Assembly: GCF_033060595.1 (NCBI RefSeq)
Contig: NZ_CP133038.1
Coordinates: 372,001-436,000 of the forward strand
Source of the DNA: Pyramidobacter sp. YE332
GTDB taxonomy: Bacteria; Synergistota; Synergistia; Synergistales; Dethiosulfovibrionaceae
Direction of reading: 5' to 3'
Length of the DNA stretch: 64,000 nt
The notes under the pieces were generated by a model that searched no databases, was not told the origin of the DNA, and saw only the letters and a program-made list of their open reading frames with translations. Of this stretch, positions 1-64,000 are shown piece after piece. Numbering within the stretch: position 1 is the first letter of the stretch; every line of letters begins with the position of its first letter. The translations under genes were made by a program, and so were the position numbers.

Positions 1-7
1 TATAGCA

Positions 8-57
8 GAAAAAATGGAAGCGGGAAAAAAGAACGTTTTCCCCGCTTCCATTTTTTT
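8..57. terminator. Bidirectional hairpin terminator downstream of meaB
   Basis: A long, nearly perfect inverted repeat has arms of about 19 bases (A-rich, TGGAAGCGGG core) with A-tracts on one side and T-tracts on the other. It lies just past the meaB stop and would terminate transcription arriving from either side. Confidence 0.75.
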
Positions 58-98
58 GTTCGGGAAAGAACGGTGTCTGATGAACGGCGGAGCGAGGA

Positions 99-1229
99 TT
101 ACCGTCCGCCCTGGAACAGCTCGCGCTCCATCACGTCGATGATCTCTTGGGCGGCTTGCGTGGGCGGCAATTTGCCCGCGGTGACCTCCTCCTCGATGCG
201 CGCCTTGGCGGCGGCGATGGCCTGGTTGGCGCCGATGAGGTTTTCCAGATGTTCTTGCGCCATGTCGTTGACCCATTTGAGCACTTGTTCTTTGCGCCGT
301 TTTTCGAAGACGCCGTTGCCGCGCACGGTCCTGAAGAACTCCTCGACCACGCCCCACATCTCGGGGATTCCCTCGCCCGTCAGCGACGAACAGGTGTAGG
401 CTCGGCTGACCCAGCCTTCCGTGGCGGGACGCAGGTAGTGGAGCATCATGTCGAAGTCGGCGCGCGCCGACAGCGCTTTGACTTTGTTGTCGCCGTCGGC
501 CTTGTTGACGAGGATCGAGTCGGCGATCTCCATGATGCCCTTCTTGATGCCCTGCAGGTCGTCGCCCGCGCCGGTGAGCGCCACCATGAGGAAGTAATCC
601 ACCATGTTGCGCACGGTCGTTTCGCTCTGGCCGACGCCGACGGTCTCGACGAGGACCACGTCGTAGCCCGCGGCCTCGACGAGCAGCAGCGTCTCGCGGC
701 TCTTGCGCGTGACGCCGCCGAGCGTGCCGCCCGAAGGGGAGGGACGCACGAAAGCGTTGGAGTGGCGCGACAGCTTTTCCATGCGCGTCTTGTCGCCGAG
801 GACGCTGCCCTTGGTGACGGTGCTGCTGGGGTCGACGGCGAGCACGGCGACGCGGTGCCCGTGATCGCACAGCCACGAGCCGAGCGCTTCGATGAAGGTG
901 CTTTTGCCGGCGCCGGGCACGCCGGTGATGCCGACGCGCATGGATCTGCCCGTGTGGGGCAGCAGCTTTTGGATCAGTTCCTGCGCCGTGGCGAAGTGTT
1001 TCGGAGCGTTGCTTTCGATCAGCGTGATGGCCCGCGACAGGATCGCGCGGTCGCCGTTCAGGATGCCCCGCGCGTATTCGTCGACGGAGAGATTGCGCCT
1101 CACGGGCTGGACGTTGGCGGCCGTGGGACCGCCGGTGTCGTCCACGCCCTTCGTCACGAAACAGGCGAATTCGCTGCCGGCGTTTTGCGGCTGCCAGTCG
1201 GGCTGGTACGTGTTGTTTTCGATGCTCAT
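99..1229 (-). CDS. meaB: Methylmalonyl-CoA mutase-associated GTPase MeaB
   Basis: G3E-type P-loop GTPase (376 aa) that protects and reactivates B12-dependent methylmalonyl-CoA mutase by gating cofactor loading. The P-loop GVPGAGKS lies at about residues 103-110, a switch motif ETVGVGQSE at about 195-203, and the guanine-specificity motif NKAD at 242-245. The start at 1229 begins MSIENN and follows a purine-rich stretch. The reading frame stays open much further upstream, but that part overlaps mutB and has no conserved sequence. The gene is last in the mutA-mutB-meaB operon, 32 bases after the mutB stop. The N-terminal ~45 residues look like a family-variable extension. Confidence 0.95.
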   Translation of the reverse strand: MSIENNTYQPDWQPQNAGSEFACFVTKGVDDTGGPTAANVQPVRRNLSVDEYARGILNGDRAILSRAITLIESNAPKHFATAQELIQKLLPHTGRSMRVGITGVPGAGKSTFIEALGSWLCDHGHRVAVLAVDPSSTVTKGSVLGDKTRMEKLSRHSNAFVRPSPSGGTLGGVTRKSRETLLLVEAAGYDVVLVETVGVGQSETTVRNMVDYFLMVALTGAGDDLQGIKKGIMEIADSILVNKADGDNKVKALSARADFDMMLHYLRPATEGWVSRAYTCSSLTGEGIPEMWGVVEEFFRTVRGNGVFEKRRKEQVLKWVNDMAQEHLENLIGANQAIAAAKARIEEEVTAGKLPPTQAAQEIIDVMERELFQGGR

Positions 1230-1261
1230 CGGTTTTTTCTCCTTTTCGGGGGAGGAGGCTT

Positions 1262-3460
1262 CTACTTCGCGGCTCCCTCCTGGGCGGCAAGACGCTTGTT
1301 CAGCACCTGCAGCATCTCGCGGGCGGCGGCGGGGATGACCGTACCGGGGCCGAAGATGCAGGCGGCGCCGTGGTCGTACAGGAATTGGTAATCCTGCGCC
1401 GGGATGACGCCGCCGGCGACGACCATGATGTCGCCGCGGCCGCGCTTTTCCAGCTCTTCGACGAGCTGCGGCAGCAGCGTCTTGTGGCCGGCGGCCAGCG
1501 AGCTCATGCCGACGATGTGGACGTCGTTGTCCACGGCGTCCTGAGCGGTCTCGGCTGGCGTCTGGAACAGCGGCCCGACGTCGACGTCGAAACCCATGTC
1601 CGCGTAGGCGGTGGCGACCACCTTGGCGCCGCGGTCGTGACCGTCCTGCCCCATCTTGGCGACCATGATGCGCGGGCGGCGCCCTTCGCGCTTCTCGAAG
1701 TCGTCGGTCATCTGGCGGACTTCCTTGATCACTTCGTCGTCGGCGAATTCGCTGCTGTACACTCCGGAAATCGAACGGATCACGGCTTTGTGCCTCCCGC
1801 ACACTTTTTCGATGGCAAAGGAAATCTCGCCCAGCGACGCGCGCGCGCGGGCCGCTTCAACTGACAGCTCGAGCAGGTTGCCCTCGCCGCTTTCCATGGC
1901 GTGGGTGATGGTGTCGAGGCACTGCCGCACTTTTTCGGGATCGCGGCCGGCGCGCAGCTTTTCGAGGCGCGCGATCTGCGCCTGGCGCACGGCGGTGTTG
2001 TCGACGTCGAGAATGTCGAGCGGGTCTTCCTTCTCGAGCGGGAAGTAATTGATGCCGACGATCTTTTCGTTGCCGGAGTCGATGTGGGCCTGGCGGCGGG
2101 CCGCGGCCTCTTCGATGCGCATCTTGGGGAGGCCGGTGTCAATGGCCTTGGCCATGCCGCCGAGGCTTTCGACTTCCTGAATGTGCGCCCAGGCGCGGCG
2201 GATCAGCTCGTCGGTGAGGGCTTCCACGTAGTAGGAGCCGCCCCACGGGTCGATGACCTTGCAGACCTTTGTCTCGTCCTGGATGTAGAGCTGCGTGTTG
2301 CGCGCGATGCGGGCGGAAAAATCCGTGGGCAGGGCGATGGCTTCGTCGAGGGCGTTGGTGTGCAGCGACTGGGTGTGTCCAAGCGCGGCGGCCATGGCCT
2401 CGACGCAGGTGCGCGTGACGTTGTTGAAGGGATCCTGGGCGGTCAGGCTCCAGCCCGAAGTCTGCGAGTGCGTGCGCAGCGCCATGGACTTGGTGTTCTT
2501 GGGGTCGAACTGTTTGACGATCTTGCCCCAGAGCATGCGCGCGGCGCGCATCTTGGCCACTTCCATGAAGTAGTTCTTGCCGATGGCCCAGAAGAAGGAA
2601 AGACGCGGCGCGAAATCGTCGATGCCCAGTCCGGCCTTCATGCCGGTGCGGATGTACTCGAGGCCGTCGGCCAGCGTGTAGCCCAGTTCGATGTCGGCGG
2701 TGGCGCCGGCTTCCTGCATGTGATAGCCGGAAATGGAGATGCAGTTGAACTTGGGCATGTTGCGCGAGGTGAAGGCGAAGATGTCGCCGATGATGCGCAT
2801 GGAGGCCGCGGGGGGGTAGATGTAGGTGTTGCGCACCATGAACTCCTTGAGGATGTCGTTCTGGATCGTGCCGCTCAGGACTTTCATGTCGACGCCCTGT
2901 TCCTGCGCGGCGACGATGTAGAAGGCCATGACGGGCAGCACGGCGCCGTTCATGGTCATGGAGACGGACATCTGCCCCAGCGGGATGCCGGAGAAGAGAA
3001 TCTCCATGTCGAGGATCGAGTCGACGGCCACGCCGGCTTTGCCGACATCGCCGACGACGCGCGGGTGGTCGGAATCGTAGCCGCGGTGCGTGGCCAGGTC
3101 GAAGGCGATGGAGAGCCCCTTCTGGCCGGCGGCGAGGTTGCGGCGGTAGAACGCGTTCGACTCCTCGGCCGTGGAGAAACCGGCGTATTGGCGCACCGTC
3201 CAGGGACGGGCGACGTACATGGTGGGATACGGCCCGCGCAGGAACGGCGGGATGCCGGCCATGGAACCGAGATGGTTCATGCCGGCGTAGTCGTCGGCGG
3301 TATAGAGCGGCTTGACGTCGATCTGCTCCATGGTGCGCGTGCACAGTTCGGAGACGGAACGGCCCGTCTCCCTGAGGACGCGCGCTTCCCAGTCCTGACG
3401 CGATTCGGCGCGGCTTTCTTCCTTGAAGGCGATCTTGGTGAAATCAGGATTCTGATACAT
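1262..3460 (-). CDS. mutB: Methylmalonyl-CoA mutase, large (catalytic) subunit
   Basis: Adenosylcobalamin-dependent mutase that interconverts (R)-methylmalonyl-CoA and succinyl-CoA. The 732-residue protein has the usual N-terminal TIM-barrel substrate domain ([11 protein letters not shown] region, about residue 75) and a C-terminal B12-binding domain. The base-off/His-on motif DGHDRG sits at residues 606-611, with the downstream GGVIP loop. Length is normal for the family. The start is only 4 bases after the mutA stop, so translation is probably coupled. The cobalamin riboswitch ahead of mutA would govern this gene too. In an amino acid fermenter it would serve propionate formation or the reverse; the sequence does not give the direction. 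Confidence 0.97.
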
Positions 3461-3464
3461 GGTT

Positions 3465-5612
3465 CTAGCACATCCCCTTTTTCTTCTGCATGGCGGTGAG
3501 GACCTGGAGGCAGTTGGCTTTCACGTGGATGAAATCGTCGACGCCGGCATCGAGATAGCTCTGTTTGAACTCGGGCGCGGGCGCGCCGGCGAGGAACACG
3601 GTCATGTCGGGGCGCTTCTCCTTGATCAGCTTGGCCAGCGGCGGCACGAGTTCGGGATAGGTGTCGTCGGTCGAACAGATCACGGCGGCGTCGGCACCGC
3701 TTTTCGCGGCGGCCTCGGCGGCCAGCTCCACGGTCTCGAAACCGTCGTTCTTCAGCACCTCGAAGCGAGCCACCTCGAAGAAGCCCGTGCTGAAATCGGC
3801 GCGCGGCTTGTGCTGCGGGATGGGGCCCATGTTGGCGAGGAAAACTTTGACGTTGCCGCCGGTTGTGGCGGCGTAGTCTTCGGTGCGCTTCCTCAGCGCT
3901 TCGTACTGTTCGGTCCAGCGGTGCGGCTCAAGCGGCGCGACTTTGAGTTCGCAGGCGCCGGCGGCGTCGAGAGTTTTCCACAGATCGGACAGCAGCGCCT
4001 CGGCCGCGAACGCCTCGGCGGCGTGGACGACCTGGCCGCCCTTGCCGCATTTGGCGCTTTCGGCCACGTCTTTCAGCGCCTTGGCGAGGCAGTCGGGGCA
4101 GCGGCGTTCTTTGATCTCCGCCACTTTGGCCTCGCGGGCGGCCTTGAACTCGGCTAGGTCGCTTGCGGGCACGTCGAGCGGCGTTTCCGCCATGTTGGCG
4201 TACATGTTGTTGCCGACGGCGCGTTCGGCGCGGGTGGCGAGCTTCTTGAAGCGGTCGGCGAGCACGGCGCCGATCTCGTTCTGGATCAGGCCGGACTGCA
4301 GCGCCTTGACGATTCCGCCTTCGGATTCGATTTTCTGGAACAGTTCCCAGACGCGGTCTTCGACCTGGCGGGTCAGTGTCTCCACGTACCAGGAACCGCC
4401 GGCGGGGTCGACGGCGGCGTCGAAGTTGAACTCGGTCTGCATCATGATCTGCTGGTTGCGGGCGATGCGCCGCGCCTGCTCGGTGGCGGGACGGACGGCC
4501 CAGTCGAAACAGTTGACGTTCATGGCGTCGACGCCGGCCACGGCGGCCGAAAAGGCCTGCGTGGACGTGCGCAGGATGTTGACGTAGGGATCGTAGACCG
4601 TCGCGGTGAACGGCGAGGTCTCGGCGAACACGTTGACCTTGGCGCTCTCGCCCTCGCAGCCGAAGGCGCGCGCCACGTGCGCCCAGAGCACGCGCAGGGC
4701 GCGCAGGCGGGCGATCTCCATGAAGAAGTTGGCGCCGAGCCCGACTTCGAAGCGAAGATGGTGGGCGGTCGCGTCGGGGGCAATGCCGCGCTCCGACATG
4801 GCGCGGATCACGGCGACGGCGTCGGCGAGCGCGCAGGCCGTCTCCTGGACGGCGGACGCTCCGGCGTTGGCGTAAATGCTGCCGCGGATCAGGATCGTGC
4901 GCAGCGCGCACTGATGGTTCTCGGCCCAGAGCAGCGTCTGCGCCATCTCATCGTACAAGCTGTCGAGCGAGCGGCTCAGCGAGCCGTCGCGGGCCAACGA
5001 GCCGACGGGGTCGGCGCCGACGCAGCCTTTCAGGCTGGAAAGCGCGACGCCGTGCTTTTCGCACCAGGCGGCGATCATACCCAGCATCGGCAGGGCCGAC
5101 GCGCCGGCGGCGATGTGCAGCTCGTGCGCGCTCGGATCGGCGGCGGCGAAAAACTTTTCCAGATGTTCCAGCGCGCAGATGCTGACGCCGCGACGCTCGC
5201 GGGCGGGAACGTCCATACCGTGCGTGCTGGAGTAATCGAGCACCGGGTGGATGGCCGTGGCGCCCCTTTTCAGTTCCTCGGCGGCCAGTTCGCCGGCTTG
5301 GCGCGGGCAGCGCGCATCGACGCCCTGGGCGATCTCCCAGAGACGATCGTGCTGCGGCGCGCTCTTGACGCCTCTCAAAAAGTCCTGCGCTCCGGGAAAG
5401 GCATGGCAGTCTTTCAGATTCTCCACGTCCGCGGCCGTGTAGATGGGCTGAAGTGTGATGCCCTCGAACGTCTTCGTGAACATTTTTTTGTCGAAGGGCG
5501 CCCCCTTCAGAGCCACTGCGGCGGCCTGCTTCCACTCCTCGTACGTGGGGACTTTGAACTCGTCAAAGGTGACAGGAGTGATCGGCGCAGATTTCTGCTG
5601 GTCTTTTTCCAT
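3465..5612 (-). CDS. mutA: Methylmalonyl-CoA mutase, small subunit
   Basis: Non-catalytic partner of MutB (715 aa) that forms the alpha-beta heterodimer. It shares the barrel-plus-B12-fold architecture but lacks the DxHxxG histidine motif: the corresponding stretch near residue 595 reads [15 protein letters not shown]. Small subunits are known to have lost cobalamin binding. First gene of the operon. A GGGAGG Shine-Dalgarno sequence lies upstream, somewhat far (about 12 bases) from the ATG. The cobalamin riboswitch lies in the leader, so the operon is expected to respond to B12. Confidence 0.95.
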
Positions 5613-5666
5613 GATGAATCAAATCCTCCCTGACGCTGAAAATTTTGCCCGTTTCCCCGCTGTCGG

Positions 5667-5726
5667 AAAAAATTCAGCGAAGAGAACGCGCTTGCGCGGC
5701 GAAATCCCGCCCGCGCAAGATTCGCT
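5667..5726 (-). terminator. Riboswitch expression-platform terminator before mutA
   Basis: On the minus strand there is an outer AGCGAA/TTCGCT pair enclosing a perfect CTTGCGCGG/CCGCGCAAG stem. The distal arm is followed within a few bases by six Ts. Lying between the cobalamin aptamer and mutA, it looks like the terminator arm of a transcription-attenuating riboswitch. Confidence 0.6.
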
Positions 5727-5739
5727 CTCTGTTCCCCCC

Positions 5740-5826
5740 GTTTCAGGCCGGTATCCTGACTCGCGCGCAGCGCGCTCACAGTGGCGGGGCCGCTTTGGTC
5801 TTTCACCAAATTCCCCGGGCTGAAAC
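5740..5826 (-). ncRNA. Cobalamin riboswitch aptamer (compact form)
   Basis: Read on the minus strand, the region contains the signature blocks of the cobalamin aptamer in order: GGGGAAT, GGTGAAA, GCCCCGCCACTGT and GTCAGGATACCGGCC. A GTTTCAG/CTGAAAC pair closes both ends. The peripheral domains between CACTG and the distal AGGATACC block are very short, so this is a compact variant. It lies in the leader of mutA, which encodes part of a B12-dependent enzyme. That makes the assignment functionally coherent, although mut operons are less usual targets than B12 synthesis or transport genes. Confidence 0.9.
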
Positions 5827-6101
5827 TGCATATCATGACTTCTCATTCTACAATAAAAATTCCCTCGAATCCACCTCAAAAGGGCAAAAAGAAACGTTCG
5901 GAAGGAAAAAGACGGTTCAAGTTTCAGTGTTGTATTTCGCGCCGCCGAAAAGACGCGAGAGAGAAAACGAACGGCGGCGGCCATGGCTGTCCAAAGAATT
6001 GTTGTTTTCTCTCATGTGCGGGCATTTTTCGTCTGCTAGAATCAGGGCGTGGTTCCCGGAGGCGTCCGTAAGCCTCCGGCGGCAAAGGAGGTCTGTCTTG
6101 C
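5827..6101. other. Divergent intergenic region between mutA leader and the 6.1 kb gene
   Basis: It presumably holds the mut promoter on the minus strand and the promoter of the secreted protein on the plus strand, but no convincing paired -35/-10 was seen. A perfect CCGGAGGC/GCCTCCGG hairpin at 6056-6079 lies just before the Shine-Dalgarno AAGGAGGT of the downstream gene. Confidence 0.4.
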
Positions 6102-6551
6102 ATGAAAAAAATATTGGCGTCGAACGTTGTCCTGCTGACGATGCTGTTCTTCTTGTCAGCCGCGCGTCCTCTGGCGGCGATGAGCGTCAATTTTTACGAT
6201 CTGTCGGTCGAGATCCCCGAGGGCTGGTCCTTCAGACAGGGCGAACAGGTCCTGATCTACAACCAGAACGAGAGCGCCGCCGTCATCGTCGACCAGGCCG
6301 CCACCACCCGGAGCGGCACCGTCAAGAGCGTGGCCGAAAATCTGGCCGACGCGGTGGGCGTGAAAAAGAACGACATCCGCCGCGACAAAAAAGGCTCGCT
6401 GCGCCTGGATTTCGTCCAGAACGGCGAGCCGGTCAACGTCCGCGTGCTGGAAAGCCGCGGCCGCATCCTCATGGTCTACGTCTTCGGCAAAGACGCCGAA
6501 GCCAACAAAATCGCCGCCTCCATCGGCGAAAAAAGCGCCGCCGGCCATTGA
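6102..6551 (+). CDS. Hypothetical exported protein
   Basis: Unrecognised 149-residue protein. It has a clear N-terminal signal peptide: MKK, a hydrophobic run to about residue 20, then a probable cut near AAM at 25-27. The mature part is a small mixed alpha/beta domain (PEGWSF near residue 40, alternating hydrophobic strands) resembling small secreted domains, but no family can be named. A strong Shine-Dalgarno AAGGAGGT sits 9 bases before the ATG. The gene is monocistronic, with its own terminator downstream. Confidence 0.75.
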   Translation: MKKILASNVVLLTMLFFLSAARPLAAMSVNFYDLSVEIPEGWSFRQGEQVLIYNQNESAAVIVDQAATTRSGTVKSVAENLADAVGVKKNDIRRDKKGSLRLDFVQNGEPVNVRVLESRGRILMVYVFGKDAEANKIAASIGEKSAAGH

Positions 6552-6565
6552 CCGTACGGCGACAA

Positions 6566-6614
6566 AAATACGCTGCGAAAGGGTCGCTTTGTCCCCCTTC
6601 CGCAGCGTATTTTT
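6566..6614 (+). terminator. Intrinsic terminator after the exported protein
   Basis: Inverted repeat AAAATACGCTGCG / CGCAGCGTATTTT with a run of six Ts after the distal arm, 15 bases past the stop codon. Confidence 0.8.
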
Positions 6615-6742
6615 TATCCGGCACGCGAGCCGCCGCCCAAAGGCGGGCTGAACGGGACTCTTGGCCGTCTGTTTTGCCCCGCTTCGTTTATAATAAGGCC
6701 GTTTTCACGCCTCAAAATTTACGCTCTCAAGGAGAATCATCG

Positions 6743-8131
6743 ATGACAGATCCTTTTCGGACGAAAGAGTCCGCTTTCTGCGACTATGCGGAACAAATCA
6801 TAACGGCTCATCGCGCCCGCGGCCTTGCCGTCGCCGTCGTCGATCGGAGCGGTACGGCCTATCAGAGATTTTTCGGCTTCCGCGACGCGGCGCGCCGCCT
6901 GCCCGTCGGCGAGAACACGATCTTCGGCCTGGCCTCGGTGACCAAGTCTTTCACCGCGCTGGCGCTGATGCAGCTGGCGGAGCAAGGGCTCGTCGATCTG
7001 CAGGTGCCGGCGTCCGCCTACTGCCCGGAATTCAAAAACGGCGGGCAAGCGCCCGTGAGCGTGGCGCACTTCCTCAGCCACAGCGGCGGCTATTTCCCCA
7101 TGCCGCGAGCGCTGCTGCCCGACCTCCTGAAAAAACTGGGCGTCGATCCGCGCTCGCAGGAAACGGCTTACGACGACCGCGTCGCCCAGGCGGCGGTCGA
7201 ACAGGTCGCGCGCGGTCTGGACGCGCCGGCGCCGCGGCTGGGACGCCCCGGCGAATACATGAGCTACTGCAACGACGGCTACGGCATCCTCAGCGACATC
7301 GTCCGCCGCTGCGGCGGCGAAGGATCGTACGCCCGCTACGTGGAACGCCGCATCCTCGGGCCGCTCGGCATGGGCCGGAGCACCTGCGAGTTCCTGCGTC
7401 CCTCCGAAGACGCCGACACGTCGCTGCTGTACAGCGACGATCTCGGCGTGAGCGAAGGCGACCGCGACTTTTACCGCAGCGCCTTCGTCCTCAACGGCGG
7501 CGGCGCGATGAAATCCACGCTGGCCGACCTGAAAAAATATCTGCGCATGTACCTCAACGGCGGCCGCGGCGAAGCGGGCGCGATCGTCGCGGAACGGAGC
7601 GTCCGCGACATGGTAAGCCCCCGCGTGGCGGCGAAGCATCATCAGTTCTACGGCTACGGGCTGAGCGTCGGCTTCATGCGCGACCTCACGGTGTACCGCC
7701 ACGGCGGCAGCCTGCCCGGCGTTTCCTCGCACATCGCCTGGTCGCCGGAACTCGACCGGGGTGTGATCGTGCTGTGCAACACGCAGAACGTCCCCGTCTC
7801 CCTGATTGCCGACGCGCTGCTCAGGATCGCCGCCGGCTGGGAGCCGCCGCCGGAAGACCTCTGGACCGACTGTCCCTGGGAACCGGAAGTTATCGAAGCG
7901 GCCTGCGGGCATTACCGCTCCGGCGAAGGCGCGAAAGTCACCATCGAAAAGGACGGCCGCGGCATTTCCGTCCTCAACGACGGCAAACCGATGAGCGTAC
8001 GCATGGTGCGCGGCCGCATGGCCCTGCTGCGCAGCGGCTTCGCCGTGTCGGAGCTGCGCCCCTGCTTCAACGAAAACGGCGCCGTCTGGGCCCTGCGCCT
8101 GAACGACCGCATCGTGCCGAAAGTCGGCTGA
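6743..8131 (+). CDS. Serine hydrolase of the beta-lactamase (class C)/D-aminopeptidase family
   Basis: 462-residue penicillin-binding-protein-like hydrolase. It has the serine nucleophile motif SVTK at residues 65-68, YCN at 175-177 (the YxN motif) and HGG at 320-322 replacing KTG. A C-terminal ~80-residue beta-rich domain follows, as in many members of this family. There is no signal peptide, so it may be cytoplasmic. HGG-type members are usually esterases, peptidases or D-amino acid-specific hydrolases rather than resistance lactamases; the true substrate cannot be told from sequence. The ATG follows AAGGAG. A TATAAT-like -10 lies at 6689-6694. Convergent with the MATE gene, leaving only 8 bases between the two stops. 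Confidence 0.85.
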   Translation: MTDPFRTKESAFCDYAEQIITAHRARGLAVAVVDRSGTAYQRFFGFRDAARRLPVGENTIFGLASVTKSFTALALMQLAEQGLVDLQVPASAYCPEFKNGGQAPVSVAHFLSHSGGYFPMPRALLPDLLKKLGVDPRSQETAYDDRVAQAAVEQVARGLDAPAPRLGRPGEYMSYCNDGYGILSDIVRRCGGEGSYARYVERRILGPLGMGRSTCEFLRPSEDADTSLLYSDDLGVSEGDRDFYRSAFVLNGGGAMKSTLADLKKYLRMYLNGGRGEAGAIVAERSVRDMVSPRVAAKHHQFYGYGLSVGFMRDLTVYRHGGSLPGVSSHIAWSPELDRGVIVLCNTQNVPVSLIADALLRIAAGWEPPPEDLWTDCPWEPEVIEAACGHYRSGEGAKVTIEKDGRGISVLNDGKPMSVRMVRGRMALLRSGFAVSELRPCFNENGAVWALRLNDRIVPKVG

Positions 8132-8139
8132 GCGCCTTG

Positions 8140-9474
8140 CTAGCCCAAGTATTTCTTCATCCGATAGTTTTCCACGGCGATAAAAGAGCCCGTGCAGAGC
8201 AAAGAAAGGAACTCCGCGACGGGGATGGCGTACCAAACGCCGTCTGTTCCACAGAACTTCGGCAGGATGTAAAGCATCGGGATCAAGAAGACGGTTTGGC
8301 GAAGCACGCTGAGCAGCAGAGTCCTCTTCGGCTTTCCGATCGACTGAAAATACACCTGCCCGACCGCCTGGACAGTGGCGAGAGGAAACAGCAGCGTCAG
8401 TTTTTCCAGACCGTCCGCGGCGTAAGGCATGATCCGTCCGTCCCCGTTGGTGATGACCGACATTATTGCCGCGGCCCGAAGATGAAAGAGCAGCCAGCCG
8501 CCGATGCCGATGACGAAGGCGAGGAACATCGACTTATAAAGAGTTTCTCTGGCCCTCGCGTAGGCTCTTGCTCCGTAATTGTAGCCGATGATCGGCTGAC
8601 TGCCCTGTCCGATCCCGAAGACGGGCATCAAAACGATGGAATACGTGATGTTTATGGCGCCGTAAGCGCCGACGGCAAAATAGTTTTCGTAGCGCAGCAG
8701 TTGATTGTTCGCAGCCGCGGCGATCAGCGAGGAGACGACCTGAGTGAAAAACGTGGAGAGTCCCGCGATGTATATGTCCAGCACGTCGCGACACTTCAGT
8801 CTCAGACCTTTCGGATCGACGCGGCACGACTTCGCCTTTTTCGACAGGAGCCGGAGCATGCACAGCAGCAGCACGAACTGCGAGATCACCGTGGCCAGCG
8901 CCGCGCCGCCGATCCCCATGCCGAAAGGAAAGAGAAAAATGAAGTCAAGGAAAACGTTGAGCAGCGCGCTGGCGGCCGTGCACAGCATCGCTTTCCCCGG
9001 AAAGCCGATCACCCTGTTTATGTGATACAGTCCCGTGCCTGTGATCATCAGCGGCAGGCCCCGCGCGATCACCGTCAGATACTCTCTGCCGTAGGGGATG
9101 GTGCTGCCGCTGGCGCCGAAAAAATACAGCACTTCGTCAAGAAATGCGGATACGCCCAAGAAGACGATGGCCGAGGTCGCCGCCAGGGCGACCAGCGCGC
9201 CGCCGATCAGTTCCTCGACCCGCTGCTGCTGTCTTTCTCCCATTTTGATCGCGATGAGAGAGGCCGCGCCGATGCCAATCCATACGCCGAAAGCCTGAAG
9301 CACCAAAAAGACCGCGCTAGCGACGCTCATGCTCGAAAAAGCCTCCGCGCCGACGGCGTAGCTTACGAATATTCTGTCCGCTAGGTTATAGACGGCATTG
9401 ACAAGCATGCCTACTGTCGCCGGCACAGAGTAATAAAATATCAACCTGACGATATTGTCTCTCTCCAGATTCAT
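8140..9474 (-). CDS. MATE family multidrug/metabolite exporter
   Basis: 444-residue inner-membrane protein with about 12 hydrophobic segments in two related halves, typical of MATE cation-coupled exporters (first helix YYSVPATVGMLVNAVYNLAD; second half begins near IYIAGLSTFF). The start at 9474 is preceded by GGGAGGGAGAAAAA. An in-frame upstream ATG would add about 20 charged residues and lacks a ribosome site. The substrate cannot be predicted. The gene stands alone and converges on the serine hydrolase with no visible terminator in between. Confidence 0.93.
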   Translation of the reverse strand: MNLERDNIVRLIFYYSVPATVGMLVNAVYNLADRIFVSYAVGAEAFSSMSVASAVFLVLQAFGVWIGIGAASLIAIKMGERQQQRVEELIGGALVALAATSAIVFLGVSAFLDEVLYFFGASGSTIPYGREYLTVIARGLPLMITGTGLYHINRVIGFPGKAMLCTAASALLNVFLDFIFLFPFGMGIGGAALATVISQFVLLLCMLRLLSKKAKSCRVDPKGLRLKCRDVLDIYIAGLSTFFTQVVSSLIAAAANNQLLRYENYFAVGAYGAINITYSIVLMPVFGIGQGSQPIIGYNYGARAYARARETLYKSMFLAFVIGIGGWLLFHLRAAAIMSVITNGDGRIMPYAADGLEKLTLLFPLATVQAVGQVYFQSIGKPKRTLLLSVLRQTVFLIPMLYILPKFCGTDGVWYAIPVAEFLSLLCTGSFIAVENYRMKKYLG

Positions 9475-9668
9475 TTTTTCTCCCTCCCCTACAGCTTTTT
9501 GACGGCGCGGGCGCCGTTTTATATCCGCCGGCACATTGAAGCTTCGCGGTCTTTTGCGGGAACAGCGCGGACCTTCCCCTCTTGCGCCATCCCGCCGTGT
9601 TTTTCAGCGCGTTTTCCGGCCTTCCCTCCTGAGCAATCGGTCACAGCTCTCTGCCAAACATTTTACAT

Positions 9669-9705
9669 GAAAAAAACGCTGATCGAAGTGATCAGCGTTT
9701 TTTTC
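9669..9705. terminator. Bidirectional terminator
   Basis: Perfect stem AACGCTGATC/GATCAGCGTT flanked by A7 and T7, about 60 bases beyond the stop of the peptide-binding protein gene at 9767. Confidence 0.85.
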
Positions 9706-9766
9706 GTGGGACAGGCCCGTCGGCGAAACGATCGTGTTCGTTTTTGCGCGCGCCGCGAGGTCGCGG

Positions 9767-11284
9767 TTACTCGTAAAAGACGGTGTTCAGCGGGTTCAGC
9801 GTGCCGTGGTAAAAGCCGTTGGCGCCTCTAAGGTTTTTATTGGCGCCGTAGAGCGTGTCGGCGATGGCCAGACAACACCAGGGGTTCAGCTCGTCGATAC
9901 GCTCGCAGAGGCGCGCGTAGATTTCGGCGCGTTCGGGGCCGTCCTCGGTCACGGCTCCCTTTTCGAGAAGCTCGTCCACTTCCTTGTCCTTCAGACAAAC
10001 TCTGTTGGTCGAGCCAGCGAAGCGCGAGTGCATGGCGGTCTTGATGTAGGCGTCGGGATCGGGATTGACGCTGGATCCCCAGCCGATCATGAAGACGGGG
10101 AGATTGCCGTTTTTCAGCTGTTCGAGAAAACTGCCCCACTCGAGCACGTTGATCTGCACGGTCACGCCGACGTCGGCGAGCATGGACGGGATGATTTCGG
10201 CGTAGTTGCGGCGCTGCTTGCTTTCGTTCGTGTAAAGCGTAAACGACAAATCGGCCGCGCCCGCTTCTTCGAGGAGTTTCCGCGCCTTGTCGGGGTCGTA
10301 TTCCGGCGGGACCGGCGCGGGGAAATAGTTGTGGATCGGCAGCAGCACGCTAGACGGCACGACGCCGAGCCCGTGGTAAACGACGTTCAGAGCGGCTTCG
10401 CGGTCGATGGCGAGAGCGATGGCGCGGCGGACCCGCGGGTCGTCGAAGGGCGGCGTCTGCGTGTTGAATCCCATGTAGGTCAGCGCCAGCCCGGGCTTGT
10501 GGTACACCTTGACTTTTCCTTCGTTTTCAAGGCGTCTGAAATCGCTGTTGGGGATGTCGTAGATGAGGTCGACGTTGCCCGTTTCGAGTTCAATCACACG
10601 GCTGGCTGGTTCGGGGATCGTGCGCATGATCAGGCTCTTGAAGCGTGGCTTCGCGTCCCAGTAGTCGTCGAAGCGCTCGAAGGCGACATGGTCGCCTTCC
10701 AGCGTTTCCGAAAATTTGAAAGGCCCGGTCCCGATCGGACGGCGGCCGTAATCGTCGCCTTCGGCTTCGACCGCCGCCTTGTTCAGGACGTAACTGGAGG
10801 AGTGGTTCAGGTAGGAAAGAAAAGCCGCCATGGGCGATTTTGTTTTAACCCGGAACGTGTACCTGTCGACGATCTTGAAACCGTCGGGATCGATGTTGGC
10901 GCCGTAGGCCCTGACCGCCGCGGCTTTGGGCGTCGTCATGCGGTGCAGCGTGAAAACGGCGTCTTCCGCGGTCAGTTCCGCGCCGTTGTGGAACTTGACG
11001 CCTTTGCGCAGCGTGATCTCGTAGGTGAGGGGATCCAGCTTTTTCCAGCTCTTGGCGAGGCGGCCGATCAGTTTTTTGTCGCGGGAAAAATCGAACAGCG
11101 GCTCATACATCTGGATCATATAAGTGCTGGAGACCGTGTCGCTGGTCATCTGAGGATCGAAAGACTTCGCGTCGGCCGGCATACCGACGGACAGCAGCTC
11201 CTTTTCCGCCGCGGCGATATTGCCGGTCTGCAGAAACACGAAAAGAAGTACGAAGAATGCCGTTTTGGGAGGTTTCACGTTCAT
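9767..11284 (-). CDS. Oligopeptide/dipeptide ABC transporter substrate-binding protein (copy 2)
   Basis: 505-residue family 5 extracellular solute-binding protein with a signal peptide (cut near AAA at residues 24-26). It has the family segment LRKGVKFHNGAELTAEDAVF near residue 92 and a C-terminal GFYHGTLNPLN region. It is very similar throughout to the next gene upstream (11383-12903), so the two look like a tandem duplication. The start at 11284 follows GAAGGAGGAAAAAA. Flanked by its own terminators, so it may be expressed separately from the rest of the opp cluster. Confidence 0.93.
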   Translation of the reverse strand: MNVKPPKTAFFVLLFVFLQTGNIAAAEKELLSVGMPADAKSFDPQMTSDTVSSTYMIQMYEPLFDFSRDKKLIGRLAKSWKKLDPLTYEITLRKGVKFHNGAELTAEDAVFTLHRMTTPKAAAVRAYGANIDPDGFKIVDRYTFRVKTKSPMAAFLSYLNHSSSYVLNKAAVEAEGDDYGRRPIGTGPFKFSETLEGDHVAFERFDDYWDAKPRFKSLIMRTIPEPASRVIELETGNVDLIYDIPNSDFRRLENEGKVKVYHKPGLALTYMGFNTQTPPFDDPRVRRAIALAIDREAALNVVYHGLGVVPSSVLLPIHNYFPAPVPPEYDPDKARKLLEEAGAADLSFTLYTNESKQRRNYAEIIPSMLADVGVTVQINVLEWGSFLEQLKNGNLPVFMIGWGSSVNPDPDAYIKTAMHSRFAGSTNRVCLKDKEVDELLEKGAVTEDGPERAEIYARLCERIDELNPWCCLAIADTLYGANKNLRGANGFYHGTLNPLNTVFYE

Positions 11285-11326
11285 GTTTTTTCCTCCTTCG
11301 CTCGTCCAATGCGACATGAATTCTGT

Positions 11327-11369
11327 AAAATCAGGCGCCGAAACTGAAGAGTCTCGGCGCCTGATTTTA
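11327..11369. terminator. Terminator between the duplicated binding-protein genes
   Basis: Arms AAAATCAGGCGCCGA / TCGGCGCCTGATTTT enclose a short loop, immediately past the stop of the upstream binding-protein gene. Confidence 0.8.
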
Positions 11370-11382
11370 TTGCCAGTGAATC

Positions 11383-12903
11383 TTATTCGTAATAGATGCG
11401 GTCCAGACGGTTGATCGAACCGCGATAGAAATTTTCCACGCCCTTCAGGTTCTTGTTCGCGCCATACAGGGTGTCGGCGATGGCCAGATAGCACCAGGGA
11501 TTCAGCTCGTTGACGCGGTCGCAGAATTTCTTGTAGATTTCCGCGCGCTCCGGGCCGTCGGGCGTGACGGTGCCCTTGTCGAGCAGCTCGTCGACCAGCG
11601 CGTCCTTCAGCCAGACGCGGTTGGAGGGACCGGCGAACTTGGAGTGCATGGCGGCCTTGATGTAGGCATCGGGATCGGGATTGACGTTGTCGGCGGCCCA
11701 GCCGATCATGAAGACGGGCAGCTTGCCGCCTTTGAGCTGTTCGAGGAAGGTGCCCCACTCGAGGACCTGGATCTTGACGGTGATGCCCAGATCGCCCAGC
11801 ATGGCCTGGATGACTTCGGCGTAATCCTTGCGCTGTTTGTTCTCGTTGGTGTAGATGGTGAACTCGAGATCCTTGACGCCGGCTTCTTCAAGCATCTTTT
11901 CGGCCTTGTCGGGATCGTATTCCACCGGCACGGGATCGGGGAAATAATTGTTCACGGGGATCAACGGGCTGGTGGGCACGCGTCCCAGTCCCTTGTAAAC
12001 GACGTCGAGCGCGCCCTCGCGGTCGATGGCGATGGTGATGGCCTTGCGGACTTTGGGGTTGTCGAACGGGGGCGTCTGCGTGTTGAAGCCCATGTAGGTG
12101 ATGGAAAGGCCGGGCTTGTTGTACACGGCGACCTTGCCTTCGTCCTGAAGGCGTTTGAAATCGTTGTTGGGAATGGCGTAGGCGATGTCGACGTTGCCGG
12201 TCTCAAGCTCGATGACGCGGCTGGTGGCCTCGGGGATCGTGCGGATCAGCAGTTTCTTGTAGCGGGGCTTGGTTCCCCAGTAGTCCTCGAAACGCTCATA
12301 GGACACGTGATCGCCCTTGAGCATTTCCACGAACTTGAAGGGGCCGGTGCCGATCGGGTGCTTGGCGTAATCGTCCCCGGCGGCTTCGACCGCGGCCTTG
12401 CAGAGGATATAGGCCGACGAATGGGTCAGATAGGACAGGAAGCCAGCCATCGGAGAACTTGCCTTCACCTGGAAGGTGTAGCGGTCGACGACTTTCAGGC
12501 CTGAAGCGTCGATGTTCGCGCCGTAGGACTTGACCGCCGCCGCCGCGGGCGTGGTCATGCGGTTCAGGGTGAACACGGCGTCGTCGGCGGTCACTTCGGC
12601 GCCGTTGTGAAACTTGACGCCTTTGCGCAGCGTGATTTCGTAGGTCAGATCGTCGAGCTGTTTCCAACTCTCGGCCAAACAGGGAAGCAGCTTCTTGTCG
12701 CTGCCGATCTCGATCAGCGGTTCGTACATCTGGATCATGTAGGTGCTCGACGTGGTGTCGTTGGTCATCTGCGGATCCAGCGACTTGGCGTCGGCCGCCA
12801 TGCCCACCGTGATCGTGTCCTCGGGAACGGCCGCGGCCGCGCCGCAGAACATCAGACCCAACGCAAGTACGGCGCACAAAACGGAATACCTCTTCAACTT
12901 CAT
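11383..12903 (-). CDS. Oligopeptide/dipeptide ABC transporter substrate-binding protein (copy 1)
   Basis: 506-residue family 5 periplasmic binding protein with a signal peptide (hydrophobic core at residues 8-25, AAAA cut region). It carries the same landmark segments as its tandem paralogue (LRKGVKFHNGAE, YMGFNTQTPPFDNP, NPDPDAYIKAAMH). It follows the opp permease/ATPase genes on the same strand, 93 bases after the small membrane protein, so it probably feeds that transporter. A TGCCGGC hairpin at about 12951-12968 lies in the gap. Two binding proteins for one permease suggests a broadened peptide range. Confidence 0.94.
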   Translation of the reverse strand: MKLKRYSVLCAVLALGLMFCGAAAAVPEDTITVGMAADAKSLDPQMTNDTTSSTYMIQMYEPLIEIGSDKKLLPCLAESWKQLDDLTYEITLRKGVKFHNGAEVTADDAVFTLNRMTTPAAAAVKSYGANIDASGLKVVDRYTFQVKASSPMAGFLSYLTHSSAYILCKAAVEAAGDDYAKHPIGTGPFKFVEMLKGDHVSYERFEDYWGTKPRYKKLLIRTIPEATSRVIELETGNVDIAYAIPNNDFKRLQDEGKVAVYNKPGLSITYMGFNTQTPPFDNPKVRKAITIAIDREGALDVVYKGLGRVPTSPLIPVNNYFPDPVPVEYDPDKAEKMLEEAGVKDLEFTIYTNENKQRKDYAEVIQAMLGDLGITVKIQVLEWGTFLEQLKGGKLPVFMIGWAADNVNPDPDAYIKAAMHSKFAGPSNRVWLKDALVDELLDKGTVTPDGPERAEIYKKFCDRVNELNPWCYLAIADTLYGANKNLKGVENFYRGSINRLDRIYYE

Positions 12904-12996
12904 AAACACACTTCCTTTCAAAGTGATCAAGCTGATGAAACGCCCTGCCGGCCCATGCCGGCAAGGTAAAACCCTTTTGAAAAAACTCCCGCGCGC

Positions 12997-13587
12997 CTAT
13001 GCGGCAGCGATGCCCGTCCGCTCTGCGACAAACGCCAGAGCCTCGGCGTAAATTTTCCCGTCGGGACAGTATACCCGCATCAATGTGCCGCGTTTTCCTT
13101 TGAGGACGATCACGCGCAGGTCGTCGATCTTCCGCACCTTCGTCACGTCTTTCCATAAAGCCCGGCGTTCCACGCTGCGGATGGGAGCGCGTACCGGCTC
13201 GATCGGATAGGGCGCGAAACGGAGCAGCCGGCGTTCCAAAGCCCGGGGGGCGCAGCGCATGTTTTCACACAGAATGGCGGCGCGGTCGCAGCGGTACAGC
13301 GCCGCGTAGCGGTTGCGCGTGATGATGAAGCAGATCACGCCGTAAAAGCCGATGAAGATCAGCGAAAGATAGGACGCGACGACGGCGGCGCCTTTGTAAT
13401 GCGAAACGTCCACGTAGCCGCCGAGGACGAACTGCGTCGCCACCAGCGCTCCCCAGGAAACGACCCAGGCGATCGCCAGCAGCGTGATGAAATCGAGCAG
13501 GATCAACGGATTCGTCCCCAGCGGCACGCCGACGAACCACCGCAGCGCGGCATCGCCGGCATCCCGACCGTGCGGCAGCGTGCTCAT
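12997..13587 (-). CDS. Small membrane protein of unknown function at the end of the opp operon
   Basis: Unrecognised 196-residue protein. Two strong hydrophobic spans (about residues 28-55 and 67-90) are followed by a soluble C-terminal half with alternating beta-strand character (around VTKVRKIDDLRVIVLKG). That layout recalls bacterial PH-like membrane proteins, but this is only a shape resemblance. Its ATG is 4 bases after the oppF stop, so it is surely co-transcribed and probably co-translated with the transporter. Confidence 0.7.
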   Translation of the reverse strand: MSTLPHGRDAGDAALRWFVGVPLGTNPLILLDFITLLAIAWVVSWGALVATQFVLGGYVDVSHYKGAAVVASYLSLIFIGFYGVICFIITRNRYAALYRCDRAAILCENMRCAPRALERRLLRFAPYPIEPVRAPIRSVERRALWKDVTKVRKIDDLRVIVLKGKRGTLMRVYCPDGKIYAEALAFVAERTGIAAA

Positions 13588-13591
13588 GCCG

Positions 13592-14578
13592 TCAGGCGTG
13601 AGGCCGCAGATCCCGCGCGAAGTGGCAGGCGACGAAGTGAGACGGCTCGATCTCCCGCAGCTCCGGCGTCTGTTCCGTGCAGACGTCCTGCCGGTAGGCG
13701 CAGCGTCCGGCGAAGCGGCAGCCCTGCGGCGGGTTGACGGGGCTGGGCACGTCGCCTTCGAGAAGGATGCGGTTCTTCTTGCGGTTCAGGCGCGCCACGG
13801 GAATGGCCGAAAGCAGCGCCTGCGTGTAGGGATGCACGGGATCCTTAAAGAGATTGAGATTGTCGGCCTTCTCCACGACCTGGCCGAGGTACATCACGGC
13901 GATCTCGTCGGAAACGTAGCGCACGACGCTGAGATTGTGGGAGATGAACAGATAGGTGTAGCCGCGCTCCTTTTTCAGCTCGCCCAGCAGGTTGAGGATC
14001 TGGGCCTGAATACACACGTCCAGCGCCGACACGGGCTCGTCCAGCACGATGAACTCGGGATCCAGCGCCAGGGCGCGGGCGATGCCGATGCGCTGGCGGC
14101 GTCCGCCGTCCAGCTCGTGCGGGAACGAGTTGATCAGGCGTTCCGCCAGACCGACCGTATCCATCAGCTTCTTGACCTTGTGATCCAGCTCGGAGCGGTG
14201 CGAATACGCCCTGTTGATCACCATCGGCTCGGCGATCAGCTGCGAGACGGTCATGCGCGGGTTCAGCGAGGAAAAAGGATCCTGAAAGACGATCTGCGCG
14301 TGTTTGCGGAACTGGGTGCGCTCGGCAGGATTGTACTTGAGTGAGTCCTTGCCGTTGAAGAAGATTTCGCCGCCGGTGGCGCTGATCAGGCCGATCACCA
14401 CGCGCCCGAGCGTCGATTTGCCGCAGCCCGATTCGCCGACCAGCCCCAGGGTCTTGCCGCGGGGAATGGAGAGGGTGACGTCGTCCACGGCGTGAAGCAG
14501 ACCGCCCGACACCTGGAAATATTTTTTCAGGCGTTTGACCTCGACGATGGGGTCTGTCTTTTCGATTGTGCCGATCAT
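13592..14578 (-). CDS. oppF: Oligopeptide ABC transporter ATP-binding protein OppF
   Basis: 328-residue ABC ATPase. Walker A GESGCGKS lies near residue 50, and the signature region reads [19 protein letters not shown] instead of the usual LSGGQ-type core, followed by Walker [13 protein letters not shown]. The C-terminal cysteine-rich extension ([15 protein letters not shown]) is typical of OppD/OppF and probably binds an iron-sulfur cluster. Its ATG overlaps the oppD stop as ATGA. Energises peptide uptake with OppD. Confidence 0.95.
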
Positions 14579-15573
14579 GCGCGCGAACCTCCCTCGTATC
14601 GATGCGGGAAATAACAGTCGATGAAATGGCCCGGCTCGATTTCCCTCATGCCGCAGGGTTTTTCGAGACATTCTTCCTGAGCGTAGGGACAACGAGGCGA
14701 GAAGCTGCAGCCGGACGGCAGATTTGTGGGATCGGGCGGAAGCCCCTGAATGACGGCGAGCTTTTCGCCGATCGGGCTTTCCAGATCGGGGACTGCGTTG
14801 AACAGTCCCTGCGTGTAAGGGTGCAGCGGATTGCCGTACAGATGCTGAATGTCCGCGTATTCCACAAGATGCCCTGCGTACATGATGGCGACGCTGTCGC
14901 ACGTTTCCGCGACGATGCCGAGGTCGTGAGTGATCAGCAGCATGGAAGTCTTGACCTGTTTCTGCAGGTCTTTGATCAGCTCCAGCACCTGCGCCTGGAT
15001 CGTCACGTCGAGCGCCGTCGTCGGCTCGTCGGCGATCAGCAGACTGGGCTTGCAGGCCAGAGCGATGGCGATGCCGACGCGCTGGCGCATGCCGCCGGAG
15101 AACTGGTGCGGATAGTCTTTGGCGCGTTCGGGACGGATACCGACGAGACGCATCATTTCCAGCGCCCGTTCGCGGACTTCGCTGCCCTTGAGGTCGGAGT
15201 GGAGCGAGATCATCTCCATGATCTGCTCTTCCACCGTCATGATCGGGTTCAACGATGTCATCGGATCCTGGAAGATCATGGCGATCTCGCGGCCGCGCAT
15301 GTTGCGCAGCTCCGCTTCCGTCATCTCGCGCACGTTCTGCCCCTTGAACCAAATCTCGCCGCTGGTGATCTCGCCGGGAGGTGACTGGATCAGCTGCAGG
15401 ACCGCCAGCGCGGTCGTCGTCTTTCCGGCCCCGGTCTCGCCGACGAAACCCAGCGCCTTGCCCTCTTCCAGCTGCATGTTGAGATGGTTGACGGCGTGGA
15501 CGACGCCGGAGTCGGTGTCGAACTGAACGGTCAGATCGCGGATATCGAGAAGTTTTTTCTGAAAGTCTGCCAT
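14575..15573 (-). CDS. oppD: Oligopeptide ABC transporter ATP-binding protein OppD
   Basis: 332-residue ABC ATPase with Walker [10 protein letters not shown] near residue 45, signature [17 protein letters not shown], Walker [13 protein letters not shown] and a C-terminal [14 protein letters not shown] cysteine motif. It lies between oppC (14 bases upstream) and oppF (4-base overlap). Pairs with OppF to drive the OppBC channel. Confidence 0.95.
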
Positions 15574-15587
15574 GTTTTACGCTCCGT

Positions 15588-16442
15588 TTATCGTTTCTGC
15601 TTGGGGTCCAGCGCGTCGCGAAGCCCGTCGCCGATGAAGTTCAGGGCGATGATCGTGACGACGATGGCGATGCCGGGGAACATGCTGAGATACGGGCTGC
15701 TGCGCAGATAGTCGCGGGCGCTCGACAGCATGCCGCCCCATTCGGGATAGGGAGGCTGGATGCCGAGGCCGATGAAGCTCAGCGACGCCGAGGACAGGAT
15801 CGCGTTGGCGACGCTGAGCGTCGCCTGGACGATCAGCGGCGCGCAGCAGTTCGGCAGGATATGCAGCACGATGATGCGGAAATCGCTGGCGCCCATGGCC
15901 CGCGCCGCCTCGACGAACTCCATCTCCTTGACCGAAAGCACCGAGGCGCGCAGTAATCGAGCGAACCGCGGCACCGAGGAAATGCCGACGGCGATCATCA
16001 GATTGAACAGCCCCGGCCCCAGCGCCGCCGCGATGGCGATGGCCAGCAGCGTGGAAGGCACGGCCAGCTGCACGTCCATCAGGCGCATGATCAGATTGTC
16101 GAGCTTGCCGCCGTAAAAGCCGGCGACGGCTCCCAGCGAGCCGCCCACGAGCAGCGAAATGGAAACGGCGACCAGCCCGACCTGCAACGAGACGCGGGCG
16201 CCGTAGATCAGACGGCTCAAAACGTCGCGCCCGAACTCGTCGGTACCCAGCAGATACTTGGCGTTCGGCGCCTGCAACGTTTCGCGCAGATGCTGGCGAG
16301 AATATTTGAACGGCGCGATGGAATCGGCGAAAACGGCCACGAAGATCAGCGTCAGCACGATCGCCAGGCCGATCATGGCCAGATGGTTTCTTCTGAGACG
16401 CACCAGCGTCAGACGCAGCATGCTGTTTTTCTTGAGAAGCAT
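15588..16442 (-). CDS. oppC: Oligopeptide ABC transporter permease OppC
   Basis: 284-residue inner-membrane permease. It has an N-terminal OppC-type segment, the HPFGTDEFGRD-like motif (here LLGTDEFGRD near residue 65), about six transmembrane helices and the EAA loop (EFVEAARAMGASD). It ends in the family's C-terminal GDGLRDALDPK. Follows oppB by 13 bases. Confidence 0.95.
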   Translation of the reverse strand: MLLKKNSMLRLTLVRLRRNHLAMIGLAIVLTLIFVAVFADSIAPFKYSRQHLRETLQAPNAKYLLGTDEFGRDVLSRLIYGARVSLQVGLVAVSISLLVGGSLGAVAGFYGGKLDNLIMRLMDVQLAVPSTLLAIAIAAALGPGLFNLMIAVGISSVPRFARLLRASVLSVKEMEFVEAARAMGASDFRIIVLHILPNCCAPLIVQATLSVANAILSSASLSFIGLGIQPPYPEWGGMLSSARDYLRSSPYLSMFPGIAIVVTIIALNFIGDGLRDALDPKQKR

Positions 16443-16455
16443 CGAAAAGGCCCCC

Positions 16456-17385
16456 TTAGCGGTACTTTGCCTTGATGCGCGGATCGACCCAAGCGTACAG
16501 AAGATCCACGGCCAGATTGATGAAACAGAAAACCAGCGCGATGTACAGCACGCCGCCCTGAACCACGGGGAAGTCGCGCATCTTGATCGACTCCACCATC
16601 AGACGGCCGACGCCGGGAATGGAAAACACCGTTTCCGTCAGGATCGCGCCGCTCAGAAGGCCGCCGAACTGCATGCCGACGATCGTCAAAATCGGGATCA
16701 GCGCGTTCGGCAGCGCGTGGCGCCAGATGATCACCGACTCACGCTGCCCCTTGGCGCGCGCCGTGCGCACGTAATCCGACTTGATGACCTCGAGCATGCT
16801 GGAACGCGTCATGCGCGTGATCACGGCCAGCGTGCCGCCCGAGAGCGTGAAGACGGGCATCGCCATTTCGGCGAACGTCGTGAAGCCGGAAGGCGGCAGC
16901 CAGTTCAGCTTGACCGAGAAGAGCAGGATCAGCAGGACCCCCAGCCAGAAGTTGGGCATGGCCACCCCGATCAGCGCCAGAACCATCGAGACCGAGTCGA
17001 AGATCGAATACTGTCGGATCGCGCAGATGATGCCGAACGGCAGCCCCAGCGCCACGCCGAGCACAACCGCCCAAAACGCCAGCTTCAACGTGGTGGGGAA
17101 GCGGGTCATGATCTCCTCGCTCACCGAAGACTTCGTGACGTAGGAATTGCCGATGTCGCCGTGGAGCAGCGCCTTGTAGCAGTAGCGCCCGAACTGCACG
17201 AAAAACGGATCGTCAAGCCCGTAATTTTTGCGGAACTGCTCGACCGCCTCCTGCGGCGCGTCCTCTCCCAGAGCCATGCGCGCCGGATCGCCGGGCGTGA
17301 TGTAGAGCAGCGTAAAGACCAGCAGCGCTACCCCCGCCAGCACGGGAACAAGCAGAATAAGCCTTCGCAACGTGTACTTGAGCAT
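16456..17385 (-). CDS. oppB: Oligopeptide ABC transporter permease OppB
   Basis: 309-residue permease with the family N-terminus (LRRLILLVPVLAGVALLVF), TPGDPARMALG near residue 32 and the EAA-type loop YVRTARAKGQRESVI. The C-terminus DPRIKAKYR is usual for OppB/DppB. First gene of the operon; SD GGGAAGGGAGAACC. The promoter must lie in the 275 bases up to the IS element. A perfect GTAAAATTTTAC palindrome sits there at 17555-17566. Confidence 0.95.
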   Translation of the reverse strand: MLKYTLRRLILLVPVLAGVALLVFTLLYITPGDPARMALGEDAPQEAVEQFRKNYGLDDPFFVQFGRYCYKALLHGDIGNSYVTKSSVSEEIMTRFPTTLKLAFWAVVLGVALGLPFGIICAIRQYSIFDSVSMVLALIGVAMPNFWLGVLLILLFSVKLNWLPPSGFTTFAEMAMPVFTLSGGTLAVITRMTRSSMLEVIKSDYVRTARAKGQRESVIIWRHALPNALIPILTIVGMQFGGLLSGAILTETVFSIPGVGRLMVESIKMRDFPVVQGGVLYIALVFCFINLAVDLLYAWVDPRIKAKYR

Positions 17386-17659
17386 GTGGTTCTCCCTTCC
17401 CTTTACTCAGAAAATTATTTCCACACAAACGGCGGCGTTTGCGTTTTTCCCGTCAAACGAAACGGCCGCTCCTGTTTTCGAAAAACGAGCGAAAGCGGAG
17501 CGCCGTCTGGAGTTCATGAAAGGCAAGCGATGTTATCGAAATTAGATTCTTAACGTAAAATTTTACTTTGTCATGTTTGTGCACAGTATATCATAAAGCT
17601 ATAAAAAATGCATTACGGTCCCATAGGCGTCTTGACAGCACATAAAAGCCTTAGTAATC
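17386..17659. promoter_or_regulatory. AT-rich upstream region of the opp operon
   Basis: On the minus strand a TATACT -10-like hexamer lies about 200 bases ahead of oppB. Between it and the gene sits the perfect 12-base palindrome GTAAAATTTTAC (17555-17566), a possible operator. The IS element begins immediately beyond. No open reading frame is credible here. Confidence 0.4.
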
Positions 17660-18543
17660 TAGGGCTTGTTTAAAAAACGTCAAAGTTGCCTAAATCGATC
17701 CAATCGCTTAAACTTTTCTCATGGAAGAGAGAAGATATGAACTGACCTCCAGCGAGTGGAATCGAATCAAGAGAATGCTGCCGCCCGAACACCCGAAATC
17801 AGGTCAACGTGGACGCCCGGCAAAATACGATAACCGCAGGATCATCAATGGGATTCTGTGGCTTGCCAGAAGTGGAGCGCCATGGAGAGATCTTCCGGAG
17901 CGTTACGGCAAATGGCAGGCAGTTTACGCACGTTTCAGGCTGTGGAAACAGCGGGGAATATTCGAGGCGATCTTTGCCGCCCTAAGCGCTGATGCCGACA
18001 TGGAAAATCTCTCTATCGACTCCACGTCCTGCAAAGTACATCAAAGTGCCAACGGGAGAGGGAAAACCCCGGAAGGGGGAAAAAAGGGGCTCAAGCGATT
18101 GGCATGTCCAGAGGCGGCAAGAATACGAAAATTCATGCGATAGTAGATGGTTTAGGCAATCCGCTGGCGCTCCTGCTCAGTCCCGGCAATGACCACGATT
18201 CCCGCCATGCCGTGTCCTTGCTCGGGCAAGCGGAAATCAGAGGGAGCAACGTCATCGGCGATAAGGCTTACGGTTCGCAAGCCATCAGAGAGTACATTAC
18301 TTCTCGGGAGGGAAGTTACACTATCCCGCCGAAGAGCGATAATCCCGAACCGTGGTTTATAGATGAGCATGTTTACAAGGAACGACACTTGGTTGAATGT
18401 TTCTTTCAGAAAATCAAATGGTTCCGTAGAATTTTCACCCGCTATGACAAACTTGACGCTTCGTTTTTCGCTTTTGTTCTTGTCGCTGCCAGTGTTATTT
18501 TATTGAAATAATACAAGCTGAAATGTTTTTTAAACAAGCCCTA
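17660..18543. mobile_element. IS5-family (IS427-like) insertion sequence
   Basis: A complete element of about 880 bp. Terminal inverted repeats starting GGGCTTGTTTAAAAAAC match perfectly at both ends and are bounded by a TA dinucleotide on each side, as expected for a 2-bp target duplication. It contains one two-frame transposase. The intact ends and transposase suggest a recent insertion. It separates the divergent opp operon and D-aminoacylase gene. Confidence 0.93.
17721..18511 (+). CDS. IS5-type transposase, two overlapping frames joined by -1 frameshifting
   Basis: The first frame (17721-18143) carries the N-terminal helix-turn-helix and DUF4096-like part (GILWLARSGAPWRDLPERYG). The second (18104-18511) carries the DDE core (SRGGKNTKIHAIVDGLGNPL, then GDKAYGS and ECFFQKIKWFRRIFTRYDK). 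The frames are joined at the classical slippery heptamer AAAAAAG (18080-18086), placed exactly as A AAA AAG in the zero frame. This is the known programmed frameshift layout of IS427-group elements, so the gene should be functional, not broken. Confidence 0.92.
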
Positions 18544-18604
18544 ATAAAACAGTTTGCTGGCCGATGGCTGAGACGTCCTGAAATCAGCAAGCGAGAAGAG
18601 TATG

Positions 18605-18614
18605 TTGTATACAA
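18605..18614. promoter_or_regulatory. TTGTATACAA palindromic operator candidate
   Basis: Perfect 10-base palindrome in the leader of the D-aminoacylase gene, followed by a second half-site-like ATATAC. The identical decamer occurs just downstream of the promoter at 34469-34497. GntR-type repressors recognise sites of this form; no such regulator is in the window. Confidence 0.45.
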
Positions 18615-18677
18615 ATATACAGCGTCAGCGCGACGAAAAGTGGAAAATTTTATCTTGTGGATCAGGAGTTGAAGAAT

Positions 18678-20288
18678 GTGGCGCGAAATTATTTCATCCA
18701 TAACGCGAAAATCTGCGACGGAACCGGAGCGGCGTGGTATCGGGGCAGCCTGAGGACGGAAGACGGAAAGATCGCCGCCGTCGGCCGCGGCGTCAAAGCC
18801 GGGCGCAACGACGAAACGATCGAAGCCGAAGGGCTGATGCTCGCTCCCGGCTTCATCGACATCCACAGCCACGCGGATTTCGGCATGATCTGCAATCCCG
18901 AGGCCGCCAACGTCATGCTGCAGGGCGTCACCTCGGTGATCATGGGACAGTGCGGCATCAGCCCCGCGCCGATCTGCCCCGAGCGCAAGGCGGAGTTGGA
19001 CGAGTACGCCGGCGTGACCAAGAGCGGCCGTCGCGTCGATTGGGATTGGAACAGTTTCGGCGAATGGCTGGTGCGCCTCGACAAACAGCCGCTCGGCGTC
19101 AACGCCGGTTCGTTTGTCGGGCAGGGAACGGTGCGCCTCTGCGTGATGGGCTTCGACAGCCGCGACCCTTCGCGCGAGGAACTGGAACGGATGCGGGCGC
19201 TCGTCGGACAGAGCATGGAAGAAGGCGCGTTTGGCCTGAGCAGCGGTCTGGCGTACCCTCCCGGAATTTACTCGTCCGACGAAGAGCTCGAGTTCGTCGC
19301 CGGCGGCCTGACGAAGCGCCGTGGCCTCTATCTGTCCCACATGAGGAATCAGGCCGACAAATCGCCCGAGTGCGTGCGCGCGACGATCAACGTGGCGCGC
19401 GTCAACCATATCCCGGCCCAGGTCGTGCATCTCAAGGCGCGCGAGAGCGATCGCCCCGGCATGGCCGAACATCTTTTTTCCATCATCCGCGCCGCCCGCG
19501 CCGAGGGACTGGATATCACCGTGGATCAGTATCCTTACACGGCGGCCAGCTCCAATCTGCGCTCGCTGATGCCCAAGTGGGTGCATTCGGGCGGCGTCGC
19601 CGGCATCATGAAACTTCTCTCCGATCCCGAGGCGCGGCGGGCGCTGCACGAGGAAATGGAAGGCTCGGAGCGTTGGCAAAAAACGATGAAGCACGGCGGC
19701 GGCGCGAAGGGGATCGTGCTCGGCGAGCTTCCGCTCACGCCCGAATACCGCGGCATGAACCTCGAGGACGCTGCCCGGAAAATGGGGACCGATCCGCTCG
19801 AGGCGTTGCTCGAAGTCATCCTTCGCAACCAGGGCGCCGACCGCGGCATCTATTTTACGATGACGGAGCAGGACGTCCGCAACGTGATCGTCGATCCATT
19901 GGTGATGATCGGTTCGGACGGCGCGATCGCCGCGCCGGAAGAATTCGTGCATCCCCGCTACAGCGGCACGTTCCCGCGCGTTCTCGGACGCTACGCGCGC
20001 GAACTGAAGCTGTTTTCCCTCGAAGAGGCCGTGCGCAAGATGACCTCGCTCCCGGCAGCGCGCCTCGGCCTGAGCGGCAAGGGGATCCTCCGCCCCGGCA
20101 TGGACGCCGATCTGGTGCTCTTCGACCCGGGAACGGTTCTCGACAGCAGTACCTACGAACGCCCCATGACTCCGCCCGTCGGCGTCGAAGCCGTCTGGGT
20201 CGGCGGTTGCCTCGGCGCCTACCGCGGCAAAACGACCGGCGAGCGCGCGGGACGGGTTCTGCGTTACTGGACGCCTGACGACGAATAA
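18678..20288 (+). CDS. N-acyl-D-amino-acid deacylase (D-aminoacylase) family amidohydrolase
   Basis: 536-residue cytoplasmic metal-dependent hydrolase of the D-aminoacylase/dihydroorotase-like group, which releases D-amino acids from N-acyl derivatives. It has the N-terminal beta-sandwich, HSHAD metal motif (H63, H65), GQCGISPAP, VVHLKARE near residue 255, DQYPYTA, and a C-terminal MTSLPAARLGLSGKG/GMDADLVLFD segment. I place the start at GTG 18678, which has AGGAG nine bases before; an in-frame GTG at 18657 is possible. Next to a peptide importer it may help use D-amino acid-containing peptides or cell-wall fragments. The IS element has landed directly upstream and may have changed its promoter. 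Confidence 0.88.
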   Translation: MARNYFIHNAKICDGTGAAWYRGSLRTEDGKIAAVGRGVKAGRNDETIEAEGLMLAPGFIDIHSHADFGMICNPEAANVMLQGVTSVIMGQCGISPAPICPERKAELDEYAGVTKSGRRVDWDWNSFGEWLVRLDKQPLGVNAGSFVGQGTVRLCVMGFDSRDPSREELERMRALVGQSMEEGAFGLSSGLAYPPGIYSSDEELEFVAGGLTKRRGLYLSHMRNQADKSPECVRATINVARVNHIPAQVVHLKARESDRPGMAEHLFSIIRAARAEGLDITVDQYPYTAASSNLRSLMPKWVHSGGVAGIMKLLSDPEARRALHEEMEGSERWQKTMKHGGGAKGIVLGELPLTPEYRGMNLEDAARKMGTDPLEALLEVILRNQGADRGIYFTMTEQDVRNVIVDPLVMIGSDGAIAAPEEFVHPRYSGTFPRVLGRYARELKLFSLEEAVRKMTSLPAARLGLSGKGILRPGMDADLVLFDPGTVLDSSTYERPMTPPVGVEAVWVGGCLGAYRGKTTGERAGRVLRYWTPDDE

Positions 20289-20307
20289 AACTTTTTTCGA
20301 AAAAAAC

Positions 20308-20356
20308 GAATCGCCGCGGACGGATTCCCTATAGGGATTCTCGCTCGCGGCGATTC
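20308..20356 (-). terminator. Terminator, strongest for the minus-strand gene
   Basis: Arms GAATCGCCGCG / CGCGGCGATTC enclose a nested ATTCCCTATAGGGAAT-like hairpin. Read on the minus strand, the distal arm is followed by a long T-run, so it terminates the flavin-reductase-like gene and perhaps also the D-aminoacylase gene. Confidence 0.7.
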
Positions 20357-20452
20357 ATGAATAAATTCTCTTGACCTCTTATGAAACGGCACGTTCCGAC
20401 GCGGCGGTCGGCTCGGCGTAAAACGTTCCGCGTCCCGTCACGCCGGAACGAA

Positions 20453-21019
20453 TCAGCCGCCGACCTTGTGACCGTCTTTGAAGGCGGTGCCGACGCGTTC
20501 GCCGATGACGCGGTACGCGAAAGCGGCGGGATCGTAGCAGAGGAACTCGCCCCTGCCCAGATCGACGTGCCCCTTTTCGTCGAGGATCGACTCGTCGGCG
20601 CTCATGTTGACCACCTCCCCGACCACGCGGGTGCCGCCGAACTCCTCGCTGACGCTGACGAGCCGGCACTCCAGCGTCAGCGGAAAGTCGGTGATGACGG
20701 GCGCGTCCACGTGAGCGCTCTTTTCCACATGCGCTCCCGATTGGGCGATCTTGTCTTCCTTACGGCCGGAGACGAGGCCGAAATAATCGGCCATGACGAG
20801 GTTTTTGCGGTCGGTGAAACTGACCGTGAAGGCTTTTCTCCGTTTGATGTTGTCGGTGGTCAGATGTGAGTTGTCCAGCTCGACGTGGACCATGTTGGTG
20901 TCGACCTGTCCGCCCCAGGCGGCGTTCATGGCGTCGGGGCGTCCGTCGTCGCCGTAGGTCGCGACGATAAGCACGGGCAGCGGCGTGACGATCGTTTGTT
21001 TGCCGAAATCCTTGCGCAT
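20453..21019 (-). CDS. Flavin reductase-like (FMN-binding split-barrel) protein
   Basis: 188-residue protein of the flavin reductase family typified by the N-terminus MRKDFGKQT...PVLIVATYGDDGRPDAMNAAWGG. These single-domain proteins bind FMN. Members occur as flavoprotein electron carriers or small reductases in anaerobes; the partner is not evident. The start at 21019 has AAAGGGA about eight bases upstream. In-frame ATGs at 21028 and 21037 exist but extend beyond the family's normal start. Monocistronic. Confidence 0.87.
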   Translation of the reverse strand: MRKDFGKQTIVTPLPVLIVATYGDDGRPDAMNAAWGGQVDTNMVHVELDNSHLTTDNIKRRKAFTVSFTDRKNLVMADYFGLVSGRKEDKIAQSGAHVEKSAHVDAPVITDFPLTLECRLVSVSEEFGGTRVVGEVVNMSADESILDEKGHVDLGRGEFLCYDPAAFAYRVIGERVGTAFKDGHKVGG

Positions 21020-21275
21020 AAAAATCATCCCTTTCATGATGTGACACCTTTCCGAATCTATTATAGGGGAAGCTGTCAAGCTGAAGCGGGCTTGAAACTT
21101 GGCCCCGCGCGCCTTTTGACAGCTCCGCCGGTATGGAGTATGGCAGGCGGAAGCGGCGACGCCGCGTTCCGTATGAAAGCCTTTTTGTGAAGGAACTTTG
21201 CGGCGAGCCTTTTTTATTTTTGCGCCCATGCATTATAATGTGAACATGAGCATCCATCGATTGGACGGTGAGAAC

Positions 21276-22424
21276 ATGACCATTCTGGACAGCATCTTGA
21301 AATCCATAGGGCTGATGCGGATCAGAAATCTCCCGCCGCCTCCCGCGCCGCTGCCGCCTCAGCCGCTTTCCGAAGCCGAAGAGGAGATCCCCCTCAGCGA
21401 TGAAGAGCGCGAGGAAGTGGAGCAGTGGGCGGGCTGGGCCGCGCAGATGGGCGACATCGTCCCGCAGCGGCTGGAAGTGGTCGAATTCGATTACGAGCCG
21501 TCCGTTCCCGCCGCGGACAAAGCGACGGGAGCGGAAGAGCCTGTGGCGGCGGAAGACGTTCCCGCCCAGGCGGAAGCGGCTGCGGACGAAAAAAGCGCGG
21601 CGGACAGCGGGACTCGAAGCGCCGCTCGCGCCGCGCAGAAGCGCGTGGCGGTTTCCATGCTCAAGGGCGGCGTCGGCAAGACGACGATCACCTGTTTCAT
21701 CGCCACGGCGATCCAGAAAATTTGGGACGAAGAAGACCGCGGCGAGCGCCTGCTGGTCGTCGACACCGATCCGCAGGGCTCGGCGACCGATTTCTTCCTG
21801 CGCGCCGAGGACGTCCCCGCCGAGCTCAGCCTGCGCGCCCTGCTGGACCCCCAGCCCTATGCCGGCAATCCCGAACTGCTGATCCGCTCCACCCGCTATG
21901 CCCACGTCGACATCCTGCCGGCCCATCCCTCCGCCGCCGACGTCCTGCCGGCGGCGGAGGGCGCGCTGGAAGACCGTCTGGCGCGTTTTCTCGACCGCGC
22001 CGCGCGGGAATATCGGCTGGTGCTGATCGACACGCCGCCCTCGGCGACCCTGGCGCTGAAAAACGCGCTGCTGGCCGCCGATGACGTGCTGCTGCCGATC
22101 GACCCGAGCCGCCAGTGCCTCAAGACTCTGCCGCATTTTTCCGCGACGCTGGCGGAGTACAAGCACCGCAACCCCCGCCTGCGCATCTGCGGCGTCATCT
22201 TCTCGCGCTGCGACCGGCGCCAGCGCCTCGACCGCGAAATCCTCGCGGCAGTGACCGAGCAGCTGGCCAAAAGCGGCATCCCGCTGTACGAAGTGCCGCG
22301 CCGCGCGGCCATCGCCGACTGTTATAACCGTTTCCTCGGCGTCGAGGGGCTCGAGGCAAGGGAAAAAGAAGCGCTGACAGTCTTCGGCGATCTGGCCTGG
22401 CAGACGCTTTCGCTGCGGGACTGA
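21276..22424 (+). CDS. ParA/Soj-family ATPase with long acidic N-terminal extension
   Basis: 382-residue ParA-type deviant Walker ATPase. The P-loop KGGVGKTT lies at residues 130-137, Walker A' region VVDTDPQGSATDF and the LIDTPPS switch motif downstream. The first ~120 residues are a Pro/Glu/Ala-rich low-complexity region, unusual for Soj. The start at 21276 follows GGACGGTGAG. A TATAAT -10 at 21234-21239 makes earlier starts unlikely because they fall at or before the transcript start. The next gene begins 23 bases later and encodes a small protein with a similar acidic low-complexity N-terminus, suggesting a paired system. No ParB-like gene is seen. Confidence 0.88.
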   Translation: MTILDSILKSIGLMRIRNLPPPPAPLPPQPLSEAEEEIPLSDEEREEVEQWAGWAAQMGDIVPQRLEVVEFDYEPSVPAADKATGAEEPVAAEDVPAQAEAAADEKSAADSGTRSAARAAQKRVAVSMLKGGVGKTTITCFIATAIQKIWDEEDRGERLLVVDTDPQGSATDFFLRAEDVPAELSLRALLDPQPYAGNPELLIRSTRYAHVDILPAHPSAADVLPAAEGALEDRLARFLDRAAREYRLVLIDTPPSATLALKNALLAADDVLLPIDPSRQCLKTLPHFSATLAEYKHRNPRLRICGVIFSRCDRRQRLDREILAAVTEQLAKSGIPLYEVPRRAAIADCYNRFLGVEGLEAREKEALTVFGDLAWQTLSLRD

Positions 22425-22447
22425 CAACGGAAAGGCGGTGCCGTGAT

Positions 22448-22921
22448 ATGGAAAAAGATTCCTTCAAACTGGACAAAAACGTCGCGGAAGCGTTGCAGAG
22501 CTTCGCAGCCTTCAATCAGGAACCGGAAACGCCTTCCGCGGCGGCTGAGAGCTCATCGCTCGAAGAAGAGCCCCTGCCCGTCGCCGCGGAAACGGACGAA
22601 TCCGTTCCCGCCGCCGCAGCGCCGACGGCCGAAGCGCTTGCGGGACAGGATGCCGTGTGGGACTGGTACCAGGCCATGAAACCCGGCGTGATGAACAAAT
22701 TCGACTGGCTCGTCATGCTGAGCTGTCAGGCCGCCCGCAGCGGCGGCGTCATCGTCATCGACGAGCTGGCCGGAAAAATGAGAGTGCGCGCCGACAAGCT
22801 GGCGCGGGCGCTGAACGAACTGGCGCTGGCCGGATGGATCACCGTGCTCCATACCGAGCGCGGCAGCCGCGGCCGCACCATCAGCAAGACGATTCGTGTG
22901 AACAGAACGCCCGCAAAGTAA
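22448..22921 (+). CDS. Small acidic protein with predicted winged-helix C-terminus, ParA partner candidate
   Basis: 157 residues, no named family recognised. The N-terminal ~70 residues are Glu/Ala/Pro-rich. The C-terminal ~85 residues look like a winged helix-turn-helix: helices around DWLVMLSCQAARSG and IDELAGKMRVRADKLARALNEL, then the wing GWITVLHTERGSRGRTISKTIRV. Co-transcribed with the ParA-like ATPase (23-base gap), so it is a plausible DNA-binding adaptor standing in for ParB. This is inference from layout and predicted fold only. Confidence 0.7.
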   Translation: MEKDSFKLDKNVAEALQSFAAFNQEPETPSAAAESSSLEEEPLPVAAETDESVPAAAAPTAEALAGQDAVWDWYQAMKPGVMNKFDWLVMLSCQAARSGGVIVIDELAGKMRVRADKLARALNELALAGWITVLHTERGSRGRTISKTIRVNRTPAK

Positions 22922-23438
22922 GCGCGGAGGAGGAAGCCGAGGAATTGACATCCTCCTGTCAGGCGCGGTAACGACGTGCAGTTTTTGAAGAAGGCTTCTG
23001 TACGCCGACATTTGCCGTATGCTTCTCTCGCTTCTTTCTGTTACAAGCTCATACGCAACGTACGGGAAGCGTCTGGAGCTCCGGAGAGTATCTTGGCAGC
23101 AGAAGCACTCTATCTGCTCAGGAGGCTTCGAACAGAGTTTGGTGGATGAAGGCAGGTTCGAAGGGATTGCGGAAAATGTGGCGCTGGAACGGCATTCGTC
23201 TTGTACGCGCCGATTTTTGTCTCGTTGCTTACACTAAGGGCTATCCACGATCATGTCTGGAGCATTGTTTTTCATTCTGTTTTTTGAACATTGATAGGGT
23301 ATCTATTGCTGACCGGCAATAGATACTCAAATAATCTGTGCAAAGGGCCGCTGTTTATGCTATTCTTATCAATAGTAGTGCACTCATTGCCCCGTGCTGC
23401 CGAAATTTTACATAACATGAGCTGTATATTAATATTTA
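22922..23438. other. Intergenic region, GC transition, no convincing gene
   Basis: About 500 bases between the GC-rich ParA pair and the lower-GC ureide block. A 72-codon frame (23019-23237) has no ribosome site or recognisable similarity and is not called. The only strong feature is the inverted repeat at 23299-23326. The region may hold decayed sequence from an old insertion. Confidence 0.5.
23299..23326. repeat. Perfect 11-base inverted repeat upstream of the IclR gene
   Basis: GTATCTATTGC / GCAATAGATAC with a 6-base spacer. There is no T-run afterwards, so it is less likely a terminator and more likely an operator or a relic of a mobile-element end at the island border. Confidence 0.6.
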
Positions 23439-23468
23439 ATGAATAGCGTAAAGGCAGGATTTGTTTTG

Positions 23469-24272
23469 ATGCTGGAAAACGAAGACATCATCAAAAGGAA
23501 ATACACGAATCAGTCGCTCCTTCGCGGATTGACAATTATGGAACAGTTTTTTAAATCATCTGATACGCTGGGGATCTCTGATCTTAGCCGACTTACAGGG
23601 CTTCATAAAAGCACCGTACACCGCCTCGTGACGACGCTGGAAGAATGCCGCTGGTTGCGCCGCACAAAAGGTGACCGTTTTCAGATTGGCATTAAACCGG
23701 TCATTCTCGGGCATAAGGGCGGTGATCAGGTTTCTTCACTGTCAATTACTCATGAATATCTTACGCAGTTACGCGATCATCTACAGGAAACAACTGTGCT
23801 GACAATGATGATCAACGACGAGACTACATGCGTCGATAAAGCCTCGTCGCACCAACGGCTTTCCTGTACATCTGAAATCGGACGCATTTATCCCTGCCAT
23901 GCCGGTGCGACAGGTTTTGCTGTTCTGCTTGGTATGGATGAAGAGGAAGCGAGGGCTCATCTTGAGCGTCATGAACTTGTTCGCTATACGGAACGAACTG
24001 TCACGGACATTGAACGGTTGATGGAACGTTATCGTCTGGAAAAAGCTCGCGGCTATTCGCTTGCCAGCGGTCAGGTCGATCCCGGTATTACGGGAATTGC
24101 TATGCCAATCTGGTTCCCAGCGGAAAACACTTACGGCAGTTTGGGTGTTGTCCTTCCCGATTATCGCAGTTCGCAAAAACGCATCAGTGAAATTGTTGAT
24201 GAAATGAATAAGACGCGTCTTAAAATTGAAGAAGCGATAACGCCTGGGCTGACATCATTAGGCGAAATTTAA
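23469..24272 (+). CDS. IclR-family transcriptional regulator
   Basis: 267-residue regulator. The N-terminal winged helix-turn-helix reads SLLRGLTIMEQF...LGISDLSRLTGLHKSTVHRLVTTLEE; the C-terminal IclR effector-binding (GAF-like) domain includes GRIYPCHAGATGFAVL and RGYSLASGQVDPGITGIAMPI. I chose ATG 23469; an in-frame ATG at 23439 lacks a ribosome site. It sits upstream of the ureide catabolic operon on the same strand, separated by a terminator, and is the obvious candidate for its local control. Base composition is lower in GC than the flanks, like the whole block. Confidence 0.92.
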   Translation: MLENEDIIKRKYTNQSLLRGLTIMEQFFKSSDTLGISDLSRLTGLHKSTVHRLVTTLEECRWLRRTKGDRFQIGIKPVILGHKGGDQVSSLSITHEYLTQLRDHLQETTVLTMMINDETTCVDKASSHQRLSCTSEIGRIYPCHAGATGFAVLLGMDEEEARAHLERHELVRYTERTVTDIERLMERYRLEKARGYSLASGQVDPGITGIAMPIWFPAENTYGSLGVVLPDYRSSQKRISEIVDEMNKTRLKIEEAITPGLTSLGEI

Positions 24273-24307
24273 TTCGTTTTGTCTGGGAAAACAATCATAT
24301 TGAGATT

Positions 24308-24357
24308 TAAGCCGACTTCAGAGGAAAGGGTTTCCTGCTGAAATCGGCTTATTTTTT
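24308..24357 (+). terminator. Intrinsic terminator after the IclR gene
   Basis: Arms AAGCCGACTTCAG / CTGAAATCGGCTT with a short inner AGGAAA/TTTCCT stem and six Ts after the distal arm. Confidence 0.85.
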
Positions 24358-24456
24358 ACCGTTTTCAGTGTTTCTTTAAAATACATCATATTTATATATT
24401 CCAAAACGCTCTAATGTTTTTTGACTGGTCGTCTATAAAAGTGGTTCTTTAAGTGT

Positions 24457-24500
24457 TATACTTGTCTCATACAATGATTTATCGTCTTAATAAATGAGAC
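24457..24500 (+). promoter_or_regulatory. Promoter/leader of the ureide operon with inverted repeat
   Basis: TATACT (24457-24462) is a good -10 without a clear -35, consistent with an activated promoter. It is followed at once by GTCTCAT (24464-24470) and its exact complement ATGAGAC (24494-24500), which could form a leader hairpin or a regulator site. Confidence 0.45.
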
Positions 24501-24518
24501 GTTAAGGTTGTGGGAAGT

Positions 24519-25897
24519 ATGAAAGTCGATCTATTGCTCAAAAATGCCGAGATTTTCAACGGAGAAGGCTTATATCGCGGTTGCCTTGGTATTTCGAAAG
24601 GGAAGATTGTTTCCCTTGGTCAAAATAACGTAACAGGTGTTGAAGAACTTGATGTTAAGGGTGCTTGGATTCTCCCTGGGGGGATTGAGACGCATGCTCA
24701 TATTCGTGAACCTGAACTGACACAGCGTGGCGATTTCGCTTCCGAATCGATCGCTGCTGCAGCCGGCGGTATCACCATTTTTTTGAAATGCCCATTTCCG
24801 CTCCACCCCAGGCAACTGTGGAAATTCTTCATCAGCGTGAACAAATCGCCGCTAAAAAGTCATGCGTTGATTTTGCGTTTTACGGTGCCGCTGCGGGCGG
24901 CGTACAAAATATTTACGAGCTCGCACAGGCAGGCGTGATCGGCTTTAAAATTTTTCTTTTTGATGTAAACGGTCCGCGCGCCAAGGAATTCATTGCTTCG
25001 ACGGCGACTGATGACGGAGTTCTCATTGAGATTATGCAGGCTGTCGCTGCAACTGGCAAAATTTTGGCTGTGCATGCTGAAAATGGCCCAATAGCTTCAT
25101 GGTATACCCGACGTTTGCAAAATGAACCGCAACGGTCTCCTCTACAACTTCACGCTCAATCACGGCCGTCGGTTTGTGAAGTTCAAGCTGTGGAGAAAAT
25201 AATACGTTTTGCTCGGGAATATGGCACACGCGTCAGCTTCTGCCATATTTCCTGCAATGATTCTATGCATCTGATCGCGCGGGCAAAGGCTGAGGGCTTA
25301 GACGTATATGCTGAAACCTGTCCGCAGTACCTTTATCTTGATTATGAGAGAGCCGATCAACTCGGTTATGGGCCATACGCAAAATATAATCCGCCTATCC
25401 GTTCTTGTGCGGAACGAAAACAATTATGGAAATGGTTGTATCGAGGACAGTTCGATTACGTCGGCAGCGACCATGGAGCGTTTTTGCCTGAAGAAAAGCT
25501 TCCAGGTGAAAAAAATATTTTCAAGGCTCCCGCTGGCAATGTCGGTTTTGAGACTCGTTTGCCGCTGATGCTTGAATCTGTCCTCAACGGCAATTTGATG
25601 CTGAAGGATGTTGTCCAACTGACGTCAGCCAATGCCGCTAGAGTTTTCGGATTGTACCCGCAAAAAGGTGCGCTGCTTCCCGGTTCTGACGCAGATCTTG
25701 TTGTAGTCGACCCGCGCATTGAAGTCTGTCCGTCATGCGAGAATACGCTTTCGCATGGTAAAGCCATTGCCCGTCTCTACGAACAATGGAGACTGCATGG
25801 CAAAATTCTTCATACGTTGGTTCGCGGCAAATTTGTTTTTAAAGACGGCGCGCCGATTCCATGCATGCAGGGTTGGGGGAGAGAAGTGCTTGTTTAG
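24519..25897 (+). pseudogene. Dihydropyrimidinase/allantoinase-like amidohydrolase, frameshifted
   Basis: The product reads as a full-length cyclic amidohydrolase (about 459 residues) only if the frame is changed once. The 5' part (to about 24785) gives GIETHAHIREP, the metal motif. The 3' part (from about 24785, in the frame of ATG 24788) gives MPISAPPQATVE, the carbamylated-lysine region GFKIFLF, VHAENG, FCHISCND and YVGSDHG. The break falls in a run of seven Ts (24778-24784); eight would restore the frame as ITIFFEMP. It is paralogous to the intact gene directly downstream. It may be a true null, a slippage-prone gene or a sequencing undercall. Confidence 0.85.
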
Positions 25898-25962
25898 TTT
25901 TTCTGTTCAATTTCCGTTTTCTGCGGATGTTGATAAAAATAAATTTTTAAGGAGGGGTTTCT

Positions 25963-27348
25963 ATGGTAAAGGTGGATTTGGTAGTACATAACGCACAGGT
26001 CTACTCAAGCGGCACCGTCTTCCACGGTGGCATCGCGATCGCAAACGAGAAAATTGTTGATGTTTGTGCCGATGATTACCTGCCCGAGGCGTATCGGGAG
26101 ATCGATGCCCAGAACAGACTTCTGCTTCCTGGCATTGTCGACACTCACGTGCATGTACGCGATCCCGGGCATATTGAACGCGGAGATTTTGAATCAGAAT
26201 CAGCGGCAGCGGCGAACGCCGGCGTAACGGCATTCCTTGAGCATCCTATTTCCACTCCTCCTCCTTATACGCCTGAAATTCTTGCCAAACGTATTGAGCG
26301 TGCTAAGTCCCGCTGTATCGTAGACTATGCGTTTTTCGGTGCGGCTGGTTCCGAGTTTCCGCAGGAAGCCGAGCGTGTTGCCAAAGAGGGCATTGTCGCC
26401 TTTAAAACGTTCCTTCACGAAGCTCCCGAAGGGCGTGACGAAGAGTTCCGCGGTTTGACTATGCCCAACGACGGCGGCATCATGGAAGGCTTCGAAGCCG
26501 TTGCAAAAACTGGATTGATTCTCACTGTCCATGCGGAGAACAACGACATGATCAAACGTTTGATTACCAAATTCCGCGCTGAAGGCAAAGTTGGCTGGGG
26601 GTATCATTGCCCTTCACGCCCTAAAATCAGTGAAATCGAATGCATTGAAAAGCTGATTCGCGTTGCCCGCGAAACTGGAGTTCGCCTAGCCATCGCACAC
26701 ATTTCCACGCCGGAAGCGATGGAGCTTTTAAAACAGGCTCGTCTGGCCGGACAGGAAGTTTATATTGAAACTTGCCCGCATTATCTGATTCTCACGGAAG
26801 ATGCCTTGCTGAAATACGGCCCCATGGCCAAGTGCAATCCTCCGCTTCGCAGTGCCACTGACCGAGACAAACTGTGGAAGTATGTCAAAGACGGCACCGT
26901 CGACTACATCGGTAGCGACCATGGTTCCTTCCTGCTTGCTGAAAAGGAGAAAGGTAACAAGGATATCTTCACTGCTGCGGCTGGTTCTGCCTGCATCGAA
27001 ATGACGCTGCCACTGATGCTGACGGCTGTACGCGATGGCAAGCTGACACTACCCAGACTGATGCAGTTGATCTGCGAAAATCCTGCTCGTATTTTCGGCT
27101 TGAAAACCAAGGGGGGGCTGATCCCTGGTAAAGACGGTGATTTCGTAATCTGCGACACCAGCAAGGAATTCACCGTTGATCACAACAAGTTCTTGACTCA
27201 CGGCCGAGGCATTTCCACGTGGTACGACGGTATGAAGTTGATTGGCAAACCCGAAATGACCTGCGTCCGCGGACGTGTTGTGATGGAGAACGGCATTGTT
27301 GATCATGGTGCCAAAGGTTGGGGTAGACTGATTCGTCACGGGGAGTGA
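25963..27348 (+). CDS. Dihydropyrimidinase/hydantoinase/allantoinase family amidohydrolase
   Basis: 461-residue zinc amidohydrolase that opens cyclic amide rings (hydantoins, dihydropyrimidines or allantoin). All expected metal and catalytic residues are visible: H62-V-H64, Lys148 (AFKTF, carbamylated bridging lysine), H190 (VHAEN), H246 (AHIS) and D319 (GSDHG). SD AAGGAGG before the ATG. It lies between the frameshifted paralogue and the racemase, whose ATG starts 3 bases after this stop. Substrate choice (hydantoin versus allantoin) cannot be decided from sequence. Confidence 0.92.
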   Translation: MVKVDLVVHNAQVYSSGTVFHGGIAIANEKIVDVCADDYLPEAYREIDAQNRLLLPGIVDTHVHVRDPGHIERGDFESESAAAANAGVTAFLEHPISTPPPYTPEILAKRIERAKSRCIVDYAFFGAAGSEFPQEAERVAKEGIVAFKTFLHEAPEGRDEEFRGLTMPNDGGIMEGFEAVAKTGLILTVHAENNDMIKRLITKFRAEGKVGWGYHCPSRPKISEIECIEKLIRVARETGVRLAIAHISTPEAMELLKQARLAGQEVYIETCPHYLILTEDALLKYGPMAKCNPPLRSATDRDKLWKYVKDGTVDYIGSDHGSFLLAEKEKGNKDIFTAAAGSACIEMTLPLMLTAVRDGKLTLPRLMQLICENPARIFGLKTKGGLIPGKDGDFVICDTSKEFTVDHNKFLTHGRGISTWYDGMKLIGKPEMTCVRGRVVMENGIVDHGAKGWGRLIRHGE

Positions 27349-27351
27349 CAT

Positions 27352-28032
27352 ATGCGCATTCTTATTATCAACCCTAACAGCAGCAGGGCAGGAACCGAAG
27401 TTATTGACAAAATTGCCAAGCAGTATGCCGATGGCCGCTTTGAGGTTGCAACAGTTTCAACTCCTGGTGCAGCTCCATTTGTCGTAACATTTGAAGATTA
27501 TGCTCGTTCTATACCTGGCATGGTGCAGTTGCTCAAAGACAATTACGATAAATTTGATGCCTTTGTGATTGCCTGCCACAGTGACCCCAATCTGGAGCTG
27601 CTCAAGGAAATTTCAGCCAAACCGGTTGTTGGCATTTGTGAGGCATCCGTAAAGATTGCCTCAATGCTTGGCGATAAATTCTCCGTTATCTCCCCTGGCA
27701 AACGCAGTATTCCTAATAAGGCCGCAATGATCCGCGACCGTTTCCGCATGGGTGGTTATCTTGCTTCCGTGCGTGCCCCTGAAAAAACGGCCATGGAAGG
27801 AACGGATATAAAGACTTTGCTAATGCCCGAAGCGAAACGTGCCATTGAAGAAGACGGTGCGGAAGTCATCGTGCTCGGTTGTGCAGAATTTGCAGGACTT
27901 GACAAGGCGATGAGCAAGGAACTTCACGTTCCCGTGCTTGACGGTACAGTGTGCGCTTTGATGGTCGCTGAAGGGCTCGTCAATGCCGGATACAGTACCA
28001 GCAAGCGCTGTCGTTTCAAACCTAATGATTGA
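27352..28032 (+). CDS. Asp/Glu/hydantoin racemase family protein
   Basis: 226-residue racemase of the hydantoin/allantoin racemase type, with the N-terminal INPNSS signature and paired catalytic cysteines C75 (ACHSDP) and C177 (LGCAEF). It would interconvert ureide enantiomers so that stereospecific hydrolases can consume both. Directly follows the amidohydrolase (3-base gap) and precedes the TRAP genes. Confidence 0.92.
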   Translation: MRILIINPNSSRAGTEVIDKIAKQYADGRFEVATVSTPGAAPFVVTFEDYARSIPGMVQLLKDNYDKFDAFVIACHSDPNLELLKEISAKPVVGICEASVKIASMLGDKFSVISPGKRSIPNKAAMIRDRFRMGGYLASVRAPEKTAMEGTDIKTLLMPEAKRAIEEDGAEVIVLGCAEFAGLDKAMSKELHVPVLDGTVCALMVAEGLVNAGYSTSKRCRFKPND

Positions 28033-28065
28033 TTCGTAGAAACTATCTGACAGGAGGCTATAGTT

Positions 28066-29076
28066 ATGACAATGTTTCGCCGCGTAACTCTCGCATGTGC
28101 AGCGTTCGTTCTGATCGGAGCTTCCGCTGTTTCTGCCCGCGAGCTCGTACTTGGCCATACCGGTCAACCTTCGGTTACGTTCTCCGGCGTTGGACTCCAG
28201 TTTTCCGATAAGGTCAAAGAACTTTCCGGCGGAGAACTGACCGTTTCCGTCATGGGCGCTTCTGCTCTTGGCAACAACCGCGAAGGCATTGAACAGATTC
28301 AACAGGGCATGACCGACTTCTGGTTAATCTCCACGGGCCTTTTGGCTCCTTTCTCAAATACAGTCTCGATCTTCGACCTCCCTTATCTGTTCAAGAGCGA
28401 GAAAGCCGCGCTGGCTTTTATGGATAGCGATGTTGCGAGAGAGATCGTTGCTCCGCTTGAGGAGAAAGGCATCAAAGCTCTTGGTTATTTCCCCATGGGC
28501 TGGAGACACATTCACAGCAATATTGCCATCCGTAAGCCTGAACAGTTGAAGGGCGTGAAGATTCGTACGGAGCCCGCTCCCATTCGTATGGCCATTTTCA
28601 ATGCGATGGGTGCTAGCGCTATCCCTATGGATTTCGGCGAAGTGTTTACCTCTCTACAACAGGGCGTTATCGATGCTGGTGAGCAGCCCCTTGAAAACAT
28701 TAAGTCGCAGGGGTTTGACACTATTCAGGAATACATTACGCTTGACGGACATATTCTTGACCCGATGCTGCTCGTTATGTCAAAAATTACTTGGGAAAGC
28801 CTGAACGAGAAAGAACAGCGTTGGGTTACGGAAGCTGCGAAATTTGCCTGCGATTGGGGGCGTGAAAATATATTCGGCAACAGCAAGAAACTGCTTGAGG
28901 CATACAAGGCCGGCACGCAGAACATTATCATCGAGCTGACCAATGAAGAACGCGAAGCATTCCGCAAGGCAACGCAGCCAGTTTATGATGAATTCCTCGA
29001 GAAAGTTGGCAAAGATACATACGATAAGATCATGAAGATTCAGGAGTCCTTCCCCGCGGAATCTCCTCAGAACTAG
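28066..29076 (+). CDS. dctP: TRAP transporter substrate-binding protein DctP
   Basis: 336-residue periplasmic binding protein of the DctP family with a signal peptide (cut near SARE, about residue 24). It has the family core RTEPAPIRMAIFNAMGASAIPMDF and the SLQQGVIDAGEQPLENI segment near residue 205. SD AGGAGG upstream. Placed between racemase and DctQM, it probably captures the ureide or carbamoyl compound that the operon degrades. Confidence 0.94.
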   Translation: MTMFRRVTLACAAFVLIGASAVSARELVLGHTGQPSVTFSGVGLQFSDKVKELSGGELTVSVMGASALGNNREGIEQIQQGMTDFWLISTGLLAPFSNTVSIFDLPYLFKSEKAALAFMDSDVAREIVAPLEEKGIKALGYFPMGWRHIHSNIAIRKPEQLKGVKIRTEPAPIRMAIFNAMGASAIPMDFGEVFTSLQQGVIDAGEQPLENIKSQGFDTIQEYITLDGHILDPMLLVMSKITWESLNEKEQRWVTEAAKFACDWGRENIFGNSKKLLEAYKAGTQNIIIELTNEEREAFRKATQPVYDEFLEKVGKDTYDKIMKIQESFPAESPQN

Positions 29077-29091
29077 TTTTCATCGTCAGGA

Positions 29092-29116
29092 GGCGGAAAG
29101 GAGTCCCTTTCCGCCT
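29092..29116 (+). terminator. Intercistronic hairpin between dctP and dctQ
   Basis: Perfect GGCGGAAAGG / CCTTTCCGCC stem followed by TTTTCC. Probably a leaky terminator or mRNA stabiliser that lets the binding protein be made in excess over the membrane subunits. Confidence 0.6.
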
Positions 29117-29153
29117 TTTCCATAGATTGCCAATATCCTGGAGGTATAAAAAT

Positions 29154-29660
29154 ATGAAACTCTTGAGGCTGTTTGACGATTACCTTGAAGAGGCTGTCGT
29201 TGTCATCTTATTTCTCATGATCCTTGTCGTTGGTACTGAACAGGTTATCACTCGTTATTTGTTGCATTTCGTCTTTAGCTGGGCAGAAGAACTGATGCGC
29301 ATTTGCTTTGTGATTCTGGCGCTGTTCAGTTTCTCTCTTTGTGCCAAAAAGCTTGAGCACGTTAAGGTAGAAGCGCTCCTTACAGTTCTGCCTAAACGCT
29401 TGGGGACTTTTATTAAAGTCTTTTCCTCTACGGTCTTTCTTGCCTTTACGATTCTTTTAATCCAGCATTCATGGAGCATTATGAGTCTTCAATACCGTAG
29501 CCATCAGGTCACAGCAGCTATGGGAATTCCGACATGGACATATTTTGTTTTTGGTCCCATGTGTTTCACTATTATGGCGTTCCGCATCATCCAGAAATCC
29601 ATTATTCCTCAAATAAAAGAGTTTTTCTCTTTCGGAGATAAAAAAGGAGATGATCGCTAA
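29154..29660 (+). CDS. dctQ: TRAP transporter small permease DctQ
   Basis: 168-residue inner-membrane protein with four hydrophobic helices, as in the DctQ family (first helix around AVVVILFLMILVV, then FSWAEELMRICFVILALF). The start at 29154 follows CTGGAGGT. Its last codons overlap the DctM start (TAATG), indicating coupled translation. Confidence 0.9.
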   Translation: MKLLRLFDDYLEEAVVVILFLMILVVGTEQVITRYLLHFVFSWAEELMRICFVILALFSFSLCAKKLEHVKVEALLTVLPKRLGTFIKVFSSTVFLAFTILLIQHSWSIMSLQYRSHQVTAAMGIPTWTYFVFGPMCFTIMAFRIIQKSIIPQIKEFFSFGDKKGDDR

Positions 29661-30931
29661 TGTTACTCGCCGTCTTCGGTACCATGTTTCTGGCACTGCT
29701 TTTGACGATCCCCATTGCGGCGACCATTGGTCTGAGCTGCATCGCGTTCACTCCGTGGGTCCCCGGCGGTCTAGCAAAGGTGATGTTTTTTGTTGGTCAG
29801 CGTATGGTTGTTACTGCGGATTCATTTACACTTTTAGCGTTACCTTTTTTCATTCTTGCCGGTACGTTGATGTCACATGGTGGTATTGCCCGTCAGTTGA
29901 CTAACCTTGCCGAAGCTGTTTCCGGCGACTTTCCTGGTGGTCTTGGAATCTCTGCTGTCGTTGCTTGCACATTTTTCGCAGCCGTGTCCGGTTCAGGTCC
30001 CGCCACAGTTGCGGCGATCGGCGCAATTATGCTGCCGACAATGTTGGAACGAGGTTATGACGTCGGCTTTTCTGGCGGCTTAATAGCCTGTGCCGGCGGC
30101 ATTGGTGTGCTGATTCCCCCCAGCGTTCCGATGATTGTTTACGGTGTTAACTGTAATGTGTCCATCACCGATCTGTTCGTCGCTGGCATTGTACCCGGAA
30201 TTATTGTTGCCGTGTTTCTGATCATTCCCACGATTATCATCGCTCGCAAACATCATTTTGTTGGCAAACCCCGCGGCGGTAACTGGCTGTGGGTGTTGGA
30301 AAAAATCTGGCAGGCTAAGACAGCCCTGCTGATGCCGATTATTATCCTTGGCGGTATTTACTGCGGTATTTTCACGCCTACCGAGGCTGGTATTGTTGCC
30401 GTTGTTTACGCCATGGTGCTCGGTTTCTGCACACGTCAGCTTTCCTTCCAGGGACTGATCAAAGCACTTGTTGAAGCGGCTGTAATCACCGGTTCTTGCA
30501 TTTTCCTGATGGGAGCAGCGAGTGCTTTCGCTAAACTGTTGCACATGCGCAGCGTTCCGACGCTGATCTCCAATCTAATCCTTGGTATTACGAGCAGCAA
30601 GGTTATTATCCTTCTGCTCTTGAACGTCCTGTTCCTATTAGGCGGCATGTTTATCGATACCTTGTCCAATATTCTGATTTTTTGTCCTATTTTCCTGCCG
30701 CTGGTTACCAAGCTCGGCGTCAATCCCATTCATTTTGGTGTCCTTGTTATCTCCAATCTGGCGCTTGGGATGGCTACGCCTCCCATGGGAGTTGATCTGT
30801 TCGTTGCGGCCAATATTGCCCATGCACCGTTTGAAAGGATTCTTAAGGGGGCAATCCCCTTTATGCTCTGGAACTTGACCGGCGTTTTGCTGATCACGTA
30901 CGTTCCATTCCTGTCACTGTGGCCTTTCTAG
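29660..30931 (+). CDS. dctM: TRAP transporter large permease DctM
   Basis: 423-residue, multi-spanning large subunit of the sodium-driven TRAP transporter. Family signatures include PFFILAGTLMSHGGIARQL, VSGSGPATVAAIGAIMLP and GGLIACAGGIGVLIPPSVPM near residue 135. The ATG overlaps the dctQ stop. Completes the DctPQM set. Confidence 0.95.
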   Translation: MLLAVFGTMFLALLLTIPIAATIGLSCIAFTPWVPGGLAKVMFFVGQRMVVTADSFTLLALPFFILAGTLMSHGGIARQLTNLAEAVSGDFPGGLGISAVVACTFFAAVSGSGPATVAAIGAIMLPTMLERGYDVGFSGGLIACAGGIGVLIPPSVPMIVYGVNCNVSITDLFVAGIVPGIIVAVFLIIPTIIIARKHHFVGKPRGGNWLWVLEKIWQAKTALLMPIIILGGIYCGIFTPTEAGIVAVVYAMVLGFCTRQLSFQGLIKALVEAAVITGSCIFLMGAASAFAKLLHMRSVPTLISNLILGITSSKVIILLLLNVLFLLGGMFIDTLSNILIFCPIFLPLVTKLGVNPIHFGVLVISNLALGMATPPMGVDLFVAANIAHAPFERILKGAIPFMLWNLTGVLLITYVPFLSLWPF

Positions 30932-30959
30932 CAGGAAATGCAAAAAAGGGGGCATTGTT

Positions 30960-32162
30960 ATGATCAAGATTAATGACAAACGCTTTCTGAATAACTTCTT
31001 CGGCCTGGCGAAAATCGGCTGGTCCGAAGCGGGCTTGAATCGTCCTTCATATAGTCCTGCCTATGCCGAGGGACGTGATTACGTGAAGAAAAAGATGGAA
31101 GATGCCGGCATGAAAGTCCGTGTAGATACAATCGGCAACATTTATGGACGATATGGTGGGACTGATCCGACACGCAAAACAATCCTCGTCGGATCGCATC
31201 TTGATTCAGTTCCTAACGGCGGCATCTATGACGGTGCATTGGGAGTCTTGGGAGGCATCGAAGCCTTGCAGTCTCTTCATGAAAAGTTCGGCTCTCTGTC
31301 AGCTCCGATTGAAGTTGTCGGCTTCATCGCCGAAGAAGCGAGTTTGTTTGGGGGGACATTTGGCAGCCGTGCAATTACTGGACTGGCGCCTTTGAATCAG
31401 CCGGAAGAAGCGTTTAAGTGGTCAGGGTTAACTTGTGATGATCTTGTCAATGCCCGTATCAAGATTGACGATTACGGTGCGTATCTTGAGTTGCATATCG
31501 AACAGGGGCCCGTACTGGAACGCAAAAATTTGGAAATCGGTATTCCTACCGGCATCGTCAGTATTATCCGCTATAAAATCACAATGAACGGACAGCAAAA
31601 TCATGCAGGCACGACACCAATGTCAGAGCGCAAAAATGCGATGCGTCCGGCATCAGAACTGTTAACACGATGGTTTGCTTGGGCCGATGAACGTCTTGTG
31701 AAAAAAGATAACTTTGTTTACAACACTGGCGTATTTATCCTCGATCCTAATTCGCCGGCTGTTGTCCCCGGCAAGGCATCTTTTGTCATGGAATTGCGTT
31801 CTTTGTCAGATAAAGTTGGTGATGAGTTAGTTGCAAAGCTTCATGAGATGGTAAACGCTTCCGAGTATGCCGCATACTCTCCTACAATCGAAAAGATAGT
31901 CAATAAAGCTCCTGTTGCTCTGCACGAGAATATCATTGCTACAATTGAACAAGCGGTAAAGAGGTGCGGCTATGCTTATCAGCGTATGCCCAGCGGTGCG
32001 TCGCATGATGCCGTAGCTATGGCACACTTTATGCCTACCGGCATGATTTTCGTAAAGAGTCATGACGGCATTAGTCATAACAGAGCTGAATTTACTACCG
32101 ATGAAGATATGCTCAAGGGTGTTCAGGTCCTGACAGAGACGGTCGCTCTGTTGGCAGAGTAG
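30960..32162 (+). CDS. M20 family N-carbamoyl-L-amino acid hydrolase/allantoate amidohydrolase
   Basis: 400-residue binuclear-zinc amidase of the hydantoinase/carbamoylase family (M20). Metal ligands are visible at H80 (GSHLDSV), D91 (YDGALG) and E126 (AEEASLF). The dimerisation domain has GQQNHAGTTPMSERKNA near residue 215, and the C-terminal metal histidine lies in SGASHDAVAMA. It would hydrolyse the carbamoyl (or allantoate) product of the upstream ring-opening enzyme. SD AAAGGGGG before ATG. Confidence 0.94.
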   Translation: MIKINDKRFLNNFFGLAKIGWSEAGLNRPSYSPAYAEGRDYVKKKMEDAGMKVRVDTIGNIYGRYGGTDPTRKTILVGSHLDSVPNGGIYDGALGVLGGIEALQSLHEKFGSLSAPIEVVGFIAEEASLFGGTFGSRAITGLAPLNQPEEAFKWSGLTCDDLVNARIKIDDYGAYLELHIEQGPVLERKNLEIGIPTGIVSIIRYKITMNGQQNHAGTTPMSERKNAMRPASELLTRWFAWADERLVKKDNFVYNTGVFILDPNSPAVVPGKASFVMELRSLSDKVGDELVAKLHEMVNASEYAAYSPTIEKIVNKAPVALHENIIATIEQAVKRCGYAYQRMPSGASHDAVAMAHFMPTGMIFVKSHDGISHNRAEFTTDEDMLKGVQVLTETVALLAE

Positions 32163-32214
32163 CTAATTTAATCAATAAAGAAATATATAAAATTATAATG
32201 AGAGGGGATTTTGC

Positions 32215-32322
32215 ATGAGCGAGATCATTCCGACATCCCTTTATGTTTTCTGGGGATTTTTTGCGGTTCTGTGTATTTGCCCAATTGTGTGTCTTGCTGT
32301 GAAATTACTAAAAAAGGGGTAG
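32215..32322 (+). CDS. 35-residue single-pass membrane peptide preceding the symporter
   Basis: A short frame with an excellent Shine-Dalgarno (AGAGGGG, 7 bases before ATG) encodes MSEIIPTSLYVFWGFF, one hydrophobic helix (about residues 9-30), then a basic tail KLLKKG. It starts 52 bases after the carbamoylase and ends 44 bases before the sodium:solute symporter. Small membrane proteins encoded next to SSS-family symporters are known in other bacteria, so it may be an accessory subunit. No homologue can be named. Confidence 0.65.
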   Translation: MSEIIPTSLYVFWGFFAVLCICPIVCLAVKLLKKG

Positions 32323-32366
32323 GTTCTCGTCAATTTCTATATGCTCTGAAAAGGAGATGAAAATCT

Positions 32367-33800
32367 ATGGAATTAACCGTTTGTATTATTGTTTTTCTGA
32401 TCCTGCTTTTTCTGATCGGACTTTTTGTTTCTAAACGCATTAAAAACGATCAGGATTGGTTCGTTGCAGGACGCAACCTTGGTGTTGTTCCACTGGTCGG
32501 TACGTACTTTGCCACAATTATCAGCACTGTTTCTGTTATCGGTTATTTTGGCTATTACTATAGCTATGGTTGGGCTGGCTGGTGGAACTGGGCTGGTACG
32601 GCTTTGACATCAATGATTGCGGCTCTATGGTTTGCTGAGAAACTGCGCAAGTTTGGTCAGACAACGCTGCCCGATCTTCTCGCTGCCCGTTATGGCAAAG
32701 CTCACAGCATTATTGCCGGTGTTGTCATTCTTGTTGCCATGTTGTTCTTTACCTCTGCACAACTGACTGGTTCCGCAGCCGTAGTCACAACGTCTATGGG
32801 TATAGATCGCACGACAGCAATTATCGTTATTGGGATAATCTTCATCCTTTTTACCGTGATGGGCGGTATGGAAGCCGTCGCTTGGACAGACACCTTTTGT
32901 AGTGCCATCATTCTTATCGGCGTGTGGTTACTGAGCTATAACGCTGTTAACGAAGCAGGCGGTGTTGTAAAAATCCATAAAACACTTGCACAGATAAAAC
33001 CTAGCGCACTTGATCCATTTGCCAACGGTGCCATTCCATTGGGTGTAGCCATGTCATGGTTCTTGACATGGGGTATCGGTAATATCGGAGCGCCGCAGTT
33101 CAGTACGAGAATTTATTCTGCAAAGGATCCTAAAACTGCTGCTCTGAGCCAGGCATGGACGGGTGTTACTTTTATCTTTTTCTATTTGCCGCTGATGCTC
33201 GCTGCGCTGGCCAGCATTGTCCTTTTCCCCGGATTGACAGGGGTTGCTGATACCTATGCTCCGACAATCATTCAAAAAGTGATGGGGCCTTGGGGCGGCG
33301 GTATCATGATGGCCGGTATTCTTGCGGCCTCAATTTCAACAGCGGATTCCGTGTTGCTGCTCGCAGGAACCACTTTTGTACGCGACATTGTGCAGCGTTG
33401 CAGTTCTAGACAGTTCATGCCCCAGCAGACGTTGAAGATGGCTCGCATCACTACGTTCATCATCGGCATTCTAGCAATTTTCTTCACCATACACACTAAT
33501 CAGGGTGTTATGTGGGTTCAGGCTAATGCTGTCGGCTATATGGGGTCGATGCTCTCTGTCGTTGTACTGGCAGCTTTTGCGTGGAAACGAGCCAATGCTC
33601 AGGGCGCTCTTGCCGCAATGATTGTTGGCATTCTTACGGCAGCCATCTGGGGCTATTTGAATAGACCGTTCGGCTGGTTTCCCATCTTACCTTCACTGTT
33701 CACCTGCACGTTGACCTTGGTAATTGTCAGTAAGTTGACCCCACCTCCTTCTCAAAAGTTATTGATCAGTTTTTCAAAGAGTAGTTGTTTAATATTATAG
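32367..33800 (+). CDS. Sodium:solute symporter (SSS family)
   Basis: 477-residue secondary transporter with about 13 transmembrane helices. Recognisable features are DQDWFVAGRNLG near residue 29, the helix with GTYFATIISTVSVIGYFGYYYSYG, the conserved SGWFLTWGIGNIGAPQ-like segment near residue 230 and AASISTADSVLLLAGTTFVRDI near residue 325, where SSS proteins bind sodium. Last intact gene of the ureide block and a second uptake route besides TRAP. SD AAGGAGAT. The C-terminus (TPPPSQKLL) is normal for the family. Confidence 0.93.
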   Translation: MELTVCIIVFLILLFLIGLFVSKRIKNDQDWFVAGRNLGVVPLVGTYFATIISTVSVIGYFGYYYSYGWAGWWNWAGTALTSMIAALWFAEKLRKFGQTTLPDLLAARYGKAHSIIAGVVILVAMLFFTSAQLTGSAAVVTTSMGIDRTTAIIVIGIIFILFTVMGGMEAVAWTDTFCSAIILIGVWLLSYNAVNEAGGVVKIHKTLAQIKPSALDPFANGAIPLGVAMSWFLTWGIGNIGAPQFSTRIYSAKDPKTAALSQAWTGVTFIFFYLPLMLAALASIVLFPGLTGVADTYAPTIIQKVMGPWGGGIMMAGILAASISTADSVLLLAGTTFVRDIVQRCSSRQFMPQQTLKMARITTFIIGILAIFFTIHTNQGVMWVQANAVGYMGSMLSVVVLAAFAWKRANAQGALAAMIVGILTAAIWGYLNRPFGWFPILPSLFTCTLTLVIVSKLTPPPSQKLLISFSKSSCLIL

Positions 33801-34307
33801 AATCACATTATTGCCTCTACCGTTTCCAGCCACAGAGCGAAAGCGACCGTACCCATTTCATTCTGTGTCCTTGCAGTGCCAAAAGCATCTGCGTCAATGA
33901 GCGCGTTGGCGACGAGCTTGTACTAAAGCACGGCATACACGATTACGCTGCCACCGCCGCGTTGATATTGCGCAGGGGTGGTGAAAAGACGGATACTGTG
34001 GTCTTGCATTGTAGCGGGAAAGACGTTTTCTTCAGTCACTCAGATGTCATTTTTACCATGGCGATGAAGTTTTCTAACCGTCTGGTACCGTTTGCAAGGC
34101 ACGTATAGGCGAGAGCGCTGTGGTCTGTGTAACTTGCTTTGTTGTCTCAATTCGACTGTTCAGTCAAAAATCAAAACATAGAGGACTCTCCGTGGACTCT
34201 CTATAATTGAGCACAGAGGGGCCTTTATGTTTTTATGTCAAAGATAAAATAATTAGATTGATCTGACAGAAAAAATACAGGTCGTATCGGCGCCCGTCGG
34301 GCGCGTG
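33801..34307. other. Decayed region at the right edge of the low-GC block
   Basis: A 107-codon plus-strand frame (33785-34108) overlaps the symporter end and has no ribosome site. Its second half (LVLKHGIHDYAATAALIL...SHSDVIFTMAMK) faintly resembles an HPr phosphocarrier domain, with GIH in the place of the active-site loop. I treat it as a possible remnant, not a gene. An imperfect TAGAG/CTCTA repeat near 34182-34204 is the only other structure seen. Confidence 0.35.
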
Positions 34308-34348
34308 AAAAATTCCGCGGCGTGTGAGAGAAACGCCGCGGAATTTTT
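34308..34348. terminator. Bidirectional hairpin terminator
   Basis: Perfect 15-base arms AAAAATTCCGCGGCG / CGCCGCGGAATTTTT. It insulates the ureide block from the strongly promoted cluster downstream. Confidence 0.8.
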
Positions 34349-34468
34349 GTATACTGGATTTTCGATGAACATTTCCCGATGACGAGAACGGCGACTTTTG
34401 ACAGAGGAAGATGGACGAAACGGGACGGACAAACGGCAATGCGCCGTCTTTTTGCCGGCGAAGTTCTC

Positions 34469-34497
34469 TTGACAAATGAACGTTTATGTCGTAATAT
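34469..34497 (+). promoter_or_regulatory. Consensus sigma-70 promoter of the SDR-gcvPAB cluster
   Basis: TTGACA (34469-34474), 17-base spacer, TAATAT (34492-34497). The predicted start site is near 34504. Confidence 0.85.
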
Positions 34498-34510
34498 TTT
34501 TTCAAGTAAA

Positions 34511-34520
34511 TTGTATACAA
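34511..34520. promoter_or_regulatory. TTGTATACAA operator candidate overlapping the transcription start
   Basis: Perfect decamer palindrome a few bases past the predicted start site, the classical place for a repressor. Related TTGTATAC half-conserved copies occur at 34347-34356 and 34655-34664, and an identical decamer precedes the D-aminoacylase gene at 18605. Confidence 0.6.
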
Positions 34521-34690
34521 ACAAGCGTAAGAGCATCGCCTCGTGGTTTTGACGGGCGTTTTTCGGCTTTTGCTCTTGAAAAACGCGGCGGACGGCGAAC
34601 GATGTTTGGCGGGCGAAAGGGACTCTTTTGCGCTCGCGCGTCGGGCGCTTTTTTTTGTATACGGAGTTTTTATGACAGGGAGGCGTCGTC
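34521..34690 (+). ncRNA. Long structured 5' leader of the SDR-gcvPAB transcript (unidentified)
   Basis: About 185 bases of untranslated leader contain a perfect CGTTTTTC/GAAAAACG stem with an outer AAGAGC/GCTCTT pairing. There is also a GCGC-ended hairpin followed by eight Ts at about 34630-34657, which could act as an attenuator. Signature blocks of the glycine riboswitch are not present. Function unknown. Confidence 0.35.
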
Positions 34691-35473
34691 ATGTTGGATT
34701 TGAACGAACTGTGCGGCATGAGAGGCAAAAACGCCGTCATCACGGGAGCCGCGTCGGGGCTGGGGGCGGGGATCGCCCGCTTCTTCGCCGACGCCGGCGT
34801 GAAAGTGATGCTGCTGGACATCAACGAGAAGGGCGGCGAGGAAGTGGTCGCGAAAATCAGGGCCAGCGGCGGCGACGCGGCGTTCATGCGCTGCAACGTC
34901 ACCAGTCAGGCCGACTGCGCCGCGGCGGCCGAAGCGGCGTTCCAGCGCTGGGGCAGCATCGACAGTCTCGTCAACTGCGCGGGAGCGACCCGCCGCCGCA
35001 CGGTGGAAGATCTCGAAGAAAAAGACTGGGATCTGGTGCTGAACGTGACGCTGAAAAGCGTTTACCTGATGTGCCACAACGTGGTGCCCTACATGAAGAA
35101 GCAGGGACACGGCAAGATCGTCAACATCGGTTCGGGCTGGGCGCTCAAGGGCGGCGACCAAGCCGTGGCGTACTGCGCGTCCAAGGGCGGCGTGTGGAAC
35201 ATGACCCGCGCGCTGGCGATCGACTGCGGCCCGCATAATATCAACGTCAACTGCGTCTGTCCGGGCGACAGCGACACGCCGATGCTCAAAAGCGAATGCG
35301 AGCAGCTGGGCGGCACGTACGACTCGGCGTTCAAGGCGTCGTGCGCGGTGCGGCCGATCGCCCGGCTGGGCACGCCGGAGGACGTGGCCATGTGCGTGTT
35401 CTTCCTGTGCAGCGAAATGTCGCCGTGGGTCACCGGTTCGGCGCTGGTCGTCGACGGCGGCGGCATCGCCTAA
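34691..35473 (+). CDS. Short-chain dehydrogenase/reductase (SDR), first of the gcvPAB cluster
   Basis: 260-residue classical SDR with cofactor motif TGAASGLG near residue 18, NCAGATRR, catalytic Ser in IGSGWA, YCASKGG (Tyr/Lys) near residue 160 and the C-terminal VTGSALVVDGGGIA. Probably uses NAD(P) to oxidise or reduce a secondary hydroxyl; substrate unknown. SD GGGAGG. It is the first gene behind the promoter and leader at 34.47 kb and is 28 bases ahead of the gcvPA-like gene, so it belongs to the same pathway. Confidence 0.9.
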   Translation: MLDLNELCGMRGKNAVITGAASGLGAGIARFFADAGVKVMLLDINEKGGEEVVAKIRASGGDAAFMRCNVTSQADCAAAAEAAFQRWGSIDSLVNCAGATRRRTVEDLEEKDWDLVLNVTLKSVYLMCHNVVPYMKKQGHGKIVNIGSGWALKGGDQAVAYCASKGGVWNMTRALAIDCGPHNINVNCVCPGDSDTPMLKSECEQLGGTYDSAFKASCAVRPIARLGTPEDVAMCVFFLCSEMSPWVTGSALVVDGGGIA

Positions 35474-35501
35474 CGCGGCGGATTTTCAAGGAGGTCTTAC
35501 G

Positions 35502-36884
35502 ATGTCGAAAAGGAATTATCCCTACATTCCCAACTCCGATCCGGCCGTTCAGGCGGAGATGCTCAAGTTCATCGGGGCGGAATCCATCGACGAGCTGATC
35601 GGGCAGAACATTCCTCGGGAGCTGCTCATGAAGGAGCCGCTCAAACTTCCGCAGCCTTACGCGGCGGAGTGCGATCTTGTCCGCCATGTCTCGGGAATTC
35701 TGAACAAGGACAAGACGGCCAGCGAAATGACCTGCTTCCTCGGCGCGGGCTGTTATAACCGCTATGTTCCAGCGCTGGTGGACGAGGTGATCAACCGCTC
35801 CGAGTTCCTTTCGGCCTACGCCGGCGAGCCGTACGAGGATCACGGTCGCTTCCAGGCCTGTTTCGAGTACGAGAGCATGATGGCCGAGCTGCTGGACTGC
35901 GACGTGGTCAACGTGCCCAACTATGACGGTTCGCAGGCCGCGGGCACGGCGCTGCGCATGGCGACGCGCGTGACGAAGCGCGACGAAGTGCTGATCCCGG
36001 CAACGCTGAATCCCGACGTGGCGCGCGCCGTGAAGACGTATCTGCATCCCGACGTGAAGGTGACGACCGTCGCTTACGATCGCGGGACCGGCCGTCTCGA
36101 CCTGAGCGACCTCGAGGCGAAGCTGAGCGGTGCGACCGCGGCGGTAATGGTGATGAATCCCAACTTCTTCGGCGTCGTCGAGGAAGAGGCGTCTCGGATC
36201 GCCGATCTGGCGCACGCGGCCGGGGCGTTGTCCGTCGTTTACGCCGAACCTTCGACGCTGGGCGTGATGAAGCCGCCCTTCCAATACGGCGCCGACCTTG
36301 CCTGCGGCGACATCCAGGCGCTGGGCATCCACATGAACTACGGCGGCGGCGTGGGCGGCTACATGGCCGCCAAGGACCGGCCCGAGATCGTGCGCGAGTA
36401 TCCTTCGCGCCTGTTCGGCCTGGCTCCGACGACTCACGGCGAATGGGGCTTCGGCGACGTGATGTGGGAGCGCACCTCGTTCGCCGTCCGCGACCGCGCC
36501 AAGGAATTCGTCGGCACGCACGCGGCGCTGTGGAGCATCGGCGCGGCGGTGTACCTCGCCAGCCTCGGGCCGAAGGGCATGCAGGAACTGGGCAAGACCA
36601 TTTTGCAGCGCGCCCTGCTGTTGCGCAAGCGCCTGAGCGCCGTGAAGGGGCTGACGGTCTGCCCGCTGAGCGGCGCGACGTTCCAGGAGTTCGTCGTGCG
36701 CTTCGAGAACAAAACCGTCGCCGAAGTCAACGCGGCGCTTTTGAAAAAGAATATTCTCGGCGGCTTCGATTTGAGCAGGGACTTCCCCGAACTGGGGCAA
36801 TGCGCGCTGCTGTGCGTTACCGAGCGCACGGGCGAAGACGATGTGGACGCGCTGGCCGCCGCTCTTGCGGAAATCCTCGCCTGA
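35502..36884 (+). CDS. gcvPA: Glycine dehydrogenase (decarboxylating) subunit 1-like protein
   Basis: 460-residue fold-type I PLP-family protein homologous to the N-terminal half of glycine cleavage P-protein: IPNSDPAVQAEMLKFIG start, FLGAGCYNRYVPALVDE, ASMMAELL-type segment, NVPNYDGSQAAGTALRMA, GGGVGGYMAAK. It is divergent where canonical GcvPA reads REKATSNICTN: here the stretch is RDRAKEFVGTHAALWSIG. SD AAGGAGG. Paired with the gcvPB-like gene 22 bases later. No gcvH or gcvT is in the window, so it may act on a substrate other than glycine. Confidence 0.88.
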   Translation: MSKRNYPYIPNSDPAVQAEMLKFIGAESIDELIGQNIPRELLMKEPLKLPQPYAAECDLVRHVSGILNKDKTASEMTCFLGAGCYNRYVPALVDEVINRSEFLSAYAGEPYEDHGRFQACFEYESMMAELLDCDVVNVPNYDGSQAAGTALRMATRVTKRDEVLIPATLNPDVARAVKTYLHPDVKVTTVAYDRGTGRLDLSDLEAKLSGATAAVMVMNPNFFGVVEEEASRIADLAHAAGALSVVYAEPSTLGVMKPPFQYGADLACGDIQALGIHMNYGGGVGGYMAAKDRPEIVREYPSRLFGLAPTTHGEWGFGDVMWERTSFAVRDRAKEFVGTHAALWSIGAAVYLASLGPKGMQELGKTILQRALLLRKRLSAVKGLTVCPLSGATFQEFVVRFENKTVAEVNAALLKKNILGGFDLSRDFPELGQCALLCVTERTGEDDVDALAAALAEILA

Positions 36885-36906
36885 GGGACGGAAAGGAAGG
36901 ATCGTC

Positions 36907-38496
36907 ATGGATAAAATCGCAGACAAAAGAGACACCCGACTGGATCGTTTCCATCAGGCGAGCTGGAACGAGCCGATCATTTACGAGTTGAGCGTGAAGG
37001 GCGAGCGCGGCGTGCTGGTTCCGGAAGTTTCGCCAGCCGCCGCGGCCGAAGCGGGCGACGGCGTTTCCAGTCTGCCCGAGTGCATGAGGCGCGAAACCGC
37101 GCCCGACCTGCCGGAGATCGGCCAGCCGCAGCTGGCCCGTCACTACAACCATCTGGCGCAGGAGAACCTCGGCGTGGACAGCAACATCGACATCGGCCAG
37201 GGCACCTGCACGATGAAGTACAGCCCCAAGGTGAACGACCGCCTCGCCGGCTGTCCCAAGGTGGCCGACATGCATCCGCTGCAGCCGGACGGCACGGCGC
37301 AGGGCATTCTCGAAATCGTCTGGCGTCTGGGCGAGCTGTTCAAGGAAATTTCCGGACTCGACTGCTTCAGCATCCAGCCCGGCGGCGGCGCGCACGGCAT
37401 CCTCGCCATGGCGTCGGTGGTGCGCGCCTACTGGGAAGCCAAGGGCGAAAACGACCGCGACACCGTCGTCACCACGTTCTTCTCGCACCCCGCCGACGCG
37501 GCCTGCCCGATCGTCAAGGGCTACAAAGCCGTCGTGCTGCCTCCCGACGCCGAGGGGCTGCCCGACATCGAAGCTTTCAAGGCGACGCTGAAAAACAACA
37601 AGGTCGCCGCCATCTTCATGACCAATCCCGAAGACACCGGCATCTTCAACCGCCGCATCCGCGAGTTCACGCGGCTGGCTCACGAAGCCGGCGCGATCTG
37701 CTGCTACGATCAGGCCAACGCCAACGGCCTGCTGGGCATCACCCGCACCGTCGAGGCCGACTTCGACATGTCGTTCTTCAACCTGCACAAGACCTTCTCG
37801 TCGCCGCACGGCTGCGGCGGCCCCGCCGTCGGCATGGTGACCTGCCGCAAAGAACTGCGCTCCTATTTGCCCGCGCCGCTGGTCGAACACAGCGGGGAGA
37901 AAGGCTATTACCTCGATTTCGACCTGCCCCGCAGCTGCGGCAAGGTCAAGTCCTTCTGGGGCGTCGCGCCCGTGGCGGTGCGCGCCTACGCTTGGATCAT
38001 GAGCCTCGGCGCGGAAGGTCTGCGCGAGGTGAGCCGCGTGGCGATCCTCAACAACAACTACTGCATGAAAAAGATCCTCGCCATCAAAGGCGCGTCGATC
38101 AGTTTCCCCAATCACAAACCGCGTATCGAGCAGGTCCGTTACAGCTGGGAACAGCTCAAAAAGGACACCGGCTTCGGCACCGCCGACTTCTCGCGGCGCA
38201 TCCCCGATTACGGCACGCATTACTGGAGCAGCCACGAACCGTGGGTGATCCCCGAACCGTTCACGATCGAGCCCAGCGAGTCGTACAGCAAGCGCGACCT
38301 CGACGCCTACTGCGAGATCCTCGCCGCCATCGCGCGCGAGTGCTACGAACAGCCCGAGGTCATCCGCGAAGCGCCTCTGAACAGCACCGTGCACCATACC
38401 AGCCACGATTATTTCGACGACCCCGACAAGTGGGTGCTGTCGTGGCGCAATTACAAGCAGAAGTACACAGGCTATTTCCAGCCGAAAAAGAAGTAG
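36907..38496 (+). CDS. gcvPB: Glycine dehydrogenase (decarboxylating) subunit 2-like protein
   Basis: 529-residue C-terminal-half homologue of P-protein that carries the PLP site. The Schiff-base lysine is K295 in FNLHKTFSSPHGCGGP, with the preceding NPEDTGIFN and YDQANANGLLG segments. The start at 36907 follows GGAAAGGAAGG; an upstream in-frame ATG (36841) lies inside gcvPA and is rejected. Compared with standard GcvPB, the C-terminal third (RRIPDYGTHYWSSHEPWVIPEP) is distinct and the protein is longer than usual. The next gene begins at the adjacent base. Confidence 0.9.
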   Translation: MDKIADKRDTRLDRFHQASWNEPIIYELSVKGERGVLVPEVSPAAAAEAGDGVSSLPECMRRETAPDLPEIGQPQLARHYNHLAQENLGVDSNIDIGQGTCTMKYSPKVNDRLAGCPKVADMHPLQPDGTAQGILEIVWRLGELFKEISGLDCFSIQPGGGAHGILAMASVVRAYWEAKGENDRDTVVTTFFSHPADAACPIVKGYKAVVLPPDAEGLPDIEAFKATLKNNKVAAIFMTNPEDTGIFNRRIREFTRLAHEAGAICCYDQANANGLLGITRTVEADFDMSFFNLHKTFSSPHGCGGPAVGMVTCRKELRSYLPAPLVEHSGEKGYYLDFDLPRSCGKVKSFWGVAPVAVRAYAWIMSLGAEGLREVSRVAILNNNYCMKKILAIKGASISFPNHKPRIEQVRYSWEQLKKDTGFGTADFSRRIPDYGTHYWSSHEPWVIPEPFTIEPSESYSKRDLDAYCEILAAIARECYEQPEVIREAPLNSTVHHTSHDYFDDPDKWVLSWRNYKQKYTGYFQPKKK

Positions 38497-39608
38497 ATGA
38501 GAATCGGTTTTCTCGTCAATCCCGTGGCGGGAATGGGCGGTTCCGTGGCGCTGAAGGGCACCGACGGGGCGGAAACGCTCCGCCGCGCCCGCGCGCTCGG
38601 CGCCGTGCCCCGCGCCGCGGAGCGCATGGCGCAGGCTTTGGACGCCGCCCTGCTGCTGCCTGACGGCGTTGGTTTTCTCGCCTGCTGCGGCGAAATGGGA
38701 GAAGCGCTTTTGAAAGAACGGCGGCTTTCGTACGAGACCGTGTACCGTCCGGCAGGCGAAACCGGGGCCGCCGACACGCGCGCGGCCGTTAAGGCCATGG
38801 TCGCCGCCGGAGCGGAACTAATCTTCTTCGCTGGCGGCGACGGCACGGCCCGCGACGTCTGCGCGGCGACGGAAGGCGCGGACATCCCCGTGATCGGCGT
38901 ACCGGCGGGCGTGAAGATCCATTCGGCGGTCTACGGCGTCACGCCGGTGCGCGCCGGGCAGCTGTTGCGCAAATTTGCCTCCGGTGGCGTGAAGGAGCTG
39001 GGCGACGCCGAAGTGATGGACATCGACGAAGACGCTTTCCGCCGCGGCACGGTCAACGCTCGCCTTTACGGCTACCTGAAAGTGCCGCTGGACCGCGGCT
39101 GCCTGCAGGACCGCAAATCAGGCGGCGCGAACCCCGACGCCTACGACCGCTCGGCCATCGCCGCCTGGGCGGCGGAGCACATGGCCCCGGGCGTCTGTAT
39201 CTGATCGGTTCGGGCACCACCACTCAGGCCATTATGGACGAGCTGAAGCTCCCCGGCACGCTGCTGGGCGTCGACGCCGTCAAGGACCGCCGCCTCGTCG
39301 CCGCCGACCTGACGGAGCGCCAGCTCCTCGACCTGGTCGAGCCGGGCAACACCACGCTGATCGTCACCGTCATCGGCGGCCAAGGGCACATCTTCGGCCG
39401 CGGCAACCAGCAGATCAGCCCCGCCGTGTTGCGCCGCGTCGGCGTGGAGAACGTGACGGTCGTCGCCACGCCGGCCAAGCTGATCGGCCTGTTCCCCAAG
39501 CCCCTGCTCGTGGACACCGGCGACCCCGAACTCGACCGCCGGTTCGCCGGCTACGCCGCCGTGGTGACCGGCTACGACCGCCGCCAGATGTGCCGCGTGG
39601 AGTGCTGA
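38497..39608 (+). pseudogene. ATP-NAD kinase/AcoX-like protein, interrupted by a single frameshift
   Basis: The coding sequence reads as a ~370-residue AcoX/diacylglycerol-kinase-like NAD kinase-family protein: FLVNPVAGMGGSVALKGTDG at the start, FFAGGDGTARDV near residue 110, VPAGVKIHSAVYGV, then GSGTTTQAIMDEL after the break, VTVIGGQGHIFGRGNQQISP and a C-terminal GYDRRQM. The zero frame stops at 39204. The continuation runs in another frame from about 39170. One extra G in the CCCCGGG run (39165-39175 area) would restore the frame as APGRLYLIGSG. It starts immediately at the gcvPB stop, so it is part of that operon. Confidence 0.85.
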
Positions 39609-39689
39609 GATATTTCCGACGTTTTGCCGTAGAATAAAAAAGTTCGGGCGAAGCGCCCGAACGAGAACATTCTTTGAGGAGGTCTTTTT

Positions 39690-40445
39690 ATGGCACGTTA
39701 TGAAGAACTCAAAGGCAAGCGCGTGATGATCACCGGCGCGGCCAGCGGCATCGGACTGGCGACGGCCTGCCGTTTCGCCGCGGAAGGCGCGAAGGTTTTC
39801 ATCGTCGATTACAACAAAAAAGCTCTCGAGGCGACGCAGAAGGAACGTCCCGAGTTCGCCGGATTTTCCGCGGCCGACGTCTCCGACGAGGAGAACGTCA
39901 AAGCGGCTTTTGCGGAGATGGATCGCCTGCTGGGCGGCATCGACGTGCTGATCTCCAACGCCGGCATCTCCGTCCGCAGCGACGCGCTGGATATCCCCTA
40001 CGCGCAGTGGAAAAAGGTGATGGACATCAACCTGGGCGGCATGTTCCTCTGCGCCAAAGAAGCCGGCAGGCGCATGAAAGCCCAGGGCGGCGGCGTGATC
40101 CTCATGACCGCCTCCAGCAACGGCACCGAGGGCCACCGCTGGTACGCCGATTACAACGCTTCCAAGGCGGGCGTGATCCTGCTCACCAAGACGCTGGCGC
40201 TCGAGCTGGCCCCCGTCGTGCGCGTCAACTGCGTGTGTCCCGGCTACGTGCTCACGCCCATGCAGCGTGCCGAATACACCGACGAGATGCTGGCCAAGGT
40301 CAACGAAGGCATTCCCATGAAGCGCCACGCCGCGCCCGAGGAGATCGGCGCGCTCTACGCCTTCCTCGCCAGCGACGACGCTCGATACATTACCGGCGCC
40401 GACATCCGTATCGACGGCGGCGAGACGGCGGGGCTGTATTCGTAA
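39690..40445 (+). CDS. Short-chain dehydrogenase/reductase (SDR), second of the cluster
   Basis: 251-residue classical SDR: TGAASGIG near residue 15, SNAGIS near residue 90, catalytic YNASKAG near residue 152 and a C-terminal ITGADIRIDGGETAG. Distinct in sequence from the first SDR, so not a recent duplicate. SD GAGGAGGTC about 9 bases before the ATG. It sits 81 bases after the kinase-like gene with no terminator seen between, and ends at a strong terminator, so it is probably the last gene of the cluster. Confidence 0.9.
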   Translation: MARYEELKGKRVMITGAASGIGLATACRFAAEGAKVFIVDYNKKALEATQKERPEFAGFSAADVSDEENVKAAFAEMDRLLGGIDVLISNAGISVRSDALDIPYAQWKKVMDINLGGMFLCAKEAGRRMKAQGGGVILMTASSNGTEGHRWYADYNASKAGVILLTKTLALELAPVVRVNCVCPGYVLTPMQRAEYTDEMLAKVNEGIPMKRHAAPEEIGALYAFLASDDARYITGADIRIDGGETAGLYS

Positions 40446-40463
40446 GATAATATTCGCGTGATC

Positions 40464-40517
40464 AAGAACAATAAACGTCCTTCCCGTTTTTTCACGGGAA
40501 GGACGTTTATTGTTCTT
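40464..40517. terminator. 24-bp perfect bidirectional terminator
   Basis: Arms of 24 matched bases (40464-40487 and 40494-40517, core AAACGTCCTTCCCGT) around a 6-base loop. It ends inside the stop codon of the convergent SecB-like gene. Confidence 0.9.
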
Positions 40518-40941
40518 AGTCGTTTGCTGAGGGCTGCTCCATGGGCTTCATCTGCGAAGGATCCATGGGCGGCAGGATGACGGGCGTGGGCAGGTTGGCC
40601 AGCGACACGAGCTGGCTGATCATAGCGCGCACATAGGGCAGCAACATGGTCATGCCGTTGTCCTTGAGGATCGCCTCGCGGTCGGCGCCTTCGGCGTCGA
40701 TGAAGAACACGCCGGTGACGTCGGCGATGATCTCGAATGGATAGTTGTTGTTCTCGGCGTCGTCGAACACGGTGACGCGGATGTTGAGGAACGTCGGCTC
40801 CTTGGGCGTGGCGCTCATGCGCACGCGCTGATCCAGTTTGATGGAAAGGGGGAGGTTCTCGTCCTTCTTGGGCTGAAAGTGGTGATTCATGTCGAACTGC
40901 AGGCTCTCGGCGCGAAAATCGGCAAGGCGGATCTCGTTCAT
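40516..40941 (-). CDS. SecB-like protein-export chaperone
   Basis: 141-residue SecB-family protein. It has the beta-rich N-terminal part (NEIRLADFRAESLQFDM) and the highly typical C-terminal block LLPYVRAMISQLVSLANLPTPVILPPMD, matching SecB's LFPYAR...LPP signature. SecB tetramers hold unfolded preproteins for SecA. The start at 40941 has AAAGGAG 9 bases before; a GTG two codons earlier is too close to that site. Presence supports an organism with an outer membrane. Monocistronic. Confidence 0.8.
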   Translation of the reverse strand: MNEIRLADFRAESLQFDMNHHFQPKKDENLPLSIKLDQRVRMSATPKEPTFLNIRVTVFDDAENNNYPFEIIADVTGVFFIDAEGADREAILKDNGMTMLLPYVRAMISQLVSLANLPTPVILPPMDPSQMKPMEQPSAND

Positions 40942-41246
40942 AAACACAGGCTCCTTTAGGGGAAAAGTTTAGGATGGAAAATGGTGCGCGGCATGCTGCC
41001 GCCCATTATAACACGGATCGCTCAAAATCCAAGGGAGATCGTTCAAGGCGAAAGGGGAGCAATGCGGGGAGAAGGCTCGAAAGTCGGCCCGTGTCGGGCG
41101 AAAGGAGCGACGGACGGAATCTCCGAAAAGGAAGTGTCTTATTTGTTATGACCGGAAAAGCCAGCCAATCGACGCTGATGGATGTATAAAACGCACAAAT
41201 CAAGAATGTGATTTCGAGCGCTTTATCTAGAAATGTTATAGTCCTC
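40942..41246. other. Intergenic region between the SecB-like gene and grdA
   Basis: No credible gene on either strand. A frame on the minus strand that runs through grdA is only its shadow. The minus-strand promoter of the SecB-like gene and the upstream part of the grdA promoter must lie here. A TTATAA-rich stretch near 41235 is the only other visible element. Confidence 0.4.
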
Positions 41247-41274
41247 TTGCGGGAAAGAAAAATTTGGTTATAAT
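41247..41274 (+). promoter_or_regulatory. Promoter of grdA
   Basis: TTGCGG (41247-41252), 16-base spacer and a consensus TATAAT (41269-41274), 35 bases before the grdA start codon. Confidence 0.75.
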
Positions 41275-41308
41275 GAACCCAGAACATCAAAAGAAGGAGG
41301 TGCGACTT

Positions 41309-41785
41309 ATGGGCAAACTCGCAGGCAAGAAATTGATCCTTCTCGGCGAGCGCGACGGTGTACCTGCGCCTGCTATGAAGGCTTGCTTTGAGAACAGTGG
41401 AGCCGAAGTCGTCTTCGAAGCAACGGAGTGCTTCGTCTGAACGGCTGCCGGAGCCATGGACTTGCAGAACCAGCAGCGCGTCAAGGATTGCGCTGAGAAG
41501 TACGGTGCTGAGAACTGCGTGGTCATTTTCGGTTCGTCCGACGCCGAAGGCGCCGAGATTTACGCCGAAACCGTGACCAACGGAGATCCCACCTTTGCAG
41601 GTCCCCTGGCCGGCGTCCCGTTGGGACTCGCCGTTTATGACATCTTCGATGAAGAGATTCGTGCTGAAGCTGATCCCAAGGCGTGGGAGGAGCAGATTTC
41701 CATGATGGAGATGGTGCTCGATCCCGAGGCGCTCGCCGCTGCCGTCAAAGGCATCCGCGATCAGTATTCCAAGTACAAGCTGTAA
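41309..41785 (+). CDS. grdA: Glycine/sarcosine/betaine reductase selenoprotein A (GrdA), UGA = selenocysteine
   Basis: Small redox selenoprotein of the glycine reductase complex; it carries the carboxymethyl-selenoether intermediate to protein C. The frame from ATG 41309 (SD AAGGAGGTG) meets an in-frame TGA at 41438-41440, codon 44, in [16 protein letters not shown]. This is the canonical Cys-x-x-Sec site of GrdA, and the frame then continues to TAA at 41785, giving 158 residues, the usual family length. A gene caller ignoring recoding would report only a 109-residue fragment from 41456. The sequence just 3' of the TGA could form a short CTGC/GCAG hairpin, as a bacterial SECIS should. It stands alone here; grdB/C/D/E/X are not in the window. 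Confidence 0.97.
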
Positions 41786-41802
41786 TAAGAGCCTGTCAAA
41801 CA

Positions 41803-41850
41803 AGCCGGTCCATGGACGAACGTTCATGGACCGGTTTGCTGTTTCGACAA
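41803..41850 (+). terminator. Hairpin terminator after grdA
   Basis: Stem CCGGTCCATG / CATGGACCGG around GACGAACGTT, extended by imperfect AAAC/GTTT pairs. The T-tract is weak. Confidence 0.6.
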
Positions 41851-42049
41851 GACCGAGGGGCTCGGCTGTTTTGTACTGGATTTTCGCTAAAAGTGCCAAG
41901 GTTCCTCTGGTCTTTTTTTATAGCGCCCAAAGCGCGCTGAAAACTGATGGAATTGTGCGGTGACGTATTTTTGGCGGCATCGCGCGTTTTGCGTTTTTCC
42001 CCAGAGGGGCTGGGGACGGTTCGGCGTTTCGATCGGGAAACGGCATAAA

Positions 42050-42760
42050 CTACCGTGCCTTGCCGAGGTAGGCCGCCTTGATGGCGGGGTCGTTGAGCAG
42101 GTCGCTGCCCTTGCCCTGGACGCCGAGCGAGCCGGTCTCGAGGACGAAGGCGTAGTCGGCGATCTTCAGCGCGACGTTGGCGTTCTGTTCGACGAGCAGG
42201 ATGGTGATGCCTTCGCGGTGCAGCGTCTCGATGATCTTGAAGATGTCGCGGATGACGATCGGGGCGAGTCCCAGCGAGGGTTCGTCCATCATCAGCAGTT
42301 TGGGGCGCATCATCAGCGCGCGGCCGACGGCCAGCATTTGCTGTTCGCCGCCGGAGAGCGTTCCCGCCATCTGCCACGAACGTTCCTCGAGGCGGGGGAA
42401 GAGTTCGTACACGTGTTCGAGGTCGGCCGTCAGGTCGTCGCTGCGCAGGTAAGCGCCGATCCGCAGGTTTTCCTGCACGGTCAGATTGGGGAAGACGCGC
42501 CGCCCTTCGGGCACCATGCAGATGCCCTGCGACACGATCGCCTGCGGATCCTGCCCGCTGATGACGTTGCCGTCGTAGGTGATCGTACCTTCCTTGATCG
42601 GCACGATCCCGCTGATGGCGCGCAGCGTGGTGGATTTGCCGGCGCCGTTGGCGCCGATGAGGGTGACGATCTGGCCTTTTTCGACGGAGAAGGACACGCC
42701 TTTCAGCGCTTCGATGCCGCCGTAGCTGACCTTCAGATCCATGATCTTGAGCAGGCTCAT
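42050..42760 (-). CDS. livF: Branched-chain-type amino acid ABC transporter ATP-binding protein LivF (system 1)
   Basis: 236-residue ABC ATPase: Walker A GANGAGKST near residue 38, signature LSGGEQQMLAVGRAL, Walker B LLMMDEPSLGL, and the LivF-typical LVEQNANVALKIADYAFVLE. ATG overlaps the livG stop by 4 bases. Last gene of the livJHMGF operon. About 200 bases of featureless sequence separate it from grdA. Confidence 0.95.
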   Translation of the reverse strand: MSLLKIMDLKVSYGGIEALKGVSFSVEKGQIVTLIGANGAGKSTTLRAISGIVPIKEGTITYDGNVISGQDPQAIVSQGICMVPEGRRVFPNLTVQENLRIGAYLRSDDLTADLEHVYELFPRLEERSWQMAGTLSGGEQQMLAVGRALMMRPKLLMMDEPSLGLAPIVIRDIFKIIETLHREGITILLVEQNANVALKIADYAFVLETGSLGVQGKGSDLLNDPAIKAAYLGKAR

Positions 42761-43605
42761 TCTTCGTCACCTCCCAGATAGGCTTTGATGACAACGGGGT
42801 CGTTCTGAACTTGCGCGGGCGTGCCTTCGGCGATCTGGCGCCCGAATTCGATCACGTAGATGCGGTCGGAGATGTTCATGACGAGGTCCATGTGGTGTTC
42901 GATGATGAAAACGGTCAGGTCGAAATCTTTCTTGATCTGTTTGATGAACTGCCCCAGCGCCAGCGTTTCCTGAGGATTCATGCCGGCCGCCGGTTCGTCG
43001 AGCAGCAGCAGCGTAGGGTCGGTCGCCAGCGCGCGGACGATCTCGAGCACGCGCTGTTTGCCGTAGGGCAGGCTGACGGCCATTTCGTCGCGCTCGTCGG
43101 CCAGGCCGACGATATCGAGCAGTTCCAGCGAGCGCTCGCGCATCATCGCTTCTTCCCGGCCGTTGAGGTGCAGCGTCGCGGTGATGAAATTGCTGGTGCG
43201 GCGCAGGTGGCGCGCCGTGAGCACGTTCTCGAACACGGTCATGCCCGAAAACAGGCGGATGTTCTGGAACGTGCGGGCGATGCCGAGCTTGGTGATCTGA
43301 TCGGGCGTGGGGCGCAGCACGCCCGTTTTGTAGCGGTCGGCGTTGGTCCCCGCGTAAAGGGTTTTCATCTTGTCGGAAGGGTGGTTGCGCACGATCGGGG
43401 TGCCGTGGAAGGAGATCTCGCCGTTCGTGGGCGCGTAAATGCCCGTGACGGCGTTGAAGGCCGTGGTCTTGCCGGCACCGTTGGGGCCGATCAGGGCGAC
43501 GATCTCTCTTTCGTTGACGTCCATCGTCAGGTCGTTGACGGCGACGACGCCGCCGAACTGCATGGTGAGGTGGTCGAGGTGCAGCACGTTCTTCGGATCA
43601 GTCAT
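42757..43605 (-). CDS. livG: Branched-chain-type amino acid ABC transporter ATP-binding protein LivG (system 1)
   Basis: 282-residue ABC ATPase with Walker A GPNGAGKTT near residue 40, GIARTFQNIRLF, a short signature SLPYGKQRVLEIVRAL (the LivG form of the ABC signature), LLLDEPAAGMN and VFIIEHHMDLVMNISDRIYV. Overlaps livM by 8 bases upstream and livF by 4 bases downstream. Confidence 0.95.
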   Translation of the reverse strand: MTDPKNVLHLDHLTMQFGGVVAVNDLTMDVNEREIVALIGPNGAGKTTAFNAVTGIYAPTNGEISFHGTPIVRNHPSDKMKTLYAGTNADRYKTGVLRPTPDQITKLGIARTFQNIRLFSGMTVFENVLTARHLRRTSNFITATLHLNGREEAMMRERSLELLDIVGLADERDEMAVSLPYGKQRVLEIVRALATDPTLLLLDEPAAGMNPQETLALGQFIKQIKKDFDLTVFIIEHHMDLVMNISDRIYVIEFGRQIAEGTPAQVQNDPVVIKAYLGGDEE

Positions 43606-44710
43606 GGGGCGTCGCCTCCTTCGTTCTGCGCCGCCTGAACAGATCGGGCAGTTCCTTGGTGCCCATGATGCCGCGGCTGAAGAACAGCACGACGATCATG
43701 ATGATGATCGAAAACACGACGAGACGGAACCCGTTGCGCAGCAGAGGCACCTCGAAGCCGTTGACGATCTGCTTCTCGTCGAGGAAGCGCAGCCACCACT
43801 CGGAGCAGGCCACGAACAGGAACGAGCTCAGGCACGACCCCGTCACCGAGCCGACGCCGCCGATGACGACGATCAGCAGGATCTCGTAGGTCATGGCCGC
43901 CGTGAAGCTCTTGGCCTGCACCGACGTCTGATACATGGCCAGCATGGCGCCGGAAATGCCCGTGAAGAACGAAGAAACGCAGAACGCCAGCTGCTTGTGC
44001 CGGGCCAGATTGATGCCCATGGCTTCGGCGGCGATCTCGTTATCTTTGATGGAACGCAGCGCGCGTCCGTAGGTGGAGTTGATCAACATCACCAGCAGCG
44101 CGATACAGAAGCCTGAAATCAACATCGGCACGGTCGTCGCCAGATAGACCGACACGGAACCGTCGACGTTGAGGATATTGAAGTCGGTGAAGATCGTGAA
44201 CAGCCTCAGCATGTTCGAGCCGTTCGTCAGCGGCCCCAGCTGGTTCCACTGGAAAATTGCGCGGATGATCTCGGCGAAGCCCAGCGTGGCGATGGCAAGA
44301 TAATCGCTCTTCAGCCGCAGCACCGGCAGACCGATCAGCCAAGCGAACGCCGCGGCGACGAGGCCGCCGAGGAACATGGCGACGAACCACGGCAGCGTGA
44401 ACTGGACGATGCCGCCGCCGAAATATTGATATACGATGGGGCGGGAGACGACGGGGATCGTGAAGATGCAATATACGTAAGCGCCGATCAGCATAAACCC
44501 GGCCTGTCCGAGCGAGAAGATGCCCGTGAAGCCGTTGAGCAGGTTCATCGCCACGGCGACGAGCGCGTAGACGGCCCCTTTCTTCAGGACCGTAAAGAGC
44601 ATCGACCGCGGCGGCAGGCACTGCTCCGCTACGAACACGGCGATATAGATCGCCACGATGATGAGTACGCTGATGACGTTGGCTGTGCGTTGTTGTCTTT
44701 TGTCGATCAT
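43598..44710 (-). CDS. livM: Branched-chain-type amino acid ABC transporter permease LivM (system 1)
   Basis: 370-residue permease with about ten hydrophobic helices. Family landmarks: LLNGFTGIFSLGQAGFMLIG near residue 57, KSDYLAIATLGFAEIIR and GISGAMLAMYQTSVQ. ATG 44710 has AGGTG seven bases before; a GTG directly at the livH stop (44719) is an alternative start. Confidence 0.94.
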   Translation of the reverse strand: MIDKRQQRTANVISVLIIVAIYIAVFVAEQCLPPRSMLFTVLKKGAVYALVAVAMNLLNGFTGIFSLGQAGFMLIGAYVYCIFTIPVVSRPIVYQYFGGGIVQFTLPWFVAMFLGGLVAAAFAWLIGLPVLRLKSDYLAIATLGFAEIIRAIFQWNQLGPLTNGSNMLRLFTIFTDFNILNVDGSVSVYLATTVPMLISGFCIALLVMLINSTYGRALRSIKDNEIAAEAMGINLARHKQLAFCVSSFFTGISGAMLAMYQTSVQAKSFTAAMTYEILLIVVIGGVGSVTGSCLSSFLFVACSEWWLRFLDEKQIVNGFEVPLLRNGFRLVVFSIIIMIVVLFFSRGIMGTKELPDLFRRRRTKEATPHD

Positions 44711-44719
44711 GGCCGTCAC

Positions 44720-45640
44720 CTATACCTTGTCCGTATGTTCTTCGCCGAACAGGCCGGTGGGCTTGACGAGAAGAATGACGATCAGCAGCGCGAACGTGAA
44801 GGCGTCGGAGAACGTGGCCAGTCCCAGCGGTTTTGCGATAAAGCCGAGTCGGAACAGAATAACGTCCAGTCCTTTGATAAGATTCTCGCAGATGCCGATG
44901 ATGAAAGCCCCGATGACCGCTCCGGGAATGGAGCCGATGCCGCCGAACACCGCCGCGACGAAGGCTTTCAGGCCGGGCATGGCGCCGGAAGTCTGAATGA
45001 CCGTCGAATAGTTCGTGAAATACAGCACCGAGCCGACCGCCGCCAGGAAAGAGCCGATGACGAACGTCGCCGAAATGACCCGGTCGATCTTGATGCCCAT
45101 CAGAAGGCTCGTCTCGAAGTCCTTGCTGACCGCGCGCATCGCCATGCCCAGCTTGGTGCGGTTGATCAGCATGACGAGGATGCCCGCCAGGAGCAGCGTC
45201 AGAAACGGCGTGATGATCGTGACCATCGTAGTGGTCGCGCCGCTGATGCGGACCGAATCCGAGATGAAAGGAATCTTTGGATAGAACTGGTTCAGGCCGC
45301 CCGTGACGTAGAGCACGAGGTTCTGAAGCGTGTAGCTCACGCCGATGGCCGAAATCATAACGCTCATCCTGGGCGCCGCGCGCAGAGGTTTGTAGGCGAT
45401 GCGCTCGATGAAGAAGCCGATCAGCGACGTCAGGATCAGCACGACGGGCACCGAGACATAGAGTGGCGCCGCAGCCGAGATATAGACCATCAGGATACCG
45501 GCCACCATGAACACGTCGCCGTGGGCGAAGTTGATGAGACGCAGGATGCCGTACACCATCGTGTAGCCGATGGCGATCAGCGCGTACTGCCCCCCCACCG
45601 AAATGCCCGACAGCAGATAGGGAAAAACGGTTTTCCACAT
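44720..45640 (-). CDS. livH: Branched-chain-type amino acid ABC transporter permease LivH (system 1)
   Basis: 306-residue permease: GISVGGQYALIAIGYTMVYGILRLINFAHGD at the N-terminus, the EAA-like region RAVSKDFETSLLMGI near residue 180, FVAAVFGGIGSIPGAVIGAF and a C-terminal KPTGLFGE. First membrane gene after the binding protein, separated from it by a GC-rich hairpin. Confidence 0.95.
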   Translation of the reverse strand: MWKTVFPYLLSGISVGGQYALIAIGYTMVYGILRLINFAHGDVFMVAGILMVYISAAAPLYVSVPVVLILTSLIGFFIERIAYKPLRAAPRMSVMISAIGVSYTLQNLVLYVTGGLNQFYPKIPFISDSVRISGATTTMVTIITPFLTLLLAGILVMLINRTKLGMAMRAVSKDFETSLLMGIKIDRVISATFVIGSFLAAVGSVLYFTNYSTVIQTSGAMPGLKAFVAAVFGGIGSIPGAVIGAFIIGICENLIKGLDVILFRLGFIAKPLGLATFSDAFTFALLIVILLVKPTGLFGEEHTDKV

Positions 45641-45681
45641 GAGGAGAACGACTCCCTTTCAGATTAGATTTCAACGCGGAA

Positions 45682-45718
45682 GGCGCGGCGGGGAAGAACC
45701 TGACAGCCTCGCCGCGCC
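45682..45718. terminator. Intercistronic hairpin between livJ and livH (system 1)
   Basis: Perfect GGCGCGGCG / CGCCGCGCC stem with a ~19-base loop in the 150-base gap. There is no T-tract directly adjacent, so it is more likely an attenuator or mRNA-stabilising element than a full terminator. Confidence 0.5.
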
Positions 45719-45790
45719 CTCGTTCGCAATCGGAAAAACAACGCCTTCTTTTCTTTTTCTGAAAATATTACAAAGCGTTTTTGACGCCGC

Positions 45791-46951
45791 TTACTTTACG
45801 CCGCCCACATGATGCTCGGCCAGGAAGTCCCACTGGCCGGTCTCGGGATTGACGGTTTTGAGGAACGCCGAGTCGCGGATGGCGTCGCCGTTTTTGTCGA
45901 AGGAGATCATGCCGCTGACGCCCTTATACTTGACGCCCCACAGCGCCTTGTTCACGTCTCTGGGATCGGGGGAAGCGGAAGCCTTGAGCGCCTCGAGCGC
46001 CACATAATACGCGTCGTAGCCCATCACTGAAATCGCGGCGATCATGTCGTTGCCGCCGTTGTTCGTCATCGCTTCGGAATCGTCGTGCAACCACTGCTTG
46101 AATCCCTCGTCGAACTTGGGCGAGCCGCCCTCCTGGTAGAAGGTGGAGACGACCAGCTTGACCTTGGCGTCCTTGGCCGCTTCGGCCGTCTTGTTGCTGT
46201 CGAGCGTGTCGCCGCCGAGGATCGGGAACGTCGCGCCCTGAGCGCCGGCCTGGGCGAGGATCTGCGTCGAATAGGCGAGCGAAGTGGGGCAGAAGAACAC
46301 GTCCGCGCCGTACATCTTCGCGTTGGTCAGATAGGATGTGAAGTCCGAGTTGCCCGTGGGGAACGTGTCGGTAATCACCTTGCCGCCCAGCTTTTCGAAA
46401 GTCATCTTGAAATAGTGGCACAGGCCGACGTCGTAGTCGTTGCCCAGTTCGCCGAGGCAGTACGCCGTGCGCGCGCCAAGCTCGTTGTAGGCGTAGTCGG
46501 CGAGCACCGTTCCCTGGAACGGATCGAGGAAGCAGACGCGGAAATAGTGCGTGTTGCCCGCCGTCACCTGCGGGTTGGTGCAGCCGATGCCGATGGCGGG
46601 AACGCCGCCGTCGGCGAAGTAGCGGGAGCCGGCGATGGAAACGGCCGAACCGTAGGAGCCGAGCACCACGGAAACGCCCGCGCTGACCAGCTTCTGGGCC
46701 GCCGAAGGCGCCTTGTCGGGCGAAGAACCGTTGTCGGCGTAAACCAGTTCGACGTCGTACGTCTCGCCGTTGATCACGACCGTCGGCGTTTCGTGAAAGC
46801 CGAACTGCGACCCCAGGGTTTCCTGTTTGCCGCCCGCGCCGCTGTCGCCGGACGCCGGCTGGAAAATGCCGATACGGACGACCTTATTCGCCGCCAGGGC
46901 CGTTGAAGCCATCATGCAGAAAGCTACCGCAAAAGCGCAAAATTTCCTCAT
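45791..46951 (-). CDS. livJ: Branched-chain-type amino acid ABC transporter substrate-binding protein (system 1)
   Basis: 386-residue type I periplasmic binding protein with signal peptide (MRKFCAFAVAFCMMASTALA, cut at A-A-N). Leu/Ile/Val-type fold features: VRIGIFQPASGDSGAGGKQE, VYADNGSSPDKA, GVSVVLGSYGS near residue 92 and FRVCFLDPFQG. It starts the livJHMGF operon behind a consensus promoter. The ligand could be branched-chain or other neutral amino acids; sequence alone does not tell. Confidence 0.95.
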   Translation of the reverse strand: MRKFCAFAVAFCMMASTALAANKVVRIGIFQPASGDSGAGGKQETLGSQFGFHETPTVVINGETYDVELVYADNGSSPDKAPSAAQKLVSAGVSVVLGSYGSAVSIAGSRYFADGGVPAIGIGCTNPQVTAGNTHYFRVCFLDPFQGTVLADYAYNELGARTAYCLGELGNDYDVGLCHYFKMTFEKLGGKVITDTFPTGNSDFTSYLTNAKMYGADVFFCPTSLAYSTQILAQAGAQGATFPILGGDTLDSNKTAEAAKDAKVKLVVSTFYQEGGSPKFDEGFKQWLHDDSEAMTNNGGNDMIAAISVMGYDAYYVALEALKASASPDPRDVNKALWGVKYKGVSGMISFDKNGDAIRDSAFLKTVNPETGQWDFLAEHHVGGVK

Positions 46952-46999
46952 TACTTTATTTCTCCTTTCGTGTATTATGTGGATAACGACGCTTAAAAG

Positions 47000-47028
47000 A
47001 TTATAAGTTATTGAATAGAGGTTTTCAA
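47000..47028 (-). promoter_or_regulatory. Promoter of liv system 1
   Basis: On the minus strand TTGAAA (47023-47028), a 17-base spacer and TATAAT (47000-47005), about 50 bases ahead of the binding-protein start. Confidence 0.8.
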
Positions 47029-47152
47029 GTAGAAAAACAGAAAATACAAATTATCCACGCGAAATATATTATCGACAGTCGGATTATTTGGCTCCGTCCC
47101 CGCGGTACGAAGAAAGCGCCCCCGTGTTCGGCTTTTTGATCAAGAAGCGGTA

Positions 47153-48496
47153 TCAGTCCGGTTCCTGCACGTCCCATCGGACTCGCAGGCAGCAGATCAG
47201 CAGCGTCGCCGCGCTCAGCGCCCAGGTGATGGGATAGGCGGCGTAGAGCAGGCGGATGTCGTGATTGATGCGCAGCGCGACCGACAGATAGCCGACGCGG
47301 ATCAGACACCAGCACACCAGCATGACCAGCATCGGTACGACGGCCTTGCCCAAACCGCGCAGGATGCCCGCCATGCAATGAGACATCGCCGGCAGAAAGT
47401 AAAACGGCGTGGCGATGCGCGACTGTGCGACGCCGAACGCGACGACCTCCGGCTCGGCGCCGAAAGCCATCATCAGCGGGCGGATGTTGAAGAGGATCAG
47501 CAGCGCCAGCAGCTCCGCCATGATCGCTCCGGCGCAGAGCGCGAAGACGGCGCCGCGGCGTGCCCGCTCATGCTGGCACGCTCCCATGTTTTGACCGATA
47601 AAGGTCGTGATCGACAGGGCAAAACTGGAAATGGGCAGGAAAGCGAATCCCTCCAGTTTCAGAAATGTGCCGCTGCCGGCCATGGCCATGGCGCCGAAAG
47701 AGTTGATGTGCGACTGGACGACCATGTTGGCAAAAGAGATGATGGAGTTTTGCAGCCCCGAGGGGACGCCCATGCGCAGGATCTGTTTCAGCATCGGCCA
47801 GTCGGGGCGCAGATCGCGCCACGACACGCGCGCCTCGCCGCCGTGACGGCTCAGGTGATAAAACCCCAGCGCGGCGCTGGCCGCCTGCGAGATCACCGTG
47901 GCAACCGCCACGCCGGCCACGCCCCAGCGGAAAACGACCACGAAAACCAGGTCCAGCGCCACGTTGACCAACGAGGAGAAAATCAGGTAATACAGCGGAT
48001 GCCGGCTGTCGCCGACCGCCTGGAGGATGCCGTTGACGCAGTTGTAGAGCACCACGGAAAGCAAGCCGCCGAAATAGATGCGGAAGTAGGTCAGCGAATT
48101 GGGCAGCACGGTCTCCGGCGTGCCCATCAGCCTGAGGATGACGGGCGAGAAGACGACGCCGAGCGCCGACAGCAGACCGCCCCCCAGGAGCGCGAAGAAT
48201 GCCGTGGTGTGCACGGAAATGCGCAGCCGTTCGGCATCGCGTGCGCCATAATAGCGGGCGATGATCACGCCGGCGCCGACGAATACGCCCTGCAGGAAGC
48301 CGATCAGCAGAAAGGCCATGTGTCCCGACGAAGCGACGGCGGCGAGGGCGTCGCTGCCGATGAAGTTGCCGACCACCAGCGAATCGACCGTGTTGTACAT
48401 CTGCTGGAACAGGTTGCCGAGAAAAAGCGGCAGCGCGAACGTGAGCAGCGTTTTGGCGATAGGGCCCTGCGTGAGCAGCGCGGATTGATCTCTCAT
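47153..48496 (-). CDS. MATE family exporter (second, DinF/MepA-like)
   Basis: 447-residue MATE transporter with 12 predicted helices: LPLFLGNLFQQMYNTVDSLVVGNFIGSDALAAV at the N-terminus, GVPSGLQNSIISFANMVVQ starting the second half near residue 240 and FIGQNMGACQHERARRG. Only distantly similar to the exporter at 8.1 kb. Monocistronic between the liv operon and glyA. Substrate unknown. Confidence 0.93.
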   Translation of the reverse strand: MRDQSALLTQGPIAKTLLTFALPLFLGNLFQQMYNTVDSLVVGNFIGSDALAAVASSGHMAFLLIGFLQGVFVGAGVIIARYYGARDAERLRISVHTTAFFALLGGGLLSALGVVFSPVILRLMGTPETVLPNSLTYFRIYFGGLLSVVLYNCVNGILQAVGDSRHPLYYLIFSSLVNVALDLVFVVVFRWGVAGVAVATVISQAASAALGFYHLSRHGGEARVSWRDLRPDWPMLKQILRMGVPSGLQNSIISFANMVVQSHINSFGAMAMAGSGTFLKLEGFAFLPISSFALSITTFIGQNMGACQHERARRGAVFALCAGAIMAELLALLILFNIRPLMMAFGAEPEVVAFGVAQSRIATPFYFLPAMSHCMAGILRGLGKAVVPMLVMLVCWCLIRVGYLSVALRINHDIRLLYAAYPITWALSAATLLICCLRVRWDVQEPD

Positions 48497-48671
48497 AGAC
48501 GAAGCCTTCTCTCACGGATTTGGTTTTTATTTTATCAGAAAGGCAGGAAAATTTTGCCTTTTTGCGTTTTCTCGTCCGAAGCTATCGCCTTGCCTTTCCG
48601 GAACCGAACGGAAATTGCCCGGGAGCGGGATGGCGGATGTTTTATATTTTCATGGAAGGTGGTATATCCTT

Positions 48672-48700
48672 TTGACAGACGGAGTAAAATGATGTATTGT
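48672..48700 (+). promoter_or_regulatory. Promoter of glyA
   Basis: TTGACA (48672-48677), 17-base spacer, TATTGT (48695-48700), about 80 bases before the glyA start. Confidence 0.7.
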
Positions 48701-48779
48701 TACTTTGTTTAAAAGCGCGTTGCTGATGTTTTTACTATATAAACTGACAGTTCTAAAATGAAAGGGCAGGTAGATATCA

Positions 48780-50039
48780 ATGGACAAGAACAGCGACAAG
48801 TACATCCGGGACGTTGACGCCGAGATCGCCGACATCATTATCGAAGAGTACCGCCGCCAGAACCACCAGATCGAGCTGATCGCCTCCGAGAACTTCACCT
48901 CGCGCGCCGTCATGGCGGCGATGGGCTCCGTGCTCACCAACAAGTACGCCGAAGGCTACCCCGCCAAACGCTACTACGGCGGCTGCGAAGTCGTCGATAA
49001 GGCCGAAAACCTCGCCCGCGACCGCGCCAAGAAACTCTTCGGCTGCGACCACGTCAACGTCCAGCCCCACGCCGGCAGCCAGGCCAACATGGCCGTCTAC
49101 TTCTCCCAGCTCCAGCCCGGCGACACCATCCTGGCCATGAACCTCACCGATGGCGGACACCTCACCCACGGCTCCCCCGTCAACTTCTCCGGCAGACTCT
49201 ACAACGTCGTCCCCTACGGCGTCAGCCGCGACACCGAGACCATCGACTTCGACCAGGTGCGCGAGCTTGCCCGCAAGCATCATCCCAAGATGATCGTCTG
49301 CGGCGCCAGCGCCTACCCCCGCATCATCGACGCGTCGAAATTCCGCGAGATCGCCGACGAAGTCGGGGCCCTCGTCATGTTCGACATCGCCCACATCGCC
49401 GGCCTCGTCGCCGCCGGAGTCCATCCCAATCCCGTGCCCTACTGCGACTTCGTCACCACCACCACCCACAAGACCCTGCGCGGCCCCCGCGGCGGCATGG
49501 TCATGTGCAAAGAACAGTACGCCAAGAAACTCGACTCCGCCATCTTCCCCGGCATGCAGGGCGGCCCCCTCATGCACATCATCGCCGCCAAAGCCGTCGC
49601 CTTCGCCGAAGCCCTCAGACCCGAGTTCAAGACCTACCAGCAGAACATCGTCGGCAACTGCAAACACCTTGCCGAAAAGATGATGGAGAAAGGCTTCCGC
49701 CTCGTCTCCGGCGGCACCGACAACCACCTGATCCTCGTCGACCTGACCAGCAAAGGCGTGACCGGCAAACAGGCGCAGATCGCGCTCGACCAGGCCGGCA
49801 TCACCGTCAACCGCAACACCATCCCGTTCGAGACCCTGAGCCCGATGGTGACCAGCGGCGTGCGCATCGGCACGGCGGCGGCGACCACGCGCGGCTTCGG
49901 CCGCGAGGAAATGGAGAAGATCGCCGGCTGGATCGACCGCGTGGTCACCCACATCGACGACGAAGCGGAGATCGGGAAAGTCCGCGCCGAGATCACCGAA
50001 CTCTGCGAGGCGAAACCGCTCTATCCCGGGCTGTATTGA
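48780..50039 (+). CDS. glyA: Serine hydroxymethyltransferase
   Basis: 419-residue PLP enzyme that interconverts serine and glycine with tetrahydrofolate. Complete family signatures: [11 protein letters not shown] near residue 32, [17 protein letters not shown], and the PLP lysine K231 in [14 protein letters not shown], then HPNPVPYCD and a C-terminal TPLYPGLY-like end. Codon use is strongly biased to C-ending codons, suggesting high expression. Links serine to the glycine pool used by glycine reductase and P-protein. Confidence 0.98.
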
Positions 50040-50065
50040 ACCGACGCCCCGGGCGGATCGAAATG

Positions 50066-50140
50066 AACGGCGCCGGACGGGGACTGCTCATGCAGCCGCC
50101 GGCCGGCGCCGTTGCGTTCGGCTTTTTGATTTAAGAAATA
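50066..50140 (+). terminator. Terminator after glyA
   Basis: AACGGCGCCGG / CCGGCGCCGTT arms around a ~26-base loop, with CTTTTTG shortly after. Confidence 0.65.
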
Positions 50141-50171
50141 ATATTCAGAGGCATTTATTGTTGAAGTGCGC

Positions 50172-50828
50172 TCAGCGGGGCGCTTTGGGGCTCAGAAGGT
50201 TCCTGGCGGTGGCGAGCAGATCCTCGTGTTCGATCGTGCTGACGTCGAAGCGCAGCAGCGAGAACACGGCCTGAAGGATAAAACTGATGCCGAAGACGGC
50301 GACGACGGTGCCGACGCCGATCTTGGCGCCGCAGAGCCAGCCGGTGAGCAGAGCGCCGCCTTCGATGGAAAACCGGATCACGCCTACGGGAGTGCGCGGG
50401 AAGCGCTTGCGCAGGGCGACCATCAGTGCGTCGCGGGGGCCGCAGCTCAGCCCCGCGCCGATGTAAAAATAACTGCCCACGGCGATCAGAAGCTGTCCCG
50501 TCAAAAGCGTGGCGATGCCCGAGGGGAAGCCGGTCATCATGGGAATGACGCCGGCGGCGCGCAGCAGATCGGCAATGGGGCCGATGCAGGCGATGTCAAG
50601 CAGCGTGCCGAGCCCGATTTTTTCGCGCAGCAGCAGGTCGACGGCGAGGATGACCAGCCCCGATCCGGCCAGCACGGTCCCAAAACTCAACCCCAGCCGA
50701 GCTCCCACGCCCATGCTGAACGCTTCCCAAGGGCCGAGCCCCACGTTGGCCTGGATGTTGCAGCACGATCCCGTGCCGAAAAGCAGCAGCCCGAACAGCG
50801 CCCGGGCAATGCGTCGAGAGTAGTCCAT
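50172..50828 (-). CDS. YczE/YyaS/YitT-like integral membrane protein
   Basis: 218-residue membrane protein with about five hydrophobic helices and family-like segments: GLGPWEAFSMGVGARLGLSFGT near residue 30, GLSCGPRDALMVALRKRF near residue 125 and the helix with GVGTVVAVFGISFILQ. Function of the family is unknown (some members are tied to export or regulation of small molecules). Start ATG 50828 preceded by GAAGGAGGACC. Divergent from the dehydrogenase gene. Confidence 0.8.
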   Translation of the reverse strand: MDYSRRIARALFGLLLFGTGSCCNIQANVGLGPWEAFSMGVGARLGLSFGTVLAGSGLVILAVDLLLREKIGLGTLLDIACIGPIADLLRAAGVIPMMTGFPSGIATLLTGQLLIAVGSYFYIGAGLSCGPRDALMVALRKRFPRTPVGVIRFSIEGGALLTGWLCGAKIGVGTVVAVFGISFILQAVFSLLRFDVSTIEHEDLLATARNLLSPKAPR

Positions 50829-50967
50829 CAGCGGTCCTCCTTCGTTCGGAGAAGATGGAACGATATTACCTTCTGCGGCGCCGGCGGTCAAGCAGGAGCG
50901 AGACAGGCGCGCGCGGCTCCGGCTCTCGGCGGAGCGAATGATCAGAGAACGAACGGAGGACGAGCTC

Positions 50968-51942
50968 ATGAATGTTTTCCTTTGCGAACATCTGCACCGT
51001 GACGCCGTGGCCCTGCTGCGGTCGCGGGCTGAGATCGTCGCCGACTGGGGGCGTCTGGCGGAGTGCGACGGTCTGATCAGCCGCAATTTGAAGCTGCCGC
51101 GGGAAACGCTGGAACGCGCGCCGCGGCTGAAGGTGATTGCCGTGCACGGCACGGGCAGCGACGGCATCGATCTGGAATGGTGCGCGGCCCGTAACATTAC
51201 CGTAACCTACGTGCCTGCGCAGAATGCCGATTCGGTGGCGGAACTGATCGCTGCGCTGGCGTTGGATCTGATGCGCCGCGTGACCGCCGCCGACCGTGCG
51301 GTCCGTTCGGGGCGCCCCGTGAGAAGCGCGCCGCCGGAGTTTTGCGGGCGCGAACTGGCGGGCAAGACGCTGGGACTGATCGGCGTCGGAGACATCGCCC
51401 GGCGCGCAGCGCGCATTCTGCGCGAAGGGTTCGGCATGAAAGTCATCGGCTATTCGCCCTCGCTGACGCCCGAGAAAGCGAAAATGTTCCACGTGGAACA
51501 TCGCCCTTCCGTTATCGACGTGATGCGGGGCGCCGACGTGATCTCGCTGGGCGTGCACCTGACGGGAGAGACCTTTCATCTGATCGGCGCCAAGGAACTG
51601 GCCGCGGCCAGAAAGGGCGCGGTGCTGATCAACACGTCGCGTGGGGGCGTCGTCGACGAGGAGGCGCTCTATGAGGCGCTGCGCGTCGGTCGGCTGGCGG
51701 GGGCCGCCTGCGACGTGTGGGAGCACGAGCCGCCGACGGCGGGACATCGGCTGCTCTCGCTGGACAACGTGATCGCCACGCCCCATCTCGGCGCCAACAC
51801 GGACGAAGCGCTGCGCCGCGTCGGCACGGCGGCCGTGCAGGCGCTGTTCGACGTGTGCGAGGGAAGGAAGCCGCGCTGCGTTTACAGCGTCGAACACCCG
51901 CTGGGATTCGAAAACAGGGACGTCCTCCGCGACGGATCCTGA
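50968..51942 (+). CDS. D-isomer-specific 2-hydroxyacid dehydrogenase (phosphoglycerate dehydrogenase-like)
   Basis: 324-residue NAD-dependent dehydrogenase with a two-domain fold. N-terminal catalytic domain (VHGTGSDGIDL near residue 65), Rossmann motif LGLIGVGDIARRAARIL near residue 137, NTSRGGVVDEEALYEAL with the catalytic Arg, and VWEHEPP...ATPHLGANT with the catalytic Glu/His. It lacks the C-terminal ACT domain of long SerA proteins. The start at 50968 follows CGGAGGACGAGCTC. Could be a hydroxypyruvate, 2-oxoacid or phosphoglycerate dehydrogenase. Confidence 0.9.
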   Translation: MNVFLCEHLHRDAVALLRSRAEIVADWGRLAECDGLISRNLKLPRETLERAPRLKVIAVHGTGSDGIDLEWCAARNITVTYVPAQNADSVAELIAALALDLMRRVTAADRAVRSGRPVRSAPPEFCGRELAGKTLGLIGVGDIARRAARILREGFGMKVIGYSPSLTPEKAKMFHVEHRPSVIDVMRGADVISLGVHLTGETFHLIGAKELAAARKGAVLINTSRGGVVDEEALYEALRVGRLAGAACDVWEHEPPTAGHRLLSLDNVIATPHLGANTDEALRRVGTAAVQALFDVCEGRKPRCVYSVEHPLGFENRDVLRDGS

Positions 51943-51982
51943 TTCCTTTTCGGCTGCGTAAAATACAATGGAGGGATGAGAC

Positions 51983-52363
51983 TTGAAATTAGCGGTAACG
52001 TATGAGAACGGCGCGATCTTTCAGCATTTCGGACACACCGAAACGGTGAAGATCTACACGATCGAAAACGGCGCGGTCGGCGCCTCGGAAGTGATCGGCA
52101 CGGAGGGGCACGGGCACGGCGCGCTGGCGGCCTTTTTGAAGGAAAGGGGCGTCGAGGCGCTGATCTGCGGCGGTTTGGGCGGCGGCGCGGTGACGGCGCT
52201 GCAGGAGGCGGGGATCGCCATTTACGCCGGCAATCAGGGCAGCGCGGACGAAGCTGCCGCAAAGTTTGCCGCCGGACAGCTTTCCGCTAACGCCGAGGCG
52301 AACTGTCATCATCACGATCACGGCGCGGAACATTCCTGCGGAAACGGCTCGTGCCGCCATTAG
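51983..52363 (+). CDS. NifX/NifB-like (dinitrogenase iron-molybdenum cofactor) protein with metal-binding tail
   Basis: 126-residue single-domain member of the NifX/NafY-like family (MKLAVTYENGAIFQHFGHTETVKIY; ICGGLGGGAVTALQEAGI near residue 65). The C-terminus is His/Cys-rich (CHHHDHG...HSCGNGSCRH), suggesting metal or iron-sulfur handling. It starts at TTG (51983) with GGAGGG 8 bases before, since no in-frame ATG exists there. Such free-standing proteins occur in many anaerobes without nitrogenase, usually near redox or iron-sulfur genes; its job here is unknown. 40 bases behind the dehydrogenase, possibly co-transcribed. Confidence 0.85.
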   Translation: MKLAVTYENGAIFQHFGHTETVKIYTIENGAVGASEVIGTEGHGHGALAAFLKERGVEALICGGLGGGAVTALQEAGIAIYAGNQGSADEAAAKFAAGQLSANAEANCHHHDHGAEHSCGNGSCRH

Positions 52364-52382
52364 CATTGGCAAGGAACGCTTC

Positions 52383-52437
52383 GTCCGCCGACAAAAAATC
52401 CGGCCCCGAAAAGGGACCGGATTTTTTGTCGGCGGAC
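52383..52437. terminator. Bidirectional terminator between NifX-like and LysR genes
   Basis: Arms of about 24 bases (GTCCGCCGACAAAAAATCCGG and its complement) around a CCCGAAAAGGG loop, with internal A- and T-tracts serving both directions. Confidence 0.9.
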
Positions 52438-52443
52438 GGCGTG

Positions 52444-53325
52444 TTACGGCAAGCGCCTGTTTTTGAGGAATTCGCCGCGGGCGAAGGCAGCGAACGTGCG
52501 CGCCGCCGGCGAGAGAAACTCTTCCTTCGGCCAAGCCAGGCCGATCTTGACGGTTTCGGGCGGGTCGAGCGGCACGCTGACCACGCGCGGGCTGGGCGGC
52601 CGCTGCAGGATGCCGTTCATCAGCGCCACGCCGAGGCCGGCTTCGATCATGGCGAAGGCGGCGCTGACCTCGGAGGTGGAGCAGCGCGCCGCAGCCGTGA
52701 CGCCGCGGGCGGCGAAGTAGCGCGAGTTGTCGCTCTCGCGGCCGGGGTACATTTCGATGTAGGGTTCGCTGGCGAACGCTTCGGCGGGGAAGGCGCCGCG
52801 GGCGACGGACCAGTGCCCGGCGGGTACCCAGACGACCAGCTTGTCGTTGCAAAGCGGCGTCCACTGAAAGCTGCCCTCGCGCCGGCTGATGACGCAGAAA
52901 TCGGCGCGTCCCTCTTCGACCATGGCGGCCAGGTCGCTGCTCAACCCCTCGGCGATGGAAACGGCGATGCCGGGATGAAGCCGCCCGAACTCGGCCGCGA
53001 GACGGGCCAGCAGCGGATAATAAACGCCGTACGCCGCCCCGACGGTGACGCTGCCGCATTCGACGCCGCGGATCTGGGCGGACGTTTCGGCGAACTGTCC
53101 GGCGGCGCGCACCAGCTCGCGCAGGACGGGCAGCAGCAGCTCGCCCTCGCGCGTCAGATTGACGCCGATATGGTTGCGGCGCAGCAGCGGGAAGCCGGCC
53201 TCTTTTTCCAGCGAAGCGATGATGCGGCTCACGCCCGACGGAGTGTAACCAAGCTCTTCGGCGGCGGTGGTCAGCGAACCGTTTTCGACGGCCCGCAGCA
53301 GCACGGCGCATTTTTTCGTGTCCAT
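52444..53325 (-). CDS. LysR-family transcriptional regulator
   Basis: 293-residue regulator: N-terminal helix-turn-helix (VENGSLTTAAEELGYTPSGVSRIIASLEKEAG) and a C-terminal effector domain (GSVTVGAAYGVYYPLLARL, GLGVALMNG). The start at 53325 follows AAGGAGACGCC; longer in-frame starts run into intergenic sequence. It is divergent from the liv system 2 operon, sharing the 328-base gap. A LysR protein beside a divergent transporter operon commonly controls it, so regulation of liv system 2 is a fair guess. Confidence 0.9.
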   Translation of the reverse strand: MDTKKCAVLLRAVENGSLTTAAEELGYTPSGVSRIIASLEKEAGFPLLRRNHIGVNLTREGELLLPVLRELVRAAGQFAETSAQIRGVECGSVTVGAAYGVYYPLLARLAAEFGRLHPGIAVSIAEGLSSDLAAMVEEGRADFCVISRREGSFQWTPLCNDKLVVWVPAGHWSVARGAFPAEAFASEPYIEMYPGRESDNSRYFAARGVTAAARCSTSEVSAAFAMIEAGLGVALMNGILQRPPSPRVVSVPLDPPETVKIGLAWPKEEFLSPAARTFAAFARGEFLKNRRLP

Positions 53326-53581
53326 GGCGTCTCCTTTGCTATGAGAAAGAATCAAGGGCTTTTTGTTTTTTTGACGATAGATCATCGGCGGCGCTTTGTC
53401 AAACGTTCGCGGCGGAGGCGGACGGCCGTTCGCCGTTCCGGGCGAGTTCTTCCGCGGACGCGCGCGTTGCCGAAATCTCATGCCATGAATTGCGTTTTCA
53501 GCAAAACGCAAATGATTTATTCGGACGCAAAAGAACGATAAACGCGGCGTGTTTCTATAATATTCGCTGCATAAAAATAAC
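53326..53581. other. Divergent promoter region between LysR gene and liv system 2
   Basis: No gene on either strand. It must hold the lysR promoter. A LysR-type T-N11-A operator was looked for but none could be named with confidence by eye. Confidence 0.35.
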
Positions 53582-53610
53582 TTGCTTCGAAAGATAAGTT
53601 ATGTTAAGAT
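53582..53610 (+). promoter_or_regulatory. Promoter of liv system 2
   Basis: TTGCTT (53582-53587), 17-base spacer, TAAGAT (53605-53610), 44 bases before the GTG start of the binding-protein gene. Confidence 0.6.
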
Positions 53611-53653
53611 TCTCGTGTAACAAACTTTATATTTTAAAAATGGAGGTGCCAGC

Positions 53654-54805
53654 GTGAAAAAGTTCCTATCGATTGTTGTGGCAGTTGCGATGTTCGCGTT
53701 CCCGGCGTTCGCCGCGGAGGAAGTGCTGGTCGGCGAGATTTCGACTTCGACGGGCGACTTTGCCGCTTACGGCTTCGCCGAAGTCGAGTCGGTGAAGATC
53801 GCCCTCGAAGAGATCAACGCCGCCGGCGGCGTCAAGGTCGGCGACGCGATGCTGCCGATGCGCGTCATTCAGTACGACTGCCGCACGCGCAACGAAGACA
53901 TGGTCAACGCGGCGCGCCGCCTCGTCAATCAGGACAAGGTCGTCGCCGTCATCGGCCCGAGCGGTTCCGGGCTGTGCATTTCCGCCGCCGCCGTGTTCAA
54001 CCGCGGTCACGTGCCTCACCTCGGCACGCTGCCGACGAACCCGATGGTGACCATGGACGAGCGCGGCAAGGTACGTCCCTACAACTTCCGCATCTGTTTC
54101 CTCGACCCGTATCAGGGCGCCATCCTGGCCACGTTCGCGGTCAAGAACCTGAACCTCATGAAGGCCGCCGTGCTGTACGACGTGTCCAGCGACTACTCGC
54201 AGGGGCTGCGCGAGTTCTTCGTCACCGAGTACAAGAAGATGGGCGGCGAGGTTGTGGCCGACGAAGGGCACCGCGGCGAAGACGTCGATTTCCGCGCCCA
54301 GCTGACCAAGTTCAAGGAAGCCAAGCCCGACATCCTCGTGTTCCCGACGATGGGCAAGTGCACGCCTCTGGCGATCAAACAGGCCCGCGAGATGGGCTTC
54401 ACCTGCCCGATCATCGGCGGCGACGGTTACGGCGACTTCTGGTGGGAGATCGCCGGCGACGCCATGGAAAACACCTACTGGGTCAGCCACGTGGACAAGG
54501 GCGACCCGAAGCTGAAGGGGTTCTTCGACAAGTTCGAGCAGAAGACCGGCACCGAGTGCAAGGAATTCATGAACGCGATGATGGCTTACGACTGCGTGTA
54601 CTGGCTGAAGGACGCCGTCGAACGCGCCGGCAGCCTCGATCCCGAAAAGGTCCGCGACGCTCTCGAGCAGACCAAAGATCTGAAGCTGATGCACTGCACG
54701 CTGACCATGGACGAGTTCCATAACCCCAAGGGCAAGGAAGGCATCATGCTCAAGGCTGAAGGCGGCAAGACGAGCTACTTTGCCACGATCAAGCCCGAAA
54801 TGTAA
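53654..54805 (+). CDS. livK: Branched-chain-type amino acid ABC transporter substrate-binding protein (system 2)
   Basis: 383-residue type I binding protein with signal peptide (MKKFLSIVVAVAMFAFPAFA). The mature part starts EEVLVGEISTSTGDFAAYG; later VIGPSGSGLCISAA near residue 98 and FRICFLDPYQGA. GTG start with an ideal GGAGGTG upstream. Only moderately similar to the system 1 protein, so the ligands probably differ. First gene of the second livKHMGF operon. Confidence 0.94.
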   Translation: MKKFLSIVVAVAMFAFPAFAAEEVLVGEISTSTGDFAAYGFAEVESVKIALEEINAAGGVKVGDAMLPMRVIQYDCRTRNEDMVNAARRLVNQDKVVAVIGPSGSGLCISAAAVFNRGHVPHLGTLPTNPMVTMDERGKVRPYNFRICFLDPYQGAILATFAVKNLNLMKAAVLYDVSSDYSQGLREFFVTEYKKMGGEVVADEGHRGEDVDFRAQLTKFKEAKPDILVFPTMGKCTPLAIKQAREMGFTCPIIGGDGYGDFWWEIAGDAMENTYWVSHVDKGDPKLKGFFDKFEQKTGTECKEFMNAMMAYDCVYWLKDAVERAGSLDPEKVRDALEQTKDLKLMHCTLTMDEFHNPKGKEGIMLKAEGGKTSYFATIKPEM

Positions 54806-54837
54806 AAAGCGTTTTCAAATCCGACGGGTTCACTGCA

Positions 54838-54868
54838 AGGGGCGGCGGCGCAAGGGCCGCCGCCCCTT
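54838..54868 (+). terminator. Intercistronic hairpin between livK and livH (system 2)
   Basis: Stem GGGGCGGCGGC / GCCGCCGCCCC with a short loop, followed by TTCGTC. It matches the position of the GC hairpin in liv system 1 and may limit read-through into the permease genes. Confidence 0.6.
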
Positions 54869-54891
54869 CGTCATGAAAGGGAGGAGTCGTC

Positions 54892-55845
54892 GTGGCAACC
54901 TTTCTGCAACAAGTCGTCAACGGTCTCTCGCTGGGCTCCGTTTACGCGCTGATCGCGGTCGGGTATTCGCTGGTGTACTCGATCCTGCTGTTTTCCAATT
55001 TCGCTCACGGCGGTTTTCTCGTCGTGGGCGGTTACGCGGCCTACGGCATGCTCAACTCCATGGGCATGAATATCTGGATCGCCGGCGCGGGCGCGATCCT
55101 CGCCGCAGGCGTCGTCGCCATCGTCACCGAGCGCATGGCCTACCGGCCGATCCGCGAGCGCACGTCGGCCACGCTTTATTTATTGATCGCCTCGATGGGC
55201 GTTTCCATCGTCATCGAGAACATTTTCGTCGTCACCATCGGCGGCCGTTACCGCGCGCTGCCCGAGGTGTTCCCCTCGCAGCCGATCGTCCTCGCGGCGC
55301 GCGCCGCCGGCGCGGCGGGCGAGTCGGTGATGAGGTTTTTCCCCGGCGCGGCCGAGGGGCTGACGCCGCTGCTGACGATCAGCGCCTTCGATCTGATCTC
55401 GCTGGGCGTGACGGTCGTCTTCCTGCTGCTGCTGCAGATGTTTTTGATGCGCACGCGCTGGGGGCTGGCGATCCGCGCCGCGGCCTGCGACCTGCGCACG
55501 GCGGGGCTGATGGGCGTCAACGTCAATCTGTTGATCGCCATCGTCTTCTTCGTCGCCGGCGCGCTGGCGGCGGTGGGCGGCATCTTCCTGGCGACGCGCT
55601 ACACGCTTTATCCGCAGCTGGGCAACATGATCACCACCAAAGCCTTCGTGGCGGCGGTGATCGGCGGTCTCGGCAGCCTGCCTGGCGCGGTGATCGGCGG
55701 CATCCTGCTGGGGCTGGCGGAAATGCTGACGGCCGGGTTCATCAGCAGCCAGATGCGCGACTTCGTCGTCTTCGCGCTGCTGATCGCGACGCTGATCATC
55801 AAGCCGTCCGGCCTGTTCGGCCGCGACATCCGCGACAAGGTGTAG
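54892..55845 (+). CDS. livH: Branched-chain-type amino acid ABC transporter permease LivH (system 2)
   Basis: 317-residue permease (NGLSLGSVYALIAVGYSLVYSILLFSNFAHGG; VAAVIGGLGSLPGAVIGG near residue 265; KPSGLFGRD at the end). GTG start with GGGAGGAG upstream. Eight or so hydrophobic helices. The next gene begins 13 bases after the stop. Confidence 0.94.
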   Translation: MATFLQQVVNGLSLGSVYALIAVGYSLVYSILLFSNFAHGGFLVVGGYAAYGMLNSMGMNIWIAGAGAILAAGVVAIVTERMAYRPIRERTSATLYLLIASMGVSIVIENIFVVTIGGRYRALPEVFPSQPIVLAARAAGAAGESVMRFFPGAAEGLTPLLTISAFDLISLGVTVVFLLLLQMFLMRTRWGLAIRAAACDLRTAGLMGVNVNLLIAIVFFVAGALAAVGGIFLATRYTLYPQLGNMITTKAFVAAVIGGLGSLPGAVIGGILLGLAEMLTAGFISSQMRDFVVFALLIATLIIKPSGLFGRDIRDKV

Positions 55846-55858
55846 AGGAGGGACCGTC

Positions 55859-56785
55859 ATGAAAAAATCGCTTCTCGGCGCTCTGTCCCTCGCGGCTTTG
55901 GGTGCGGTCCTGGCTTACGTGCCGATGGATTATTACACGGAAGGGATCCTCATGCTGCTGTGCATCAACATGATCGCGGCCATGGGCGTGTCGCTGCTGA
56001 CGGGCTTCACCGGCATCTTCACGCTGGGGCACGCGGCCTACATGGCCATGGGCGCGTACACGGCGGCGATCCTGATCATGAACTACGACGTGGCCTGGCT
56101 CCCGTCCGTGCTCGCCGGCGGCGTGCTGGCCGCGGCGCTGGCCTGGGTCGTCGGCGTGCCGACGATGAAGCTGACGGGCGACTATTACGCCATCGCTTCG
56201 CTGGGATTGTGCGAGGCCATCCGCCTCGTGATCGAGAACTGGCAGTCGGTGACGCGCGGCGCGCGCGGCATTCCCGGCATCGATCCCTACACCACGCGCG
56301 CCGTGGCGGTGTGGTTCTTCGTGGCGCTGGCGCTGTTCATGTTCAACCTGATTTACAGCCGTTGGGGACGCTACTTCCGCGCCTGCCGCGACGACGTCAC
56401 GGCGGCGTCGCTGCTGGGCTTCAACACGCCGAACATCCGCCTCGTCTCGCTGCTGATCTCCGCGTTCTACTGCGGCATCGCCGGCGCGCTGCTGGGCGGC
56501 TACCTCAGCTTCATCCAGCCGGCCATGTTCGACATGATGAAGTCCACCGAACTGACCTCGCTGGTGGTCTTCGGCGGTCTCGGCTCGATGAGCGGCACGC
56601 TGCTGGCGACCGGCATCATCACGCTGATCACCGAACTGTTCCGTCCCATCTCACAGTATCGCATGCTGATCTACGGCGCCGTGCTGGTGATGGTCATGGT
56701 GCTGCGCCCCGACGGCCTGCTGGGCAGCCGCGAGATCTGGGAGTTCCGCCGCGCGCGCGGGACGAAGAAGGAGGAATCGCGATGA
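55859..56785 (+). CDS. livM: Branched-chain-type amino acid ABC transporter permease LivM (system 2)
   Basis: 308-residue permease: LLTGFTGIFTLGHAAYMAMGAYTAA near residue 40, TGDYYAIASLGLCEAIRLV near residue 105 and a C-terminal RPDGLLGSREIW. It is shorter than the system 1 LivM (370 residues), mainly at the N-terminus. Its stop overlaps the livG ATG as ATGA. Confidence 0.94.
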   Translation: MKKSLLGALSLAALGAVLAYVPMDYYTEGILMLLCINMIAAMGVSLLTGFTGIFTLGHAAYMAMGAYTAAILIMNYDVAWLPSVLAGGVLAAALAWVVGVPTMKLTGDYYAIASLGLCEAIRLVIENWQSVTRGARGIPGIDPYTTRAVAVWFFVALALFMFNLIYSRWGRYFRACRDDVTAASLLGFNTPNIRLVSLLISAFYCGIAGALLGGYLSFIQPAMFDMMKSTELTSLVVFGGLGSMSGTLLATGIITLITELFRPISQYRMLIYGAVLVMVMVLRPDGLLGSREIWEFRRARGTKKEESR

Positions 56786-57561
56786 ACGCGCCCATCCTTG
56801 AGATCCTCAACATCAACAAGTCGTTCGGCGGCGTGCACGCCGTCAAGGACGTCAGCTTCAAGATCGAGCAGGGCGAGCTGATGGGGCTGATCGGTCCCAA
56901 CGGCGCGGGTAAGACGACGGTCTTCAACCTGATCACCAACGTCTATCCGATCGACTCCGGCGACATCATCTTCGACGGTCTCAGCACGATCCGCCTCAAG
57001 TCCTATCAGGTGATCCGCCGCGGCATCGCCCGTACCTTCCAGAACCTGCGCCTGTTCGGCAAGTCCACCGTGCTCGACAACGTCATGACCGCCGCTCAGG
57101 TGCATCATACCTACGGTTTTATCGAGTCCATCACTCATCTGGGGCGCTGGCGCAGCTGCGAGGAGATCACGCGTCGCCGCAGCATGGAGTTCCTCGAGCG
57201 CGTCGGGCTGGCCGATCGCGCCGCTCAGACGGCCGGCACGCTGCCCTACGGCATGCAGCGCCGCCTCGAGATCGCCCGCGCTCTGGCGCTGGAGCCGATC
57301 CTGCTGTTGCTCGACGAGCCGGCCGCGGGCATGAACCCCGAAGAAGTGGCCGACCTGAACAAACTGATCACGGGCATCCACCGCGACCTGGAACTGACCA
57401 TCCTCGTGATCGAGCACCACATGGACCTGATCATGCAGATCTGCCCGCACATCGTCTGCGTGAACTTCGGCGCCAAGATCGCCGAGGGCGGCCCCGACGA
57501 CATCCGCAAAAATCCCGAGGTGCTCAAAGCCTATCTGGGCGACGACGAGGAGGCGATCTGA
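56782..57561 (+). CDS. livG: Branched-chain-type amino acid ABC transporter ATP-binding protein LivG (system 2)
   Basis: 259-residue ABC ATPase. Walker A GPNGAGKTT near residue 40, GIARTFQNLRLFG, TLPYGMQRRLEIARALA as signature, LLLDEPAAGMNPEE and VIEHHMDLIMQICPH. Start at 56782, overlapping the livM stop. The next gene starts at the base after its stop. Confidence 0.95.
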   Translation: MNAPILEILNINKSFGGVHAVKDVSFKIEQGELMGLIGPNGAGKTTVFNLITNVYPIDSGDIIFDGLSTIRLKSYQVIRRGIARTFQNLRLFGKSTVLDNVMTAAQVHHTYGFIESITHLGRWRSCEEITRRRSMEFLERVGLADRAAQTAGTLPYGMQRRLEIARALALEPILLLLDEPAAGMNPEEVADLNKLITGIHRDLELTILVIEHHMDLIMQICPHIVCVNFGAKIAEGGPDDIRKNPEVLKAYLGDDEEAI

Positions 57562-58284
57562 ATGGCCGGACTGCTCGAAGTGAAAGAACTCTGCGTCAGC
57601 TACGGCGCGATCCGCGCGCTCGACAGCGTGTCGCTGTCCATCCCCGCCGGCGAGATCGTTTCCGTCATCGGCGCCAACGGCGCGGGCAAGTCCACGCTGA
57701 TGAGCGCCGTCATGGGACAGGTGCCGTACCATTCCGGCGAGATCGAGTTCGAAGGCAAGCCGCTGCCGCGCCGCTCGTTTCAGGTCGTCAAGGCGGGCAT
57801 TTCGCTTTCGCCGGAAGGGCGCCGCATCTTCGCGCCGCTGACCGTGCTGGAAAATTTGCAAATCGGCGCGTTCCCCCGCAGCGGCGGCGATTCCGAAAAA
57901 GCGGTCAAAGAAGACATGGACTGGGTGTTCTCGCTGTTCCCGCGCCTCGAGGAACGCATTAACCAGTACGCCGGCACGCTCTCCGGCGGCGAGCAGCAGA
58001 TGCTCGCCGTGGCCCGGGCGCTGATGTCCAAACCGCGGCTGCTGCTGCTCGACGAGCCGTCGCTGGGGCTGGCTCCCGTGATTATCAGAGACATCTTCCG
58101 CGAGCTGCGCCGCATCAACGAAAAAGGGCTCACCATCCTGCTCGTCGAGCAGAACGCCCGGCAGGCGCTGCTGCTCTCGCAGCACGCCTTCGTGCTCCAG
58201 ACCGGCCGCATCGTCAAACAGGGCCCGTCGCGCGACCTGCTCGCCGATCCCGAGATCGCCGCGGCCTATCTGGGCGGCAAATAA
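57562..58284 (+). CDS. livF: Branched-chain-type amino acid ABC transporter ATP-binding protein LivF (system 2)
   Basis: 240-residue ABC ATPase with Walker A GANGAGKST near residue 38, LSGGEQQMLAVARALM, LLLDEPSLGLAPV and LVEQNARQALLLSQHAFVLQ. Directly abuts livG. Last gene of the operon, followed by a strong terminator. Confidence 0.95.
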   Translation: MAGLLEVKELCVSYGAIRALDSVSLSIPAGEIVSVIGANGAGKSTLMSAVMGQVPYHSGEIEFEGKPLPRRSFQVVKAGISLSPEGRRIFAPLTVLENLQIGAFPRSGGDSEKAVKEDMDWVFSLFPRLEERINQYAGTLSGGEQQMLAVARALMSKPRLLLLDEPSLGLAPVIIRDIFRELRRINEKGLTILLVEQNARQALLLSQHAFVLQTGRIVKQGPSRDLLADPEIAAAYLGGK

Positions 58285-58308
58285 CGTTCTGCCCCTCGTG
58301 AAAATACG

Positions 58309-58354
58309 AAAACTCGCAACGGTCTCTTTTTGGGGAACCGTTGCGAGTTTTTTA
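58309..58354 (+). terminator. Terminator after liv system 2
   Basis: Arms AAAACTCGCAACGGT / ACCGTTGCGAGTTTT with six Ts after the distal arm. Confidence 0.88.
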
Positions 58355-58407
58355 TGAACTTTATCGAGCGAGCGTCTGGGGATTCACTGCGGAAAAAGAA
58401 GCCTAGT

Positions 58408-58436
58408 AAACGATCGGCGCTGCCGGTCGTTTTTTA
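58408..58436 (+). terminator. Second hairpin terminator
   Basis: AACGATCGGC / GCCGGTCGTT stem with a 3-base loop followed by T6, about 50 bases beyond the main liv terminator. Probably a backup terminator or a relic of a lost gene end. Confidence 0.65.
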
Positions 58437-58700
58437 AGTTTGCGATTTCGGGCCGCAGAGTCTTAAGATTGGTGATTCTATAGGCGCACTGGCCAATCTC
58501 TTTGGATAAAAATCAGGATTTATAATGTTCGACGGAGTTTTTGCAGATTTGAATATAATATTATCTAATTGGTTTTATATGGGTTTTACAGTCAGATATT
58601 ATTGTAAAATATATAGCTAATAAGTTGACATTATTAAAATTAATATTATAATGATAGTCGGTAGTAAAAATTAGAGAGTGCGAATTGGAGAATGGTGAAA
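58437..58700. other. AT-rich leader of the dipeptide ABC operon
   Basis: About 260 bases, markedly AT-rich from 58540, with several TATAAT-like strings (for example near 58555 and 58640). A promoter for the dpp operon must be here, but multiple candidates make it impossible to pick one by eye. No coding frame. Confidence 0.4.
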
Positions 58701-59648
58701 ATGTCAAAATACATCGTCAGGCGTCTTTTAACGCTGATACCGGTCATCGTCGGCGTGACCTTTATTGTGTTCTTCATTCTGAACCTTTCTCCCGGAGACC
58801 CGGCGGCCATCATTCTGGGCGAGCAGGCCACGGAGGAAGCGCTCGCCATGAAGCGGGAAGAGCTGCATCTGAACGATCCGCTTCTCAAGCGCTATGGACG
58901 CTACATGTGGGATATGCTCCACGGCGACCTGGGCCTTTCCTACAAGAACAGCATCAGCGTCTGGGATCAGGTGATCGGGCGGTTCCCCAACACCTGCGTC
59001 CTGGCGGTGGCGGGAATTATGGTGGCGCTGCTGATCGGCATACCGGTCGGCATCATCTCGGCGAAAAAACAATATTCGATCATAGACAACGTGTCCATGG
59101 TTTTCGCGTTGATCGGCGTCGCCATGCCGAACTTCTGGTTTGGACTTTTGGCCGTTATCGTCTTCTCGCTGACGCTCGGCTGGCTGCCCTCTCAGGGGAT
59201 GGGGGAAGGGCTGGTCCCCCTGCTGCGAAGCATCGTCCTTCCCGCGCTGACGTTGGGGACGGGCTGCGCGGCGACCGTGACGCGGATGACCCGTTCTTCC
59301 ATGCTCGAAGTGATCCGGCAGGACTATATCAGCACGGCGCGGGCGAAGGGACTGGATGAAAAGACGATCACCCGCCGTCATATGCTGAGAAACGCGCTTA
59401 TCCCCATCATTACGGCCACCGGCCTGCAGTTCGGCAGCCTTTTGGGCGGCGCGATGCTGACGGAGACGATCTTCTCCTGGCCGGGGCTGGGACGGTTGAT
59501 GGTGGACGCGATCAAGTCGAAGGACATCCCGCTCGTTTTGGGATCCATCATTTTCATGGCGACGACTTTCTCGATCGTCAATCTCGTTGTGGACATCATT
59601 TATGCCTTTGTCGACCCGAGGATCAAGTCCCAGTACAGGGGAAAGTAG
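58701..59648 (+). CDS. dppB: Dipeptide/oligopeptide ABC transporter permease (DppB/OppB type)
   Basis: 315-residue permease: KYIVRRLLTLIPVIVGVTFIVF N-terminus, LSPGDPAAIILGEQA near residue 30, the EAA-type loop YISTARAKGLDEKTI and C-terminal DPRIKSQYRGK. Start chosen at ATG 58701, which has GGAG 10 bases before; ATG 58692 is only one base from that site. Paralogue of the oppB gene at 16.5 kb but distinct. First gene of the second peptide operon. Confidence 0.93.
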   Translation: MSKYIVRRLLTLIPVIVGVTFIVFFILNLSPGDPAAIILGEQATEEALAMKREELHLNDPLLKRYGRYMWDMLHGDLGLSYKNSISVWDQVIGRFPNTCVLAVAGIMVALLIGIPVGIISAKKQYSIIDNVSMVFALIGVAMPNFWFGLLAVIVFSLTLGWLPSQGMGEGLVPLLRSIVLPALTLGTGCAATVTRMTRSSMLEVIRQDYISTARAKGLDEKTITRRHMLRNALIPIITATGLQFGSLLGGAMLTETIFSWPGLGRLMVDAIKSKDIPLVLGSIIFMATTFSIVNLVVDIIYAFVDPRIKSQYRGK

Positions 59649-59658
59649 GCGAATTTTT

Positions 59659-60575
59659 ATGGAGAAAAACGGGGAAAATATCCGGCTCCGTTCAGACGGA
59701 CCGGCAAAAGAACGTTCTTTGTGGCAGGAAGCGTGGCGGCGTTTCAAAAAGAACCGGATGGCGATGGCGGGGCTCTACTTCATTCTTTTTCTGGTGCTGA
59801 CGTCCGTCGCCACGACGGCGGTGGACGTAGCGACGAACGGGGATTTTTATAACCGCAACGTGATAAAGCAGTCTCTGCGGCTGCGTCTTCAGAAGCCCAG
59901 CCTGCGGCACCCGTTTGGGCTCGACGAATTCGGGCGGGACATGCTTTTGAGGATGCTGTGGGGAACCCGCTATTCTCTTTTTATGGGAACGCTGGCGATC
60001 CTGTTTTCCAGCGTCGTCGGCGGGGCTCTGGGGCGGTCGCCGGATATTATGGCAAGGCGTTGGACAACGCGCTGATGCGGTTTATGGATATTCTGCTGGC
60101 GATCCCTTCGATGCTGCTGGCCATCGCCATCGTGGCCGCGCTGGGGACCAGTCTCACGAACGTTCTGATCGCCATCGGCGTGGCTTACGTCCCCGTTTTC
60201 GCGAGAACGGTGCGGGCTTCCGTGCTGATGGTGAAGGAACAGGAATTCATCGAGGCGGCGCGGAGCATCGGCTGCAACGACTTCACGATCATCTTTCAGT
60301 ACATCGTGCCCAATTCTCTGGCGCCGACGATCGTCCAGGTGACGTTGGGGATCGCCGGGGCGATTCTCTCTATCGCCGGGCTTTCCTTCCTCGGTCTGGG
60401 GATCCAGCCGCCCACGCCGGAATGGGGGGCGATGCTTTCCAACGCGAGGACGTACATCCGGGACGCATGGCACATCACGATCATTCCCGGGATGGGCATC
60501 ATGCTGACGATCCTCGCCCTCAACCTTATGGGCGACGGGCTGCGTGACGCGCTTGACCCCAGACTGAAAAACTAG
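59659..60575 (+). pseudogene. dppC: Dipeptide/oligopeptide ABC transporter permease (DppC/OppC type), frameshifted
   Basis: Reads as an intact ~305-residue DppC only with one frame change. The 5' part gives the N-terminal helix, HPFGLDEFGRDMLLRML and SSVVGGALG; the 3' part, in another frame, gives VAGYYGKALDNALMRFMDILLAIP, the EAA loop EFIEAARSIGCND and C-terminal GDGLRDALDPRLKN. The break is in the G-run at 60030-60033; a fifth G would restore GALGAVAGYYG. An OppC-type permease is essential for the transporter, so a real frameshift would make the operon non-functional. Sequencing undercall is likely. Confidence 0.88.
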
Positions 60576-60605
60576 AAGAAGCTTTTGAGGAAAGGCGGGG
60601 AAGAC

Positions 60606-61604
60606 ATGCCGGGCAGTTTGCTGGAAGTGAAAAATCTGCGCATTCATTATTCAACGGACGAGGGCGTCGTGCGAGCGTTGAACGGAGCTTCCATCACGAT
60701 CGAAGAGGGGAAAACGCTGGGGCTGGTCGGCGAAACGGGAGCGGGGAAAAGCACGCTGGCGCGGGGAATTCTGCGTCTGGTTCCCGATCCGCCCGGAAAA
60801 ATCATCGACGGCGAGATTCTGTTCGAAGGAAGGGATCTTCTCGCTCTTTCCGAAGAGGAAATGATGAAGGTTCGCGGCAGAGACATCTCGATGATCTTTC
60901 AGGACCCGATGACGTCGCTGAACCCCGTTCTGACGGTCGGCGACCAGATTCTCGAAGTGATCGAAACGCACCATCGCGAGATGGCGCGCGAAGAGGCGAA
61001 GAAAAAGGCCGAAGAGATGCTGGAAATGGTCGGCATCGCCAGGGGGCGGTACGGCGATTATCCGCACCAGTTTTCCGGCGGCATGAAGCAGCGCGTGGTT
61101 ATCGCCATCGCGCTGGCGTGCCGGCCGAAGCTGCTGATCGCCGACGAGCCGACAACGGCGCTTGACGTCACGATCCAGGCGCAGATTCTCGACATGATCA
61201 ATCAACTCAAAAGGCGGGACAACACTTCGATGCTGCTCATTACCCACGATCTGGGCGTGGTGGCCCAGAACTGCGACGAGGTCGCCATCGTCTACGCGGG
61301 CGAGATCGTTGAAGTGGGAAATATAAAGGACGTGTACCGCAAAAAGCTTCATCCGTATACGAACGGGCTTTTCGGTTCGGTCCCTTCGCTCTCTTCGACG
61401 GAAAGGCGGCTCCGCGCGATCGACGGCATGATGCCGGATCCCACGAGGCTCCCCGGCGGCTGCAAGTTTTACGAAAGATGTCCCCGCGCCGCTGAAAGGT
61501 GCCGCCGCGGACTTCCCGAGCTGGTCGAGTACGGGCCGGGGCATAAAGTCCGCTGCTTCGAATATTGCGGGAAGGGAGGGACGGGGCTTGGCGGAGACGA
61601 ATGA
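60606..61604 (+). CDS. dppD: Dipeptide/oligopeptide ABC transporter ATP-binding protein (DppD/OppD type)
   Basis: 332-residue ABC ATPase with Walker [10 protein letters not shown] near residue 42, [29 protein letters not shown] and the C-terminal cysteine motif [17 protein letters not shown] 60606 follows GGCGGGGAAGAC. Its last 17 bases overlap the next gene. Confidence 0.95.
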
Positions 61605-62550
61605 GATTTTGCGGGTCGAGCATCTCAAAAAATATTTTGACACACCTGCGGGAACGCTCCACGCGGTAGATGACATCACGTTCTCTCTCAACCGGGGCAA
61701 GACGCTAGGCGTGGTCGGCGAATCCGGCTGCGGCAAGTCGACGATGGGGCGGGCGATCCTGAGGCTGCACGAGCCGACGTCCGGCTCCGTCCGTTTCGAG
61801 GGGGAGGATATCCTCGCTTACGGCAAAAAACGGCTGAAAGCTCTCAGAAAAGACATGCAGATCATCTTTCAGGATCCGTTCGCTTCCCTCAACCCGCGCA
61901 TGACCGTCGCGGAAGCGATCGCCGCGCCGCTTGTCGTGCAGAATGTCTACAGCCGCAGGGACAAAAAAGGCCTTCGCAAAAAGGTCGCCGAGTTCATGGA
62001 TCTCGTCGGCTTGGCTCCGAGGCTGGTCAACACGTATCCGCACGAGCTGGACGGCGGGCGGCGGCAGCGAATCGGCATCGCGCGGGCGCTGGCGCTGAAT
62101 CCCAAGTTCGTCGTCTGCGACGAGCCGGTGTCCGCGCTGGACGTTTCCATCCAGGCTCAGATTTTGAACCTCATGCAGGATCTGCAGGACCGGCTGGGGC
62201 TGACGTACCTGTTCATCACCCACGATCTTTCCGTGGTGAAGTTTTTTTCCGACGACATTATCGTGATGTATCTGGGGCAGATGGTGGAAAAGGCGCCTTC
62301 CGACCTGCTTTTCAAAAATCCGTTGCATCCTTATACGAAAGCGCTGCTTTCGGCGATCCCTGTCGCCGATCCCGATCTGCCCATGCAGAGGATTGCCTTG
62401 TCGGGAGAGATTTCTTCGCCTGTCAATCCGCCGAAGGGCTGCCGCTTCGCCAAACGCTGTCCGTATGCCGAAGCCGCTTGTACGTCTGGAGATCTGACGC
62501 TGGCGGAAGTCGAAGCGAATCATTTCGTTAGCTGCGTTAAAGTTGAGTAA
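61588..62550 (+). CDS. dppF: Dipeptide/oligopeptide ABC transporter ATP-binding protein (DppF/OppF type)
   Basis: 320-residue ABC ATPase: Walker [10 protein letters not shown] near residue 51, [31 protein letters not shown] and CRFAKRCPYAEAAC. It starts at TTG 61588, overlapping dppD by 17 bases with GGGAGGG upstream; no suitable in-frame ATG lies near the family N-terminus. The GGCTTT/AAAGCC hairpin at about 62579-62594 separates it from the binding-protein gene. Confidence 0.93.
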   Translation: MAETNEILRVEHLKKYFDTPAGTLHAVDDITFSLNRGKTLGVVGESGCGKSTMGRAILRLHEPTSGSVRFEGEDILAYGKKRLKALRKDMQIIFQDPFASLNPRMTVAEAIAAPLVVQNVYSRRDKKGLRKKVAEFMDLVGLAPRLVNTYPHELDGGRRQRIGIARALALNPKFVVCDEPVSALDVSIQAQILNLMQDLQDRLGLTYLFITHDLSVVKFFSDDIIVMYLGQMVEKAPSDLLFKNPLHPYTKALLSAIPVADPDLPMQRIALSGEISSPVNPPKGCRFAKRCPYAEAACTSGDLTLAEVEANHFVSCVKVE

Positions 62551-62638
62551 CATTTTCATTCAGGTTAAAGGCCGTATCGGCTTTTAATAAAGCCGTCAGC
62601 CATAAGGTCCGGCTTAAAAATGAAAGGGGACGAAAAGA

Positions 62639-64000
62639 ATGAAGAACTTCAGCGGGAAACTTTTGGTTATCGCTCTTGGAGCGGTATTGGCCACGGCTTC
62701 GGTGTTCTGCGCCGGCGCAGCGGCGGACGGAGCGGGGTACAAGGATACGATCGTTTGGGGACAGGGCGCCGACGTGACGTCCTTCGATCCGCACCAAGGC
62801 AAGGAAACACCTGCGGTCACGGTCACCTGTCAGATTTTCGATACGCTGACGGCCGTCGATCCCGCAACCGGCGAAGTGAAGCCGCAGATCGCGGAAAGCT
62901 GGGAACAGCTTGACGATACGACCTACGTCTTCCACATCAGGAAAGGGATCAAGTTCCACAACGGAAGCGAACTGACGGCCGCCGACGTCAAGTTCTCGCT
63001 CGACCGCGCCATCGCTTCCGCTTCCGTCTCTTACATCGTCGACTTCATCAAGGAAGTGAACGTGAAGGACGACTTTACGGTGCAAGTGGTCCTGCGCGCG
63101 CCGTACGCTCCCGCCCTGAGGAACCTTGCCGTTCCTTTCGCCGCGATCGTCTGCAAGGATGTCGTGGAGAAGGACGAGGAAGCTTTCAAGTTGCATCCCA
63201 TCGGTTCCGGGCCGTACAAGTTCGTCGAGTGGAAACCTGGCGATACGGTCAAGCTCGACGCCTTCGACGATTACATGGACGGCAGGCCGGCGACGCCTCA
63301 CCTTGTCATGAAAGTCGTTCCCGAGACGTCTCAGCGCTTGATCGCGCTCGAGACCGGCGATCTTGACATCTCCTACGATCTCGGCGTGAACGACGTCAAG
63401 AGAGGGCGCGACAACAAAGACCTTGTTATTTTGGAGGCCCCCAGCCTTTCCTGCTGGTACATCTCGATGAACATGAACAAGAAGCCTTTTGACGACCCGC
63501 GGGTGAGAGAAGCCGTTAATTATGCCATCGACCGTCAGCTCATCGTCGACACGATCATGTCCGGCAACGGGCAGGCCGCCGACGCCATCATCGCGCCGTC
63601 GGTCTTCGGATATTACCCTTCGGGCGTCTATGAATACAATCCGGAAAAGGCCAAGGCGCTCCTCAAGGACGCGGGATATGAAAACGGCTTCAAGACCACG
63701 CTCTGGGTCAACGACAACCAGTCCAGGATCGAGATCTGTCAGGCGGTCCAGGCCATGCTTTTGGATATCGGCATCGACTGCTCTGTCGAGGTCATGGAGT
63801 TCGGTTCGTTCATCCAGAAGACTACGGCTGGGGAACACGACATGGGCTTCTTCGGCTGGACGACCTCTACCCGCGACGCCGATTACACCTATTACTCACT
63901 TGAACATTCCAGCAAGCAGGGCGCTTCCGGCAACCGTTCGTTCGTCCACGATCCCGAGGTGGACAGGCTGGTCGAAAGCGGCAGAAGCATTTCCGATCCC
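62639..64000 (+). CDS. Dipeptide/oligopeptide ABC transporter substrate-binding protein (partial, runs off the window)
   Basis: Family 5 solute-binding protein with a signal peptide (MKNFSGKLLVIALGAVLATA, cut near AAA). At least 454 codons are open to the window edge with no stop. Recognisable: SFDPHQGKETPAVTV, LRPQIAESWE-like segment, IRKGIKFHNGSELTAADVKF near residue 100, HPIGSGPYKFVEW and MNKKPFDDPRVREAVNYAIDR. ATG preceded by AAAGGGG. Companion of the dppBCDF genes; the C-terminal end lies beyond 64000. Confidence 0.92.
   Translation, partial: MKNFSGKLLVIALGAVLATASVFCAGAAADGAGYKDTIVWGQGADVTSFDPHQGKETPAVTVTCQIFDTLTAVDPATGEVKPQIAESWEQLDDTTYVFHIRKGIKFHNGSELTAADVKFSLDRAIASASVSYIVDFIKEVNVKDDFTVQVVLRAPYAPALRNLAVPFAAIVCKDVVEKDEEAFKLHPIGSGPYKFVEWKPGDTVKLDAFDDYMDGRPATPHLVMKVVPETSQRLIALETGDLDISYDLGVNDVKRGRDNKDLVILEAPSLSCWYISMNMNKKPFDDPRVREAVNYAIDRQLIVDTIMSGNGQAADAIIAPSVFGYYPSGVYEYNPEKAKALLKDAGYENGFKTTLWVNDNQSRIEICQAVQAMLLDIGIDCSVEVMEFGSFIQKTTAGEHDMGFFGWTTSTRDADYTYYSLEHSSKQGASGNRSFVHDPEVDRLVESGRSISDP

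Follow-up and report, generated by a model that had tools for sequence, protein, structure and literature searches.

GrdA is a classic selenoprotein. The locus described here in Pyramidobacter sp. YE332 raises the question of whether a reading frame interrupted by TGA at its codon 44 encodes a functional GrdA with selenocysteine (Sec) at that position, and which substrates such a protein would serve. The gene lies in a window of 64,000 nucleotides, the whole stretch of DNA that was analysed, in a genome of 2,795,328 bases on two contigs, the larger being 2,777,081 bases. The source of the strain is cattle rumen (PMC11008178). We consider it very probable (about 0.97) that the gene is a functional grdA, with Sec insertion at UGA 44, the chemistry of its family, and one GrdA for five substrate-specific B modules.

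A genuine grdA with TGA at codon 44

Translated with TGA as Sec, the frame runs from the ATG at 41309 to a TAA ending at 41785, and U44 falls within CFV-U-TAAGAM (Table 1). The coordinates, the TGA at codon 44, the C-x-x-U motif and the length of 158 residues given in an earlier sequence-only reading are all right, and the strong ribosome site that it noted is found upstream of the ATG. When TGA is treated as a stop, the gene call yields only the ORF 41456-41785, the 109-residue fragment past the Sec codon that had been anticipated. The full translation covers profile positions 1-147 of 147 in Pfam GRDA (PF04723) and matches over its full length the NCBIfam equivalog reduct_selen_A (NF040748), the dedicated model for GrdA. 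Since the family match lies on both sides of the TGA, grdA is not a pair of chance ORFs. The AlphaFold model of the protein is confident (pLDDT 92). Searched by sequence against solved structures, GrdA gave weak matches only (best E 0.24), and a fold search of the model against the PDB gave zero matches at E <= 0.001. The stretch 41309-41785 is a genuine GrdA gene, its product an ordinary selenoprotein of a known family. As is already well known, correct annotation of grdA requires the TGA to be read as Sec.

GrdA is present in 132 of the 188 Synergistota genomes searched, and each full-length GrdA among the matches listed contains exactly one TGA. A second assembly of the same species has its single TGA at the same codon, and the residues ECFV-U-T(A/S)AGAM around the Sec codon are identical (as TAAGAM or TSAGAM) in 48 of 48 aligned GrdA loci. 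The invariant TGA fits a 2006 survey in which no Cys form of GrdA was reported (PMC1794560). Conservation of the TGA in these relatives, including the second same-species assembly, excludes that it is a sequencing error or arose as a stop by chance; it also excludes the TGC or frameshift at codon 44 that the earlier reading had named as refuting. A true stop or an error would leave a pseudogene, or the 109-residue C-terminal part only. It would agree with the TGA-as-stop gene call and with the frame-split genes elsewhere in the assembly (window 38497-39608; grdI), which point to indels or decayed genes. This explanation is, however, refuted by sequence conservation and retains practically no weight, the match on both sides of the TGA and the Sec machinery encoded in the genome also standing against it.

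Table 1. Features of the grdA locus and of related loci in the YE332 genome (positions are those of the window unless another sequence label precedes them)
Feature	Position	Strand	Evidence or remark
grdA, selenoprotein A of the glycine/sarcosine/betaine reductase complex, 158 aa	41309..41785	+	PF04723 E 2.5e-75; NF040748 258.8 bits (cut-off 130)
In-frame TGA, codon 44 (predicted Sec), CxxU motif CFVU	41438..41440	+	TGA-as-Sec translation; relatives' alignment
Shine-Dalgarno AAGGAGGTG	41294..41302	+	6 nt 5' of grdA ATG; direct reading
Expected bacterial SECIS position in grdA	41441..41485	+	Best hairpin -13.2 kcal/mol
TATAAT, possible -10 box	41269..41274	+	Direct reading; without matching -35
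Hairpin directly 3' of grdA, probable transcription end	41794..41849	+	-33.6 kcal/mol, z -5.9
Divergent SecB-like gene, left border of grdA unit	40516..40947	-	PF02556 24.4 bits, just below cut-off of 26
selA	C1:1811654-1813018		Sec machinery; selB adjoining
tRNA-Sec (selC), anticodon TCA	C1:1467886-1467980		ARAGORN
selD	C1:603411-604343		Own in-frame TGA in SGUAAKIG
Glycine module	C1:737776		GrdB equivalog 648.6 bits (cut-off 602.2); grdX and thioredoxin gene upstream
Betaine-type module	C1:2111763		Best model GrdH; BCCT transporter adjacent
Frame-split grdI of betaine-type module	C1:2112845-2114139 (L020:10334-11059, 11077-11613)	-	Intact in same-species genome G118
B module over no substrate-specific cut-off	C1:75483		Sodium:neurotransmitter symporter downstream
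Fluoroacetate-reductase-type modules (far loci 1 and 2)	C1:360298, C1:2654066		FarE partners 935.5 and 808.2 bits (NF053623, cut-off 675)
GrdC, GrdD	~C1:1158400-1160900		652 and 562 bits, over cut-offs
Low-GC segment with far locus 2, ~7 kb	C1:2651223-2658189 (L021:7724-14690)		~46-58% GC, flanks 63-68%
TetR and Cys-GrdB half, two overlapping genes, far locus 1	L018:10309-11750	-	
TetR-GrdB half fusion, 524 aa, far locus 2	C1:2651414-2652985 (L021:7915-9486)	-	
Cys-only GrdB halves	L018:10312-11130; L021:7915-8721	-	TIGR01918 'selenoprotein B' 179 and 188 bits (cut-off 65.45)

Selenocysteine decoding and SECIS elements

A search for selA, selB, selC and selD, suggested by the sequence-only reading, found all four in the genome. 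Its claim that the organism decodes UGA as Sec is supported by this machinery and the conserved TGA; its further claim that glycine, sarcosine or betaine is reduced needs refining, as GrdA alone does not reveal which substrate is used. Reading of UGA as an ordinary amino acid (code 4 or 25) would also produce an in-frame TGA, but it deserves next to no credence, since TGA is the ordinary stop of many genes called in the window, the in-frame TGAs found here fall in the known selenoproteins GrdA, GrdB and SelD, and tRNA-Sec (TCA), selA, selB and selD are encoded. Under Sec recoding, SelB and tRNA-Sec would insert Sec at UGA 44 and so complete the CxxU motif that serves selenoprotein A as its redox centre. 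Sec at residue 44 is a prediction from sequence.

Folding of the bases after the grdA TGA, proposed as a further check, does give a hairpin, though one no more stable than coding background: its z score is -0.7, and 40% of coding 45-mers are equally or more stable. Single-sequence folding, RNAalifold on 43 distinct sequences and a helix scan revealed nothing beyond codon constraint at the expected SECIS position of grdA. The protein leaves the region after the UGA too little freedom to vary, and no helix there shows more conservation than the protein alone would enforce.

Downstream of the UGA in grdB, positions +13-17 and +23-27 form a stem that closes on an apical loop containing GG. It is paired in 100% of 110 cells over 22 distinct sequences, 14 of the cells being double changes, with a covariation score of 0.462 against a shuffled mean of 0.165; controls slid along the sequence reached at most 82% paired. 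Seven Cys-containing half-GrdB copies, which serve as an internal negative control, have largely lost the stem. A SECIS stem in grdB is therefore a prediction well supported by covariation.

Transcription unit and surroundings

With the divergent SecB-like gene to its left and the strong hairpin to its right, grdA is probably transcribed alone, as a monocistronic unit. A consensus scan of the grdA promoter did not find a complete sigma-70 site. The genome holds one copy of grdA, and the nearest GrdB-type gene is ~50 kb away. In several Synergistota relatives, e.g. G108, G109, G114, G136 and G137, grdA adjoins grdB, and the two genes frequently form one operon (PMC13188914).

Several other features of the window were recorded. 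Between convergent genes at 40464-40514 lies a very strong 24-bp hairpin (z -9.3), probably a two-way terminator. The genes gcvPA and gcvPB for the P-protein subunits of glycine cleavage (35502-38496, +) and a serine hydroxymethyltransferase gene (48780-50039, +), all glycine-related, are within 10 kb of grdA in separate units. Beside gcvPB, an ATP-NAD kinase gene is divided into an N-terminal and a C-terminal ORF in different frames, 38497-39204 and 39234-39608 (+), possibly by a frameshift or an assembly indel. About 10 kb at 23439-33800 (+) have 45-51% GC, compared with 60% for the genome, and encode an IclR protein, two amidohydrolases, an Asp/Glu/hydantoin racemase, a TRAP transporter (DctP/DctM), an M20 peptidase and a sodium:solute symporter; this segment looks like an acquired catabolic island. 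A cobalamin riboswitch (5738-5883, -, 52.7 bits) is located just 5' of methylmalonyl-CoA mutase genes.

Five B modules and one GrdA

The search for grdB with further in-frame UGA, also proposed from the sequence, found five grdB-type genes in the genome. Their Sec-containing products share the motif [ST][TA]UG[TS], and the loci are scattered. The genome also encodes GrdE-type partners for them. The glycine module exceeds its equivalog cut-off, one module is betaine-type, one is unassigned and two are of the fluoroacetate-reductase type. These putative substrates are based on family scores and neighbouring transporters only. The grdI of the betaine-type module is frame-split in YE332, either by a strain mutation or by a PacBio indel.

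In this enzyme family, the substrate is bound by the B component, whose Sec picks up the carboxymethyl group and passes it to GrdA; GrdC/GrdD then release acetyl-phosphate. By analogy with the known family, GrdA of YE332 would receive this group from the Sec of whichever substrate-specific B component is at work and form a Se-carboxymethyl selenoether, GrdC and GrdD would turn this selenoether into acetyl-phosphate, and thioredoxin would re-reduce the enzyme. Because the genome contains a single grdA, we infer that this one unlinked GrdA is shared by all five modules. In the resulting physiological map, five interchangeable substrate modules would all draw on a single selenoprotein A.

Fluoroacetate-reductase-type loci and a low-GC island

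Work on Cloacibacillus porcorum MFA1 identified the far operon, which in that strain is induced thousands-fold by fluoroacetate and not by glycine (PMC10838667). Both FarE partners in YE332 are over the model cut-off, and the two FarB motifs, STUGTSSRCG and STUGTSSRGG, contain Sec without the CxxC of canonical GrdB. A homologue of farA (MFS) is present at far locus 2 only. The near-identical strain C12-8 is called a fluoroacetate degrader in a title in the reference list of PMC11008178.

The second locus resides on a low-GC segment that carries farA, farE and farB homologues together with the TetR-GrdB putative regulator. In the same-species genome G118, the flanks of this segment are on one contig, 285 bp apart, and the segment is absent at the site. 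It was either inserted in YE332 or lost from G118; its GC contrast with the flanks favours insertion. Lateral transfer of far genes has been proposed previously (PMC10838667). If the segment was inserted, detoxification of fluoroacetate, a plant and livestock poison, would have arrived as a mobile module.

These loci raise the alternative that GrdA here serves mainly fluoroacetate reduction rather than amino-acid reduction. Two FarE/FarB loci, one of them on the probably acquired island with a farA-like transporter, speak for it, as does the upregulation of grdA on fluoroacetate in C. porcorum (PMC10838667). However, the glycine module is canonical and intact, with its grdX and thioredoxin genes, GrdA occurs in far more Synergistota genomes than have far loci, and the medium used to isolate YE332 contained 10 mM glycine (PMC11008178). 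We regard a role mainly in fluoroacetate reduction as unlikely and prefer a GrdA that serves all five modules.

A possible TetR/Cys-GrdB switch

Both far loci of YE332 are flanked by a TetR protein and a C-terminal GrdB half in which Cys replaces Sec (STCGTSTRCG). The TetR part has the domains TetR_N and TetR_C_8, and in Foldseek its nearest structures are DhaS-type regulators (4mk6, E 8.4e-7; 2iu5, the DhaS structure, E 3.3e-6). The partner of DhaS is DhaQ, a non-catalytic protein paralogous to DhaK, the enzyme subunit to which the substrate binds. The literature search found no description of a link between TetR and GrdB.

The unfused pair flanks far genes in the Synergistota relatives G136, G137, G098, G118 and G116, and in a Lachnospiraceae-type MAG (L068) the TetR and Cys-GrdB half genes are divergent beside a farA homologue. 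The fusion at far locus 2 was seen in YE332 only, and its linker (residues 206-264) has pLDDT < 50 in the predicted structure. It could be an assembly artefact, because the genome was assembled from a single PacBio RS II run and has further genes that look frame-split. A candidate fusion in G136 was rejected on an ORF check, which gave two separate ORFs. Since the Cys-only halves pass the cut-off of the 'selenoprotein B' model, they are likely misnamed selenoproteins by automatic annotation.

By analogy with DhaS/DhaQ, it is plausible that the pair acts as a substrate-sensing co-regulator. More tentatively, and with the odds somewhat against it, the pair might be a fluoroacetate-sensing switch, in which the Cys of STCGTSTRCG would bind the substrate or be alkylated and the far genes would be turned on. 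Such a switch would be a catalytic domain turned sensor by Sec-to-Cys conversion, a selenoenzyme domain become regulator; it could explain strong fluoroacetate induction without glycine induction and supply a part for biosensors of this livestock poison.

Comparison with known systems

Like fluoroacetate reductase farACEB of C. porcorum MFA1, the YE332 loci combine FarE over the cut-off with FarB proteins that contain Sec and in which the first Cys of UxxCxxC, or both, are replaced, in agreement with the published description (PMC10838667). YE332 differs in having two loci in one genome, the second on an island, and in the TetR and Cys-GrdB half pair beside each locus, which is absent from the main text of that paper.

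GrdA of YE332 is the same as clostridial and Synergistota GrdA (PF04723, NF040748) in its length, its CxxU, its in-frame TGA and its full-length family match, whereas its gene is located away from grdB, grdE, grdC and grdD.

The closest parallel to the TetR/Cys-GrdB pair is DhaS/DhaQ of Lactococcus. Although the YE332 partner has no sequence relation to DhaQ, and one copy is fused, the TetR half is similarly DhaS-type in fold, and its partner stands to a substrate-binding subunit as DhaQ does to DhaK: it is a paralogue, here of half length and without Sec.
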